Below, piece after piece: positions 1-43,138 of a stretch of DNA of 43,138 bases. The stretch's first letter is position 1. Each line of letters opens with the position of its first letter. The stretch is from a virus: positions 1 to 43,138 of the IMG/VR virus record IMGVR_UViG_3300014839_000018; one strand, given 5' to 3'. Made by a program: the position numbers and the translations under genes. The notes beneath the pieces are model-generated. The model had not been told where the DNA came from, searched no databases, and worked only from the letters and a program-made list of their open reading frames with translations.

Positions 1-98
1 ATAACAAGACCTCCTGTTAATTGTGTTTGTTGCGGATTCGGCCGGGAGCCGCTTCCGTTTACCTTGTGTTAATCAACCTCAATAATAGGTTTTTCGGT
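1..98 (-). promoter_or_regulatory. Intergenic end with ribosome binding site for a gene beginning at the window edge
   Basis: Read on the minus strand, this short gap follows the last tail-fibre gene. It holds a perfect AGGAGG (positions 15 to 10) close to the window end, so a gene must start at or just beyond position 1. A start at positions 2-0 would give 7-nt spacing. If the sequence is circular, an in-frame TTG at positions 7-5 joins the partial gene at the other end of the window, but its spacing from AGGAGG is only 2 nt. A GC-rich stretch at about 33-58 (GCGG...CCGC) could form a small hairpin, but no T-tract follows, so it is not called a terminator. Confidence 0.6.
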
Positions 99-1463
99 TT
101 AAAACATCAGAAAAAAGTTTCCGGTACTTGGTGGTGGCGCGGGAGGAGTTCCTTCTTCATCCCCCCACGTCAACCCACCCGCTGCGTCTTTTTGGTTGTA
201 ATATTCAAACTTTATCCAAGCAGCCGAACGTCCAATCCCTTTAGATATTTTTACTTCGTCTATTCCGCCGTTCCAACCAAAAATGTTAAAGTAATCTCCA
301 AAATTTCCTATCGCTAAATTACCAGCCGGCGATATTGATGAGCTATCATCCACACCCACCGCGGAAGCATTGTCAATGTATAAATAAAGTTGATTATATA
401 TTCTTTCGGCTACAGCATAATGATAATTCCCATCATTATAATCAGCGACTGAAGACAAGGCACCCCCATTAGCAGAAAAAAATAACTTTTTTCCTGACTT
501 TCCAAACCAATAATTATCTCCGTTTCCGTTAAATCTGCCTAGAGCAACATAATTTACCCCGGATGTTCCGTTTGTAAATTTTAACCAGGCTGACATGGTA
601 AAATCCCCGGTGCTAAAACTAAAATCAGAAGAATCTCCCACCTTAATAACATTCGTTGTACCACCATCAAAATTTCCACCGCCATCTATTTGCGCAGGTG
701 TCGGCGTCCATTGGGCGGATGAACTATTATGCCCTTTTGACGTTGAATCCGAAATTGCCGGATTTGTTCCCGTTTCTTTTAAATGCCACACCCCCATATA
801 ACTTGAGTCCCAAACATTGGTCGCATCAGTTTGAGCCGAAGCGCCAGGCACGCCATAATAACAGTATATGTAGGTATTCGCTGTTGCCGATATGTTAGGA
901 ATTTTTACCCAGAATATCGCACTGGCATTGAGCGCAATGTCAACGCTGCCAGATTCCCGTTCAGCGTTAAGGAGGGTATTGCTTTCAATATAATTATTAA
1001 GATATGTAGGGTCTTCCGCTGGTAAAAGATTGTGGACGATTCCTTCTGAATCGCTATGTCCGGGATTAATAGAAAACTCTATACCTGCATCTGTTATACT
1101 ACTATCAATATTTCCAAGCGTATGGGCTATGGTGTCATTACAATGTATTATTATCTCACCATCACCTAAAGCTTCAACCCCGTTACCTATGTTATCAACA
1201 CTAATATCATAAACAAATAAACCTGCTGGGTATCGCACATGTAATCCGGGTAAACCAGAATATCCCGCAGGACCAGTAGAGCAGTCTAAATCTATCATCT
1301 GACTAGTAAACCGGAAATCACGGCAATCACTCGCGCCTATTCCCATGTCACCGTCACCGACTATCTGCACTTTCACTGGCACGTCAGTAAGCGCAGCATC
1401 AGCAGACGGGATAGTTACCAGTTTTCTACACGGATATGAGTTACCGTCAACAGTCCACGACAT
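99..1463 (-). CDS. Tail fibre/adhesin-like protein with DUF2341 and LamG (concanavalin A-like) domains
   Basis: A 454-aa protein, last of the tail operon in this window. The first ~220 residues match the DUF2341 pattern: an opening 'RKLVTIPS', then 'FWVKIPNI' and a Tyr-rich 'YIYCYYG' strand before 'VWDSSYMGVWHLKE'. Residues ~225-425 look like a LamG_3 jelly-roll ('FTMSAWLKF', 'NYHYAVAE', 'GGIDEVKISKG'). It ends in a Pro-rich tail (TPPAPPPSTG). DUF2341-LamG pairs occur in secreted or surface glycan-binding proteins. Position at the distal end of the tail genes suggests host-surface binding. No catalytic residues for a glycanase are evident. The gene starts 1 nt after the previous stop. Confidence 0.8.
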   Translation of the reverse strand: MSWTVDGNSYPCRKLVTIPSADAALTDVPVKVQIVGDGDMGIGASDCRDFRFTSQMIDLDCSTGPAGYSGLPGLHVRYPAGLFVYDISVDNIGNGVEALGDGEIIIHCNDTIAHTLGNIDSSITDAGIEFSINPGHSDSEGIVHNLLPAEDPTYLNNYIESNTLLNAERESGSVDIALNASAIFWVKIPNISATANTYIYCYYGVPGASAQTDATNVWDSSYMGVWHLKETGTNPAISDSTSKGHNSSSAQWTPTPAQIDGGGNFDGGTTNVIKVGDSSDFSFSTGDFTMSAWLKFTNGTSGVNYVALGRFNGNGDNYWFGKSGKKLFFSANGGALSSVADYNDGNYHYAVAERIYNQLYLYIDNASAVGVDDSSSISPAGNLAIGNFGDYFNIFGWNGGIDEVKISKGIGRSAAWIKFEYYNQKDAAGGLTWGDEEGTPPAPPPSTGNFFLMF

Positions 1464-1464
1464 A

Positions 1465-2388
1465 TTAAGTCTCCTGGTCTGACGCTACTAAATCCCATTT
1501 TGACGTACCGGCATGCCAAATAAATCCAAGCCGCGTACGCTTTGACACTACGGTTGTTGTAAAAAGTATTGCGCTACCTCTTGACACATAATCAGTGCCA
1601 TAAGTTAAGGCATGCGCACTTGAGTCTGAATCAATTACTATAAGCATTTTCTCCCCAGCTTGCGGGGTACTAGTTGCATGGTTTGCAATAAATAAATCAT
1701 GTGCCTGAGTCGTTATCTCAAAGTAATCATACGTGTCAATTTCGGGAGTAAGAATCCCCGGAGTTCCGGAAATATCAGTAGTTGAAAATACACGCGGGGT
1801 ATTGCGTTTGTTTGTAAAGGTCTGTGCGGCATTGAGTCCGACCTCGGCAGCAATAATTAGTTGCTTGTATGTTGCACTATTTCCCAAATAAACGGCGGAT
1901 GTTCCGCCAACGTCCATAAACGTATCATTTGTCGCAACCGCACTACCCTTAAGGTCTGCAAAATAATTATCTGTTGTATCGTTTCCCGCATTTGCAAGAG
2001 AGAACGTACTTCCAATAGGCAGAATTGACGGAAAAAAATATGAGGAAAAAGCCGCGTAGTTTGCAAGAGTATGGTTACTTATATGCAACGCAAACGGAAC
2101 CACTGGCGTAACGGTGACATAATTCCCATGCATGACTTTTTGCCCCAAATATCCGGCAATATTATCCACAGAATCAACCCGTATTTTATGGTCACCAACC
2201 GACGCCATAGATACAAAATCAGTCCCGTTGTTCCCGTATTCCCATTGACAAGTAGTATGGTTATACCGCAGAGCAGGTTTGTTTGTTCCGGGAATATTGG
2301 CAATAATCGTTTTATCAGAATTGCTGCCGTCGCCAATCCTAAAGGTATTGAATATGGTTCCAAGTATTTCACCCATGATACCAGACAT
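1465..2388 (-). CDS. Tail fibre/spike-like structural protein
   Basis: A 307-aa protein rich in Thr, Ser, Asn and beta-strand patterns, with few charged helices, typical of phage fibre proteins. Its first ~20 residues (GEILGTIFNTFRIG) resemble the start of the upstream neighbour (GEFIGTVLSKFQLG), suggesting a shared attachment segment. The C-terminal ~110 residues contain 'YFEITTQAHDLFIANH' and end 'LGFIWHAGTSKWDLV', a repeated-strand domain seen in many phage fibres, though I cannot name a family. The ribosome site AAGGAG precedes the start. Role is inferred from location and composition. Confidence 0.7.
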   Translation of the reverse strand: MSGIMGEILGTIFNTFRIGDGSNSDKTIIANIPGTNKPALRYNHTTCQWEYGNNGTDFVSMASVGDHKIRVDSVDNIAGYLGQKVMHGNYVTVTPVVPFALHISNHTLANYAAFSSYFFPSILPIGSTFSLANAGNDTTDNYFADLKGSAVATNDTFMDVGGTSAVYLGNSATYKQLIIAAEVGLNAAQTFTNKRNTPRVFSTTDISGTPGILTPEIDTYDYFEITTQAHDLFIANHATSTPQAGEKMLIVIDSDSSAHALTYGTDYVSRGSAILFTTTVVSKRTRLGFIWHAGTSKWDLVASDQET

Positions 2389-2399
2389 ATTTACTCCTT

Positions 2400-2433
2400 A
2401 AGAGGATATACTTTATAATTAGTATACCCTCTT
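2400..2433 (-). other. 13-bp inverted repeat between two tail fibre genes
   Basis: Arms 2400-2412 and 2421-2433 are complementary over 13 positions with a single G-U wobble and an 8-nt AT loop. On the transcript the hairpin ends directly before the AAGGAG of the next gene and has no following U-run, so an RNA-processing, stability or translation-control hairpin fits better than a terminator. A (CAA)n stretch at 2436-2453 lies just upstream on the transcript. Confidence 0.6.
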
Positions 2434-2454
2434 ATCTTGTTGTTGTTGTTTGCA

Positions 2455-3147
2455 TTAAGCAGGTATATCATAGTCCAGTTCAATACGACCAGCACCAGCC
2501 GAAGCCCCACCCGCTGCGTATGTTGCGATAACCGCTTCGGGTGAACCGGAAACAGCAGCTTCCGCAGGATATGCTTCAAAGATTGTTTTTGCTGTTGCTG
2601 TCAAGTCAACCGAAGTAGCAGGCATGTACTTTGCTATTGTACCCGCAACACCAACAGATAAACTCGGTGCACCGTTGAACGCGGTATCAATTATTACTCG
2701 GATTCTTCGCACAACTGCACCTACTGGAATGCTCAACATCGACAACGTACTGGTGGTTCCGAAAGTAATACTTGTCGTGTCGGATGTGACATACTGCGTT
2801 CCGGTTGCTGGTGTAGACCATCCCCAATTACCCGAACCATCGGTTTTAAGTATCTGATTCGGAGAACCATCCGCTGGAGGAAATGTAATTGACATATCCG
2901 CAGTCATTCCGGTAACAGGCCGCTTGAGATTCAGTTTCCAATCAGCACCCGTTTCTGCCGCATCACTATTGATGACGATTTGGTCGCCAGACGCATTGAG
3001 CTGACTGCCGGTAATGGGGGAATCGGCGTTTGCGTTGTTCTGTACTTTCAGCCCGCCCGAATCATTGTTCAGCTTAGCACCGCCGATGCCAAGCTGAAAT
3101 TTCGATAAAACGGTTCCGATAAATTCTCCAAATAGCCCGATAGACAT
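2455..3147 (-). CDS. Modular tail fibre protein with shared C-terminal beta domain
   Basis: A 230-aa protein. The N-terminal ~20 residues (GEFIGTVLSKFQLGIGG) match the next fibre protein. The middle contains 'ITFPPADGSPNQILKTDGSG', a phrase typical of phage fibre shafts that ends in a 'W.w..p' turn. The last ~85 residues ('VRRIRVIIDTAFNG', 'SLSVGVAG') align with the C-terminus of the preceding CBM protein ('ISSIAICVLTEFDG', 'SLSIGVDG'), so these genes appear to share an exchangeable domain. Probably a virion-surface or receptor-binding component. Function is inferred from context. Confidence 0.72.
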   Translation of the reverse strand: MSIGLFGEFIGTVLSKFQLGIGGAKLNNDSGGLKVQNNANADSPITGSQLNASGDQIVINSDAAETGADWKLNLKRPVTGMTADMSITFPPADGSPNQILKTDGSGNWGWSTPATGTQYVTSDTTSITFGTTSTLSMLSIPVGAVVRRIRVIIDTAFNGAPSLSVGVAGTIAKYMPATSVDLTATAKTIFEAYPAEAAVSGSPEAVIATYAAGGASAGAGRIELDYDIPA

Positions 3148-3157
3148 AATTTCCTCC

Positions 3158-4069
3158 TTAATTGGAATTGATAAGAATTATCCCAGAGCCTCGAGTCGCA
3201 CCAGTCCCTGGAGTTATATACAACAGTATATTTTTTTCTTCTGTAAATGTATACATAGGATAAGTTACAAATTCAGAAATAATCATAGGAGTATTTTGTT
3301 CTATAGTCATTAACGTGTCTGCTCCTATGCCGTCTACTCCTATGCTTAAAGACGCACCCAGCCCGTCAAACTCCGTAAGTACACAAATAGCTATAGAACT
3401 AATCAAAGTTCCAGCCGGTATTGAAGCGATAATTGCAGGTGTGGCGTCTCCATAGGAAAATGGAAAAATGATTGCGCCGTCCGCACCATTTGTGCCCGGA
3501 GTCGCCGCAGGAAGCATGAGTTGCCACCAATCGTCTCCACCTTCCGCATCGGGAGCAGGCGCATATCCGGCCTGTATACAAACGTAAAGAGCTCCGTTAT
3601 ACGGCACCACGTCATTTACATTATAGCCGGTGCCCCCTGAGTATTCCGTGCGAGGACTGAAACCAATCCCGTCCGCACCATTTGTGCCCGGAGTCGCCGC
3701 AGGAAGCATGAGTTGCCACCAATCGTCTCCACCTTCCGCATCGGGAACAGGCGCATATCCAGCCTGTATACAAACGTAAAGAGCTCCGTTATACGGCACC
3801 ACGTCATTTACCCTATATCGGGTGCCCCCTGAGTATTCCGTGCGAGGATTGAAACCAATCCCGACCGCACCAGAAATCGAGTCCTTTACAAATGTATTAA
3901 CAGCGGATTGTACTGGAATTTCTGTACCGCTTGGATTTTCTCCTCCCATTGTAGCATCAGTGGATTTATCTGTTTCCTTAATAAATACACCAGGCTTTAC
4001 GGTTACACCTTTTGTATTATCTATAATGATTGTTTCATTGTCAACTACTAATGATACTGTTGTTCCCAT
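3158..4069 (-). CDS. Tail protein with duplicated CBM5/12-like carbohydrate-binding modules
   Basis: A 303-aa protein. Residues ~1-70 form an N-terminal segment. Two near-identical 64-residue modules follow, each running from 'PRTEYSGGT' through 'VNDVVPYNGALYVCIQAGY' to 'DDWWQLM' and a Gly/Pro collagen-like link 'PGTNGADG'. The aromatic pattern (Y...V...G..Y.C......P.......WW) fits carbohydrate-binding modules of the CBM5/12 type. The final ~85 residues share a domain with the next gene. The protein is expected at the tail tip, binding host or environmental glycan. The tandem copies are nearly identical at DNA level, indicating recent duplication or gene conversion. Confidence 0.78.
   Translation of the reverse strand: MGTTVSLVVDNETIIIDNTKGVTVKPGVFIKETDKSTDATMGGENPSGTEIPVQSAVNTFVKDSISGAVGIGFNPRTEYSGGTRYRVNDVVPYNGALYVCIQAGYAPVPDAEGGDDWWQLMLPAATPGTNGADGIGFSPRTEYSGGTGYNVNDVVPYNGALYVCIQAGYAPAPDAEGGDDWWQLMLPAATPGTNGADGAIIFPFSYGDATPAIIASIPAGTLISSIAICVLTEFDGLGASLSIGVDGIGADTLMTIEQNTPMIISEFVTYPMYTFTEEKNILLYITPGTGATRGSGIILINSN
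3478..3861 (-). repeat. 192-bp tandem duplication inside the CBM gene
   Basis: Two direct copies (about 3478-3669 and 3670-3861) with a 192-bp period, exactly 64 codons, differ at only a few positions. The phase keeps the reading frame, so copy number can change the number of binding modules without breaking the gene. The differing sites are scattered rather than adenine-specific. Confidence 0.9.
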
Positions 4070-4105
4070 AATATATTTTCCTTTATGTTAAGCCAATGAG
4101 GCGTA

Positions 4106-4879
4106 TTACCCTAAGTAAACTGGATAAATTAATTCAAGAAAACCCTTTGTATTTGCTTCACCTTTAACCGGAAATATAAATATATCTTCCTCAGATTCTT
4201 CTGTATGGAAAGGAAAAGTGTATTGTAATGTAGGTAATACATCATTACCTAAGACTGGGTATTCTTTTGTAAGTTCAGCCGTCTCCAAATCAGTTCCACT
4301 AATTGCCTGTGTTGTATGTGCTATATTTATTTCATCTGTTGTAAACCTACTGAATAACATTTTACAAAATGATAATATTGATTCCTTAGTAATAGCTTCC
4401 TGGAAATAAACATTTTGAGCAAGAACAAGACCATATCCGAAATGTGTTATTACTATATCACTAAGTGCAAACGTAACTAATGCGCCATTAGTTAATACAA
4501 GAGCGTATACATCGTTGACATTTCGTATATCATTAAAATTACTGAGTATATCTATAATAATAAAATTATCATTATATCCTATATTTCTTTTTATTATTCC
4601 AGCGGCTTTATAATACGGAATCCAAAAAGGATATAATCTGCCATAGCATATTGCACAGAAAAAATGTAATAAATAATATTCATCTTCCTTTGTAAGATTG
4701 GAAGATGAGAAATTTTGCTTAATTGCTGGTATAGTCTGTAAATCACGAACTGTTATAGCAGAATTACTATATTGTAAAATATCATGGTACTTTACAATAG
4801 AGCTATCAATGGAATTTGACGCATCCGGTATAGCACGAAAAATTTCATAACCACTTGTATTATTTATTGAATCATCCAT
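4106..4879 (-). CDS. Distal tail protein of unknown family
   Basis: A 257-aa protein beginning 'MDDSINNTSGYEIFRAIPD' with no recognised motif. It lies between the tape-measure/distal-tail genes and the carbohydrate-binding fibre gene, overlaps the upstream stop by one base and has an AGAGG site seven bases before ATG. Mixed alpha/beta composition with many Ile, Asn and Tyr. By position it is likely part of the baseplate or tail tip. It is much too short for a typical siphovirus central fibre. Confidence 0.6.
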   Translation of the reverse strand: MDDSINNTSGYEIFRAIPDASNSIDSSIVKYHDILQYSNSAITVRDLQTIPAIKQNFSSSNLTKEDEYYLLHFFCAICYGRLYPFWIPYYKAAGIIKRNIGYNDNFIIIDILSNFNDIRNVNDVYALVLTNGALVTFALSDIVITHFGYGLVLAQNVYFQEAITKESILSFCKMLFSRFTTDEINIAHTTQAISGTDLETAELTKEYPVLGNDVLPTLQYTFPFHTEESEEDIFIFPVKGEANTKGFLELIYPVYLG

Positions 4880-5457
4880 TATAGTGCCTCTGTAAATTCT
4901 AAGTGATATTCGAGCACATGCCCTGTGATATGTTTAATACTACAATTATCTACGCTAAAATAGCATGGAATCGCCGGGAAAACAAGAAAATTTTGATACT
5001 TTACACCGGCGGTTATTGCTTCGCCGGAATCATCTGATATGTATAAAATATCTCCAATCATATTATATGACATTTCATAAACAGTATTATTGTTTGCAGT
5101 ATCTATTCCAATCATTGTACATGTTCGTAAAGTATCCTTTACATTAAATAAATTTGAATAATCTACCTGTATTGAGGAATCAATTACTTGTGTTAAATCT
5201 GATACACCAATGAACTGTAACCGTTCAGAAAATATAGGAACATAAACAGGTATTTTGATATTCTTTACAAAGAAATTAAATAACCTTTCCTGTTCATCTT
5301 TTTGTTCTAAGCATTGAAATATTAATTTTCTATATGGTATAGTTGAAAGACCAACACGGTATTCTTTACCTCGTTCCGTTGAGTGTATATTTGTATTAAA
5401 TAAATATTTACAAGTAATAGGAGAACTGAAATCCGGTAGAAAATTAAATGTATTCAT
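4879..5457 (-). CDS. Distal tail / baseplate-like protein
   Basis: A 192-aa protein directly downstream of the tape measure gene, the usual place for the distal tail protein. The segment 'TERGKEYRVGLSTIPYRKL' resembles the conserved E-x-R...P-R/Y phrase near the start of tail proteins at this locus. A beta-rich middle follows ('FSERLQFIGVSDLTQV'). It has two clear blocks, about 1-90 and 90-192. Function is inferred mainly from gene order; no enzymatic motif is seen. Confidence 0.6.
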   Translation of the reverse strand: MNTFNFLPDFSSPITCKYLFNTNIHSTERGKEYRVGLSTIPYRKLIFQCLEQKDEQERLFNFFVKNIKIPVYVPIFSERLQFIGVSDLTQVIDSSIQVDYSNLFNVKDTLRTCTMIGIDTANNNTVYEMSYNMIGDILYISDDSGEAITAGVKYQNFLVFPAIPCYFSVDNCSIKHITGHVLEYHLEFTEAL

Positions 5458-5458
5458 A

Positions 5459-8287
5459 TTATGCCAATCCTAATCTGTTTGAAATAGCTCCAGAATTATC
5501 GGCAATAAAATTGAGCATTGAATCCCTACCGCGTACAGATGAAAGATGTTTATCAATTAACCATGGGTCAACGATATTCGTTATATCAAATTTTGTAGGG
5601 GATGATTTCGTAACAATACCGCCAGTTTCCGTATGGGTAGTGACGGACATTGAAGTGCCTGCTGTAAACGAATTGAGCAGTTCTCTTGGAACTTGCTTTG
5701 TGCGTATAGCCTCCATAGCGCTGGAGCCGTAGTATTCGACTGATGAACGTGGATGTATATATTCCCCGCCTTCAGCATTAATATCGACGCCTCCACCACT
5801 GTGGCGCGCTCCATATATCTGCCCACCAGATTCCATTTTAATCTTTTTGATTCCAGCCTTCGCAGCTTCAAATAATCCAGTAATAGCCGTTGCCTGTAAG
5901 GCTCCGACAATTGCGCCACCTATCCATCCAGTAGGATTCAGCTCAATCTGCTTTAAGGTATTTGTTATTATTGTGGTAATAAGCATCTTTTCGGCAAAGC
6001 TGAGGAATATATCTATAATTTCAGTCAGAGCAGATTTTAAACCTTCTTTACCGCCTTCCGCAATTCCCTGCCCTATTGCAGAACCAATCTGTTGCCCAAT
6101 AGACATCATTTCTTGAGCTATATTATTATATTTATCAAGTATACTTTTTTCGTATTCAATTGCATATTTTTGATGTATGTTGATTATTTCTTCTTCTGAT
6201 TTTCCTGCAATTCTTGCTTGCTGTATTTCATACTGTTCTTGTAATAATATTAAATCATTTTGGTATCTGACTATTTCTTCTTTATCCCCATAAATTTTAC
6301 TCATTTCAAGGCTATTTTGTGTACTATTTATACCTATTTGAGTACGTTCAGATTGCTTCGATAATCCTAAATTTGATTCTTTATTATTATATTGTAAATT
6401 TATACTATCTGTTTTATCTGGGGATGCTGCCAATTCAGCTTCCCTTTGCTTTTTTAATATGCTAAGTTTTGCTTCATATTGTTCATTAAGTGAACGTGTT
6501 GTGGACGCTTGTAATTCTTCATATGCAATTGCTGCATCTCTATCAATTTGTTCTTGTTTTTTCTGGTAATCATTAATTATTAAATATTTTTTTTCTTCTT
6601 CTTCTTTTGTCAATTCAATAGCAGTATCACTACCTACAACCGCGGCATCTATTTTTTTTGCGTATTCTTTGTGAAGTTTTGAAAGTTCAAGATTTTTATT
6701 ATTCTCTAATGTATCCAATTTTTTCTTTGCAAGTTCATCCTCAAAGGATACATGCTCTAATTGTATTTCTTTTATTTTATTGGATTTTTCTTTTTCAAGG
6801 TCTTCCTCTTTAAGGGCATATACTTTTACAATATCACCGGTTTTTGCACCTTTTGTTTTTGCTTCTGTTAATGCTGTTTCTTTTTCAAGGTCAAGAAGTT
6901 TTTTCTTCTGTTCATACTCTTCATCTATTGATTTTACATGTAATAGCTGTAATGCTTGTAATTTTGTACCCCAGCCAAGTTGGAATTTTATACGTTCTTC
7001 TTCTTCTTTTGCACCTTTTTCTGTTTTATCCTTTGTACTTGATAATGACAGAGGAGGTGCCTTGCCGTTTGTAATATCTCTTTTTGTTTTTTCTTCTTCA
7101 TTTACTTTTGTTAAATGCTTGAAACCTTCCTCGAGTTCGGCATTTACTCTACGCTGGACAGCCACAACATCTTCACCATTTTTACCACCAGCAGTATCAA
7201 ATAGTTTTTGTCGTTCTGTACCTGTCCCACCAGAACTGTTTACCAATTTGTCAATAGCTTCTTTTTGCTTTTTAAGATTTTCTAATTTATTACCTGTTGT
7301 AACAGAATCAAGTCCATCGAATACTGCTCCCGCAGCATTACGTGCCTCGATTTTAACTTTACCCATAGCATTAGAAACAATCATTATTCCAGCGCCTATG
7401 GCAGCAAGTGCAGCGCCAACAGGACTGATAATAAAAGCCATTGTCAAGGCACAACCTATTGCGGTTATTGCGGCAATGATACCGGGAGTGCTTGTTACTA
7501 TATCGGTAAAACCTTTGACGGTAGGCTCTATCTGAGGGAGAACTTTATCCTTAAAGATACCAGTAAGTTCTACGAGCACTGGAATAAGACCTTCACCAAT
7601 GCCTTTTTTGATTTCGGACATCTGGTTATTCATTGTAATAAGCGGCCCGGCACCAAGTTTTGCAACCTCTTCGGCGGAACCCTTAACAGTTGGATTTAAC
7701 CCAGCGGTTAACAGACTTTCAAATCTTTCTACCTGTGAACCTGTTTTTTCCAATTCAATACCATAAGGTCTCAATCCGCGAGTGGTACCAAACTGTATAG
7801 CACGTGTAAATGCCTCTGTTGTACCTTCGAGACTTTTACCAGACTTTGCAGCAAAGTCCATTACTACCGGAATAAGTTGTTTTATCTGGTCAACAGATAA
7901 TTTATGCGTTTGCATTACCTTGGCAGCACTAAGAACTTCATCGTCATTAAAGCGTGTAACGGCTTTCTTTGCTTCAGCAAGTGTTTTTAGTTCCTCAGCT
8001 TGAGAACCATAAGCCTTAGTCAGCACAAACATCGACACAGCAATGCCGTCGTATTCCTTAATAGCATCAAGTACATAATTCTTAGCTTCCATTAATACCG
8101 ACTTAATAGCATCAGCAGATAAAAAGCTGGCGGTCATTTCCTTAAATGAATTACCAGCCTTTGCGGTACTCTCCCCAACCTTCGTTGCCATATTGGAAAC
8201 TTCAGACTGAACTTTTGAAAGTTGTTCTGTAAGTGTTCCAATATTTGCCTGTATACTGAGTATATATGAAGCGGTATTATCTGCCAT
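5459..8287 (-). CDS. Tail tape measure protein
   Basis: A 942-aa protein, longest of the tail genes. Residues 1-250 carry the usual N-terminal TMP region ('VLTKAYGSQAEELKTLAEA', then 'GTTEAFTRAIQFGT'). Residues ~260-310 are a hydrophobic Ala/Ile/Gly stretch able to span a membrane. A long Lys/Glu-rich coiled coil follows (~320-690), and then a second Gly/Ala/Ile hydrophobic region (~700-790). Tape measures set tail length and help DNA pass the membrane; 942 residues predicts a tail of roughly 140 nm. The start overlaps the preceding frameshift ORF by 11 bases, with GGAG seven bases before ATG. No lysozyme or peptidase motif was recognised. Confidence 0.93.
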   Translation of the reverse strand: MADNTASYILSIQANIGTLTEQLSKVQSEVSNMATKVGESTAKAGNSFKEMTASFLSADAIKSVLMEAKNYVLDAIKEYDGIAVSMFVLTKAYGSQAEELKTLAEAKKAVTRFNDDEVLSAAKVMQTHKLSVDQIKQLIPVVMDFAAKSGKSLEGTTEAFTRAIQFGTTRGLRPYGIELEKTGSQVERFESLLTAGLNPTVKGSAEEVAKLGAGPLITMNNQMSEIKKGIGEGLIPVLVELTGIFKDKVLPQIEPTVKGFTDIVTSTPGIIAAITAIGCALTMAFIISPVGAALAAIGAGIMIVSNAMGKVKIEARNAAGAVFDGLDSVTTGNKLENLKKQKEAIDKLVNSSGGTGTERQKLFDTAGGKNGEDVVAVQRRVNAELEEGFKHLTKVNEEEKTKRDITNGKAPPLSLSSTKDKTEKGAKEEEERIKFQLGWGTKLQALQLLHVKSIDEEYEQKKKLLDLEKETALTEAKTKGAKTGDIVKVYALKEEDLEKEKSNKIKEIQLEHVSFEDELAKKKLDTLENNKNLELSKLHKEYAKKIDAAVVGSDTAIELTKEEEEKKYLIINDYQKKQEQIDRDAAIAYEELQASTTRSLNEQYEAKLSILKKQREAELAASPDKTDSINLQYNNKESNLGLSKQSERTQIGINSTQNSLEMSKIYGDKEEIVRYQNDLILLQEQYEIQQARIAGKSEEEIINIHQKYAIEYEKSILDKYNNIAQEMMSIGQQIGSAIGQGIAEGGKEGLKSALTEIIDIFLSFAEKMLITTIITNTLKQIELNPTGWIGGAIVGALQATAITGLFEAAKAGIKKIKMESGGQIYGARHSGGGVDINAEGGEYIHPRSSVEYYGSSAMEAIRTKQVPRELLNSFTAGTSMSVTTHTETGGIVTKSSPTKFDITNIVDPWLIDKHLSSVRGRDSMLNFIADNSGAISNRLGLA

Positions 8288-8606
8288 TTAATTTCTCCAC
8301 GAAAGATTGAACTTGTTCAGGTTTAGATAATGCTTGTTTGCAATCTTCTTTTTCCGATAGTGTATCAAGAAACTTTTCAAAGTCTGAGGCATCTGCGCCG
8401 AATGCTACACGCAAAGCAACCGCACTATCCCGTATCTTATCTCGCTCAACTTGTATACATATTGCATAGTATGTCCAGACCTTATCCCAACTGTAAACAT
8501 TTAAAACATTATATTCCTTGTGCCCATTCCTGACAAGCAATACTACTGCTTTGCTGACTTCATTTCCTTTTGAATCATGTTCTTGAACGGGCTCAAGAAG
8601 TTTTTT
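8277..8606 (-). CDS. Tail assembly chaperone, frameshift extension (T part of a G/GT pair)
   Basis: This is the -1 frame continuation of the upstream chaperone gene. An independent ORF begins at 8693, but its first ~30 residues merely read the upstream gene out of frame and there is no convincing ribosome site. The useful coding part begins at the slippery A AAA AAC at 8606-8600. Shifting back one base there joins 127 residues of the upstream protein to 107 residues here, giving a 234-aa fusion. Such G/GT pairs just before the tape measure gene are a hallmark of siphoviruses, and the fusion recruits the tape measure and tail tube subunits. Confidence 0.82.
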   Translation of the reverse strand, partial: KKLLEPVQEHDSKGNEVSKAVVLLVRNGHKEYNVLNVYSWDKVWTYYAICIQVERDKIRDSAVALRVAFGADASDFEKFLDTLSEKEDCKQALSKPEQVQSFVEKLNGR

Positions 8607-8980
8607 AGGTAATTCACATTTTGTTTTACCATTGCAATAGCAATCTGTGAACAGACTTCGGGTGGTATCTGTTCCAATTCTTCTTTTGTACATCCAAGAG
8701 TTGTTACCATAAAACTTGGAAGATACTGCATAAATACAAATAGTAAATCAGTTAATGCCGATTCATCCTTTTCATCAACAATGCTTTCCAATTTACTGGA
8801 TGTAAAGTTGCGTTGTTTCAATTCGTGGTATATCATTTCAAATATCCTTGACATGCCAGCAATTTGAATTATCGTCCAGGGCTTCACAAGGTACTTACCT
8901 ATTGTAACCCCACCATTAAGAAATAGAGAAGCGTCCGCATTGGACGCTCCTCCCGTTGCCTTTTGTTTCTTCGTAGTCAT
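8543..8980 (-). CDS. Tail assembly chaperone (G protein)
   Basis: A 145-aa protein between the tail tube and tape measure genes, a conserved slot for the tail assembly chaperone. It is helical, with 'GVTIGKYLVKPWTIIQIAGM' near the start, a phrase seen in chaperones at this locus. Most ribosomes should stop at TAG (8543-8545) and make this short form. A minority should shift at 8606-8600 to make the longer product. The start ATG follows an AGGAGTGCTCC sequence. Confidence 0.82.
   Translation of the reverse strand: MTTKKQKATGGASNADASLFLNGGVTIGKYLVKPWTIIQIAGMSRIFEMIYHELKQRNFTSSKLESIVDEKDESALTDLLFVFMQYLPSFMVTTLGCTKEELEQIPPEVCSQIAIAMVKQNVNYLKNFLSPFKNMIQKEMKSAKQ
8579..8606 (-). promoter_or_regulatory. 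Programmed -1 ribosomal frameshift site with hairpin
   Basis: The heptamer AAAAAAC (8606-8600) is in the upstream frame as CTA AAA AAC, the canonical X XXY YYZ arrangement. Immediately after it, TTCTTGA and TCAAGAA form a perfect 7-bp stem with a 6-nt loop (8599-8580). The usual 5-9 nt spacer is missing, so the base of the stem may have to melt. The -1 frame stays open to 8277. Confidence 0.85.
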
Positions 8981-8982
8981 GG

Positions 8983-9900
8983 TTACGGAGCACTCCTGGT
9001 AATTTTGTCAACATTATCGAGTTGCGTCATCAATAGATGGTGCTGCAACGGATGATTTACAGAATCCGAGTTGAACATCAGGTCAAATGTTAACTTACCA
9101 AAATCTTCAGTTATCAAACTGATGTCAGTCGCTGGAATAATAATCACGTCCCAACCTTCAATTCTGTATCGAGGGTCTGTTGTATTATTTCCAAGATACA
9201 ACAGTTTTCCACGTACCAGCTTTGTACCAATACTGAGCTGACTTAATACTGTTGCATATCCCGGCCCGGTAACAGAAACTTCAGCGCCTTCCATGAGGAT
9301 GTTATTTGATAGTACGCGAACAAGACCTGCCTCATAGTCAACTTCGTAGTCAGTGTTTTCAATGGGGGATACGGAACTTCCGCCGATAGAAAATGTAAGG
9401 GTCTTTTTTGGCGGAGGATTTGACGGAGGATTTGGCGAATAATCATAATCAGCAAAATTGAATACAGATGCGCCAAGTGTATTGACAATCTGCTGCCAGA
9501 CACCTTTTGTAGCAAAGAATTTTCCGGTAAGTGCTTCCGTGTCAATAGCGTGCGCATCGTTTGCGGAATTTATTATACTACCGATTGTATAGGTATCAAG
9601 TTTTCCGTTACCAAAAGCAAGCTGCACATTGGCAAGCAGCCAATCATCAAGAACCATTTTACCAGTTACCGCGCGAGGACCTATTTCAACAGTTTCAAGC
9701 TGTTCCTTAATAGGACCCATGCCGCCTTCTTTTGTTTTGACTGTTGTCTTTAGACTAACAGAAAAATCGGAAACAATACCGCAGTTTACATAACCGAGGT
9801 AATTCCCATCATCATTCATCCTGTTAAACAGAACATTACCACGCCCGAGAAAGGAAGCGGCAAGTTCTCGTACCATCAAAGGACTGCTATCAGTTCTCAT
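8983..9900 (-). CDS. Major tail (tube) protein
   Basis: A 305-aa protein located between the tail terminator and the chaperone pair. It begins 'MRTDSSPLMVRELAASFLG' and contains 'NRMNDDGNYLGYVNCG', then alternating beta strands ('VSLKTTVKTKEGG'), then a Pro-rich linker at ~155-166 (PNPPSNPPPKK), then a strand-rich block ('LTFSIGGSSVSPIENTDYEVD'). Tube proteins of this length often carry an inserted or added beta domain. AAGGGG lies seven bases before ATG. Family not proven by motif, but order and size fit well. Confidence 0.75.
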   Translation of the reverse strand: MRTDSSPLMVRELAASFLGRGNVLFNRMNDDGNYLGYVNCGIVSDFSVSLKTTVKTKEGGMGPIKEQLETVEIGPRAVTGKMVLDDWLLANVQLAFGNGKLDTYTIGSIINSANDAHAIDTEALTGKFFATKGVWQQIVNTLGASVFNFADYDYSPNPPSNPPPKKTLTFSIGGSSVSPIENTDYEVDYEAGLVRVLSNNILMEGAEVSVTGPGYATVLSQLSIGTKLVRGKLLYLGNNTTDPRYRIEGWDVIIIPATDISLITEDFGKLTFDLMFNSDSVNHPLQHHLLMTQLDNVDKITRSAP

Positions 9901-9920
9901 AAGTGAACCCCTTCTTAAAA

Positions 9921-10376
9921 TTATAAAATGACATTGTAAGGATTTCCCCTTACCGTTAGATAATCAACATCAAAATTCATAAGGTACCCATTAAAATCAT
10001 TATACCCATATATTCTGGTAGCACTTACGCAATTTATCTTTTTTGCATAATCCCATATTTTATTTTCACGGGACCATGTTTGCAATTTAATAAGTATTTC
10101 AGCATATAGAGTATCTATTAAAAGCATGTTATCCAGTGTAGTATCAATCTCGGTATATAATTCTAATTGCAATTGGAAAGTGCTTTCAACTTTGTTCTGC
10201 GTTAATTTAAAAGATTCATTCATATCCGCAATGATACATAGCGGATGTAGACACGCATCCCACGTCGTTCCACTTGGTGGATTAAGTAATACTGTACTTA
10301 CACCTGGAATGCTCTCCACACACTCTTGTATCGACCGCATAAGTAATGTTTTAACTGGTATTTTTTCAGTACTCAT
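9921..10376 (-). CDS. Tail terminator/completion-like protein
   Basis: A 151-aa protein placed between the HK97 gp10-like gene and the tail tube. It has an N-terminal helix ('IPVKTLLMRSIQECVESIPG') followed by strands ('FQLQLELYTE'), then a long helix ('LLIDTLYAEILIKLQTW') and a strand-rich end, the order expected of the small tail-terminator fold. It overlaps the upstream gene by four bases. No direct motif; assignment rests on context and secondary-structure pattern. Confidence 0.62.
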   Translation of the reverse strand: MSTEKIPVKTLLMRSIQECVESIPGVSTVLLNPPSGTTWDACLHPLCIIADMNESFKLTQNKVESTFQLQLELYTEIDTTLDNMLLIDTLYAEILIKLQTWSRENKIWDYAKKINCVSATRIYGYNDFNGYLMNFDVDYLTVRGNPYNVIL

Positions 10377-10996
10377 TTTAGTTCACTCTGCGCCTCTCGT
10401 AGCATTTTAGGAATTTCCTTAAAAAGAATATCAGGACTCGTTCTTGCTTTAAAGGTAATTTGTCTTACAAGTGCGAACAGCGGAACAAAACCACCTTTTG
10501 ACTGCCCCGATTTTTCCCCTTTTGTATACATCTTTTTTCCACATATTACTAACCCATGTAAACCACGAATGACAAACGTATGCCCGAATTTCGATTCATC
10601 TCTTGGACTACCGATTGCTTGTCCATAAGTACCTTGTGCCGCTGGAAGAGGTATTGCTAAGTATTGTCCATTTTTTGGACGAATCGTATGTGTTTTCCCA
10701 TCGAATAACATGCCACCGTAATTTGTACCTATGTCAATTCCGCCTTCAACATAATTACCTTTTGTCTCAGCGGGATGTACTCGTACGTTTCTTGCAAGTT
10801 CCGAAGTCCTTTTCATTATTTTATTTTCTGGACTTCTCTCGCCCCGTCTACCCTGTATAAATACCGTAGTACGGATATATCCCTGCATTTTCAAAGATAT
10901 TAAATTAATGGTACGTATTAGACACTTTTCTTCGTTATGCTGTATACCCAACAGCCATCTATTTATATCCTCTTTACTTTTGAGTATAACAGCCAT
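10373..10996 (-). CDS. HK97 gp10-like head-tail joining/neck protein
   Basis: A 207-aa protein. Early residues form a long helix ending 'LKMQGYIRTTVF', followed by a strand region around 'GTNYGGMLFDGKTHTIRPK', where the 'Y...ly.GT..i.p' wording is typical of gp10-like neck proteins that plug or join the tail to the connector. The length exceeds the ~120-150 aa minimum because of a loop between ~100 and 180. It sits directly downstream of the connector genes and starts 1 nt after the preceding stop. Confidence 0.65.
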   Translation of the reverse strand: MAVILKSKEDINRWLLGIQHNEEKCLIRTINLISLKMQGYIRTTVFIQGRRGERSPENKIMKRTSELARNVRVHPAETKGNYVEGGIDIGTNYGGMLFDGKTHTIRPKNGQYLAIPLPAAQGTYGQAIGSPRDESKFGHTFVIRGLHGLVICGKKMYTKGEKSGQSKGGFVPLFALVRQITFKARTSPDILFKEIPKMLREAQSELK

Positions 10997-10997
10997 A

Positions 10998-11243
10998 TTA
11001 ATTCCTATCTATACCGAAAACATCTTTAAATGTTTGTGCTTGACTATTAGTATTAATAGGCTTAACAACTTTACCATTAATATAATCTTCTTCAAACTCT
11101 TCATATATCCCCTGTACGGTAACAACGATACCATTTACGTCCTTAACTTTCCATGCAAATAACGACCTATCTGGTGGTACAGACAATACATCATCAGGTG
11201 AATAAATTAAAGGTATAGGGGTATAAGGATATAAATCACTCAT
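10998..11243 (-). CDS. Small head-closure-like protein
   Basis: An 81-aa protein between two connector genes. It begins 'MSDLYPYTPIPLIYSPDDVLSVPP' and contains 'WKVKDVNGIVVTVQGIYEEF', a short beta-rich pattern. The slot matches a head-closure or stopper protein in siphovirus gene order, but no motif confirms this. The gene starts two bases after the preceding stop, so expression is likely coupled. Confidence 0.55.
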   Translation of the reverse strand: MSDLYPYTPIPLIYSPDDVLSVPPDRSLFAWKVKDVNGIVVTVQGIYEEFEEDYINGKVVKPINTNSQAQTFKDVFGIDRN

Positions 11244-11245
11244 AA

Positions 11246-11632
11246 TTAATCTTCTTCTGTTGCAATCATTATACGTTTGTAAGGATCGATGATGTCTTTT
11301 ACCATTTGTAAAAGACCACCAGATTCGTTCTTACTTACTCCGCCATCACGGAAGTTTACATTTTGGATACCTATATCTTTGCGCCGTTTCCATTCATAAG
11401 TACATTGTAAAGCACAAGCCCTTGACACGTCAGCAGTCGGTGCAGTATTATTATACTCACTATTATTCATATAAACAATTATCTGAGCGGTAACTTCCTC
11501 TATTAAATCAGCAAGGTCTTCTTTTGTATCATCGTCAGTTGTTACTACCTTAGGAGTACCAGATAGAAAACTTTCGCCAAGGTATTGCTTTCTCAATAAT
11601 TTATCTACAGTGCAAAATGCAGGTGCAGTCAT
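11246..11632 (-). CDS. Head-tail connector (gp6-like) protein
   Basis: A 128-aa, mainly helical protein. It starts 'MTAPAFCTVDKLLRKQYLG' and has 'DLADLIEEVTAQIIVYMNN', then 'SRACALQCTYEWKRRKDIG', the A-rich helix followed by basic residues common to gp6-like adaptor proteins that dock on the portal. It is the first neck gene after the two glycosyltransferase genes and overlaps the upstream stop by four bases. Confidence 0.68.
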   Translation of the reverse strand: MTAPAFCTVDKLLRKQYLGESFLSGTPKVVTTDDDTKEDLADLIEEVTAQIIVYMNNSEYNNTAPTADVSRACALQCTYEWKRRKDIGIQNVNFRDGGVSKNESGGLLQMVKDIIDPYKRIMIATEED

Positions 11633-12525
11633 AATAATTTTTTCCTTACTTCTCTAAAAACTTCGCCAACAGTTATACTCTGTAAACACTCGATTTTATT
11701 ACACTGCATATATGTGCCATCATTATGGCACGGCTGACATGGAAAATGTTTACGAATAATATTTGCCGTTCCATTAATAGGTCTATTTTTAACAAATGAC
11801 GTGCCACCCCATAAAACAATCATAGGAACTTTAAGGGCATCCGCTATATGCATATTCCCGGTATCTGTTGTTATAAATAAATCAAGACTATTAATCATTG
11901 TAGCGTTCTCAAGCATTGTATGTCCAGCGTAATCCACGTCGTATACGTTAACGTTTGATAGTTCCTTATAGTATCCGACCTTAACAAGCTCAATATCGTT
12001 TCCATACCACCCTTTGAGCGTCCCACAGAGTTGTGGAAAGTAATTCCATTTTTTCATTACTGCTATGTTACCAAAACCGCCATTACATACACCAATCCGT
12101 ATTTTTGTAGTATCTTTTTCCATTGGCGTATATGGACAATACTGCTCAGGCTTTTTTCCAGTGTACCCGTAGTATTTTTTTACTATTGAGAAATAATAAT
12201 CTGTCTCATGGGTCTTTTCGTGGTTCCATTGTTCGTCAGAATAAGGATGTTTACTTTTGAAATAGTTGTAAGCGTCTCCGCCACAAGTCCAGGTTGTATA
12301 AAAGTATTCATCAAATTTTCTTTTTTTACATTCCTCAAGACTTATTACCTCACTAATAAAAGGCATTGCTTTCATTAGACAAAGTAAATCAGTATATCTT
12401 GGGTCATTATTGTTATTAATACAAAGAGTAATTTTATCAGAATGCATTGAAGCAAGAGCCCGTAACGCTGGAGTATACTCAATAAAATTACCAATGCCTG
12501 AGGAGAAGAATGCTACACAAGACAT
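11629..12525 (-). CDS. GT9-family (heptosyltransferase-like) glycosyltransferase
   Basis: A ~298-aa protein. Start chosen at ATG 12525 because GAGGTGG lies just upstream; an in-frame ATG at 12543 has poorer context. The N-terminus has 'SGIGNFIEYTPALRALASM', the glycine loop and proximal helix of GT9 enzymes. The C-terminal half has 'MINSLDLFITTDTGNMHIA', 'VPMIVLWGGT' and 'CQPC', matching the nucleotide-sugar half of heptosyltransferases. GT9 enzymes use a B-type fold to add sugars. It overlaps the preceding glycosyltransferase by 13 bases, and the pair sits between capsid and connector genes. The substrate cannot be read from sequence; capsid or tail protein, or a host surface glycan, are possible. 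Confidence 0.82.
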   Translation of the reverse strand: MSCVAFFSSGIGNFIEYTPALRALASMHSDKITLCINNNNDPRYTDLLCLMKAMPFISEVISLEECKKRKFDEYFYTTWTCGGDAYNYFKSKHPYSDEQWNHEKTHETDYYFSIVKKYYGYTGKKPEQYCPYTPMEKDTTKIRIGVCNGGFGNIAVMKKWNYFPQLCGTLKGWYGNDIELVKVGYYKELSNVNVYDVDYAGHTMLENATMINSLDLFITTDTGNMHIADALKVPMIVLWGGTSFVKNRPINGTANIIRKHFPCQPCHNDGTYMQCNKIECLQSITVGEVFREVRKKLL

Positions 12526-13448
12526 TTTTCCACCTCTTTCCAAAACAAATAAGGAGCGGCATTAAGAGCTGGCAATAACTGTTCTTTATTGTTCCAAAAT
12601 TCCCACGAGGTATGTCCGCAGGTATCATTGGTATGAACAGTTGCGCCGGCCAGGATTGCCTCAAGTAAAACTCTACCGCCCGTCTCATTACATTCAGGGC
12701 AATGGTAAACATGCTTTACCTGTTGCATATAATTAATAGTATCTATATAACACATATCTCCACCGAATACGATTTTATCACAAGCGTAATCAAACGGATT
12801 TATTTTGTCAAGGTCTTTCTGTTTTAACGGAACAGGAACAAACAGTACATTCTCATTCTTCCGTTCTACAGGTTTAAATAAACTTGTTTTTATACATAAA
12901 GGCAATGCCATAATATTCAGAGTACCATAATTCTTTTGCATAAACAGTGCGTGCGCTGGAGAAAGGCACATAATAAGTTTCGTGTTCTTCGCAAGCTCGT
13001 TTGGTATCTTCCGGTAATCGTGCGAAAATAGTACATACTTTTTACCTGATTTTATAATAGCATCAGCAAGCCCTAAGTTACCTATAATGTTATTTACAAT
13101 TATTAATTCGCATTCGTCTACCAGTTTTTCAAACTTTCCAATATTACATACACCAACTATATCAAATCCGAGGTTATTACCTATTTCAACGGTAAAAGCA
13201 TTTGTAAGTTCTGCCCCACCTACTAATCCATGAGTATCTTGTACCCATAGTATTTTATTACCAGCACCGACATAATTTTCTTTTGTAAGGTATGAAGTAT
13301 CGACGATAGAATCGGTATTGATACTTTCTATAATTTCAACCAATCCTTGATTCTCCAAAGTACGCGCTTCATGTAACGTAAGGAATATATGTTCCCCATG
13401 CTTCTGCGCCAGCATTCCAAGACATTTACATTTAATAGTATTACTCAT
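12513..13448 (-). CDS. GT4-like glycosyltransferase
   Basis: A 311-aa protein. Residues ~1-55 form a small N-terminal module ('HIFLTLHEARTLENQGLVEI'). The glycosyltransferase part begins about residue 60: 'KILWVQDTHGLVGGAELTN' holds the GGAE phrase of GT4 enzymes, and 'CNETGGRVLLEAILAG' (residues ~253-268) has the paired glutamates (E255, E263) that bind the sugar nucleotide. The N-terminal half is shorter than in typical GT4 proteins. It is the first gene after the major capsid protein, separated by a terminator-like hairpin, and no strong ribosome site is visible. Cytosolic; acceptor unknown. Confidence 0.75.
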   Translation of the reverse strand: MSNTIKCKCLGMLAQKHGEHIFLTLHEARTLENQGLVEIIESINTDSIVDTSYLTKENYVGAGNKILWVQDTHGLVGGAELTNAFTVEIGNNLGFDIVGVCNIGKFEKLVDECELIIVNNIIGNLGLADAIIKSGKKYVLFSHDYRKIPNELAKNTKLIMCLSPAHALFMQKNYGTLNIMALPLCIKTSLFKPVERKNENVLFVPVPLKQKDLDKINPFDYACDKIVFGGDMCYIDTINYMQQVKHVYHCPECNETGGRVLLEAILAGATVHTNDTCGHTSWEFWNNKEQLLPALNAAPYLFWKEVEKCLV

Positions 13449-13462
13449 AATTATTTTTCTTT

Positions 13463-13489
13463 AAAAGGCGGGGAGGTTATTCTCCCCGC
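13463..13489 (-). terminator. Terminator-like hairpin after the major capsid gene
   Basis: Arms 13489-13482 and 13475-13468 form a perfect 8-bp GC-rich stem (GCGGGGAG/CTCCCCGC) with a 6-nt loop. On the transcript it is followed by CTTTT. This is the best intrinsic-terminator shape in the window. It would keep capsid mRNA abundant while letting only some transcription reach the glycosyltransferase and tail genes. Confidence 0.8.
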
Positions 13490-13515
13490 TTGATTACTAT
13501 TAAGAAAACAGAATA

Positions 13516-14892
13516 CTACGACGCTTTCGCAGCGGCAAGTATTTTGAATGCATACGATGTACCGGGCATACCATCCATACGAGCTATCATACGAAGTGCT
13601 GTTTCGTTTTCAAGCCAGTAAGGTGCATCCGAAACGTCAATACGCATATCCATACGGGTGGCAAGCATATACATGGACATATCGCCAATAACAACGTCAC
13701 CAGTTGTTCCGAGAACCGGAACGTTACGAGTAACGTGGTAAGGATGTCCGAGAATTGATTTTGTCAATATCGGAGTATCATTACGCTCTGCCCATGATTC
13801 ACGTACCAAATACTCACCTGTTCCGTCCGCATTAACACGTTCCGCACGTACCTTTGCAACCGTTGCCCGACGGGTAAGCCATGACAATTTGTCATCACCA
13901 AAGGCTTCATCAACAGCGCCTTCAAGATTGATGAAATCGTCGCCGGATACTTTACCAGCTGCTTTACGTTTAACAGCATTTGCCCGTACAATCGGGTCTG
14001 TTATAATACCAAGGAATTCGTTCGTTCCGTTACCGGAAATTATCATCGCTTCCAGTTTGTACTGAAATGCGCGGATATAAAGGGCAGCAGTATAATTAAG
14101 GATGTTGATAATCGAATCCTGCTGCAATTCTTCCGTGATTGCAGTATGTCCAGCAATCTTTTTTGCCCGGAAGATGTTCTGTTCCCATTTTGTTTTTGTT
14201 CCGGTACCAACCGTACCTTCCGATACAGCAGGCAATCCGTCACACGTCATGTATACACCGCCGAAATAGTTACCGTTTTCGCCCTGCGACAATTTCGGAA
14301 AACGTATTTCATTGGAAGACATAGGAACACGCCATACCTGAGACAGGATAGGACTGGTAGCAATAGCGAACTCCACAACGATTGCCGCAAATTCAACAGG
14401 GACTGTGAATCCTCCGTCTGCGTTAACTGCTTCACCATTGTACGTTGCCGCTTTGTTAATACCGAATGCTTTTGCATTCTTCACACAAAGGTCTTCATAA
14501 GAACCATAATTGAAATCGTGCCTCAGGCCCTTCATTTTATTCCAGCCTTTAAGCATGACACCGAACTGGTACATTGCAGGAGATACACTTTTGAACAGAC
14601 CAGAACCGGACAATGCGGCAGAACCTATTGCAGCATTACCGCGTGCATCACCAGGAGCAAACGATTTCTGAACCTGAGTCATTACCGAAAGAATTTCCGG
14701 ATTGATAACAGTATCAGCAAATGTTTTCAGTTCCTGTGCATCAAGGGCTTCCTTGGAATTGGCATTCGGGAAAATTGCCTTCATCTGCATCTCGCCGAAG
14801 TCTTTCTGGATTTTTTCAACAGCAGAATGGACAACCGCTATATCTGCTGAATTAATTTCCTTTACAATTGCTTCCAACTCTTCTTTTTTCAT
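13516..14892 (-). CDS. Major capsid protein, HK97 fold
   Basis: A 458-aa protein directly after the prohead protease. Residues ~1-100 are helical and charged ('KKEELEAIVKEINSADIAVV'), fitting a scaffold-like delta domain that the protease may remove. The body shows the HK97 order: 'GGFTVPVEFAAIVVEFA', 'WRVPMSSNEIRFPKLS', a helix with 'AITEELQQDSIINILNY', 'FQYKLEAMIISGNGTNEFLG', and a C-terminal 'VVIGDMSMYMLATRMDMRID'. 'GNGTNEFLGI' is the typical P-domain turn. Main shell protein of the head. A weak AAAG precedes ATG. Confidence 0.95.
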   Translation of the reverse strand: MKKEELEAIVKEINSADIAVVHSAVEKIQKDFGEMQMKAIFPNANSKEALDAQELKTFADTVINPEILSVMTQVQKSFAPGDARGNAAIGSAALSGSGLFKSVSPAMYQFGVMLKGWNKMKGLRHDFNYGSYEDLCVKNAKAFGINKAATYNGEAVNADGGFTVPVEFAAIVVEFAIATSPILSQVWRVPMSSNEIRFPKLSQGENGNYFGGVYMTCDGLPAVSEGTVGTGTKTKWEQNIFRAKKIAGHTAITEELQQDSIINILNYTAALYIRAFQYKLEAMIISGNGTNEFLGIITDPIVRANAVKRKAAGKVSGDDFINLEGAVDEAFGDDKLSWLTRRATVAKVRAERVNADGTGEYLVRESWAERNDTPILTKSILGHPYHVTRNVPVLGTTGDVVIGDMSMYMLATRMDMRIDVSDAPYWLENETALRMIARMDGMPGTSYAFKILAAAKAS

Positions 14893-14910
14893 AATAAACT
14901 TTCTTTGTTG

Positions 14911-16155
14911 TTAGGTTTCAATTTCGAGGTCGATTTCGTCCCCGTTTGCAACCAGTGTTTTGTTTGTTTTTTCAAGTAATGCTTTTTTAATTTCTTCTGC
15001 GTCAGGACTGTTATCATTATCTTCAATAGTAAGACCTATATCGTCAGTGTCCTGTTCACTGCCGGTACTATCTTCTATTGATATATCAAGTTCATTTTCG
15101 TCTTTTGCGGTCGCTGGAGTAAGTTCCTTTTTTTTAGGGACGGCATAGGCTTCAAAGGCATTGTTTACAACCTGCTCAACCGTCTGAGTAAGTGTCTGTT
15201 GTAAACCACCTATAAACCGAGCTATCTCTGTTGTCGGTTTATCCACGCTACCACCACCAGCCCTTCCAGTATGCCCATGATTTCCACTTCCCATTCCGCC
15301 CTTAGCCTGGAAATCTTTCTGCTGTGTTTCGGCAAGTGCTTTCTGTTCTACTGTTCCGTACCGTTGGCTAATTAGCGCTTTTATATAATCAATAATACGG
15401 GGTACTGCATACTCTTTAAACTCATCGATCAAAGCTGTTACCTGTTCGGTAGGGTCAAAGTCCGAAGCATTGCCTGACCATACCAGATTGTAAATCTCAG
15501 AATCGAGTGCGGACATGAGGCAGTTATAACTCGCATAAGGTTCGGAGGTAGCAAGCCTTGAGCCAATAGATTTCTCTATCGTACCCGGTAATAATACTGC
15601 CTTTTCTTTTTTAGGCTCTTCTGTAAAGCCAAAAACAGGTATATGCTTATCACACGCCTTGGCATCATCAGTTAAAGATTTGAAGGTCGCTTCCTCATTT
15701 GCACCAACAGCAACCTGAGAATATTCATGCATTAGCCATTCGGTAATTTCCTGCCCGCCGCCTGTCACTGGAGTTGACTTAACAACCGAGAAGCCAACAG
15801 ACCAATTCGGCATGAACTTATCACGACATTTTTCAAACAGTCTTCGGCCGGTATTATCGGGAGGAGTAAGATGACTACCATCATAGTATTTTGTAGTGAC
15901 GAGAATACCTTTAACACCATTCTCATTTGTACCTACACCGATACTGATGGGTCTTGCAATAGGCTCCATGCCCTGTGTTTCATCCTGCCCGTGTTGTTTA
16001 AGGACAACAACTTGTCCGCGTGTACGCATACCGTCAACGCGCATAATATCGCCATCTGAATCCTGTGTTTCCGTGGAGATAAAATGGGTAATGGTAAGTT
16101 CCTTATCATTGAACTCCTTTATCTGCGCGGGAAATTGTTTGTGCAATGTTTTCAT
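14911..16155 (-). CDS. Prohead serine protease with C-terminal scaffold-like extension
   Basis: A 414-aa protein. Residues ~10-165 carry the prohead protease pattern: H55 in 'VVLKQHGQD', S119 in 'MPNWSVGFSVV', then 'EITEWLMHEYSQVAVGANEEA'. The latter corresponds to the W.l.E.S.V..pAN motif. Residues ~165-285 are a charged middle. At about 288-305 a Gly/His-rich motif 'KGGMGSGNHGHTGRAGGG' appears, related to the 'KGGPGSGRYP' phrases in the portal polyprotein. The last ~100 residues are acidic. The protease trims capsid and scaffold proteins during head maturation. GGAGG lies six bases before ATG, overlapping the upstream stop by one base. Confidence 0.9.
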   Translation of the reverse strand: MKTLHKQFPAQIKEFNDKELTITHFISTETQDSDGDIMRVDGMRTRGQVVVLKQHGQDETQGMEPIARPISIGVGTNENGVKGILVTTKYYDGSHLTPPDNTGRRLFEKCRDKFMPNWSVGFSVVKSTPVTGGGQEITEWLMHEYSQVAVGANEEATFKSLTDDAKACDKHIPVFGFTEEPKKEKAVLLPGTIEKSIGSRLATSEPYASYNCLMSALDSEIYNLVWSGNASDFDPTEQVTALIDEFKEYAVPRIIDYIKALISQRYGTVEQKALAETQQKDFQAKGGMGSGNHGHTGRAGGGSVDKPTTEIARFIGGLQQTLTQTVEQVVNNAFEAYAVPKKKELTPATAKDENELDISIEDSTGSEQDTDDIGLTIEDNDNSPDAEEIKKALLEKTNKTLVANGDEIDLEIET

Positions 16156-16592
16156 TAAAGACCTCCGGTTATATCTAAAAGATTTTTTAAATAGGTTGCA
16201 TGGTGAACTTCGTCCTTGAGTATTCCCAGCGCAAGAATTTCAGATTCATAGAATCCGTTTTCTCTGCAAAATCGGATAATGTTTTTATACTTATTAATTG
16301 CAACCAATTCAGATTGATACATTAATTTAAGTATGTCTATATTGTCAATGGCTGTCTTTACTTCAGAAGTCATTGTAGTAATATAACCACCCAAATAATC
16401 CAGGTGTTCCCGAATCAGCTTGGCATGCCCGGTTTCTTCATCTCCATGTTCTATTATCTCAGCTGCTGTTAAAGCGTATAGGAGCGTGAAACGATTAGCA
16501 CCCTGATAATATAGTACTGAGGCTGCTTGCTCGTCGGATAGCGTGTCATTCCACAGCTGTATCAGCTCATTTTTGTTTGACTGGTTTTCCAT
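16155..16592 (-). CDS. Ferritin-like di-iron four-helix protein in the head operon
   Basis: A 145-aa, almost wholly helical protein. The four-helix di-iron signature is visible: E21 in 'LSDEQAASVLYYQ', E53-x-x-H56 in 'GDEETGHAKLI' followed by 'LDYLGGY', E95 in 'MYQSELVAINKYK', and E128-x-x-H131 in 'LKDEVHHATYL'. This is the E...ExxH...E...ExxH arrangement of bacterioferritin-like proteins, at about the normal length. These proteins bind two irons and oxidise Fe(II) or reduce peroxide or oxygen. It lies between portal and prohead protease genes and is translationally coupled to the protease. No clear encapsulin cargo peptide is seen at the C-terminus (ends DITGGL). Structural cargo, host-directed enzyme or repurposed fold are all possible. 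Confidence 0.85.
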   Translation of the reverse strand: MENQSNKNELIQLWNDTLSDEQAASVLYYQGANRFTLLYALTAAEIIEHGDEETGHAKLIREHLDYLGGYITTMTSEVKTAIDNIDILKLMYQSELVAINKYKNIIRFCRENGFYESEILALGILKDEVHHATYLKNLLDITGGL

Positions 16593-16623
16593 TATCTTTT
16601 TTCCTTTTAGTCAGATAACCTTC

Positions 16624-16644
16624 GAGTATCTTTGTACGATACCC
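16624..16644. other. Intercistronic hairpin between portal and ferritin-like genes
   Basis: Arms 16624-16630 and 16638-16644 pair over 7 bp with one G-U and a 7-nt loop. On the plus strand a T-rich GTTTTTATT follows, so it would resemble a weak terminator for antisense transcription. On the gene-bearing minus strand it may only affect RNA stability. Confidence 0.35.
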
Positions 16645-16648
16645 GTTT

Positions 16649-19600
16649 TTATTCTGCACCGTCTTCGGTGTTTTCATTTGTATCTTCCTCTGATTCGTCA
16701 ATTGAAAAATAATAATATATTTCATCATCTTTACTTTTGGAAGAATCCTTTGGATAGTATATTTTACTTGGCTTTATACTATCAAGTTTTGAATCATCAA
16801 TGTCTTTAATATCAGTATATTTATAGCTCTCAATTCTAATAATATCTTTCGGTAAAATATTTTTCGTTTCGGTCTGGTGCCCAGTTGCTAAACCAAAAGA
16901 AATATCATCCTCCATAGCTTTCGAGTTTATTACAACTATTATAAGATTTCTCTTATCAATCGGAATATCTTTATTTGCTCTTTCTTTTGCATAATCCATG
17001 GCCAATGCTTTATTATTGGTAGCATATATTTTACATTCAAAGCTTCGTTTACTTGTCTTTTCTACAAGTAAACCTTCCTTCAATATTTTATTCGCTGCTG
17101 CTTTACTTGTGCCGTGGTATACTTCCCCAGAACCTTCCGGATATCTTCCTGGGCCTGGGCCGCCTTTAAAAGATTTTTCAGCATCTTTTGTATCGTATAC
17201 CAGCATACATCGGCAATTACAGTTCTCTTCTGCAAGGGAACCATTTCCCGGACACGACATGCTGTCACCGCCTACCTCAAAGTCTTCGCTTATAGGTATA
17301 CCATCGGAATACTTATCGGCGGCTTCTGCATGGGTATCTCTGGCATCCGGCTCAGCTACCCATATCTTCACTAACACATCTTCCAATCCCATTTGTTCTA
17401 CGGCGTCAAGTTCGGCATGAGAACAGGCGGATGTCGTTTCTGTACGGGCTATAAGGTCACTCCGATATTTTTCTTCTGTGATAAACACATCCGCGATATT
17501 CTCACTCATCGTCAGTATGCTTGCACCGTCCTCAAAATCCTTAGACAAAGAGGATTCTACCTTATCCGCCATGGTATCGGTTACGCTGGTAGATAACTCA
17601 CGTAAACGAGTACCAATATATTTTTGTACTTTCGGGTCATTAACATTATACTTAAACTTAGCAGCCTTTGTGCCAGCAGTTAACGTATCAACCATTTCAT
17701 CCGCAATATCCTTATTAATCTTTTCCATAACTGGCTTAATTCTATTTTGTATAGTCTTAGCCATTTCCTTCTTATCAAAACAAAGACCTTTTATTTTACC
17801 GTTGTTATCTTTTAGCCACTTCTGTCGATTGCTTTTAGATACCACGGATATGGAACACTTTACCGGAACAGCTTTCTTTTCTATGTTGTCAATAACTTCT
17901 TTTTTCATAGCAGAAAAGATACCAGCAAACGCCTTAGTATAAAGAGGCTCATATGCCTTTGCCGTCGTGTCAAATTTCTTCCATAGCTTTGTCTTCTGCT
18001 CGGTAGTCATTGACTTGATACTTTTAACTGGTAAGGACTTTTCCTCCTCCTCTTCTTCTTCCTTACTTTCATCAATTACGAAAAAGCAATAAATTTCATC
18101 ATCTTTACTTTTGGAAGAATCCTTTGGGTAATATATTACAGGTGAAGAATAATCTTCCTTTTCAATATCAGTATATTTATAAACTTCTATTCTGATAATG
18201 TCTCTATTGGATACATTTTTTTCAGCTATTTTATACGTGGTACTTTCTGGATTAACTTTAAAAGCGGATGATTTACATACTACAATAGCCAATTGCTTAT
18301 CTTTTAAAATTTCCGGTGTTGTACCCATTCTTCTCGTAGTGACTCTGGCATAACTAAAAGCTACGGATTTATCGTCTGTCGCATATACCTTCGCACCGCC
18401 TAATGAATTTTTATCTCCAACTTGTAACCCATCAGATAATATTTTTTCTGCTGCTTCTTTACTTGTACCATGATATACTTCTCCGCTTCCTGACGGATAC
18501 CTACCTGAGCCTGGGCCGCCTTTACTTTGTATACTACCTTCTTCAGTCGGTACTTCCGCTGGAGTAGCCTCTGGTTTTGTCTCGCCAGTATACTGCTGTA
18601 GGTTAAAAGGAATCCAAGGCATATCTCCCCATTTAACAGGCTCGAGGTCTTTTGCTGCGCGTATCTCATTAATGGTCTTTACATATGCGCCAAGGTCTTC
18701 CATGTTCTCTTGTTGTATCTGGTCGTTTTCAAACTTCGGTAATATAAAGTCAATAACGAAAGCCGGGTCAAATAACTTGGCAAGGTCTCTTGTCAAGTAT
18801 TGGCACATAAGTTTTGAGGTAGGAGAAATCGTTTCATTGATATAGTTTTCGTTTACCGTATCCAGATTAGAACGATTCTGTACATCAACCAATCCTACTT
18901 TTCCGGCAGATATATCATGTGCGGATAATATTCTATCACGCACCATATGCTCTATCTCTTTAACCATCATCTCCCGTGTTGTAGAACGTACTGGAGTATC
19001 GAATTTAAGGCCAGAGTGTAATACATTTGCCTTACCGGAATTTATACCGCCTTGGAATATTTTCCGTACCTGTTGTCTCAAAGATTTAAAAGCGTCATCG
19101 GTCAGGCTTTGTTCCGTAGTAAGAGTGTTACCCATTACGGCATGATTCTTCATAAACTCAGATTGCTGGTTTAGCAAATAGGTATCAATATTGAAAGATG
19201 ATAACTGCGATTTAATAGCCGACATTCCTTCGTACGGATTTCGTAGACTATTATATTTTATCCAGATAATTTCTTCATTCGTAAACTCTTGCCGGATGTT
19301 TCCATCTGTATACATATACCCGCGTATCATCTGCTTACCGTCACGACCTGGCAAAGGCTTTAAATCACCCGTCCACGTAGTCGGTATATTATACATAGAT
19401 ACGGGGTACTTAGAAAACAATCCAGGTACTTTATAGATACCAATAGAGCCAGTTAATTCAAGTCGTATAACTGCACCATGCCAAAAGTTAAATTCTATTT
19501 CATCACTGTTCGGTGAACAAAGCAAAGCGGTTAAATCCGAATCATCAACCGCTATGCGTGCCATACCATTATCTTTGAGGAACTGTCTTCGCTGATGTCT

Positions 19601-19936
19601 TGGTAATGTATCGTATGACTTAATAAGAGGATGGTAAGACTTTAATGATTTACCTAATGCACCACCCTGAGGTTTTTTCTCGAATCTGTAAACCATTTTA
19701 GGAAGACCGGCAATAGTTCTGGCTTTCTTTTCAATAGCAGTATATACCCAGCCCGTATACTTATTTGCCAACTGGTAGAAGTTCAGTAAAGGCTGAACAC
19801 CCGTATCAGTATAGGCGGTATACATACTTGGTATAATATCGTGTATCATTTCCATTTCAGCAGCTAATTGGTTTTGTGCCTGTGGTGTCGTTATTGCTTT
19901 ACTGCCGAAGATCTTAAAAGGAAAATGTTTTGCCAT
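16649..19936 (-). CDS. Portal protein fused to ADP-ribosyltransferase, MuF and a second ADP-ribosyltransferase domain
   Basis: A 1095-aa chain from ATG 19936; an in-frame TTG at 19966 would add 10 residues but is less likely. Residues ~1-450 are a phage portal ('KYTGWVYTAIEKKARTIAGL', 'EEIIWIKYNSLRNPYEG'). Residues ~472-622 are an ART-like domain with H489 in 'EVYHGTS', Y518 in 'KVYATDD' and E584 in 'RDIIRIE', the HYE catalytic set. Residues ~640-915 are a MuF head-morphogenesis domain ('SDLIARTETTSACSHAE', 'DARDTHAEA', 'CPGNGSLAEENCNCRC'). Residues ~923-1082 repeat the ART domain with H941, Y971 and E1036. Each ART is preceded by 'KGGPG(S/P)GRYP' and followed by an acidic tail. Both ARTs appear catalytically intact. 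ART attached to MuF suggests a packaged effector. Confidence 0.85.
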   Translation of the reverse strand: MAKHFPFKIFGSKAITTPQAQNQLAAEMEMIHDIIPSMYTAYTDTGVQPLLNFYQLANKYTGWVYTAIEKKARTIAGLPKMVYRFEKKPQGGALGKSLKSYHPLIKSYDTLPRHQRRQFLKDNGMARIAVDDSDLTALLCSPNSDEIEFNFWHGAVIRLELTGSIGIYKVPGLFSKYPVSMYNIPTTWTGDLKPLPGRDGKQMIRGYMYTDGNIRQEFTNEEIIWIKYNSLRNPYEGMSAIKSQLSSFNIDTYLLNQQSEFMKNHAVMGNTLTTEQSLTDDAFKSLRQQVRKIFQGGINSGKANVLHSGLKFDTPVRSTTREMMVKEIEHMVRDRILSAHDISAGKVGLVDVQNRSNLDTVNENYINETISPTSKLMCQYLTRDLAKLFDPAFVIDFILPKFENDQIQQENMEDLGAYVKTINEIRAAKDLEPVKWGDMPWIPFNLQQYTGETKPEATPAEVPTEEGSIQSKGGPGSGRYPSGSGEVYHGTSKEAAEKILSDGLQVGDKNSLGGAKVYATDDKSVAFSYARVTTRRMGTTPEILKDKQLAIVVCKSSAFKVNPESTTYKIAEKNVSNRDIIRIEVYKYTDIEKEDYSSPVIYYPKDSSKSKDDEIYCFFVIDESKEEEEEEEKSLPVKSIKSMTTEQKTKLWKKFDTTAKAYEPLYTKAFAGIFSAMKKEVIDNIEKKAVPVKCSISVVSKSNRQKWLKDNNGKIKGLCFDKKEMAKTIQNRIKPVMEKINKDIADEMVDTLTAGTKAAKFKYNVNDPKVQKYIGTRLRELSTSVTDTMADKVESSLSKDFEDGASILTMSENIADVFITEEKYRSDLIARTETTSACSHAELDAVEQMGLEDVLVKIWVAEPDARDTHAEAADKYSDGIPISEDFEVGGDSMSCPGNGSLAEENCNCRCMLVYDTKDAEKSFKGGPGPGRYPEGSGEVYHGTSKAAANKILKEGLLVEKTSKRSFECKIYATNNKALAMDYAKERANKDIPIDKRNLIIVVINSKAMEDDISFGLATGHQTETKNILPKDIIRIESYKYTDIKDIDDSKLDSIKPSKIYYPKDSSKSKDDEIYYYFSIDESEEDTNENTEDGAE
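16720..18127 (-). repeat. Direct DNA repeats marking the duplicated ART domain
   Basis: A 34-bp stretch at 16720-16753 recurs exactly at 18094-18127. Further similar blocks encode the 'GGPG.GRYP.GSGEVYHGTSK' entry to each domain (about 17102-17162 and 18454-18526). The interval between copies holds MuF. Conservation at the DNA level indicates that the ART module was duplicated recently or is homogenised. Confidence 0.85.
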
Positions 19937-19959
19937 TTGTTCACCATTCTTAATAAGTA

Positions 19960-20379
19960 TCACCAAGATATTTTAACAAGTTTTTTATCACTGAAATTCT
20001 TTGATATTTTTATGAGTCCGTAATCAAAGCATACAAGTTGATTTCCAATAAATCCAAAGTTATCTATTTTAATATCATTAAAGAAAGAAGGTATTTTTTC
20101 GGGATAATCTTTCTTACGGCCTATCTCAACTTTTTTCTGTAATAATATTTTTCCATCATTACTTATATGGGTACATGGAGCAAACCACTTTGCAAGAGGT
20201 GTGTGTTCTACCTCTTTCCAAATTGCCCACTCTTTTACATTCTGAAAATAAGCCTCATATTTTTCAATCTTAACTACCAGTGTTGTATCCACTGCACACC
20301 AGTATACATCTCGATAACACCCACAATCTATATACCGAGCAATTAAAATATCCTTATATGCTTGTATACTTATATCCAA
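19960..20379 (-). CDS. Minimal protein-kinase-like protein
   Basis: A 139-aa protein starting directly after the large terminase stop. It carries the ordered kinase residues in very compact form: a Gly-loop-like 'DCGCYRDVYWCAV', K37 in 'TLVVKIE' (VAIK lysine), E50 in 'NVKEWAIWKE' (helix C), hinge-like 'LLQKKVEIG', D102-x-K-x-x-N107 in 'NDIKIDNFGF' (HRDLKxxN equivalent) and D119 in 'VCFDYGL' (DFG equivalent). Normal kinase domains are about 250 aa, so most of the C-lobe is absent. Small kinase-like proteins occur in some phage genomes near packaging genes. Activity, substrate, or a purely structural role are unknown. Confidence 0.7.
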   Translation of the reverse strand: MDISIQAYKDILIARYIDCGCYRDVYWCAVDTTLVVKIEKYEAYFQNVKEWAIWKEVEHTPLAKWFAPCTHISNDGKILLQKKVEIGRKKDYPEKIPSFFNDIKIDNFGFIGNQLVCFDYGLIKISKNFSDKKLVKISW

Positions 20380-21855
20380 TTACCATTCCTCTTCATCATT
20401 ATCATTTACTCCAACAGAGAATACACCAGGTACTTTCTGAGTATTTATATATAGGTAAGACAGCGCTTGCGTCATCATATCTACCTGGTCATCGTGCGCT
20501 CCGTTTGGAAATTGTTTTATTTCGGTAAGAAAATCGGCAACCCAAGGATACATAGTTGTTTCTGGAAAGTATACATTACCTGCATCGAAGTAAACGGTAA
20601 CCGCTTCTGCACGTGCTTCTTTACTTTCGGTAGGATTCACTGGAATAATGCCAGCAATTTTATCCTTGAGTACTTGTATGATAGCAGTGCCATTGCTCTT
20701 ATCTTCAATTAACTTTGCACCAGCCATTGGGTATTTAACTACCATCATCTTGAACTTCTGTATTGTGGTAACGAAATCAAACAGTCCTTTGCAAGCGTCA
20801 AGAAAATAAACATTCGCACCAAGTTTACCCCATACTCCAATACTAACAGGGTCACTTGTTTTTTTATCCTTAAAGGAACTATCTAAAGACAGTATAATTT
20901 TGTCAAATTTTCTCGGTAAACTTGCTGCATTATAGTACTGAAATGATTCTTCTTTAAAGATAATGCCTTCTTGTGCCGAAGGATGCTGTTGATATAGGGC
21001 CTCAAAGCGCATTGGGGACATTCTACGGGCATCTAACAGCTTTTGATGACTATGGCGTAAGGGCCATAGTGCTTCATCATACTGGCGCGTGTCCTCTGCT
21101 GTCCTATTATAAGTATCTTTTAGTGCTGGTATGGATATGATTTCCCATTTCGCTGCTTCTTGCTTATCGGCAAGGATTCTGCCAACTAAGTCGTCCTCAT
21201 GCCACCTGGTCATGATAACTAATTGCTTGCTTCCATTATGTAAACGGGTAGTGAATACCGTAGTATACCACTCCCATATTGATTGACGTACAACTTCAGA
21301 TTTCGCTTCCTGGTAATCTTTAATAGGGTCATCTATTATCCCAAGGTCAACAGTCTTTCCAGAAAGTGGTCCGCCTATACCAACAGAATTGAAATAGCCT
21401 TCATACCCTACTATTTCAAATATGTCACTATTCTTTAAATAACTACCACGGGCATCTGTAGATATATTCTTTGTATTGAGCTGTGTCTTAGGAAATAACT
21501 CTGCATATTCCGGAGTCTGTATAATTCGTTGACATTGTCTGTTCAGTCCGGATGCTAAGTCTGAACTATAAGCACAAACGGCAATTTTAAGATTCGGATT
21601 TCTTCCGAGTGCAAACGCTGGAAAGCGGCGTGAGGTTAATTCGGATTTACCATGTTGTGGTGGTAGATTTATTATGAGGTTTTTTGCATTCTTATCTGTA
21701 AGGAGGTTGTCAAGTCTTGAAGCTATATACTTATGAAACCCCATGATACTATACTTAGGGTAAGTATATTCCGTAAAATCAATTAAGAAACTGCGAGCCA
21801 GTTCCTTATTAACTTCCGGAAGTATCTCCATCATCTGTTGCATTTGTAGAGACAC
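20380..21855 (-). CDS. terL: Terminase large subunit
   Basis: A 491-aa protein that starts with GTG 21855, preceded by AAGGGG at eight bases. The ATPase half has Walker A 'LPPQHGKSE' (residues ~64-72), Walker B 'LGIIDDP' (D175, D176) and coupling-type 'VIMTRWHEDDLVGRIL'. The nuclease half has acidic residues in 'ILSLDSSFKDK', 'LIEDKSNG' and 'GAHDDQVDMM', the RNase H-like triad. It pumps DNA into the prohead and cuts genome ends. It overlaps the small terminase gene by 47 bases. Confidence 0.97.
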   Translation of the reverse strand: MSLQMQQMMEILPEVNKELARSFLIDFTEYTYPKYSIMGFHKYIASRLDNLLTDKNAKNLIINLPPQHGKSELTSRRFPAFALGRNPNLKIAVCAYSSDLASGLNRQCQRIIQTPEYAELFPKTQLNTKNISTDARGSYLKNSDIFEIVGYEGYFNSVGIGGPLSGKTVDLGIIDDPIKDYQEAKSEVVRQSIWEWYTTVFTTRLHNGSKQLVIMTRWHEDDLVGRILADKQEAAKWEIISIPALKDTYNRTAEDTRQYDEALWPLRHSHQKLLDARRMSPMRFEALYQQHPSAQEGIIFKEESFQYYNAASLPRKFDKIILSLDSSFKDKKTSDPVSIGVWGKLGANVYFLDACKGLFDFVTTIQKFKMMVVKYPMAGAKLIEDKSNGTAIIQVLKDKIAGIIPVNPTESKEARAEAVTVYFDAGNVYFPETTMYPWVADFLTEIKQFPNGAHDDQVDMMTQALSYLYINTQKVPGVFSVGVNDNDEEEW

Positions 21856-22402
21856 GTATTATTCCCCTTAGTGCTTCAATCTGTTCAGGTGTTAGTTTTG
21901 TTATGTCTATCTTGACGTTTGATACTGCTTCTCCCTTTTGGTTGAAATCTATCTGCTGTGCGACCTTACCAAAACATCTATCGTATGCCCATGGATAACC
22001 TTTTTTCATTGCAATGATTTGTACCATTGCGGCCATCATTTGTTCGACCGAAGCATCTTTCGGAAAGTTAGGAAAATACTTTCGTATCGTTTTCATTTCT
22101 GAAGCGAAACATCCAGTCTCTTCCCCGAGCCTACGCAACGCAACGTGAAAGTGAACCGTTCCCTTCGGACATCCGCTGGGATTGCCTGATTGCCCGGGCT
22201 GCCATTGAAAGGGCTTAAGGTTCTTTGCTACGCGTGCCGCTGTTGCTTTCTTAGCTTCTTCTGTGCCGGGTACCTTATATCTTTTATTCTTTACTTGTAA
22301 AGCGGCATTTCTTCTGTCTCTATTAAGCACCTTACTGCTTACGTCCTTTACCGATGGACGTTTTATATTGTTTTTTGTATTAATCTTTACCTCTTTTTTC
22401 AT
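21809..22402 (-). CDS. Terminase small subunit-like protein (DUF5681 motif)
   Basis: A 197-aa basic protein. It contains 'FQWQPGQSGNPSGCPKGT' (about residue 65-83), the GQSGNPkGrPKG signature of DUF5681, often found in small terminase proteins beside terL. The N-terminal 60 residues are Lys/Arg-rich and may contact DNA; the C-terminal part is helical ('EQMMAAMVQIIAMKKGYPWA'). Overlap with terL supports its role in packaging-site recognition. The ATG lacks a clear ribosome site, and the gene begins after a 150-bp noncoding gap carrying AT palindromes, likely a transcription start for late genes. Confidence 0.78.
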   Translation of the reverse strand: MKKEVKINTKNNIKRPSVKDVSSKVLNRDRRNAALQVKNKRYKVPGTEEAKKATAARVAKNLKPFQWQPGQSGNPSGCPKGTVHFHVALRRLGEETGCFASEMKTIRKYFPNFPKDASVEQMMAAMVQIIAMKKGYPWAYDRCFGKVAQQIDFNQKGEAVSNVKIDITKLTPEQIEALRGIIRVSTNATDDGDTSGS

Positions 22403-22552
22403 ACGGTTAATATAACACTTTACACATAATAGTATTATATTTATTTACATTCCAGATAAAAAAATAACTATACGTATTAATTATTAACAATTAATCATTA
22501 ATTATTAACAATTTATACATATAGTTATAGATTTAACAAATAAGAAAATAGG
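22403..22552 (-). promoter_or_regulatory. Noncoding gap upstream of late genes with AT palindromes
   Basis: No gene is visible. Two adjacent near-palindromes of the TTAATTATTAACAATTAAT type occupy 22476-22515, preceded by TACGTA. On the minus strand a TATAAT-like element (about 22437-22432) lies downstream of them with no good -35. This is a plausible late promoter or control region for the terminase-head-tail operon. Confidence 0.45.
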
Positions 22553-22858
22553 TCAGGCTTTGTCGGGTAATTCTCTCCAATACTCCGGAGGGTAAAAGCT
22601 CCAAGATTTCTCATTATATCTATACTGAATCACAATCTTCCCACCTATATCTGTCAACACTTCCTTGTTCAGTTCTGGTAAAGTTTCCGGGATAACTTTA
22701 ATCCATTCATTTTTCAATAACTCAATATACTCTTCATACGTACCTATAATAGCTTCACATTGCGCAACCATAGGATTATTGCAATCCTTGTCATGCCATT
22801 TGGCTTCCTTTTTACACGCCGCAATTTTTTCTTGCAACTGTTTAATAATAGTTTTCAT
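22553..22858 (-). CDS. DUF551-like small protein
   Basis: A 101-aa protein. Residues 1-50 form a helical coil with Lys, Cys and His ('KIAACKKEAKWHDKDCNN'). The second half, 'WIKVIPETLPELNKEVLTD' then 'SWSFYPPEYWRELPDKA', follows the W-i.v...lP..g..Vl...W...lP pattern of DUF551 proteins, common small phage proteins of unknown role. ATG overlaps the upstream stop as ATGA, implying coupled translation. Confidence 0.72.
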   Translation of the reverse strand: MKTIIKQLQEKIAACKKEAKWHDKDCNNPMVAQCEAIIGTYEEYIELLKNEWIKVIPETLPELNKEVLTDIGGKIVIQYRYNEKSWSFYPPEYWRELPDKA

Positions 22859-23003
22859 ATTTTACACGTTACCAATGCAAGTAACATTTCATCGGTAATA
22901 CCCTCAATACATATTCCAGCATCGGCAAAAACACACCTATCACAATACTTACCCGCCCCACTGAATACCAACCGTCAGGATGAGTATAATCCCCATTGTC
23001 CAT
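22855..23003 (-). pseudogene. Small CxxC protein with a one-base frame break
   Basis: An ATG at 23003, one base after the upstream stop, opens 'MDNGDYTHPDGWYSVG'. One base later in phase, after the GGGG run at 22959-22956, the -1 frame reads 'AGKYCDRCVFADAGICIEG' and ends at TGA 22855-22857, overlapping the next start as ATGA. Joining the frames gives a natural 49-aa zinc-ribbon-like protein. Neither frame alone looks complete. Options are a sequencing or real 1-bp loss in the G run, programmed slippage, or initiation of the second part at TTG 22971. Confidence 0.55.
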
Positions 23004-23004
23004 T

Positions 23005-23232
23005 TTATGCCTGTCCTTTCTTCTTCATCTTATAAGGTTTCGTCCGGCCATCCCTATATCGTATCAAATTTTTCAACTCTTTTATTTTCGCCTCACTTTC
23101 TTTAGTAAGTTCACTATATCCACAATCCGGGCAGGTCTTTCTACTTACCATGCAAGTATTAATTTTATCCGGCATAAGTTCCCGGTCTGTCTTCAGCCTC
23201 ATATTTTCACCATCACAATTTTTACAGTACAT
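23005..23232 (-). CDS. Small zinc-ribbon protein
   Basis: A 75-aa protein with two cysteine pairs, 'MYCKNCDGENM' (C3, C6) and 'KTCPDCGYSE' (C34, C37), expected to bind one zinc. The rest is Lys/Glu-rich helix ending 'KPYKMKKKGQA'. It overlaps the preceding membrane peptide gene by 11 bases. Such proteins often bind nucleic acid or other proteins; no specific role can be given. Confidence 0.75.
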   Translation of the reverse strand: MYCKNCDGENMRLKTDRELMPDKINTCMVSRKTCPDCGYSELTKESEAKIKELKNLIRYRDGRTKPYKMKKKGQA

Positions 23233-23332
23233 TTTCCTCTTCTACCTCTACCAATACCTCATGGATAAATACCATTGCAACAACTGCAATGACACCGCCA
23301 AACACAACTCCGCAAATAAAAGCTATCCACAT
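23222..23332 (-). CDS. 36-aa single-pass membrane protein
   Basis: Short gene starting ATG 23332 with GGGGG four bases upstream. Protein begins 'MWIAFICGVVFGGVIAVVA', one clear transmembrane segment, and ends with an acidic tail 'EVLVEVEEENVL'. It overlaps the following zinc-ribbon gene. Size and shape would fit a small holin, a spanin-like or a regulatory membrane peptide, but no family match is claimed. Confidence 0.65.
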   Translation of the reverse strand: MWIAFICGVVFGGVIAVVAMVFIHEVLVEVEEENVL

Positions 23333-23469
23333 AAAACCCCCATAAAAAATCTTGACAGTTTAATAAACAAGCCTGCCTACAAATATCGAGCGTATTTATT
23401 ATAATTATAATTAATTAATTATTAATAATTTTGGGATGCCGACCCCGCATAAAGGAACAAATGTTTCTA

Positions 23470-23519
23470 TTAATTATTAACAATTAATGATTAATTATTA
23501 ATAATTAATAGGCTTCGAT
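23470..23519. repeat. Palindromic AT repeat, copy B, with conserved flank
   Basis: Two adjacent palindromes, the second (23492-23511) a perfect 20-bp palindrome of the TTAATTATTAATAATTAA type, followed by AGGCTTCGAT. About 31 bp including this flank recurs at 40901-40927. On the minus strand TATAAT (about 23525-23520) lies directly before the flank. Confidence 0.8.
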
Positions 23520-23528
23520 TATATTAGA

Positions 23529-23557
23529 TTGACAAAACGGAGCGATTTCGATATAAC
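23529..23557 (+). promoter_or_regulatory. Sigma70-type promoter on the plus strand
   Basis: TTGACA at 23529-23534, a 17-bp spacer, and TATAAC at 23552-23557 match a consensus promoter with optimal spacing, directed against the genes. The spacer contains GGAGCGATTT (23539-23548). No plus-strand gene follows, so any product would be a noncoding or antisense RNA over the small membrane gene at 23765-23935. Confidence 0.5.
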
Positions 23558-23660
23558 ACATTGATTTTATAGTAACTTATAGAAATCATCAAAAATCGTG
23601 TTTTTTCATTTTTACAAGTTCCAACTCTATTAATTGTTAATTAATAGCAAAAGTTAATAA

Positions 23661-23690
23661 TTTATAGTCAAAAATCGCTCCAAAACTCAA
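23661..23690 (-). promoter_or_regulatory. Promoter-like sequence on the minus strand
   Basis: TTGAGT at 23690-23685, an 18-bp spacer and TATAAA at 23666-23661. The spacer holds the same GGAGCGATTT (23681-23672) as the facing plus-strand promoter, an inverted pair 123 bp apart. It could drive the 23332-to-22553 genes and possibly the late operon; the shared decamer could be an operator. Confidence 0.45.
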
Positions 23691-23764
23691 TAGTAAAAAC
23701 CACCCCATTTTTTCTACTTTTAGCCCATTCCAAAAGTCTCCAAAATCCTTAAAAACACAAAACC

Positions 23765-23935
23765 TCAGCAATTACGTTTTTTCCTATATTTCAGCGTCTT
23801 AAAAAAAGTTAGAAATCTGTAAATGAAATAGCCTATTTTCTCTATAATTATTACCCAGATTAATACGGTCAAAGGCCATTTGATAAATACCGTAACGCCG
23901 TAACAGAGTGCTATAAATACGGAATCTTCTGTCAT
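23765..23935 (-). CDS. 56-aa membrane protein
   Basis: ATG 23935 overlaps the stop of the upstream gene as ATGA. The protein has a hydrophobic stretch 'VTVFIKWPLTVLIWVIIIEK' able to span the membrane and a basic C-terminus 'FFKTLKYRKKRNC', so the tail is probably cytoplasmic. It is the last gene before the noncoding control region. A small holin-like function is possible but unsupported by any motif. Confidence 0.7.
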   Translation of the reverse strand: MTEDSVFIALCYGVTVFIKWPLTVLIWVIIIEKIGYFIYRFLTFFKTLKYRKKRNC

Positions 23936-24117
23936 GTTATTTTTAACCTTTTATACCTTTCTTCCAGACTGTTTTGCATACATATTATATGCTCTTTAAT
24001 AGTACCACTACCAATAGTAATGATAGTATGTTCGAGTATAGTTCCTACAATGTTCATATACCGTTTATCATACAACGTAATTTTATTCCCAGAAAACACA
24101 GAGTACCGAGCCGTCAA
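23932..24117 (-). CDS. Small protein of unknown function
   Basis: About 61 aa if started at TTG 24117, which overlaps the upstream stop as TTGA; an earlier in-frame TTG at 24156 would give 74 aa but lies inside the upstream gene. The sequence 'NIVGTILEHTIITIGSGTIK' is strand-rich and the end is helical ('QNSLEERYKRLKIT'). Both start options are non-AUG. Coupled at its end to the membrane gene. Confidence 0.5.
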   Translation of the reverse strand: MTARYSVFSGNKITLYDKRYMNIVGTILEHTIITIGSGTIKEHIICMQNSLEERYKRLKIT

Positions 24118-24707
24118 GGTATCTCTACTATACCCGTAAGATAATGCTTTTCGCAAGCGTCAAAAGCACCTTGTAAAGTATCTGAGGAAGTAAACTGCTC
24201 TCCACGATATTCTATTATGTAAATATAGTAATTACCCTTTTGCTTTGTTTGCTGTATAGTATAAATATACAGGTCATTGGTAGTATTCTTAATTACCCCT
24301 TTATAGAACCACGTAGCATGTTCTGTAAATACAATATGTTCTGTTTCCATTGCCTTAGCTTGCGAAGCAGTATCTTCCCGCTTTGCTTTCTCTGCTCGCC
24401 GTTGTTGCTCTTCCCGTAAACGACAAAGGTCGTCTATTCTACCATAATTCACCCAACCTTTTGGATAAAGCCTTCTGGCAATACGAATAGTCAACAATTG
24501 CTGGAGTATGTGAATTGAATTACAAAAATCCTCCAGTTCACTTGGATGTTGTTTTGGTAAATTTGTATATACTCCCCAGGCCTCATTTATTAATTGTAAA
24601 CATTTATTTTCCTCGATTGTTAACCCTGTTACCTCATCTATAATATCCGCCATATTATTCCTCGTTAAAACGCACCGCAACTGCAATGATTCTTTTAGTA
24701 ATCTCAT
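24114..24707 (-). CDS. Phage protein of unknown function with HP-rich helical N-domain
   Basis: 197 aa from ATG 24707 (GGAGG eight bases upstream); a second start at ATG 24653 has its own GAGGA site. Residues ~25-85, 'EENKCLQLINEAWGVYTNLP' then 'HPSELEDFCNSIHILQQLL' and 'RIARRLYP', fit a short helical domain recurring in phages (hydrophobic helix, HP, F..aiH..Q, ARR). A charged linker follows, and then a C-terminal beta-rich domain ('FTEHATWFYKGVIKN', 'YYIYIIEYRGEQF'). Two-part layout; role unknown. Confidence 0.65.
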   Translation of the reverse strand: MRLLKESLQLRCVLTRNNMADIIDEVTGLTIEENKCLQLINEAWGVYTNLPKQHPSELEDFCNSIHILQQLLTIRIARRLYPKGWVNYGRIDDLCRLREEQQRRAEKAKREDTASQAKAMETEHIVFTEHATWFYKGVIKNTTNDLYIYTIQQTKQKGNYYIYIIEYRGEQFTSSDTLQGAFDACEKHYLTGIVEIP

Positions 24708-24712
24708 ACCCT

Positions 24713-24949
24713 CTACCTCCTTTCTGTTTGTTTGTTGTTTATGGCAATAGCAAGGCCTGTCATGTGCGCCGAAACAACTCCCATAAGCAATAACGTATCA
24801 TACAGTGTTCCCCAAGAATCTGAATACGTTTCTCCTTTTTCATCAATCCACGAAACGATATATGGTGAACCCATTGCAATATTGTGCAGCATCGCATTGC
24901 ACCTTTCAAGGTTTTTCCCTTTCTGCTTTGTTCTTTTAACTTTGTTCAT
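24713..24949 (-). CDS. Small protein of unknown function
   Basis: A 78-aa protein with a Lys/Arg-rich start ('MNKVKRTKQKGKNLERC'), a middle 'SPYIVSWIDEKGETYSDSW', and a hydrophobic helix 'YDTLLLMGVVSAHMTGLAIA'. GAAAGGATTGAGG precedes ATG. The central strand with W and Y resembles small beta-sheet phage proteins, but no family is recognised. Confidence 0.6.
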   Translation of the reverse strand: MNKVKRTKQKGKNLERCNAMLHNIAMGSPYIVSWIDEKGETYSDSWGTLYDTLLLMGVVSAHMTGLAIAINNKQTERR

Positions 24950-25017
24950 ACCTCAATCCTTTCGTTAAATGTGTTTCTCCTGACGGCTATTTTACCGCCT
25001 TTGTTTGTTGTGGGGAG

Positions 25018-25185
25018 TTAATCTTTTATGTAGTCAGGTATAGGTATTCCACATTCACCGGACATAATTCTTGCACTATCGCAATTTATAATAATTTCAG
25101 TATGAGGATTGAAATTATCGTTAAGAAACTTAACCAATGGTCTTGCAAGCGTTTCAAATTCTTTGCTCTGTTCTTTCGTAATCAT
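25018..25185 (-). CDS. 55-aa conserved-type small phage protein
   Basis: Starts ATG 25185 after GAAGGTAGG. The protein reads 'KEFETLARPLVKFLNDNFNP' then 'EIIINCDSARIMSGECGIPI' and ends 'YIKD'. The layout (E-F-e.l.rPl.k.lnd...Ph..iii...a.l..G) is one I associate with short hypothetical proteins in many siphoviruses. No function is known to me. An isolated gene between tiny ORFs. Confidence 0.72.
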   Translation of the reverse strand: MITKEQSKEFETLARPLVKFLNDNFNPHTEIIINCDSARIMSGECGIPIPDYIKD

Positions 25186-25229
25186 ACCAACCTACCTTCT
25201 TTCTGTTAAAGTTTACAGCGTTATTGCTG

Positions 25230-25346
25230 CTAAAAATCCATCCTGAGCGTACTGCCGGTTATGGCAGTGGCTATTCCACTATTCCAAATTGTAAACCTAT
25301 ACGTTTCTGCAACCTCAAGCCTATTTTCCAATTCAAGCTGTTCCAT
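25230..25346 (-). CDS. Putative 38-aa peptide
   Basis: ATG 25346 overlaps the end of the upstream peptide gene. Product begins 'MEQLELENRLEVAETYRFTI' with no motif. AGAGAA is only four bases from ATG. Included because the interval would otherwise be empty and the overlap pattern matches local genes, but coding is uncertain. Confidence 0.35.
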   Translation of the reverse strand: MEQLELENRLEVAETYRFTIWNSGIATAITGSTLRMDF

Positions 25347-25422
25347 AGTATTCTCTATAATTAATAAACAAACAAACAGAAAGAAAAGGAATGCCTTTTA
25401 CAATCTCCTTAAAAGTTGTCAT
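25333..25422 (-). CDS. Putative 29-aa membrane peptide
   Basis: ATG 25422 with GGGGGA seven bases upstream, overlapping the upstream gene by 14 bases. Product 'MTTFKEIVKGIPFLSVCLFI' followed by 'NYREYYGTA' has a short hydrophobic stretch. Coding is plausible from the ribosome site but not certain. Confidence 0.4.
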   Translation of the reverse strand: MTTFKEIVKGIPFLSVCLFINYREYYGTA

Positions 25423-25681
25423 CACTATATCCCCCTGTCTGCCAATCAGAATACTCAATACAATCGGCATTATTTTCGTTTATACTTTGTATAGCACTGC
25501 TAATTGCTTCACTTGCTGCCTGAAAGGAAAGGTCTCGAATACCTTTTGTACTCTTTCCAAGTTTCGTATATAATTCTTCCAGTGCCGTTCTTTGTTTTAA
25601 TGTCGCGACCGTAGTTGCTTGACTGGCAAGAGCCTGATATTTATTTAATTTTTCCGACCATTTACTGGATTGTTTATTCAT
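25409..25681 (-). CDS. Small helical protein of unknown function
   Basis: A 90-aa, Lys/Ser/Ala-rich helical protein ('EKLNKYQALASQATTVATLK'). Two repeated helix phrases and an acidic end (SDWQTGGYSDDNF). Its start overlaps the stop of the upstream lipoprotein-like ORF. Coiled-coil or helical-bundle shape; no known family. Confidence 0.6.
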   Translation of the reverse strand: MNKQSSKWSEKLNKYQALASQATTVATLKQRTALEELYTKLGKSTKGIRDLSFQAASEAISSAIQSINENNADCIEYSDWQTGGYSDDNF

Positions 25682-25823
25682 TTATTACCTCGATTCCTTT
25701 TGGTAGTCTCTTAACTACTTCATCTTTGGGGTAGGCGTAGTTACTTTCCGTAAACCCGTGTAACCTTATAGCGCCATCGAATTTACAACCAAAAAATATC
25801 GCCAATACTAAAAATGGTAACAT
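25674..25823 (-). CDS. Small lipoprotein-like protein
   Basis: 49 aa. The start 'MLPFLVLAIFFGCKFDGAIR' shows a hydrophobic segment ending in a Cys at residue 13, a loose lipobox (I-F-F-G-C). The remainder is soluble and charged ('YPKDEVVKRLPKGIEVINE'). AAAGA lies nine bases before ATG. It is nested in a different frame relative to the 40-aa ORF just upstream, which recalls overlapping spanin pairs, but no other support exists. Confidence 0.45.
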   Translation of the reverse strand: MLPFLVLAIFFGCKFDGAIRLHGFTESNYAYPKDEVVKRLPKGIEVINE

Positions 25824-25905
25824 AATTCATATCTTTTTTTCTTTTTCCTTTATACCATTTCCTATAAGCATTTAAACTTGGGGATAATACTGCTATTATC
25901 TTCAT
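25783..25905 (-). CDS. Putative 40-aa basic peptide
   Basis: ATG 25905 with AAAGG seven bases upstream, four bases after the preceding stop. Product 'MKIIAVLSPSLNAYRKWYKG' then 'KRKKDMNYV' is basic with hydrophobic ends. It overlaps the lipoprotein-like ORF by 41 bases. Good ribosome site, but no recognisable domain. Confidence 0.45.
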   Translation of the reverse strand: MKIIAVLSPSLNAYRKWYKGKRKKDMNYVTIFSIGDIFWL

Positions 25906-25908
25906 ATG

Positions 25909-26574
25909 TCAACCTTTCTTTTTAATAACCAGAACTTTCGGCATATTAAATATTCGACGTTCCCATATACTAAAAGGTAATTCCCCGGACGCCTTATCAA
26001 GTATTGATAATATAAGAACATGCTGTCCGGTCAATTCATTTAAGGCGCGCCATATAATTCCATGTTCCCATCGGTACTGAAGCACCGAAGTAAATTCTCC
26101 ATTGTACTGGCAGGCTTTTTCCATTGCTGCTATTGCCCTGACAAGCCGTTTGCGGTTATAAACATGCTTATCGATGTTTAAATCGCCGTTAATCAAGCGG
26201 AAAAGGCTTTTCCAATCAAGATAACGCTTCGGCACGGCAACACTTCTCATACTTATATGTGCCTCTTGTTTTCCCGTATGATACCGGGCTTTCAAAGTGT
26301 TTCCGATTTCGCTGGGGGAAATATCAATTACTTCCAGCGCGCCCTTGAATTGTTTGTCAACGGGTATATTCTTTATAAGCTGTTTAACCTGCTCAATAGG
26401 AATACCTATATCATTATTTAATTCTTTAGTTTCAAATATTGTAGACTTCACCGGCTCGACGACATAGACAATATCAGAATTTATTGCTACGATAGTACCA
26501 TCTTTACAAAACACCACAACGTCCTCAGAAACTTCTAAAGCACCAGCCAAGGCTTGTTTATGAAATATTGTCAT
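25909..26574 (-). CDS. Possible sliding-clamp-like or DNA-metabolism protein
   Basis: A 221-aa protein. Residues ~1-60 are strand-rich. A central 'EQVKQLIKNIPVDKQFKGAL' followed by 'EVIDIS' and 'SMRSVAVPKRYLDWKSLFRL' resembles the linker-then-strand wording I have seen in phage proteins with beta-clamp-like features, but I cannot confirm this. The last ~70 residues include 'LTGQHVLILSILDKASGELP'. It begins inside the end of the upstream coiled-coil gene (ATGA-type overlap). Treat the function as unknown. Confidence 0.5.
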   Translation of the reverse strand: MTIFHKQALAGALEVSEDVVVFCKDGTIVAINSDIVYVVEPVKSTIFETKELNNDIGIPIEQVKQLIKNIPVDKQFKGALEVIDISPSEIGNTLKARYHTGKQEAHISMRSVAVPKRYLDWKSLFRLINGDLNIDKHVYNRKRLVRAIAAMEKACQYNGEFTSVLQYRWEHGIIWRALNELTGQHVLILSILDKASGELPFSIWERRIFNMPKVLVIKKKG

Positions 26575-26909
26575 TGCTTGCCTGCTAACTTTTTATAGTG
26601 GTTAAGTTCCGCCTGTAAAGTTTTTATTTCCTTAACAACATTATTTTTAGCTTCATGGGCTATTCTTAATAAGTTACTTAAATTGGTAATATAGCTTTTT
26701 TGGCTTTCAATCTTTTCCATTTGCTTGACATTAACAGTAATTTGAAGATTATATCTTGACTCTAATGCTCTGTATCTGTCCTGCCAATTCTCTAATTTGT
26801 TACATGCATTTTTATAATTCTCTTTAGTTAAATCATACCATTCCAATTTTCGTTCCATTTTCCTGCACTCTTCAGTCGATAGAATTACCATTCCTAAAAT
26901 CTTTTTCAT
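26571..26909 (-). CDS. Coiled-coil protein
   Basis: A 112-aa protein, nearly all helix with heptad-like spacing ('KENYKNACNKLENWQDRYRA', then 'QMEKIESQKSYITNLSNLLR' and 'EIKTLQAELNHYKKLAGKQ'). Overlaps both neighbours by four bases. No catalytic motif. Likely a structural or regulatory coiled coil. Confidence 0.65.
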   Translation of the reverse strand: MKKILGMVILSTEECRKMERKLEWYDLTKENYKNACNKLENWQDRYRALESRYNLQITVNVKQMEKIESQKSYITNLSNLLRIAHEAKNNVVKEIKTLQAELNHYKKLAGKQ

Positions 26910-27169
26910 ACTACCTGCCCTTCACAATATTCTTTAAGTAAAGGAAGACAATTCGTTATACCCTGTATACGTAATTTACGGAAATGGGTTTCACCATGTA
27001 TCTTCCTTAAATGATGTTCCACATATAGGCAGTATAATGCCTTATGGTAAACGTCTTTTTCGTCCTCTTTTTTAATTGCTATTTCGGGATACAAATTTTT
27101 ACTTCGTTCAAAATTTCTTTCCACGTCTTTTGCAATTCTTCTTGCTTTGTATAGGTCTTCTTCTGTCAT
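26906..27169 (-). CDS. Small charged helical protein
   Basis: An 87-aa protein with an acidic/basic helical start ('MTEEDLYKARRIAKDVERNF') and a His/Tyr-rich middle ('VYHKALYCLYVEHHLRKIHG'). Unknown family. Four-base overlap with the next gene indicates an operon. Confidence 0.6.
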   Translation of the reverse strand: MTEEDLYKARRIAKDVERNFERSKNLYPEIAIKKEDEKDVYHKALYCLYVEHHLRKIHGETHFRKLRIQGITNCLPLLKEYCEGQVV

Positions 27170-27173
27170 AAAT

Positions 27174-27617
27174 TTATACCTCTTTTATTGCTCTCATTAG
27201 TTGTGTTTTACATTCTTCACAAGACTTTCTATTTTTCTTTACCCATACCGCATAATAACCTATGCTTTTATTTTCGTAAACCTGACTAAGAAATCCGTGC
27301 TGTTCCGCTTCAGCGGGAATATTTTTATAATTTTTAGTTACAAATTTTTCCCAAGGGCAATCCTGCCATATACGCTGCCCGTCGCTGGTAATTTCAAAAA
27401 CGCAAATAGCCCCTTCGGAAACATAGGTTGCTTCTTCCGATTCCTTATTGTCATATACAACCATATTTGCATAAGTATCCCGGTACTTAACAAGTATGTT
27501 CTGTATTTTTTTTGAAAACCCTGATTCAGTTCCATGTGCCCCCACGAAAGCCATTAAACTTTCGGGGAGACAGATTGATATTGCACGAACCGGGTCTTTA
27601 CTTTTTGGCATTGACAT
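27174..27617 (-). CDS. Protein with possible ribbon-helix-helix N-terminus
   Basis: 147 aa from ATG 27617, which has GGAG eight bases upstream; an in-frame ATG at 27662 lies inside the methyltransferase gene and is less likely. The opening 'PVRAISICLPESLMAFVGAH' then 'GFSKKIQNILVKYRD' fits a strand-turn-helix-helix as in RHH DNA-binding proteins. A second half is strand-rich ('AICVFEITSDGQRIW') and ends with 'RKSCEECKTQL'. Directly downstream of the cytosine methyltransferase; a regulator is possible. Confidence 0.55.
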   Translation of the reverse strand: MSMPKSKDPVRAISICLPESLMAFVGAHGTESGFSKKIQNILVKYRDTYANMVVYDNKESEEATYVSEGAICVFEITSDGQRIWQDCPWEKFVTKNYKNIPAEAEQHGFLSQVYENKSIGYYAVWVKKNRKSCEECKTQLMRAIKEV

Positions 27618-27619
27618 TA

Positions 27620-28453
27620 TTAGTACTCCATAAAAGATAAAATATGCTTTACTACTGCACAATTAAAAGCATTACCAATAGCATGGTATCTTTGATTATC
27701 AGTAATGCCTTCTGTATAATTATCTGGTAATGACTGTAATCGTTCATATTCTATCGAAGTAAATCCACGTAATCCAATGGTATCATGTATAAATCCGGCG
27801 CAATTTCTTTGTTTATGCTGTGTTGTAAGGCAGGTATTTTTACCAAAATAATTACATATTTTTATTTTTTTCTGTTGAACATAACTAAAAGCACTTTTAC
27901 ATATTTTACGACTGTTATCTTCAGGTAATACGTAATCTTCAACAATATCTTTTATAAATATTTTTTTGTCTATCGGTTTCGTAATACCTGTTATATTAGT
28001 CCAAAATAATCTTCTGCGGCTTTGTGCCGAAACTAAAGCAGCATCAAACATTATTGGAGGTACGCCTATTATTTTAGTAATAGTTGCACGATTTATTGCT
28101 GTCATGCTGTTTACATTCTCCAATACAAAATATTTTGGTTTAATATCTCTGAGCACTCGGATATATTCATAAAATAACCCTGAGTATATTCCACCAAGAC
28201 CTTGCCCATAAGTCTTCAGTTGTGAAAGGTCTTGGCACGGTGAACCTCCAATTAATAAATCAATATTTTTTAAGTTCTTACTATTGATTTTGCAGACATC
28301 TCCCAACTGAATAGTCTTAGGAAAATTTTTCATTGTAACAGTCATTGCGTGCCTATCTATTTCAGAGGCATAATAGACTTCAATTGGGGCACCTATTTCG
28401 TGCAAAGCCTGTTGTGCAACAGATATGCCATCAAATAAGCTTAGTACTCTCAT
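27620..28453 (-). CDS. DNA (cytosine-5) methyltransferase
   Basis: A 277-aa enzyme. Motif I 'RVLSLFDGISVAQQAL' binds SAM; 'IGGSPCQDLSQL' has the catalytic C73; 'VLENVNSM' gives the ENV motif (112-114); 'SAQSRRRLFW' is the QxRxR motif (144-148); the C-terminal 'GFTSIEYERLQSLPDNYTEG' then 'AIGNAFNCAVVKHIL' carries motifs IX-X. The GGSPC.DLS wording and short length resemble the DNMT3-like subclass. It overlaps the ParB-like gene by ATGA with GGAGG. Likely modifies phage DNA against host restriction; recognition site cannot be read from sequence. Confidence 0.95.
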   Translation of the reverse strand: MRVLSLFDGISVAQQALHEIGAPIEVYYASEIDRHAMTVTMKNFPKTIQLGDVCKINSKNLKNIDLLIGGSPCQDLSQLKTYGQGLGGIYSGLFYEYIRVLRDIKPKYFVLENVNSMTAINRATITKIIGVPPIMFDAALVSAQSRRRLFWTNITGITKPIDKKIFIKDIVEDYVLPEDNSRKICKSAFSYVQQKKIKICNYFGKNTCLTTQHKQRNCAGFIHDTIGLRGFTSIEYERLQSLPDNYTEGITDNQRYHAIGNAFNCAVVKHILSFMEY

Positions 28454-29046
28454 TTAGCCTCCATAACCATCTCACCAGCAGTTAATAAACCAACCATTTT
28501 TTTAAGTTTTATTTTTACTTTATCATAATTTTCCGGCTTTACCCTTAAGTAAATTATTTTGTATCCTTGTACACCAACACTTTCTTCAGGAATATCCTTC
28601 ATAACATCAAAATCATTTAAGTGTGTAAAACTCATTTCTTGACTGGAAAATCCACTACCAAGTTGAACTTCTTTAATGTCAAGAAATTTACGAAGTATAG
28701 TATCATCCCATGATGACAATTCACTGCTTTTATTATCTGCAATACCATAAGCAATCGCAGCCTGTTCACTGGGAAAGTCAACGAATATTGCTTTGATGGT
28801 TTTTGACCCGAGAATTGTCATAGCTTTTTTAGTCGTGTTACCTTTATGGATAACCATGTTTTTAGCCCAAACAACGACCGGAGAAATCTGCTTATGTATT
28901 TTAATAAGTTCAGCAAGTTCAATTGCCGCTTTATCATTTTTACGCGGATTATCCTTCCAATACTTCACACTGTCAATCGGAACCTCAATTAAAGTATTAA
29001 GGGGATAACTGGATTTCTTTACGACTGTCTTCTTTACAATTTGCAT
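28450..29046 (-). CDS. ParB N-terminal domain-like protein
   Basis: A 198-aa protein. 'VPIDSVKYWKDNPRKNDKAA' then 'LAELIKIHKQISPVVVW', 'NMVIHKGNTTKKAMTILG' and 'AIAYGIADNKSSELSSWDD' follow the ParB/Srx fold order. In ParB the phosphate loop is usually G-x-R-R; here it reads GNTTKKA (69-75), with Lys in place of Arg. Phage ParB-like proteins are often coupled to methyltransferases and may act as nucleases or CTPases. GAGGAG precedes ATG. Forms a modification cassette with the next gene. Confidence 0.85.
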   Translation of the reverse strand: MQIVKKTVVKKSSYPLNTLIEVPIDSVKYWKDNPRKNDKAAIELAELIKIHKQISPVVVWAKNMVIHKGNTTKKAMTILGSKTIKAIFVDFPSEQAAIAYGIADNKSSELSSWDDTILRKFLDIKEVQLGSGFSSQEMSFTHLNDFDVMKDIPEESVGVQGYKIIYLRVKPENYDKVKIKLKKMVGLLTAGEMVMEAK

Positions 29047-29049
29047 TTC

Positions 29050-31008
29050 TTACTCCTCGAAAATTTTGATAGTTTGTGTTAATTTATAAAACTCGTTTGT
29101 CAATTTCCATCTGGCTTTATTGTCTTTTAATGTCCTCGTAACCACTCCAATGGCTAAAAGATTCCCACAAAGCACATCGACCGTAGATTGAGCCAATTTA
29201 CAAGACCCCATTAGTTCCTTAGTATCAAGGTCATTATTTCTATTACTATAAATAGCCTTAACAATAAATAGATATCTACTGCTCGCCGTTGAACGTGCTA
29301 CATGCTTTATTATTGTTTTTGTCCTATCTGTTATGATTGTTTTATTTGTAAACAGTGATATACCACAAGCAAGCTGTACCAATTCTGCTGTGATACGTGT
29401 CGCCAATTCTACGAAAGGATTATGCTGGATATCCCTTGTATATTTATCACGATTAACCCCGGCACGTAAATAAGAAATCCAGGTACCGATATTGATAAAC
29501 CAATCCTCATCCTTATCTGTTATTTTTATAGCATCCTCATACTTTACAAGTAATACCTTTTTTGCTATCGCCGATAATTCAAGACCCATCTCCTTTTTAT
29601 GTGAACGGTTTGCAAGCGCTTTTTTAACATATTTATTTCTTCGTTCTAATTCTACTGGCAACGTAGTATTCCAGCGGATAAAACGTTCTCCGAGCATACT
29701 ACGTAAATCCGTGAGGTAATCAATCGCCGGTGTGACTGCTGCAAGAATCCCGAATTGCACTTTATATACTCTTTTTATTCCGGAAAAATTGAAATAACAT
29801 TCTCCATCATAGGCATCCCAAAGAATACCATTAATTTCATTACGTTCATTTTCGGGCATCGACAACACTGGAGTATAGTCTTTAATTACCAGTGTTTTTC
29901 CATCAAGCTGTGGTATAAGGGATGGGTCAGCATTACCAAAATTTTGCCCGCTTATTAGTGCCGCCCTTGTTATACCTCCCGTAAATACGATTCTTGCCGC
30001 GCCGATTAAGGACATAAGCGGAGCGGTCTTTCCGCCACCAGGTTCGCCTACAATAAATGACCATACAGGCGCGCCGGGCAACCTGTTTGCAATAATAGTA
30101 CCAAAAATAAAATCGAGAAGATATGTATCTTCCATATGTAGCCATTTTCCAAAAGTATCGTATACCTCTTGTACATGTACCGGAACACCATTTTCAATAA
30201 CAGTATCCGCACCTATTTTCTTTTCATCTTCTGTTAATGGGGCACAGTTATCAATGATATATTGAAAAGTCTTTTCTCTGTTTCTTTTATTTTGATTATA
30301 AACATCCCGTATATCAAAACCATCAACAGTATTTTTCGGCCATTCTATTTTATAGATTTCAGAGGTAACACTTTTTAAAAGATTAATGGCTTTTTCAATT
30401 CCTTTTCTACCGGCTTCATCATTATCAAAAAGTAAATAGACTTCCTTACCATCACATATAGGGATTAATTCTTGCTTTATAGTTGCAGCGCCGGGCACTC
30501 CAATAATAGCGGCATTGTCCGGTTCTATTTCCTGTAATACTAAAGTATCCCATTCGCCTTCACAAATAAAAACAATACCATAATCTTTCGGGATTCTCCA
30601 TACATTATACATAGTGGCAGGGCATCCGGTTGCATTCATAAAATTTCTGCCATCATACTTTTTAACATTTAATAGTTTATTTTTTGCCTGATTATAAACA
30701 GGTATAATAAAGAATCCATTAAATTCCCTAACACCTGCCTCAAGCAATGTTTCTTTTGACAGTCCTCTATCTTGTGCCAGTGCATCAATTTTATTTGTTG
30801 CTTCTTTTACAACGATTTCTAAAAACTTTTGAAATCCTCCGCCTTTCCCACAACTCTTGCAATCCCATGTTTTATTTTGGGATGCAACGTTGATATAAAA
30901 ATGTCCGCTGCTCCCACAAAAGATACAATTACCGACCGCGTGGTCTCCACTATCACTGGCCTTTTTAAACCCGAATTGATTGAATATTTTTAAATTATCA
31001 GTTATCAT
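29050..31008 (-). CDS. Primase-helicase fusion
   Basis: A 652-aa protein. A zinc finger with C28-x2-C31 and C50-x2-C53 recognises template. A TOPRIM domain follows with E150 in 'IVFICEGEWDTL' and D195, D197 in 'YLLFDNDEAG', the metal-binding residues of primer synthesis. The C-terminal half is a P-loop ATPase: Walker A 'GEPGGGKT' (321-328), then 'SGQNFGNADPSLIPQLDGKT' and 'LVIKDYT' with D377 as likely Walker B, and 'MLGERFIRWNT' with the sensor/finger region. It is expected to prime and unwind DNA at the phage fork. It lies beside the DNA methyltransferase and polymerase genes. Confidence 0.92.
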   Translation of the reverse strand: MITDNLKIFNQFGFKKASDSGDHAVGNCIFCGSSGHFYINVASQNKTWDCKSCGKGGGFQKFLEIVVKEATNKIDALAQDRGLSKETLLEAGVREFNGFFIIPVYNQAKNKLLNVKKYDGRNFMNATGCPATMYNVWRIPKDYGIVFICEGEWDTLVLQEIEPDNAAIIGVPGAATIKQELIPICDGKEVYLLFDNDEAGRKGIEKAINLLKSVTSEIYKIEWPKNTVDGFDIRDVYNQNKRNREKTFQYIIDNCAPLTEDEKKIGADTVIENGVPVHVQEVYDTFGKWLHMEDTYLLDFIFGTIIANRLPGAPVWSFIVGEPGGGKTAPLMSLIGAARIVFTGGITRAALISGQNFGNADPSLIPQLDGKTLVIKDYTPVLSMPENERNEINGILWDAYDGECYFNFSGIKRVYKVQFGILAAVTPAIDYLTDLRSMLGERFIRWNTTLPVELERRNKYVKKALANRSHKKEMGLELSAIAKKVLLVKYEDAIKITDKDEDWFINIGTWISYLRAGVNRDKYTRDIQHNPFVELATRITAELVQLACGISLFTNKTIITDRTKTIIKHVARSTASSRYLFIVKAIYSNRNNDLDTKELMGSCKLAQSTVDVLCGNLLAIGVVTRTLKDNKARWKLTNEFYKLTQTIKIFEE

Positions 31009-31013
31009 ATTTA

Positions 31014-31802
31014 TTATTTCCCGTAAATGTTTTTCATTATCATATCATATTCTTTTTTGGATTCTTTCACGCGTTTACAAGCAATATTATAATATTTTAA
31101 ATCCTTTTCAATACCTATAAAATTCCTCCCTGAATTTATACAAGCAATTGCTGTTGTGCCAGAACCTATACAATTATCGAGAACCGTATCATTATTATTT
31201 GTATATGTACGTATTAAGTATTCAAAAAGCGCTACAGGTTTTTGTGTCGGATGTAATGGCATATTTTTTATATCTGAATCAAACTTTATACAACTTCTTG
31301 AAAAATTTGTTTGTGCATAATATGCACGACCATCTTGATTGGTACGTGGGCCAATCGTTTCTGGTTTTTTTTGTACTATTTTAATCCCATTATTTTTAGC
31401 ATTAATGGGATAATATTTCATACGTTTTTCTTTAAGTAAAGATGCATGACCCATTGGTGCTTTACTAAATACTACAATATTTTCATGCATTTTCATTGGT
31501 TGATTCTTTGCATGAACAAAACCTATAGTACTATTTTTAATCCATATCCATTCATACTTAAACCATTCTATATTGCTATTTATTAATAATGTAGTAAATG
31601 GTTGTGAGGCAGTCAACACAATAGCGGAATTATCTTTAATAATCCGTTTATACTGTTCCCATAAAGGTTCAAAAGGAATAACAGTATCCCAATGACAAGA
31701 GGTAGTTCCATAAGGCAAATCACAAAGTATCATATCAATACTTTTATCCGGTATTTTCTTCATTACCTCTAAGCAATCACCGTTTATTATTGTATTAAGC
31801 AT
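31014..31802 (-). CDS. DNA N4/N6 (amino) methyltransferase, beta class
   Basis: A 262-aa enzyme. Catalytic motif IV is 'LCDLPYGTTSCHWD' (DLPY at 28-31), followed by 'IPFEPLWEQYKRI'. The SAM-binding motif I lies near the C-terminus ('VLDNCIGSGTTAIAC'), so the order IV...I marks the beta class. The wording around DLPYGTT..HWD..IPF matches a common phage adenine or N4-cytosine methyltransferase type. GAAAGGG precedes ATG. Together with the C5 enzyme the phage can place two kinds of methyl mark. Confidence 0.94.
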   Translation of the reverse strand: MLNTIINGDCLEVMKKIPDKSIDMILCDLPYGTTSCHWDTVIPFEPLWEQYKRIIKDNSAIVLTASQPFTTLLINSNIEWFKYEWIWIKNSTIGFVHAKNQPMKMHENIVVFSKAPMGHASLLKEKRMKYYPINAKNNGIKIVQKKPETIGPRTNQDGRAYYAQTNFSRSCIKFDSDIKNMPLHPTQKPVALFEYLIRTYTNNNDTVLDNCIGSGTTAIACINSGRNFIGIEKDLKYYNIACKRVKESKKEYDMIMKNIYGK

Positions 31803-31803
31803 A

Positions 31804-31953
31804 TTACCCTTTCATAAACAAGGTTGTAGTGGTCAAACAAGCTGCCGAAAACCAATAAATAGCACGCGTATAATCCTTACAAAATAAATACACTATACCT
31901 GCAAGTAAATCTATAACTGTAAGAGCAATCGGTAATACATTTCTTAGCATCAT
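31804..31953 (-). CDS. 49-aa membrane protein
   Basis: ATG 31953 overlaps the polymerase stop as ATGA. Product begins 'MMLRNVLPIALTVIDLLAGI' and continues 'VYLFCKDYTRAIYWFSAACL', giving two short hydrophobic segments separated by a charged loop. Ends 'TLFMKG' just before the methyltransferase start. Membrane topology with two helices; function unknown. Confidence 0.7.
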   Translation of the reverse strand: MMLRNVLPIALTVIDLLAGIVYLFCKDYTRAIYWFSAACLTTTTLFMKG

Positions 31954-33794
31954 TCCATACCCACCTTATCATTAAGATTATTTGACATAATGGAAACTTC
32001 CACGTTCAACTTCACTTTTATTTCCTTATATTGGCACATGATCCTTTTAATATTTTCCAGGATTTCTTTTAAGATTTCTTCCTTATATTTTAAATTGACT
32101 TCAAATATTATTTCATCATGCACTGGAAGAATAGGATAAATATCTAAACGTTCTTTTATCAGCCACTTGTGAACGTCAACCTGTGCATGTTTAAACAACG
32201 CAGCGGCGGAACCTTGAATCTTGAAGTCAGTCGCTGAGTAAAGTGCTTCACGAGGAACACGTAAGAATCTTCCAAAATATGTATATATTCCACCTTCTTT
32301 TTCCGCTTGTGTTGTGCAATCTTTCATAAATGCATATAGTTCAGGGTATAATTCCTTATCCCGTAAATATCCGATTTTGGTATTTTCCATTGTCAATCCC
32401 AGTGTCCTTGACGTAGTTTCAAGCCCAGCACCATAGAACATAGCAAAGCGGGCATTTTTTGCTTTGTTACGCATCGCTTTTTTTGCCTTAGGATACCATA
32501 ATTCTATTGAAGCAACTTTTCCTATTTTTAAACAGGATTTTTTCCATTCAAGTATTGTAGATTTATTTGTCAATAATGCAAAGGTAATTGCCTGTATAGG
32601 ATTAGTATATAATTCCCCGTACATTACTTCAGCGAAAGCATTATGAAAATCAAAATCGTTATCACATAATTCATAAAGCCGTTCACTATTAGTTCCTTGC
32701 ACGCCTAACCGCATTTCAATCCCGGAATAGTCAATACCAATAAAGTAATATCCTTTTCTTGGTATAAAACATTTGCGCGCCGGGACTGTGTACTGTTGAC
32801 CGGCTTTTACCTCTTTAGAAATATTTTGCATGTTCGGATGTTCGCTGGATTCTCTTCCGGTCTTTGCGCGATTAGTTATAATTGATGGGTGAAGAATATT
32901 GTTTACCGATAATTCCAAATAAGATTCAATCATCGCAGTACCTTTTGTATAGGCACGTTCTTTTTTGATACAATCTATAATAGGATTAGAAGGCAATAAA
33001 TCTAATGCCTCATTCCCTGTCAGGCTTTTCTTACCAGTTAACGGCATATGTAATTCAGTATATAATAAATGGATTAATTGTTTTGGGCTGTTTAAATTAA
33101 TTGGATGGCCAACAAGACTTTCCGTTCTTATTGTATTTTGTTCAATTTCTTTTTTCATAAAAGAAATCTGTTTAGAGGCTTCTACCTTGTCAACAGTAAT
33201 TCCCCTACGGTACATAGCAACGGTCATTTTAATTAATTCTATTTCATTAAGATACTCCTCGTACGCTGGGCTATCTTGTATGCATTTAAACATTGTTAGA
33301 AAAAGCAGGGCTATTCGTTGTCCGTCATTCGTTTGATATTCTTCCATCAACTTTTTTGGTATCTTATCAAAACTACCATATATTTTAAATGCCTTTGTTA
33401 CTTGTTTATCAATCGTCGCACATTCCGGGGAAAACCCGGCAAAAAATTCATAGCAGTAATCAAGAGACATCCTATTTGCTAAGTTATTGAGGTACTTAAA
33501 TTGTATCATTGTATCGTGTAAAGGCTTATCTTTCGCAATTATATAGCCTTCTTCAATTGTGAACCATAGCTCAAACGCAAGATTATGCGCAACGGCTTGG
33601 CACCTTGAAAACCAGAATTCTTTTAATCTTTTTTCAAAATTACCAATTCCATAATGTACTTCAGTATAACCATCGGGGTCATTACACCATGTAAACACGA
33701 CAGAAAAAATACAGACCTTCCCGATATAGGGTAAGCCAGTGGTCTCATAATCCACTGCGATTATATCCGTATCTAAAAAAGGTCTGTATTTCAT
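31950..33794 (-). CDS. Family A DNA polymerase with 3'-5' exonuclease domain
   Basis: A 614-aa replicative polymerase. Exonuclease: 'IIAVDYETTG' (D15, E17), 'AHNLAFEL' (N71, E75 where Asp is usual) and Y153-x3-D157. Polymerase: 'KTGRESSEHPNMQNIS' template contact (311-326), motif A 'YFIGIDYSGIEMRL' (D355), motif B 'NKAKNARFAMFYG' (443-455), motif C 'LPVHDEIIFEV' (D560). Between motifs A and B there is an extra stretch of ~40 residues (about 400-440). Length is compact, like other phage PolA enzymes. The Asp-to-Glu change in exo II may lower proofreading. Confidence 0.95.
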   Translation of the reverse strand: MKYRPFLDTDIIAVDYETTGLPYIGKVCIFSVVFTWCNDPDGYTEVHYGIGNFEKRLKEFWFSRCQAVAHNLAFELWFTIEEGYIIAKDKPLHDTMIQFKYLNNLANRMSLDYCYEFFAGFSPECATIDKQVTKAFKIYGSFDKIPKKLMEEYQTNDGQRIALLFLTMFKCIQDSPAYEEYLNEIELIKMTVAMYRRGITVDKVEASKQISFMKKEIEQNTIRTESLVGHPINLNSPKQLIHLLYTELHMPLTGKKSLTGNEALDLLPSNPIIDCIKKERAYTKGTAMIESYLELSVNNILHPSIITNRAKTGRESSEHPNMQNISKEVKAGQQYTVPARKCFIPRKGYYFIGIDYSGIEMRLGVQGTNSERLYELCDNDFDFHNAFAEVMYGELYTNPIQAITFALLTNKSTILEWKKSCLKIGKVASIELWYPKAKKAMRNKAKNARFAMFYGAGLETTSRTLGLTMENTKIGYLRDKELYPELYAFMKDCTTQAEKEGGIYTYFGRFLRVPREALYSATDFKIQGSAAALFKHAQVDVHKWLIKERLDIYPILPVHDEIIFEVNLKYKEEILKEILENIKRIMCQYKEIKVKLNVEVSIMSNNLNDKVGME

Positions 33795-33821
33795 TATCTT
33801 ATTCCTTTCTTTACTTTTTCT

Positions 33822-34580
33822 TTATTTCTTCTTCAGGCTCGGAGCTTTTTTAACAACTTTTTTTGCATTGACAATAGGTGCCGGAGCTTCTGCTGCGCAC
33901 GATTCAAGACCTATTTCCCGGAGGAAATCAGATTCTTCAACCGTTTGTATAGCAAATTCTTCTGCGCCGAATTCGGAATCAATCAGGGCCTTGACAGCGC
34001 CTTCGAGTGAATCCTGTTCGCCAAGGTCAATATCGTTTGCAATACAAATTTCCTGCAAAGTTTTAAACTGTTCATCAGTTCCGTCTGAACCGGAATCGTC
34101 GTCGTCAGTCATTGTAGGTGCATCGTCCGTACCAGAATCGTCCGTACCGGAACCGTTTTCGAGAACTTCGAGAATTTCAATTTTGTAATTTGTAAAGCCA
34201 TCTTTTTCAACAGATTTACACGTTGCAGAAATAAGAGGATTGGTGGAAACAATATCATTCAGAATTTCTTCGATTTCGGAAATATCTTCCGGCCATGTAT
34301 AACCCAGCGCTTCAATACGATACCGAAGAATATTAATACCTATCTGATTGTCAAGATTGTTCCCATCAAAAGCCGACTTTCCCTGCTGTTCACCATCATC
34401 AACGGTGAACTGCCATGCAACACGTACTGCGCCGGAAGCCTTTGCTTCTTTAAGGGCAGCGGAAACGCGAAAATTATAGGTATCATCCGGCAATGTTGCA
34501 AAAGGATTTCCTGTAAAATTCTTTGCCATATCCTGAACCGCGCCATTCATCTGCTGTAATTTTTTCTTAAACACTGACAT
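33822..34580 (-). CDS. DUF669-like single-stranded DNA-binding protein
   Basis: A 252-aa protein. Residues 1-140 show the DUF669/SSB layout: 'GNPFATLPDDTYNFRVSAAL', 'VRVAWQFTVDDGEQQGKSAF', 'IEALGYTWPEDISEIEEILN' and 'TNYKIEILEV'. A highly acidic linker (about 143-170, Asp-rich) follows, and then a helical region and a Lys-rich C-terminus 'KKVVKKAPSLKKK'. Genes of this type sit beside Sak4-like ATPases in phage recombination/replication modules. The acidic segment resembles SSB tails that recruit partners, but here it is internal. Confidence 0.8.
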   Translation of the reverse strand: MSVFKKKLQQMNGAVQDMAKNFTGNPFATLPDDTYNFRVSAALKEAKASGAVRVAWQFTVDDGEQQGKSAFDGNNLDNQIGINILRYRIEALGYTWPEDISEIEEILNDIVSTNPLISATCKSVEKDGFTNYKIEILEVLENGSGTDDSGTDDAPTMTDDDDSGSDGTDEQFKTLQEICIANDIDLGEQDSLEGAVKALIDSEFGAEEFAIQTVEESDFLREIGLESCAAEAPAPIVNAKKVVKKAPSLKKK

Positions 34581-34650
34581 ATTATTTTCCTTTTGTTAAA
34601 TAATTATTAAAAGTAAACATTCATCAAAATTGAGGTAAGGCTAACACTCC

Positions 34651-35544
34651 TTACCGACGCCGACCACCAACTTTTTTCTGTATACTCGCCACCACACCTT
34701 TCTTGGAAATTTCTTCCGTTTCCATTTTAAAAGTTTGTTCCTGTTTGTTTTGGAAAGCTGTTAAGATTGATTGATAACCTCCTTTTGGGTCATTGGAAAT
34801 TGGTACTGCATAAACCTGTTCACCCTTAGGTGTAATAAAAAATTCATTTGCCTGTAATGCAATTCCTGCCATTGCATATTCTGTTCCCTTTATTTGTAGG
34901 AAACGCTGTTTACCTCGATAATGCAACCAACACACGTTATCAATAACCGCACGATAATAGTCATCCGCTGGATTAGATAACAACGGGCAAATCTGGTCAT
35001 ATTTTTGTCCAGTGAATGTCGATTGCTCTTTTGTCTTTTCGTGACAAAGTACAATGAAGCCAAGACCAAGATTCATAATACGATTTTGGAAAGAACGAAA
35101 TTCCGTTTTGATAGCAGCCCAGTCCTTGCCAAAATTGTCTTCCCGTGGATATTCAATTCCATTCTTTTTACACACATAATTCATGCAAGATTGATAGGCT
35201 TCAAAACCAGTATCTACAACAACGGTCTTGAAATTCTTTTTGTCTTTTTCCAGTAAAGAAAGATACTCGAGAGCGTCTTCCCATTTTGTAATATCAAGGC
35301 GATAAATATTCAAAGCCTTGCCGCCTGGCTCAAACATAAAGAAAAGCGTATCCGGGAAAAGACTCGCAAGGGTGGTTTTTCCGATTTTCTTTTGTCCGTA
35401 GATTAACCAGGTATACGCACCAAGATTCCCCTCGGGCTTACGTTTTTCCGTAGGTAAAGACAAACGCTGGGTAACAATAGGTGTTTTTTTAATTAGCACC
35501 TTTTTTAATCCCAGCGGATGCCCTATTATTTTCCTCTGTACCAT
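34651..35544 (-). CDS. Sak4-like RecA-fold ATPase (AAA_24)
   Basis: A 297-aa protein. Walker A is 'IYGQKKIGKTT' (about 48-58), Walker B 'FKTVVVDTGFEAY' (D111), then 'GLGFIVLCHEK' matching the third strand and sensor of RecA-fold phage ATPases. Family members (AAA_24/Sak4) stimulate single-strand annealing and work with the adjacent SSB protein. The first ~35 residues are a basic extension. AAGGAG precedes ATG. The C-terminal ~60 residues are Lys/Arg-rich and may touch DNA. Confidence 0.88.
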   Translation of the reverse strand: MVQRKIIGHPLGLKKVLIKKTPIVTQRLSLPTEKRKPEGNLGAYTWLIYGQKKIGKTTLASLFPDTLFFMFEPGGKALNIYRLDITKWEDALEYLSLLEKDKKNFKTVVVDTGFEAYQSCMNYVCKKNGIEYPREDNFGKDWAAIKTEFRSFQNRIMNLGLGFIVLCHEKTKEQSTFTGQKYDQICPLLSNPADDYYRAVIDNVCWLHYRGKQRFLQIKGTEYAMAGIALQANEFFITPKGEQVYAVPISNDPKGGYQSILTAFQNKQEQTFKMETEEISKKGVVASIQKKVGGRRR

Positions 35545-35563
35545 AACTCAACTCCTTTTTAAT

Positions 35564-35911
35564 TTATCCAACTAACTGACTTGACTGTTCCAATTTTTGC
35601 AACACATCTTCTGTAAAGGTATATTTACTGCCGACCAGCTCGTTTTTCTTATATTTCGTTTCAACCCTTGCAACCAGATTAAACCCTTTTTGGTCACGTT
35701 GTGTATGTGTAATAGTAAACCCCGGATGGCTGACTACCTTTACATCAGCGCAAAGAATTGGTACTTGAATTTCATGACCGTCTTTATGTAATGTAGCAGG
35801 TATGTATTTTGATTTTGTTCTGCCAGAATCCCGCAAAGGACTTACCATCTGAAACATAAATTTATTCAGATGAGAATACCCACCGTTAAAAATTTTAGTT
35901 TTCAAGGACAA
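35564..35911 (-). CDS. Small protein of unknown function in the recombination module
   Basis: A 115-aa, beta-rich, basic protein with 'PVLCADVKVV'-like strands ('IQVPILCADVKVVSHPGF') and a helical end ('TEDVLQKLEQSSQLVG'). It overlaps the upstream gene by 17 bases and precedes the Sak4-like ATPase. Context suggests a DNA transaction role; no motif recognised. Confidence 0.6.
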   Translation of the reverse strand: MSLKTKIFNGGYSHLNKFMFQMVSPLRDSGRTKSKYIPATLHKDGHEIQVPILCADVKVVSHPGFTITHTQRDQKGFNLVARVETKYKKNELVGSKYTFTEDVLQKLEQSSQLVG

Positions 35912-36227
35912 CTCCTTTGGTAAGATAATTTGATTTTACGGAAAATCCCGGAGTATAGTACGGGTCTGTTTTTTGTAAATACTCAAGACAATCCCAGCAT
36001 TTATTTACCGCAAGTAATAAACCATTAACGGTTAATTCTTTACCAGTAAGTAAATCAGCAACACGGTTAGGGTCATTACCTTGTTTGTAAAGATTTTTTA
36101 TATAGTCAAGGTCTTTTACCCGTACATACTCCAGTGTCTTTCCTTTGTACTTACCGAAAGTAAAAACGTATTGACGCCATGCGTTTTTCTTTTCATGTTC
36201 GGCTTGTTTACTGCTCGGGAAATTCAA
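35895..36227 (-). CDS. ExoX C-terminal-like (DUF3820-type) protein
   Basis: A 110-aa protein with 'YVFTFGKYKGKTLEYVRVKD' followed by 'LDYIKNLYKQG', the FGKyKGk.l.ev...D..Yl.wl motif found at the C-terminus of exodeoxyribonuclease X and in stand-alone phage proteins. That module is thought to bind nucleic acid. The rest carries a Cys/Trp pair (NKCWDCLEYL). It overlaps both neighbours, fitting the recombination operon. Confidence 0.78.
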   Translation of the reverse strand: MNFPSSKQAEHEKKNAWRQYVFTFGKYKGKTLEYVRVKDLDYIKNLYKQGNDPNRVADLLTGKELTVNGLLLAVNKCWDCLEYLQKTDPYYTPGFSVKSNYLTKGVVLEN

Positions 36228-36583
36228 TTTGCTGCCTCGTTTCTCCGCTGTTTTCTTGCAATAAGTAATGCACCGTATTCTTTACGGAAAGGCTTAATTA
36301 ATTTATCAGTAACCCCGGCATTCTGTAAACGATTAATAAAAATCCGTAAATGTTTTTCCCGTTTGTGTGTTGTGTGGAACCGTAGCTGCTTTTTGACATT
36401 TGATAAAAGTTTCCTACACTGTTCACGCATTGACAATTCCTCATCAATAAAATTCATACGCTTTATAAGACTGGTACAGGCATAGGTTTTTCTTGATAAA
36501 CCTATAAACGTTTTTGCTTGCTCAGATAATCGTTCGTATTCTTCCTGTAATTGCTTTGCGGAAATCTTTTCAATGTTTTCCAT
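36224..36583 (-). CDS. Basic helical protein of unknown function
   Basis: A 119-aa protein, strongly helical and basic ('SNVKKQLRFHTTHKREKHLR', C-terminus 'LLIARKQRRNEAAN'). Two helix blocks around 'ISAKQLQEEYERLSEQAKTF'. Probably nucleic-acid associated by charge and position; family not recognised. Confidence 0.6.
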   Translation of the reverse strand: MENIEKISAKQLQEEYERLSEQAKTFIGLSRKTYACTSLIKRMNFIDEELSMREQCRKLLSNVKKQLRFHTTHKREKHLRIFINRLQNAGVTDKLIKPFRKEYGALLIARKQRRNEAAN

Positions 36584-36608
36584 GATACTACAACCTTTCC
36601 TAATAATG

Positions 36609-37406
36609 TTATAAAGTTTTACCAGTCAAGATACTCCACCAACCTCTTATATTACAAAAAGGCTGCATGTAGTATTTAACTGCTGTCTTACCTGTAAAGA
36701 ATTTGAATCCAGTAATATCTACAAATAATGCTACACCATTTGCAACATGGTAATTTGCTTTTGCAAAGTATTTTTTATGTGGTATATGTGAATTAAATCC
36801 TCTGCCGTGCGGGATGATAATCCAAGAGGTATATTCTTGAGTATAATAATCATCACGGGTAATTACAATATGATTAATCAATCTTGTACTTTCTTCAACA
36901 GTAAGACCTTTTAAAAATCCTTTTCTTTCCTCTTCTATAACAATAGGTATTTCACGTAGGTCTCCGAAGAGTGCTGGATATTTAATTCCGTTACGCTGGT
37001 ATGAGGTAGTGATAAATCCATCATAGGTCTTATTTATTAAGTTATCCAATATGGTAACTTCGGTAAGGTATTTTGCTTTGAAGTGCTTAATATAAAGGTC
37101 TAAGGCGCGTCGAGTATATAGCCAGTAAGAATAACCTTCCAGCCATATTATTCCGTCAAGTGAAAGCATCTTGTAAAGGTGTATAATTTCGGAAAGGTGT
37201 GCTGGACAATTAAGATAAATATCCTCAATGCAGTATTGACGAATAATAAGGTTGCTCGGTGCAAGGACTCTAGCTGCTATTATGTAAAGATTATTCCTAT
37301 TTTGCCGTATCTCTACCGTATCAGTAGCACCATATACATCGCTTTCAACCCTGTTAATTTTATCTTCCTGCCAATCAGCCAATTCACAACCGTATTTGAA
37401 AAACAT
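36609..37406 (-). CDS. Protein of unknown function in the replication region
   Basis: A 265-aa protein, aromatic-rich (many Y, W, F), without any motif I know. Segments 'PAHLSEIIHLYKMLSLDGII' and 'WLEGYSYWLYTRRALDLYIK' are helical; 'SWIIIPHGRGFNSHIPHKKY' is a His/Gly-rich loop; the end is strand-rich. GGAAAGG lies eight bases before ATG. It follows a tiny zinc-binding gene and precedes the recombination genes. It could be a replication accessory or an anti-defence protein. Confidence 0.6.
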   Translation of the reverse strand: MFFKYGCELADWQEDKINRVESDVYGATDTVEIRQNRNNLYIIAARVLAPSNLIIRQYCIEDIYLNCPAHLSEIIHLYKMLSLDGIIWLEGYSYWLYTRRALDLYIKHFKAKYLTEVTILDNLINKTYDGFITTSYQRNGIKYPALFGDLREIPIVIEEERKGFLKGLTVEESTRLINHIVITRDDYYTQEYTSWIIIPHGRGFNSHIPHKKYFAKANYHVANGVALFVDITGFKFFTGKTAVKYYMQPFCNIRGWWSILTGKTL

Positions 37407-37410
37407 ACTG

Positions 37411-37584
37411 TCAACCTTTCCTATAATAAGTACATTTTGGATTTGAGCACCAAATTAATACTTCTTTAAAGTTTGCCGCTAATTTACACCCGCAACCTTT
37501 TGGGCATAATTCTTTTGTAAAGTGCGAAAACTTACCTTTTTTCTTTATGGTAAATTTTGGCTTAATCTTTTTTATAACCATCAT
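37411..37584 (-). CDS. 57-aa zinc-ribbon protein overlapping the nuclease gene
   Basis: Starts ATG 37584 with AGGAG seven bases upstream, inside the last residues of the nuclease gene. A Lys-rich start ('VIKKIKPKFTIKKKGKFSHF') leads to 'ELCPKGCGCKL' and 'WCSNPKCTYY', five cysteines able to hold zinc. The wording (CP.Gc......CSn..C.yy) resembles short zinc ribbons found at the ends of topoisomerases and nucleases. Easily missed because of its size and overlap. Confidence 0.78.
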   Translation of the reverse strand: MMVIKKIKPKFTIKKKGKFSHFTKELCPKGCGCKLAANFKEVLIWCSNPKCTYYRKG

Positions 37585-38428
37585 CGTATAGCTCCTGAAA
37601 AAGAGGTTTGATTTTTATTTCCGGGTCTTTTCCGAGATAACATAATTTTAGGTACGGGCAGGTAAACATAGATTTACATGCACAGATATTTTTATACCAC
37701 ACCGCCCGCTCTAAAGTCTCAGAAGTTTTTTCGGTTAAGAAATTCATAAACTCTTTTATATGCTCTTCCTTAATATCAATATTCCAGCGTTTTATCCAGT
37801 GGTCAGGCTCGGCTTTAATTCCAGCCTTAATATCATTATAAACTTCCTTCGGTTTCTTTTTTGTAAAAGATGGATACCGAAAGACATCATACTCAACGCC
37901 GGTAATAAGATTTTCCTGGAGGTAATTCATTACACAATAGAACATTACCTGCCAATCATTATTCAAAACAATATCCATATCATCTTCGGATATACGGCTT
38001 TTAAATTTGTATTCGGAAAGAATACTAATACATCTACCATCAATTTTTCCCCGAAGTCTTACACCATTCGGTAATTTTACATTGTCGATAACGTACTCTG
38101 GTATGAAATGTTTTTTTGCTATTTTCGATATAGGGTATATCTTTACATATTCCTCAACAATAGCGGTTGTGGCCGCGATAATAAATTCCCTTTCCTCAGG
38201 GGTCCTCTCCTGCGGGAATGTATAGGTCGGCACGTGTTTCCCCAACCGCATAAATTCCAATAAGTGGTGTCCGTAACTACCAAGGGTCATGGGTAAACTT
38301 TCATTTACTTTTGTATAGCCCTTAGCCGCAAACAAAAATCTTTTTGGACAAGCCATATCATGTGCATACAAACTCTGTGAAATTCCTTCCACTTTCATAC
38401 TGTACTTATTAAGCGATATTGTTTTCAT
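37562..38428 (-). CDS. Cas4/RecB-like Fe-S PD-(D/E)XK nuclease
   Basis: A 288-aa nuclease. H54 in 'SYGHHLLEF', D130 in 'RGKIDGRC' and E139-Y-K141 in 'LSEYKFKS' form the PD-(D/E)XK centre. C27 in 'DMACPKRF' together with C-terminal cysteines in 'NICACKSMFTCPYLKLC' fits the one-plus-three arrangement that holds a 4Fe-4S cluster in Cas4, AddB and related exonucleases. Expected to cut or resect DNA ends next to the phage helicase and recombination proteins. Its start overlaps the UDG-like gene by 20 bases. Confidence 0.88.
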   Translation of the reverse strand: MKTISLNKYSMKVEGISQSLYAHDMACPKRFLFAAKGYTKVNESLPMTLGSYGHHLLEFMRLGKHVPTYTFPQERTPEEREFIIAATTAIVEEYVKIYPISKIAKKHFIPEYVIDNVKLPNGVRLRGKIDGRCISILSEYKFKSRISEDDMDIVLNNDWQVMFYCVMNYLQENLITGVEYDVFRYPSFTKKKPKEVYNDIKAGIKAEPDHWIKRWNIDIKEEHIKEFMNFLTEKTSETLERAVWYKNICACKSMFTCPYLKLCYLGKDPEIKIKPLFQELYDDGYKKD

Positions 38429-38909
38429 ATTTCCACTTTCTTATTTTGTTAATAGTATCAATATAAATATTACTTGTAAATCCACCAGCATCACGGATTA
38501 TCAACGGGTCGACAATAGTGAGATGCGGAACAGTTATTCTGGACTTATAGTATTTTTCAACATTTTTACCGCAAAGAATTACAGTATTGACATAACAGGC
38601 ATTTGCTACGGGCAATATGTGTTGCATACAAGTTAGAATCTGTTCTGACGTCGTTTCCAGGCTGTTTTCGCCTCGTTTTACTACTGGCCTACATAATACG
38701 ATGTTTTGAAACACGCTTGCCCTAAAATCAAGCCCTGTGTTGTCGCAAATAGCCTCAATAATTGCCAGTATTCCGGCACCAGATTTTCCGGTAATATCCT
38801 CTTCTTTTGTTGGAACGTCTAAAAGCCATAATATTCTACCGTTCTTGCAGCCTGTTTGCTGTACCTGATTTATACAATTTTTATAAAGATTACATGCTTG
38901 ACATTTCAT
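38409..38909 (-). CDS. Divergent uracil-DNA glycosylase-like Fe-S protein
   Basis: A 166-aa protein with family-4-UDG-like layout. C3-x2-C6 at the start, C73 in 'QNIVLCRPV' and C94 in 'QILTCMQHI' sit where family 4 UDGs bind a 4Fe-4S cluster. The usual GEAPG..ED..G.PF.G.AG motif is degraded to 'LLDVPTKEEDITGKSGAG' (residues ~29-46) and the HPS loop reads 'IVDPLII'. Catalytic activity on uracil is therefore doubtful; it may bind DNA or a partner nuclease. It overlaps both neighbours (RuvC-like and Cas4-like). Confidence 0.72.
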   Translation of the reverse strand: MKCQACNLYKNCINQVQQTGCKNGRILWLLDVPTKEEDITGKSGAGILAIIEAICDNTGLDFRASVFQNIVLCRPVVKRGENSLETTSEQILTCMQHILPVANACYVNTVILCGKNVEKYYKSRITVPHLTIVDPLIIRDAGGFTSNIYIDTINKIRKWKYENNIA

Positions 38910-39376
38910 AAATCACCCTTTGCCCATAATCCTATACCTATACTCGAAGCATTATGATTATTGGTAGTTTCAATTTTAAATTTTTTTGTCAGAATATTCC
39001 GTAGTTGTTCATAATTTAACTGACCTTTCCACTTCGCTGGTTTGACCAAAATTGTATATTTACAATTAAGATTTCCAACTATAGAACCGGATATATACGC
39101 TAACAGTGAAAGATTTCCACGCGCACCGGATACCTGGCTTTTAAGAGAAGCAGTATAGAACTCGGTTGATTCTATGAGGCATCCCTTAATATTGCCGGAA
39201 TACGTCATTCTAAAATGTAAACCTATAAACCGGATTAACTGCTCCTCTTTAAATTTTGGGGATATAGTATAGGTCTTAACAATATCGCCATTTTTCCATT
39301 CAGTAATAGAGGTATTAATTCCCGGGTCTACAGTAATCCATTCGCCTATTAAAAATTCTTTTATCGCCGGGAACAT
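38906..39376 (-). CDS. RuvC-like Holliday junction resolvase fold, possibly inactive
   Basis: A 156-aa protein. 'WITVDPGINTSIT' gives the first acid (D17) of the RuvC fold, 'GCLIESTEF' the second (E69), and 'NNHNASSIGIGLW' the last helix with H141. In active RuvC proteins this helix has D-x-x-D; here the second Asp position is Ser144. The fold is convincing but the active site looks incomplete, so the protein may be weakly active or only a junction binder. Overlaps both the helicase gene (16 bases) and the UDG-like gene. Confidence 0.75.
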   Translation of the reverse strand: MFPAIKEFLIGEWITVDPGINTSITEWKNGDIVKTYTISPKFKEEQLIRFIGLHFRMTYSGNIKGCLIESTEFYTASLKSQVSGARGNLSLLAYISGSIVGNLNCKYTILVKPAKWKGQLNYEQLRNILTKKFKIETTNNHNASSIGIGLWAKGDL

Positions 39377-40635
39377 ATTCCCCTCCTCAATCTGTCAAGC
39401 ATTTGTACCCTGTTTTCTTTATTTTGTAGAGATTGATAAATATCACTTTCCAAAGTATTAGCCGCGGTTAAATAAACTATATAGGAACCCTTTTCCGCCA
39501 TCACATCTACACAGCGAGCAAGCGTTTGCTTATAGGTCGTCAGTGACGCTGGAAGGGAAAAGAAAATAACAACGTCAACATTTTCCAATCTCGTACCATA
39601 TTTCCAGCAGGCTGGTTCTGCCACTAAGGTATTTAATATTCCACGATTAAATTGTAGTCTAAAATAATTTCGAGCATCGGTGCCGACTTTACCATATACA
39701 CATTTACAATTAAGTATTTTGGATATTGCTATTACTTCCTCGACATACCATGCCCATATTACTATCCGCTTACCTTTAAATTTTGTTTCCATGAGGTCTT
39801 TTAGAAACTTTAATTTTTCAGTACCGGAACATAACTGACGAATGTTTACCCAGCGTTGCCCGGCAAACTTTAAAATATCATCTCCTATCATAGCGTCTTT
39901 TTCAATTGTCTTTATGGTTTTATATGTTTCCTTACTTAGTTGTATCATAAAGGATTTTGATATAATAGTATTTTGAAGGTTTACATCCTTGAGGGTAAGA
40001 TTAGAGCAATACTTTTTTAGCATACCAGAAAGTAAAGTACGTCCTTCGGAAGTTATTTCTCTTCCATACCCGGACTGGTCTACTTTAAAATATTTGAAAC
40101 GGAATTGCCAGAAATTTATAGGCATTATTCTTTTGTCAATGAAACGAAATATTGCCCAATATCCTTCTTCTGTTTCGTCGGCAGGTGTTCCGGTAAGTAT
40201 TATACGAATAGGAATTCTTGAAGCATGTTCTAACAGGTATTGAGTAATTTTTGATGAAGGATTATTTATAAAACATTCATCCAGTATAATTGCATCCCAA
40301 TCATATTTTAAATAATTGAAGAATAAATGCGCCTCTTTATTTACAAAAAAGAAACCTGGTTTATTCTTTAATAATTCGAATTGAAAATTACGGGCCGGGG
40401 TTGTTCCTTGTGGAAAGTATACATGATAATCCGATTCAGCATTAATCTCTTCGAGCCATCCGTATATCGTGCTGTATGTCGTTACAACGAGTATACGCTG
40501 GGCCCGTATAGATTTTATATAGGTTAGGGCAGTGAGGGATTTACCAAGTCTCATTTCCCAAAACAAAGCGCCACATCCGCCCCGCTGGGATAAGTAATTG
40601 ACACCTTCAACCTGGTAGTTGCGTAGAGTTTTCAT
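39361..40635 (-). CDS. SNF2/DEAD-type DNA helicase
   Basis: A 424-aa superfamily 2 helicase. Start 'LRNYQVEGVNYL' (Q motif), Walker A 'WEMRLGKSLTAL' (about 26-37), motif II 'AIILDECFINN' (DECF, 119-122), motif III 'ILTGTPADE' (148-153). The second RecA lobe carries 'KGKRIVIWAWYVEEVIAISK', 'NTLVAEPACWKYGTRLENV' and motif VI 'YKQTLARCVD'. In motif VI the usual second Arg is replaced by Asp (LARCVD), which may affect ATP hydrolysis. Comparable compact helicases act in phage replication or recombination. It is the first gene of its transcription unit. Confidence 0.92.
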   Translation of the reverse strand: MKTLRNYQVEGVNYLSQRGGCGALFWEMRLGKSLTALTYIKSIRAQRILVVTTYSTIYGWLEEINAESDYHVYFPQGTTPARNFQFELLKNKPGFFFVNKEAHLFFNYLKYDWDAIILDECFINNPSSKITQYLLEHASRIPIRIILTGTPADETEEGYWAIFRFIDKRIMPINFWQFRFKYFKVDQSGYGREITSEGRTLLSGMLKKYCSNLTLKDVNLQNTIISKSFMIQLSKETYKTIKTIEKDAMIGDDILKFAGQRWVNIRQLCSGTEKLKFLKDLMETKFKGKRIVIWAWYVEEVIAISKILNCKCVYGKVGTDARNYFRLQFNRGILNTLVAEPACWKYGTRLENVDVVIFFSLPASLTTYKQTLARCVDVMAEKGSYIVYLTAANTLESDIYQSLQNKENRVQMLDRLRRGICSRR

Positions 40636-40772
40636 ATTGATCTTATATACGTATTAACGATTTATCGACGTGCTGTTTTTCAGCTTGTATTTAATATAGT
40701 TATTGTGTTTTAATAAAATCTACTATAAGTTTATTTTTTATAAAATTAATAATTAATAAAATGATTACCGAT

Positions 40773-40814
40773 TTATATTATTTTGTCAATCGTTGTTTTA
40801 AAAGTGAATCCCAT
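40773..40814 (-). CDS. Putative 13-aa leader peptide
   Basis: ATG 40814 with AAAGGA at nine bases, encoding 'MGFTFKTTIDKII' then TAA. The strong ribosome site before such a short ORF, in the leader of the replication operon, suggests a translated leader or attenuator rather than chance, but coding is unproven. Confidence 0.35.
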   Translation of the reverse strand: MGFTFKTTIDKII

Positions 40815-40871
40815 GATAAACGTTCCTTTCAGTACTATATATAATATAACGCGCGCGCCTGTAAAATAAAA

Positions 40872-40927
40872 ACACGTATTAATTATTATTATAATTCATT
40901 AATTATTAATAATTAATAGGCTTCGAT
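40872..40927. repeat. Palindromic AT repeat, copy C, with conserved flank
   Basis: A bipartite palindrome beginning ACGTATTAATTATTA and ending in the perfect 20-bp palindrome TTAATTATTAATAATTAA plus AGGCTTCGAT. The last ~31 bp match the repeat at 23489-23519, and the ACGTATTAATTATTA start matches the copy at 22471-22515. It sits at the end of a small gene and before the operon promoter. Confidence 0.8.
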
Positions 40928-40929
40928 AT

Positions 40930-41082
40930 TTATAGAGCATTTTCAATTGCACCATGAATCTTCTTACTTGTAAATCCCTTTTTCTTCATTTTTTTGACAG
41001 TCTTGCAAGGCAAGGTAACTAACAAAACTTGAGTTTTTTCATTCGGATACAGTTTTTTTCTGCCTTTTTTAGCTGTTTTCAC
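40930..41082 (-). CDS. 50-aa basic protein, possibly ribbon-helix-helix
   Basis: GTG 41082 overlaps the previous gene by 14 bases. Product 'MKTAKKGRKKLYPNEKTQVL' then 'LVTLPCKTVKKMKKKGFTSK' and 'IHGAIENAL' is very basic; a short strand 'QVLLVTLP' followed by two helices would fit an RHH DNA-binding protein. A small regulator at an operon boundary is plausible. Confidence 0.65.
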   Translation of the reverse strand: MKTAKKGRKKLYPNEKTQVLLVTLPCKTVKKMKKKGFTSKKIHGAIENAL

Positions 41083-41233
41083 TTCGTATCACTTTACCCT
41101 TCTTAATGGCTTCCAATACTTTTGTTACCTTATTATACCGAATAAATCCGCACGCTGGACAGTTCATGGTAATTACCTCAGCTGTTTGAAACGACTTTTT
41201 TGCTCGGTGTTTCTTGCAGATAATACACTTCAT
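41069..41233 (-). CDS. 54-aa zinc-ribbon protein
   Basis: ATG 41233 overlaps the upstream stop (ATGA) and has TAGGAGA upstream. Cysteine pairs 'MKCIICKKH' and 'MNCPACGFIRYNK' form a zinc ribbon, followed by a basic helix 'VLEAIKKGKVIRSENS'. Too short for routine calls but well supported by ribosome site and overlap. Probably binds nucleic acid. Confidence 0.8.
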   Translation of the reverse strand: MKCIICKKHRAKKSFQTAEVITMNCPACGFIRYNKVTKVLEAIKKGKVIRSENS

Positions 41234-41445
41234 TGGTATGCTCTCCTATTCTGTTTAAAACATTCTCCAGTGACACCTTGGTGGTAGTTATGTACGGCAC
41301 GTGAACCTTTGTTAGGTACGTGCATAAGTACCGTTGTCGCATCTGTTAATCTTATCGGTAAACCACAGATTCCGCAAAGCGTTGGCTTTACTTCTTTTTT
41401 GATTTTCTGTCTCACCCGATTTACTACCGTATCAATTGCACTCAT
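41230..41445 (-). CDS. Small zinc-binding protein
   Basis: 71 aa from ATG 41445, with GAAAGG nine bases upstream; a possible ATG at 41454 directly abuts the ribosome site and is unlikely. Contains 'TLCGICGLPIRLTD' (CxxC), 'HVPNKGSRAVHNYH' and 'GECFKQNRRAY', so two Cys, His residues and a final Cys may form a treble-clef type site. Basic helix at the start ('VVNRVRQKIKKEVKP'). Confidence 0.72.
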   Translation of the reverse strand: MSAIDTVVNRVRQKIKKEVKPTLCGICGLPIRLTDATTVLMHVPNKGSRAVHNYHQGVTGECFKQNRRAYQ

Positions 41446-41462
41446 GGTAAACATCCTTTCTA

Positions 41463-41801
41463 TTAAGTATTATTTTTTGGAATGCTGTAATATCCTTCAA
41501 GCACTTCGCTGAATATTTTTATTAAGATACCCTGCGTCACTGCAATTTCTGTTGCAATCTTGTATTGCTCTTCCTCTGATAACGCTGCATATTTACCAGG
41601 TATAAAATTTTCTTTCCAGTATGCAATAAGATTGTCCGATAGGAATACTAAACCTTCCATTGATTTATTTTCATTTGCTTTTTTAAGGTTATCGGTAAGT
41701 GCTTTTGCCTCGTCTCGATTTGTTACTGACACCTTATGTAAGACAGAATCTTTATTTGCTTCAACATGCTTCATGGCATCATCTACGGTGAAATTGAACA
41801 T
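41463..41801 (-). CDS. Small helical protein of unknown function
   Basis: 112 aa from ATG 41801, preceded by AAAGGGGA; an in-frame upstream ATG (41843) would add 14 residues encoded by a hairpin and is rejected. Mostly helical ('TDNLKKANENKSMEGLVFLS', 'EEEQYKIATEIAVTQGILIK'). Position next to the DUF932 gene suggests an early accessory role. No family recognised. Confidence 0.65.
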   Translation of the reverse strand: MFNFTVDDAMKHVEANKDSVLHKVSVTNRDEAKALTDNLKKANENKSMEGLVFLSDNLIAYWKENFIPGKYAALSEEEQYKIATEIAVTQGILIKIFSEVLEGYYSIPKNNT

Positions 41802-41818
41802 TATTTTATTCCCCTTTC

Positions 41819-41842
41819 TGGCGGGACTTTTAAACCCCGCCA
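41819..41842 (-). other. Hairpin between DUF932 gene and the next gene
   Basis: A 7-bp stem (TGGCGGG/CCCGCCA) with a 10-nt loop lies just before the AAAGGGGA ribosome site of the following gene. There is no U-run after it, so attenuation, processing or ribosome-site control is more likely than termination. Confidence 0.6.
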
Positions 41843-41859
41843 TAAGTGTTTCCGGTTTA

Positions 41860-42909
41860 TTACCATGTCATATCTTCAATTTCTTTAGATACCTGCCCCA
41901 TATCAAAAACTTCGGCATCTGCGGCGCTTCTCGGATTATCTTTTGTAATTTCCATAATTGCTGTCATTGCCTGTGTTTTGAAAATATCTCCAGTACCAAA
42001 CATGGAAGACTGGGCTCGAGTACGAATAGGATTATCGCCATCCGTAGTACGTGCCGTTTTTTCATGGTCAACATAGTTTGTTATCGCATTAAGCATTGCA
42101 AAAGCGGAACCCTTTTCGGATGGGAAAGCATTATCATCACAAAATTCGTACTTCTCTAAAATCGCCCGTGCTTTGTTCTGCGCAGCAGTACTTTCTTCCA
42201 GCGTCGGGAATAGCTTATTGAGAAGCGCCGTCATAGTGGGTCTGGTCATCTTGCGCTTGGTTAGTTCATTGAAAGTATCGTTCAAGTTTTTAATATTAGC
42301 CTTGACGCTCTGTAGCGCTTTCTTAGCTAATTCCATCTGGCTCTGGGGATTAACATGAGTAATGCGCATGACTTTTTGGCCATCCGATAGAGACATATTA
42401 AGCGTATTGTTACATACAACCCGGACCGTTGACAGTTTGACAATTGCCGCTTTTCCCTGCTCACGAAAATCGGAGAAAAGAAGATACGGGTCGATAATAT
42501 CATCAGTGCCTTTGATTCTGATTTCCTGAGGAATTTTTACCATGCACCAGATTGTTTCGCCATTACCCAGGGCACCAGCTGTTTCGTAAAATGCGCCATC
42601 TTCAATTCCGATAATAGTATCTACCCAGGCAAATGCTTCATCGTTCTGGATAGGTGTGTAGGCAGGGCCAACCGTACTAAGATATTTTTGATTGTCCGCA
42701 CGAAATAATCCGAATGAAGGGATAAGTTCTCCGGCGATTAACGGATGAGAAAACTGTTCCTTGGTTATTTTCCAATCCATGTGTGCAAGCTTCATAGCTT
42801 CGCGCCACGTCTGAGTCTGTTTTACATTTACGCCAAGATGGTGCCAAGCTGGTTTTCCAGCCTGAAAAGTTTCTTCAATCCCGTTTTGGATACTGATATT
42901 ATGTGCCAC
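41860..42909 (-). CDS. DUF932 protein
   Basis: 349 aa, GTG start with AGGAG eight bases upstream. The order 'FQAGKPAWHHLGVNVK' near residue 15, 'YLSTVGPAYTPIQNDEAFAW', 'AFYETAGALGNGETIWCMVK', then 'VRVVCNNTLNMSL' matches the DUF932 family (phage/plasmid-like protein). Family members are common in phages, plasmids and near anti-restriction genes, but their biochemical role is not established. Full-length for the family. Likely an early accessory gene. Confidence 0.93.
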   Translation of the reverse strand: MAHNISIQNGIEETFQAGKPAWHHLGVNVKQTQTWREAMKLAHMDWKITKEQFSHPLIAGELIPSFGLFRADNQKYLSTVGPAYTPIQNDEAFAWVDTIIGIEDGAFYETAGALGNGETIWCMVKIPQEIRIKGTDDIIDPYLLFSDFREQGKAAIVKLSTVRVVCNNTLNMSLSDGQKVMRITHVNPQSQMELAKKALQSVKANIKNLNDTFNELTKRKMTRPTMTALLNKLFPTLEESTAAQNKARAILEKYEFCDDNAFPSEKGSAFAMLNAITNYVDHEKTARTTDGDNPIRTRAQSSMFGTGDIFKTQAMTAIMEITKDNPRSAADAEVFDMGQVSKEIEDMTW

Positions 42910-42926
42910 AAGAAAACTCCTTTCCG

Positions 42927-43138
42927 TCAGTACGACGAATTATAATTTTGGACGACCCGCCAAGGTTTTGATATATTTTCCTGACTGAATTTATAGGTAA
43001 CTTTATATTCCTGTCCGAGCATAGGATTGTCAAGTTTTTGTGCTTCCATACATGCCTCGTGGCAGTGCATAAATCTTCTTCCCGGGATTTCTTCCACTTC
43101 TTTTTCAGCACGTTTATTTGTACCTGTTGTAAATACTG
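42927..43138 (-). CDS. Small protein, 5' end missing at the window edge
   Basis: The frame ending TGA 42927-42929 is open to the window end and reads 'VFTTGTNKRAEKEVEEIPGR' then 'RFMHCHEACMEAQKLDNPML' and 'YKFSQENISKPWRVVQNYNS'. This is far more protein-like than the competing frame (43111-42899). The stop lies 18 bases before the DUF932 start, with AGGAG between. If the sequence is circular, the gene can begin at a TTG at positions 7-5 of the window, for a 72-aa product. Function unknown. Confidence 0.75.
   Translation of the reverse strand, partial: VFTTGTNKRAEKEVEEIPGRRFMHCHEACMEAQKLDNPMLGQEYKVTYKFSQENISKPWRVVQNYNSSY

Follow-up and report, generated by a model that had tools for sequence, protein, structure and literature searches.

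The window analysed here, an entire virus record of 43,138 bases, encodes a ferritin-like di-iron protein of 145 aa (16155–16592, minus strand) in the middle of a phage head operon. This raises the question of what a phage does with a ferritin at this position: the protein could handle iron or peroxide in the infected cell, travel in the virion, possibly in the manner of encapsulin cargo, or lend its fold to virion assembly. We conclude that the gene is probably a genuine phage tool against iron and oxygen damage.

The listed head and tail genes around the ferritin all lie on the minus strand. They are, in order, a large terminase (20380–21855; PF03237/PF17289, phrog_38 3.5e-111), a gene of 139 aa, a portal-MuF fusion of 1105 aa with two ADP-ribosyltransferase-like inserts (16649–19966; PF04860 4.6e-35, phrog_2662 1.9e-65), the ferritin, a prohead (head maturation) protease (14911–16155; phrog_80 2e-14, PF04586 0.016), an HK97-fold major capsid protein (13516–14892; PF05065 2.7e-38), two glycosyltransferase-like genes (11629–13448; PF01075 on the second gene, and synteny), and connector and tail genes. 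The fusion matches PF04233 at 1.8e-6, slightly below the cut-off of that family, and has PARP/KptA matches too, while the first 156 aa of the protease are 50–56% identical to those of relatives. The portal stop and the ferritin start are separated by 56 bases, and the ferritin stop overlaps the protease ATG as TAATG, with a GGAGGT site just upstream. From this spacing, the overlap and the GGAGGT site we infer that the ferritin is co-translated with the head proteins. Two further tail-region proteins (99–1463 and 3158–4069, minus strand), with a laminin-G-like/DUF2341 domain and a chitin-binding-type CBM5/12 module, are likely to bind carbohydrates.

The ferritin ORF starts with ATG and was assigned to Ferritin (PF00210) with E=7.5e-13 and 49 bits, against a cut-off of 24.5; the ferritins of relatives score 67–83 bits. 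The predicted di-iron ligands are E21, E53xxH56, E95 and E128xxH131. Their spacing of 32/3/39/33/3 residues nearly equals the 33/3/39/33/3 of the solved mini-bacterioferritin (E16/E49/H52/E91/E124/H127), and Y28 and Y102 align with the two ligand-supporting (second-sphere) tyrosines of that protein, which hydrogen-bond glutamates (PMC13168243). An AlphaFold2 model, computed as a single chain from an alignment with five phage homologues, has a pLDDT of 92.1 and a pTM of 0.87, with four helices at residues 2–34, 37–66, 84–112 and 115–142. Foldseek grouped the model with di-iron ferritins (probability 1.00), the best solved match being 2qqy, a di-iron ferritin-like protein of Bacillus anthracis (TM 0.88/0.91); the mini-bacterioferritin 9qq5 was matched with TM 0.88/0.94 and an rmsd of 1.1 Å. 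In a single-sequence PDB search 2qqy was again the nearest protein (E 8e-8). A loose regular expression for the di-iron motif is not decisive by itself, because it also matched 4 of about 4,150 control ORFs by chance; the Pfam score, the model and the conservation described below decide the matter and rule out a chance motif. Contamination of the contig by host DNA was likewise ruled out, as the record is phage throughout and the gene occupies the same position in relatives. The sequence-only reading had described a full E...ExxH...E...ExxH signature at normal spacing in a four-helix protein of 145 aa, encoded between portal and prohead protease and coupled to the protease start, and all of these points are borne out.

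Syntenic relatives were found by terminase and portal scans of IMG/VR, capsid-only and ferritin-only scans being poor finders; a single-sequence ferritin scan of IMG/VR gave no matches, and alignment queries were needed. The ferritin homologues of other phages are 29–41% identical to the window protein. They lie between portal and protease in contigs L083 (41%), L085 and its near-copy L086 (31–32%) and L087 (29%). In L090 the gene comes immediately after a portal from the same family, the contig ends at that point, and the terminase is of another kind. In L091 it is found between a GpA-type terminase and a lambda-type portal, i.e. in an unrelated type of head module. The recurrence beside head genes of other phages that had been put forward as a check was thus found. 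The same strand and a tight coupling to portal or protease are seen in L083, L090 and the window. The close relatives L082 and L084 keep the head module, lack the ferritin gene and have other genes in the slot, and PF00210 gave no matches in 42 terminase relatives and 23 more distant portal relatives (65 records, many of them fragments). On the portal tree, ferritin presence requires two changes, compared with a mean of 5.5 after shuffling (0 of 500 shuffles as low), consistent with a single gain and a single loss. The ferritin has remained part of the head operon in relatives that are very divergent. Among isolated phages, tblastn with five members found no close relatives beyond host-chromosome-like records or stretches without annotation (Salmonella and Acinetobacter bacterioferritin, Pseudomonas Y5, faecal fragments), and the 21 matches of a genome scan for prophage copies all resembled ordinary cellular mini-Bfr and Bfr.

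The seven phage ferritins group in a single clade (100/100) that excludes the 12 cellular relatives drawn from a scan; cellular relatives beyond those 12 could be closer kin of the phage clade. The window protein diverges most, on by far the longest branch (1.87), and keeps every site residue. The seven-protein alignment has 20 invariant columns, and that these take in all eight di-iron-site residues has a chance expectation of about 3e-8. Between L085 and L086 the gene shows 7 silent and 2 replacement changes (pN/pS about 0.08) and is thus under purifying selection in this comparison. Use of the fold solely for virion assembly, one of the two options of the sequence-only reading, is unlikely, because the seven proteins, divergent as they are, share all six ligands and both second-sphere tyrosines without exception; an intact di-iron site under selection favours iron oxidation over a purely structural fold. 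Judged from their sequences, canonical di-iron ferritins, and not just Dps, have been adopted by tailed phages.

With a profile of the phage proteins, the solved matches ranked in the order mini-bacterioferritin (1.3e-22), 2qqy, Bacteroides fragilis DpsL and Bfr. The mini-bacterioferritin of Ca. Methanoperedens (9qq4/9qq5; PMC13168243), which in vitro takes up iron when supplied with Fe(II)/H2O2, consists like the phage proteins of a four-helix bundle only, without E helix or tails, and its canonical di-iron site agrees with theirs in the tyrosines and almost exactly in spacing. Its published signature comprises His29, Gly34, the haem-binding Met52 and the absence of tails. The window protein lacks terminal extensions (its helices span 2–142 of 145 residues) but has none of the three residues: T54 occupies the haem-binding Met position (Met52 of the family alignment), and G31 and a non-Gly residue occupy the His29 and Gly34 positions. 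The other six phage proteins have both His29 and Gly34; at the Met position five have I/L and only L087 has M, so that the haem ligand is absent in six of the seven. The seven phage proteins moreover form a separate clade. The DpsL or dodecameric thioferritin type (2vzb of B. fragilis; 8w1e, PA4880) shares the canonical di-iron site, the lack of haem and the 12-mer state, the last being a prediction for the phage proteins. However, DpsL is defined by an extra helix in the B-C loop, where residues 67–83 of the phage model are coil, and similarity scores are lower. Because the three signature residues and the DpsL helix are absent, we regard the window protein as a haem-free relative of mini-bacterioferritin and not as a member of that family as defined; a haem-binding mini-bacterioferritin is ruled out. 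The Bacillus anthracis sigma-B operon protein 2qqy, although the best match in both fold and single-sequence searches, is the product of a cellular gene with only about 27% identity.

Phage genes of the ferritin superfamily are already known, as Dps and manganese catalases have been published from Gratiaviridae, Lactobacillus phages and Streptomyces phages. They resemble the present gene in being phage-carried and thought to lower oxidative stress, and Dps differs in belonging to another family with an inter-subunit iron site. The Dps gene of L. plantarum phages lies near replication genes (PMC6669764), and the accessible portions of the literature on phage Dps and Mn-catalase genes describe no head-operon location. 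Since gut-phage Dps and manganese catalase have been interpreted as lowering oxidative stress (PMC8008677), the most economical reading by analogy would be a late-made, haem-free ferroxidase of mini-bacterioferritin/DpsL type, likely a 12-mer, that limits iron and peroxide damage during infection. On the strength of sequence, predicted fold, site conservation, position and clade, we give it a probability of roughly 0.55. The ferritin would be produced late, together with the head proteins, and would probably assemble as a 12-mer. Fe(II) would be bound at the di-iron centre and oxidised by O2 or H2O2, and the resulting Fe(III) stored. Free iron and peroxide may thereby be lowered at the time when phage DNA fills the infected cell, so that DNA and host metabolism would be protected until lysis. 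The ferritin would then be an accessory gene in a head-operon slot rather than a structural part of the head. Counting against this ferroxidase are that, among the scanned proteins of the window, no other was recognised as related to iron or oxidative stress, and that the window protein is the most divergent one and lacks the His29 and Gly34 typical of 12-mers.

The other contents of the slot bear on this reading and on its rivals. In the relatives, the slot also holds a DXD glycosyltransferase (L083), methyltransferases (L085 and L087) and a papain-type peptidase (L087), the last a separate gene right after the portal (10376–11155). Such accessory enzymes count for an accessory ferroxidase. 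In the more distant L119, L125 and L127 the portal-protease interval is nearly closed or holds unrelated genes (a 571-aa repeat-rich protein, HNH-like proteins), which indicates a general insertion site. The glycosyltransferase-like pair downstream of the capsid gene (11629–13448, minus strand) is retained in L083, L084 and L087 at 27–43% identity, suggesting glycosylation tied to the head module. Many members of the ferritin superfamily are oxygenases, and with glycosyltransferase and methyltransferase genes in the same slot the protein might be a di-iron oxidase of an organic substrate, e.g. a sugar or lipid made with these neighbours. We give this only a slim chance, as sequence and fold fit the storage-type Bfr, mini-bacterioferritin and DpsL and not oxygenase families, and the ferritin is constant while its partner genes vary among relatives.

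The portal next to the ferritin suggests a different partner. Its ADP-ribosyltransferase-like segments (about residues 490–605 and 935–1085 of the fusion at 16649–19966, minus strand) each follow a GGPGSGRYP/GGPGPGRYP-type linker and an EVYHGTS motif. In L084 the portal (5681–8623) has a C-terminal domain with an HExxH motif (HEIAHSF) instead; enzyme-like domains thus seem to be exchanged at the C-terminus of the portal. MuF toxin genes usually have small ORFs behind them (PMC5576092), and an ORF of <150 aa directly downstream of a MuF protein with such domains might encode its immunity partner. The chance of this is negligible: the portal-MuF protein directly ahead of the ferritin in L083 has no such insert, a conserved di-iron site would have no role in such immunity, and the persistence of the ferritin gene where toxin-like domains are absent rules out a MuF immunity protein.

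An oxidative-stress ferroxidase leaves one feature in need of comment, namely that the repeated portal adjacency, including that in the unrelated L091 module, could reflect a head-linked role beyond an accessory function. The ferritin would then be a virion protein, in the head or at the portal, shielding packaged DNA, or injected unfolded with the DNA. In keeping with this, the gene has the portal or the protease as a neighbour, is inherited in part together with the portal and recurs beside the portal of a second head module. The neighbouring portal, with its MuF and ADP-ribosyltransferase domains, is of a class for which packaging and injection have been proposed (PMC5512222; PMC5576092), and BFVD holds putative ferritin-like folds in entries named prohead protease. 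Three such entries of 333–763 aa (A0A6J7WPK9, A0A6J7WIS1 and A0A6J7XDU5) match the ferritin model over 137–151 columns with TM 0.73–0.82 by query length; they are possibly ferritin/Dps-protease fusions in uncultured phages. The ferritin has, however, no N- or C-terminal extension able to target the capsid, and its slot also houses glycosyltransferases and methyltransferases, which are not necessarily virion proteins; the variety of accessory enzymes there weakens position as an argument for a head function. A folded ferritin 12-mer, moreover, would not pass through a phage tail. Purified phage can contain traces of host bacterioferritin (PMC9206674). We consider a virion protein unlikely, though with an appreciable chance, and its more specific form, a ferroxidase built into or onto heads, kept with the portal-protease module and shielding packaged or incoming DNA from iron and peroxide, rather improbable. 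A role in virion assembly or in the iron loading of tail parts, the 'ferrojan horse' proposed for the Phyre2-predicted ferritin gp217 of Vi01-like phages that was detected by mass spectrometry (PMC10892097), is very improbable here. The one host tested in that study showed no dependence on the host iron pathway, the window gene is in the head region and not with tail fibres, and L082 and L084 have the same head module without ferritin.

Encapsulins offer a precedent for a ferritin-like protein encoded near an HK97-fold shell (PMC8346489), and the sequence-only reading had proposed that either of its two options would link phage heads and encapsulin-type compartments. Cargo is loaded by a short C-terminal peptide in Family 1 encapsulins and by an N-terminal domain in Family 2 (PMC8346489). 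In contrast, the chains of the seven phage ferritins stop only a few residues after the last helix and have no N-terminal extension in common, and the partner shell is a PF05065 phage capsid amid terminase, portal and protease, part of a full phage module and not an encapsulin shell. On these features, membership of the encapsulin cargo is ruled out. With neither a targeting peptide nor a shared N-terminal extension, with mini-bacterioferritin, Bfr and DpsL as the closest solved relatives, and with a slot that holds varied accessory genes, the proposed link finds no support; loading into the capsid by another route is possible.

The phage ferritins thus constitute a clade of their own, in which the haem site is absent in nearly all members. 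If the ferritin controls iron or peroxide in infection, as we favour, oxidative stress would be a cost, and one that these phages pay to relieve. Should it be present in the virion, it would allow a direct test of how HK97-type shells acquired ferritin cargo, and with a head-borne ferroxidase the phage head would parallel ferritin-loaded encapsulins in function.

Follow-up and report, generated by a model that had tools for sequence, protein, structure and literature searches.

The question raised by this locus is whether two DNA-repair folds with altered active sites, a RuvC-like protein and a protein resembling family-4 uracil-DNA glycosylases (UDGs), have become DNA-binding subunits of a single complex around an active Fe-S nuclease, as the initial annotation proposed. 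The window (the whole analyzed stretch of 43,138 bases) contains portal, terminase, and major head genes and was thus assigned to a tailed phage. The locus comprises the genes of the RuvC-like protein (156 aa, 38906..39376; phrog_1770, E 2.3e-6), the family-4-UDG-like protein (166 aa, 38409..38909; phmmer match to the T. maritima UDG, E 7e-5), a Cas4/AddB-like PD-(D/E)XK nuclease (288 aa, 37562..38428; PF12705, E 1.1e-4), and a zinc-ribbon-like protein recognized in the ORF list (57 aa with CxC...CxxxxC, 37411..37584), all on the minus strand. The four overlapping reading frames noticed in the initial annotation are all present, with measured overlaps of 4 nt (RuvC/UDG), 20 nt (UDG/Cas4), and 23 nt (Cas4/zinc ribbon), the last of which places the tiny zinc ribbon over the end of the nuclease gene, as described. 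The RuvC-like gene also overlaps by 16 nt the SNF2-family helicase gene (39361..40635, minus strand; PF00176, E 3.8e-13; PF00271, E 4.5e-8; phrog_62, E 2.5e-61), which is the first gene of the conserved module and whose orthologs are located upstream of RuvC in the related viruses. The promoter scan of the operon in the window yielded 21 sites vs. 21.2 expected.

On the 3' side of the zinc ribbon, the minus strand encodes a Sak4-like single-strand annealing ATPase (34651..35544; phrog_124, E 4.2e-32; PF13479), a single-strand DNA binding protein-like (SSB-like) protein (33822..34580; phrog_378, E 7e-7), a family A DNA polymerase, PolA (31950..33794; phrog_17, E 1.9e-78), and a DNA primase/helicase-like protein (29050..31008; phrog_239, E 3.6e-23; Toprim_2). 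The SNF2 helicase, the RuvC-like, UDG-like, and Cas4-like proteins, Sak4, the SSB-like protein, PolA, and the primase constitute a conserved phage replication/recombination module.

Related contigs were collected from IMG/VR, namely G001 (L001), G003 (L006), L040 (G008), G006 (L018), G007 (L019), L048 (G009), and G004 (L008), as well as the more distant G002 and G005. The pattern scan returned 17 stretches, ten of which were not RuvC-like and were dropped (L005, L007, L010-L016, L021), and two of which (L017, L020) were contigs already in the set; the remote L043 and L044 from the PolA scan were excluded from every count. The resulting sample consists of ten RuvC-like proteins, each encoded on a viral contig. 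The annotated phage collection gave no match to the RuvC-like proteins of the window or its relatives, two scans of genome contigs and single-sequence scans with the window UDG, nuclease, and helicase gave no relative, and no paper on this gene combination was found in the literature library searched.

In all seven linked records, a single RuvC-like gene and a single UDG-like gene adjoin or are one small ORF apart (a 58-aa ORF in G001); in G002 and G005, the two genes are unlinked. The order SNF2-RuvC-UDG-Cas4-Sak4 is found in the window, G006, G007, and L048, and the same order minus Cas4 in G003, L040, and G001, the ATPase of G001 not being Sak4-like by phmmer. G004, a 9.7-kb fragment, has this order with the Cas4-like gene and no UDG match. 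Sak4 orthologs adjoin the Cas4-like gene in G004, G006, G007, and L048. Recurrence of this order in divergent viruses shows that the cluster is more than a chance arrangement. A missing gene is weak evidence, because contigs may be fragments; in the three viruses where the Cas4-like gene is absent, its expected location is covered by sequence and occupied by other genes.

The AlphaFold model of the RuvC-like protein, built on the ten RuvC-like sequences (pLDDT 87.8, pTM 0.84), adopts the RuvC/RNase H-like fold and matches RuvC of T. thermophilus (6s16_B; Z 15.0, rmsd 2.8, 137 residues), D. radiodurans (Z 14.7), and phage bIL67 (Z 14.3); with E. coli RuvC included, the Z scores span 13.5 to 15.0, and the structurally aligned residues are only 10 to 14% identical. 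The profiles of the RuvC-like and UDG-like proteins, when compared with each other, are unrelated. By end offsets, the structure alignment of model residues 10..155 on the T. thermophilus chain 0..157 places Asp17 on D7, His141 on H143, and Ser144 on D146. The catalytic Asp and Glu of the resolvases are retained as Asp17 and Glu69, both invariant in the alignment of all ten RuvC-like proteins, and the third ligand, which may be Asp or His, is His141 in the window, as in Thermus and Deinococcus RuvC. Unlike in these resolvases, the fourth position is Ser144 (codon TCG, bases 38945-38947), which bears out the earlier observation of Ser at a catalytic Asp.

Published residue work indicates what this replacement might mean. 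The catalytic residues of DrRuvC are given as Asp7, Glu67, His139, and Asp142, with substitution reported to abolish activity (PMC9228767); for T. thermophilus RuvC, the available text describes a His143 to Asp change that raises activity and an inactivating E70Q change (PMC3834835); and the site of bIL67 RuvC is listed as D8, E71, D145, and D149 (PMC3864405). From these data, Ser144 predicts a cleavage-impaired protein in the window, with the kept ligands leaving an altered enzyme possible.

The term "degraded," as applied to this protein in the initial annotation, is too simple a description of the pattern among its relatives. Ser occupies the fourth position in four of ten RuvC-like proteins (the window, G001, G003, L040) and Asp in six (G002, G004, G005, G006, G007, L048). 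Within the Ser-type group, with an identity of about 40 to 60%, three of the four ligands and the Ser itself are invariant. The 160-residue reference has 47 invariant positions, these residues included, and the probability that any three specified columns would all be invariant is (47/160)^3, about 0.025 as a rough and uncorrected estimate. The Ser-type viruses, four in all, group together as a single clade in the SNF2 tree (98/98), in the PolA tree of 6 rows (97/97), and in the RuvC tree, where branches are long and the Ser clade is the sole well-supported group. The window encodes the Ser by TCG, and G001, G003, and L040 by AGC or AGT; a switch between these codon sets is described as requiring two substitutions at once (PMC6872785). 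Thus, either Ser arose twice or it was preserved across the codon-set switch, which with four sequences is a hint only. Being common to four related viruses and encoded by two unconnected codon sets, the Ser looks fixed rather than decaying; judged from these sequences, RuvC either changed once and stayed so or reached Ser twice.

The model of the UDG-like protein, built on seven UDG-like sequences (pLDDT 89.4, pTM 0.86), is closest in fold to family-4 UDGs (T. thermophilus, T. maritima, S. tokodaii) and UdgX, with Z scores of 18 to 20 (T. thermophilus: Z 20.1, rmsd 2.4, 161 residues). It shares with them the four cysteines, which are complete in all seven linked UDGs and are predicted to hold an Fe-S cluster. 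Family-4 enzymes are defined by motif A, GE(A/G)PG, and motif B, HPS(S/A)(L/V)(L/V)R, and the functional residues of UdgX are given as E52, N91, H178, and R184 (PMC10359453). In contrast, the window protein has LDVPT in place of GEAPG and DPLIIRD in place of HPxxLLR, and a short loop before motif B. At the four UdgX positions, it has D, N, D, and D (the motif B Arg column being uncertain by one position), L040 has E, T, S, and H, and G007 has D, Y, H, and L. Accordingly scored, G001, G003, and G006 keep 4/4 residues, L048 keeps 3/4, and the window, L040, and G007 keep 1/4. The window protein is also the only one of the seven aligned UDGs that falls below Pfam detection by PF03167.

The initial annotation's view of a UDG-like fold that has lost its functional residues therefore holds for the window, with a fold match of Z 20.1 and one of four such residues kept. 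Its statement that the key loops have been lost stands in part: motifs A and B are changed, but relatives with intact motifs also have a short loop at this place, which hence marks a subfamily, not decay. Some elements of the site persist in the window protein, namely an acidic residue (Asp31), the Asn (Asn69), and an Arg (Arg139) one position away from the motif B Arg, so that weak or changed glycosylase activity is conceivable. The three diverged copies (window, L040, G007) have no new motif in common, and by parsimony on the trees the losses in the window and L040 are independent. Most simply, the UDG-fold protein would be a structural Fe-S subunit whose functional residues were lost at least twice, in the window and L040, and probably also in G007.

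Phages often carry UDG-like genes of unclear role. We also aligned the unlinked UDGs of G002 and G005 and nine phage records that were selected from 43 matches and do not represent a census; 10 of these 11 UDGs keep all four residues, and phiXF1 has Asp for Glu. The UDG domain begins the family A polymerase gene in six phage records inspected (phiLo, ctfzr933, RHph_TM30, and others), and the phiLo polymerase structure is among the fold matches of the UDG model (9qhs_A, Z 14.5). Such fusion to the start of family A polymerases ties the UDG domain to the replisome. These polymerases resemble the window system in having the same UDG superfamily domain in a replication gene, and in ctfzr933 PD-(D/E)XK, AAA, and SNF2-like genes are nearby. 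They differ from it in that the domain is fused and the functional residues are kept, the N, H, and R being intact in 6/6 fused domains; the fusions thus speak for a site at the replisome, not for the loss of activity. The reverse of the window protein was observed in MW462191 (L052:4695-5525), where a UDG4-like protein has intact catalytic residues and two of its four cysteines replaced.

The nuclease appears intact, as claimed. Its match to PF12705 exceeds the cut-off narrowly in the window (22.7 bits vs. 22), the family is matched in 5/5 orthologs, and the PD-(D/E)XK core residues His54, Asp130, Glu139-x-Lys141, and Gln160-x3-Tyr164 are invariant in all five. Four cysteines, one before the core (Cys27) and three after it (Cys251, 257, 263), are likewise invariant in 5/5 and form a putative cluster. 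The PF12705 match and the invariant motif residues point to a Cas4-like identity. By its motifs, its Cys pattern, and its position upstream of Sak4, the protein resembles the Cas4/AddB Fe-S PD-(D/E)XK nucleases that occur with phage Sak4-type proteins; its identity to the orthologs found is only 26 to 30%, and its Cys spacing differs from the usual Cas4 pattern. For the zinc ribbon, no protein family matched over the cut-off, and weak relatives were found at L040:3388-3687 (E 4.3e-7) and L036:19631-19876 (E 7.9e-5). In L040 and G001 these relatives are not beside a nuclease gene, so the linkage is not conserved.

Several readings of the altered RuvC site have to be weighed. A real, albeit doubtful, possibility is that the Ser-type protein still acts as a nuclease through a changed metal site, formed by Asp, Glu, His, and Ser or water; such an enzyme might be slower, Mn-dependent, or restricted to nicking. 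The conservation of Asp17, Glu69, and His141 in all four Ser-type proteins argues for a working metal site, Ser144 is as invariant as these ligands, and a third-position His is reported to function in the RuvC proteins of Thermus and Deinococcus (PMC3834835, PMC9228767). Moreover, each of the seven records has a single RuvC-like copy, and a substitute resolvase, sought as HNH (PF01844) and RusA (PF05866) in the same records at E <= 1, was not found; if RuvC were dead, the phage would depend on host enzymes or on an unrecognised resolvase. Against activity, substitution of Asp142 is described as removing the activity of DrRuvC (PMC9228767), and the other six of ten relatives keep the Asp. Decay of the whole set under relaxed selection, with these genes as leftovers of a module, is the least credible reading: the separate loss of UDG residues in three viruses agrees with it, but the frames stay open and overlapping at 19 to 42% identity to relatives, every Fe-S Cys is kept, the predicted models are well folded, and the RuvC Ser is fixed in four viruses.

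The assembly proposed in the initial annotation, in which the RuvC-like, UDG-like, and Cas4-like proteins and the zinc ribbon form one complex, with the two dead enzymes bringing DNA to the active nuclease, is also improbable. It draws on the overlapping frames of the window and on the RuvC-UDG-Cas4 order of G006, G007, and L048. However, three of the four Ser-type viruses (G001, G003, L040) lack the Cas4-like gene, four of the five Cas4-linked RuvCs are canonical (G004, G006, G007, L048) with Ser in the window only, the G004 fragment has Cas4 without UDG, and the zinc ribbon is unlinked in other viruses. Since Ser, UDG loss, and nuclease presence are uncoupled across viruses, a single complex of two dead enzymes around the nuclease is disfavoured; the gene order makes contacts between neighbors, e.g., RuvC and UDG, plausible. 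Homologs with intact catalytic residues, which the initial annotation had counted against its proposal, do exist in the same operon (RuvC with HxxD in G004, G006, G007, and L048; UDG with 4/4 residues in G001, G003, and G006), whereas genetic linkage, whose lack it had counted likewise, holds. We give no more weight to the notion that the UDG-like protein is a glycosylase of new base specificity and not dead. The acidic motif A residue and the Asn are kept, and modified bases exist given the two DNA methyltransferases encoded by the virus, but the motif B His and Arg are gone, and a new motif shared by the three diverged copies is lacking.

We therefore favor, with a probability of about one-half, a recombination module in which the UDG-fold subunit is structural and glycosylase-dead and RuvC binds junctions but is impaired in cleaving them. 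By this comparison of sequences, the RuvC site is fixed and altered and the UDG site is decaying, two changes with separate histories. The genes would form the recombination arm of the replication module of a tailed phage: the Cas4-like nuclease would resect DNA ends for the Sak4 annealing protein, and the SNF2 helicase would remodel forks or branches. The RuvC-like dimer would still bind four-way or forked DNA and cleave it poorly or not at all, and the UDG-fold protein would no longer remove uracil, serving the replisome instead as a small Fe-S accessory protein that binds DNA, comparable to vaccinia D4.

The vaccinia UDG (D4) is described as having a catalysis-independent role in replication (PMC1936997). 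It has the UDG fold and is part of the polymerase processivity factor, and D4 entries appear in the Foldseek list of the window model; it differs in being a still active glycosylase of another UDG family, and an A20-like partner is not known in the window phage. For RuvC, a parallel is offered by TEFM, a pseudonuclease whose resolvase-like fold is reported to serve as a polymerase clamp (PMC9950373) and which the RuvC model matches (8u8v_A, Z 11.0). TEFM, however, is a mitochondrial transcription factor, and its likeness to the window protein is one of fold. A bolder version of the favored reading, in which the fixed Ser-type RuvC acts as a stable clamp on junctions, or as a resolvase of switched, low activity, together with the glycosylase-dead Fe-S UDG subunit at the replisome, as a counterpart of the TEFM and D4 processivity factors, would be rather unlikely. 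The Ser-type RuvC clade raises the question of whether a resolvase that retains three metal ligands out of four is still able to cut or has turned into a clamp for junctions. For the UDG, one operon type offers natural intact and eroded variants that all keep the Fe-S cysteines, which makes a role apart from uracil removal directly testable.

Several further features of these genomes were observed. The three viruses without the Cas4-like gene (G001, G003, L040) are those in which an N-terminal domain of ~200 aa with Cys/His pairs is fused to the ATPase (L031:6864-8336, L040:7624-9165, L035:3483-4835); the fused ATPase is Sak4-like in G003 and L040, and the G001 copy is unmatched by the window Sak4. 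An assignment of this domain to HNH was rejected, as the likeness is by eye only and the G003 copy has no Pfam support. Directly upstream of the fused ATPase, all three viruses encode a common protein of ~210 aa. In L040, a 187-aa ORF with a GDAQV-type repeat (L040:5302-5865) is inserted between SNF2 and RuvC.

In the window, a DUF932 protein is encoded ahead of the module (41860-42909; PF06067, E 1.2e-41; phrog_1221), and a small protein at 35895-36227 lacks an exonuclease core but carries an ExoX-like domain at its C-terminus (PF20600, E 7.5e-8). The primase gene is flanked by C5-cytosine and N6/N4 DNA methyltransferase genes (27620-28453, 31014-31802), near which lies a ParB-like gene (28450-29046). 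Among the structural genes, a 1105-aa ORF (16649-19966) has separate stretches that match families of portal, head morphogenesis, and head maturation protease proteins, and it resembles a fusion of a portal with a MuF-like part.
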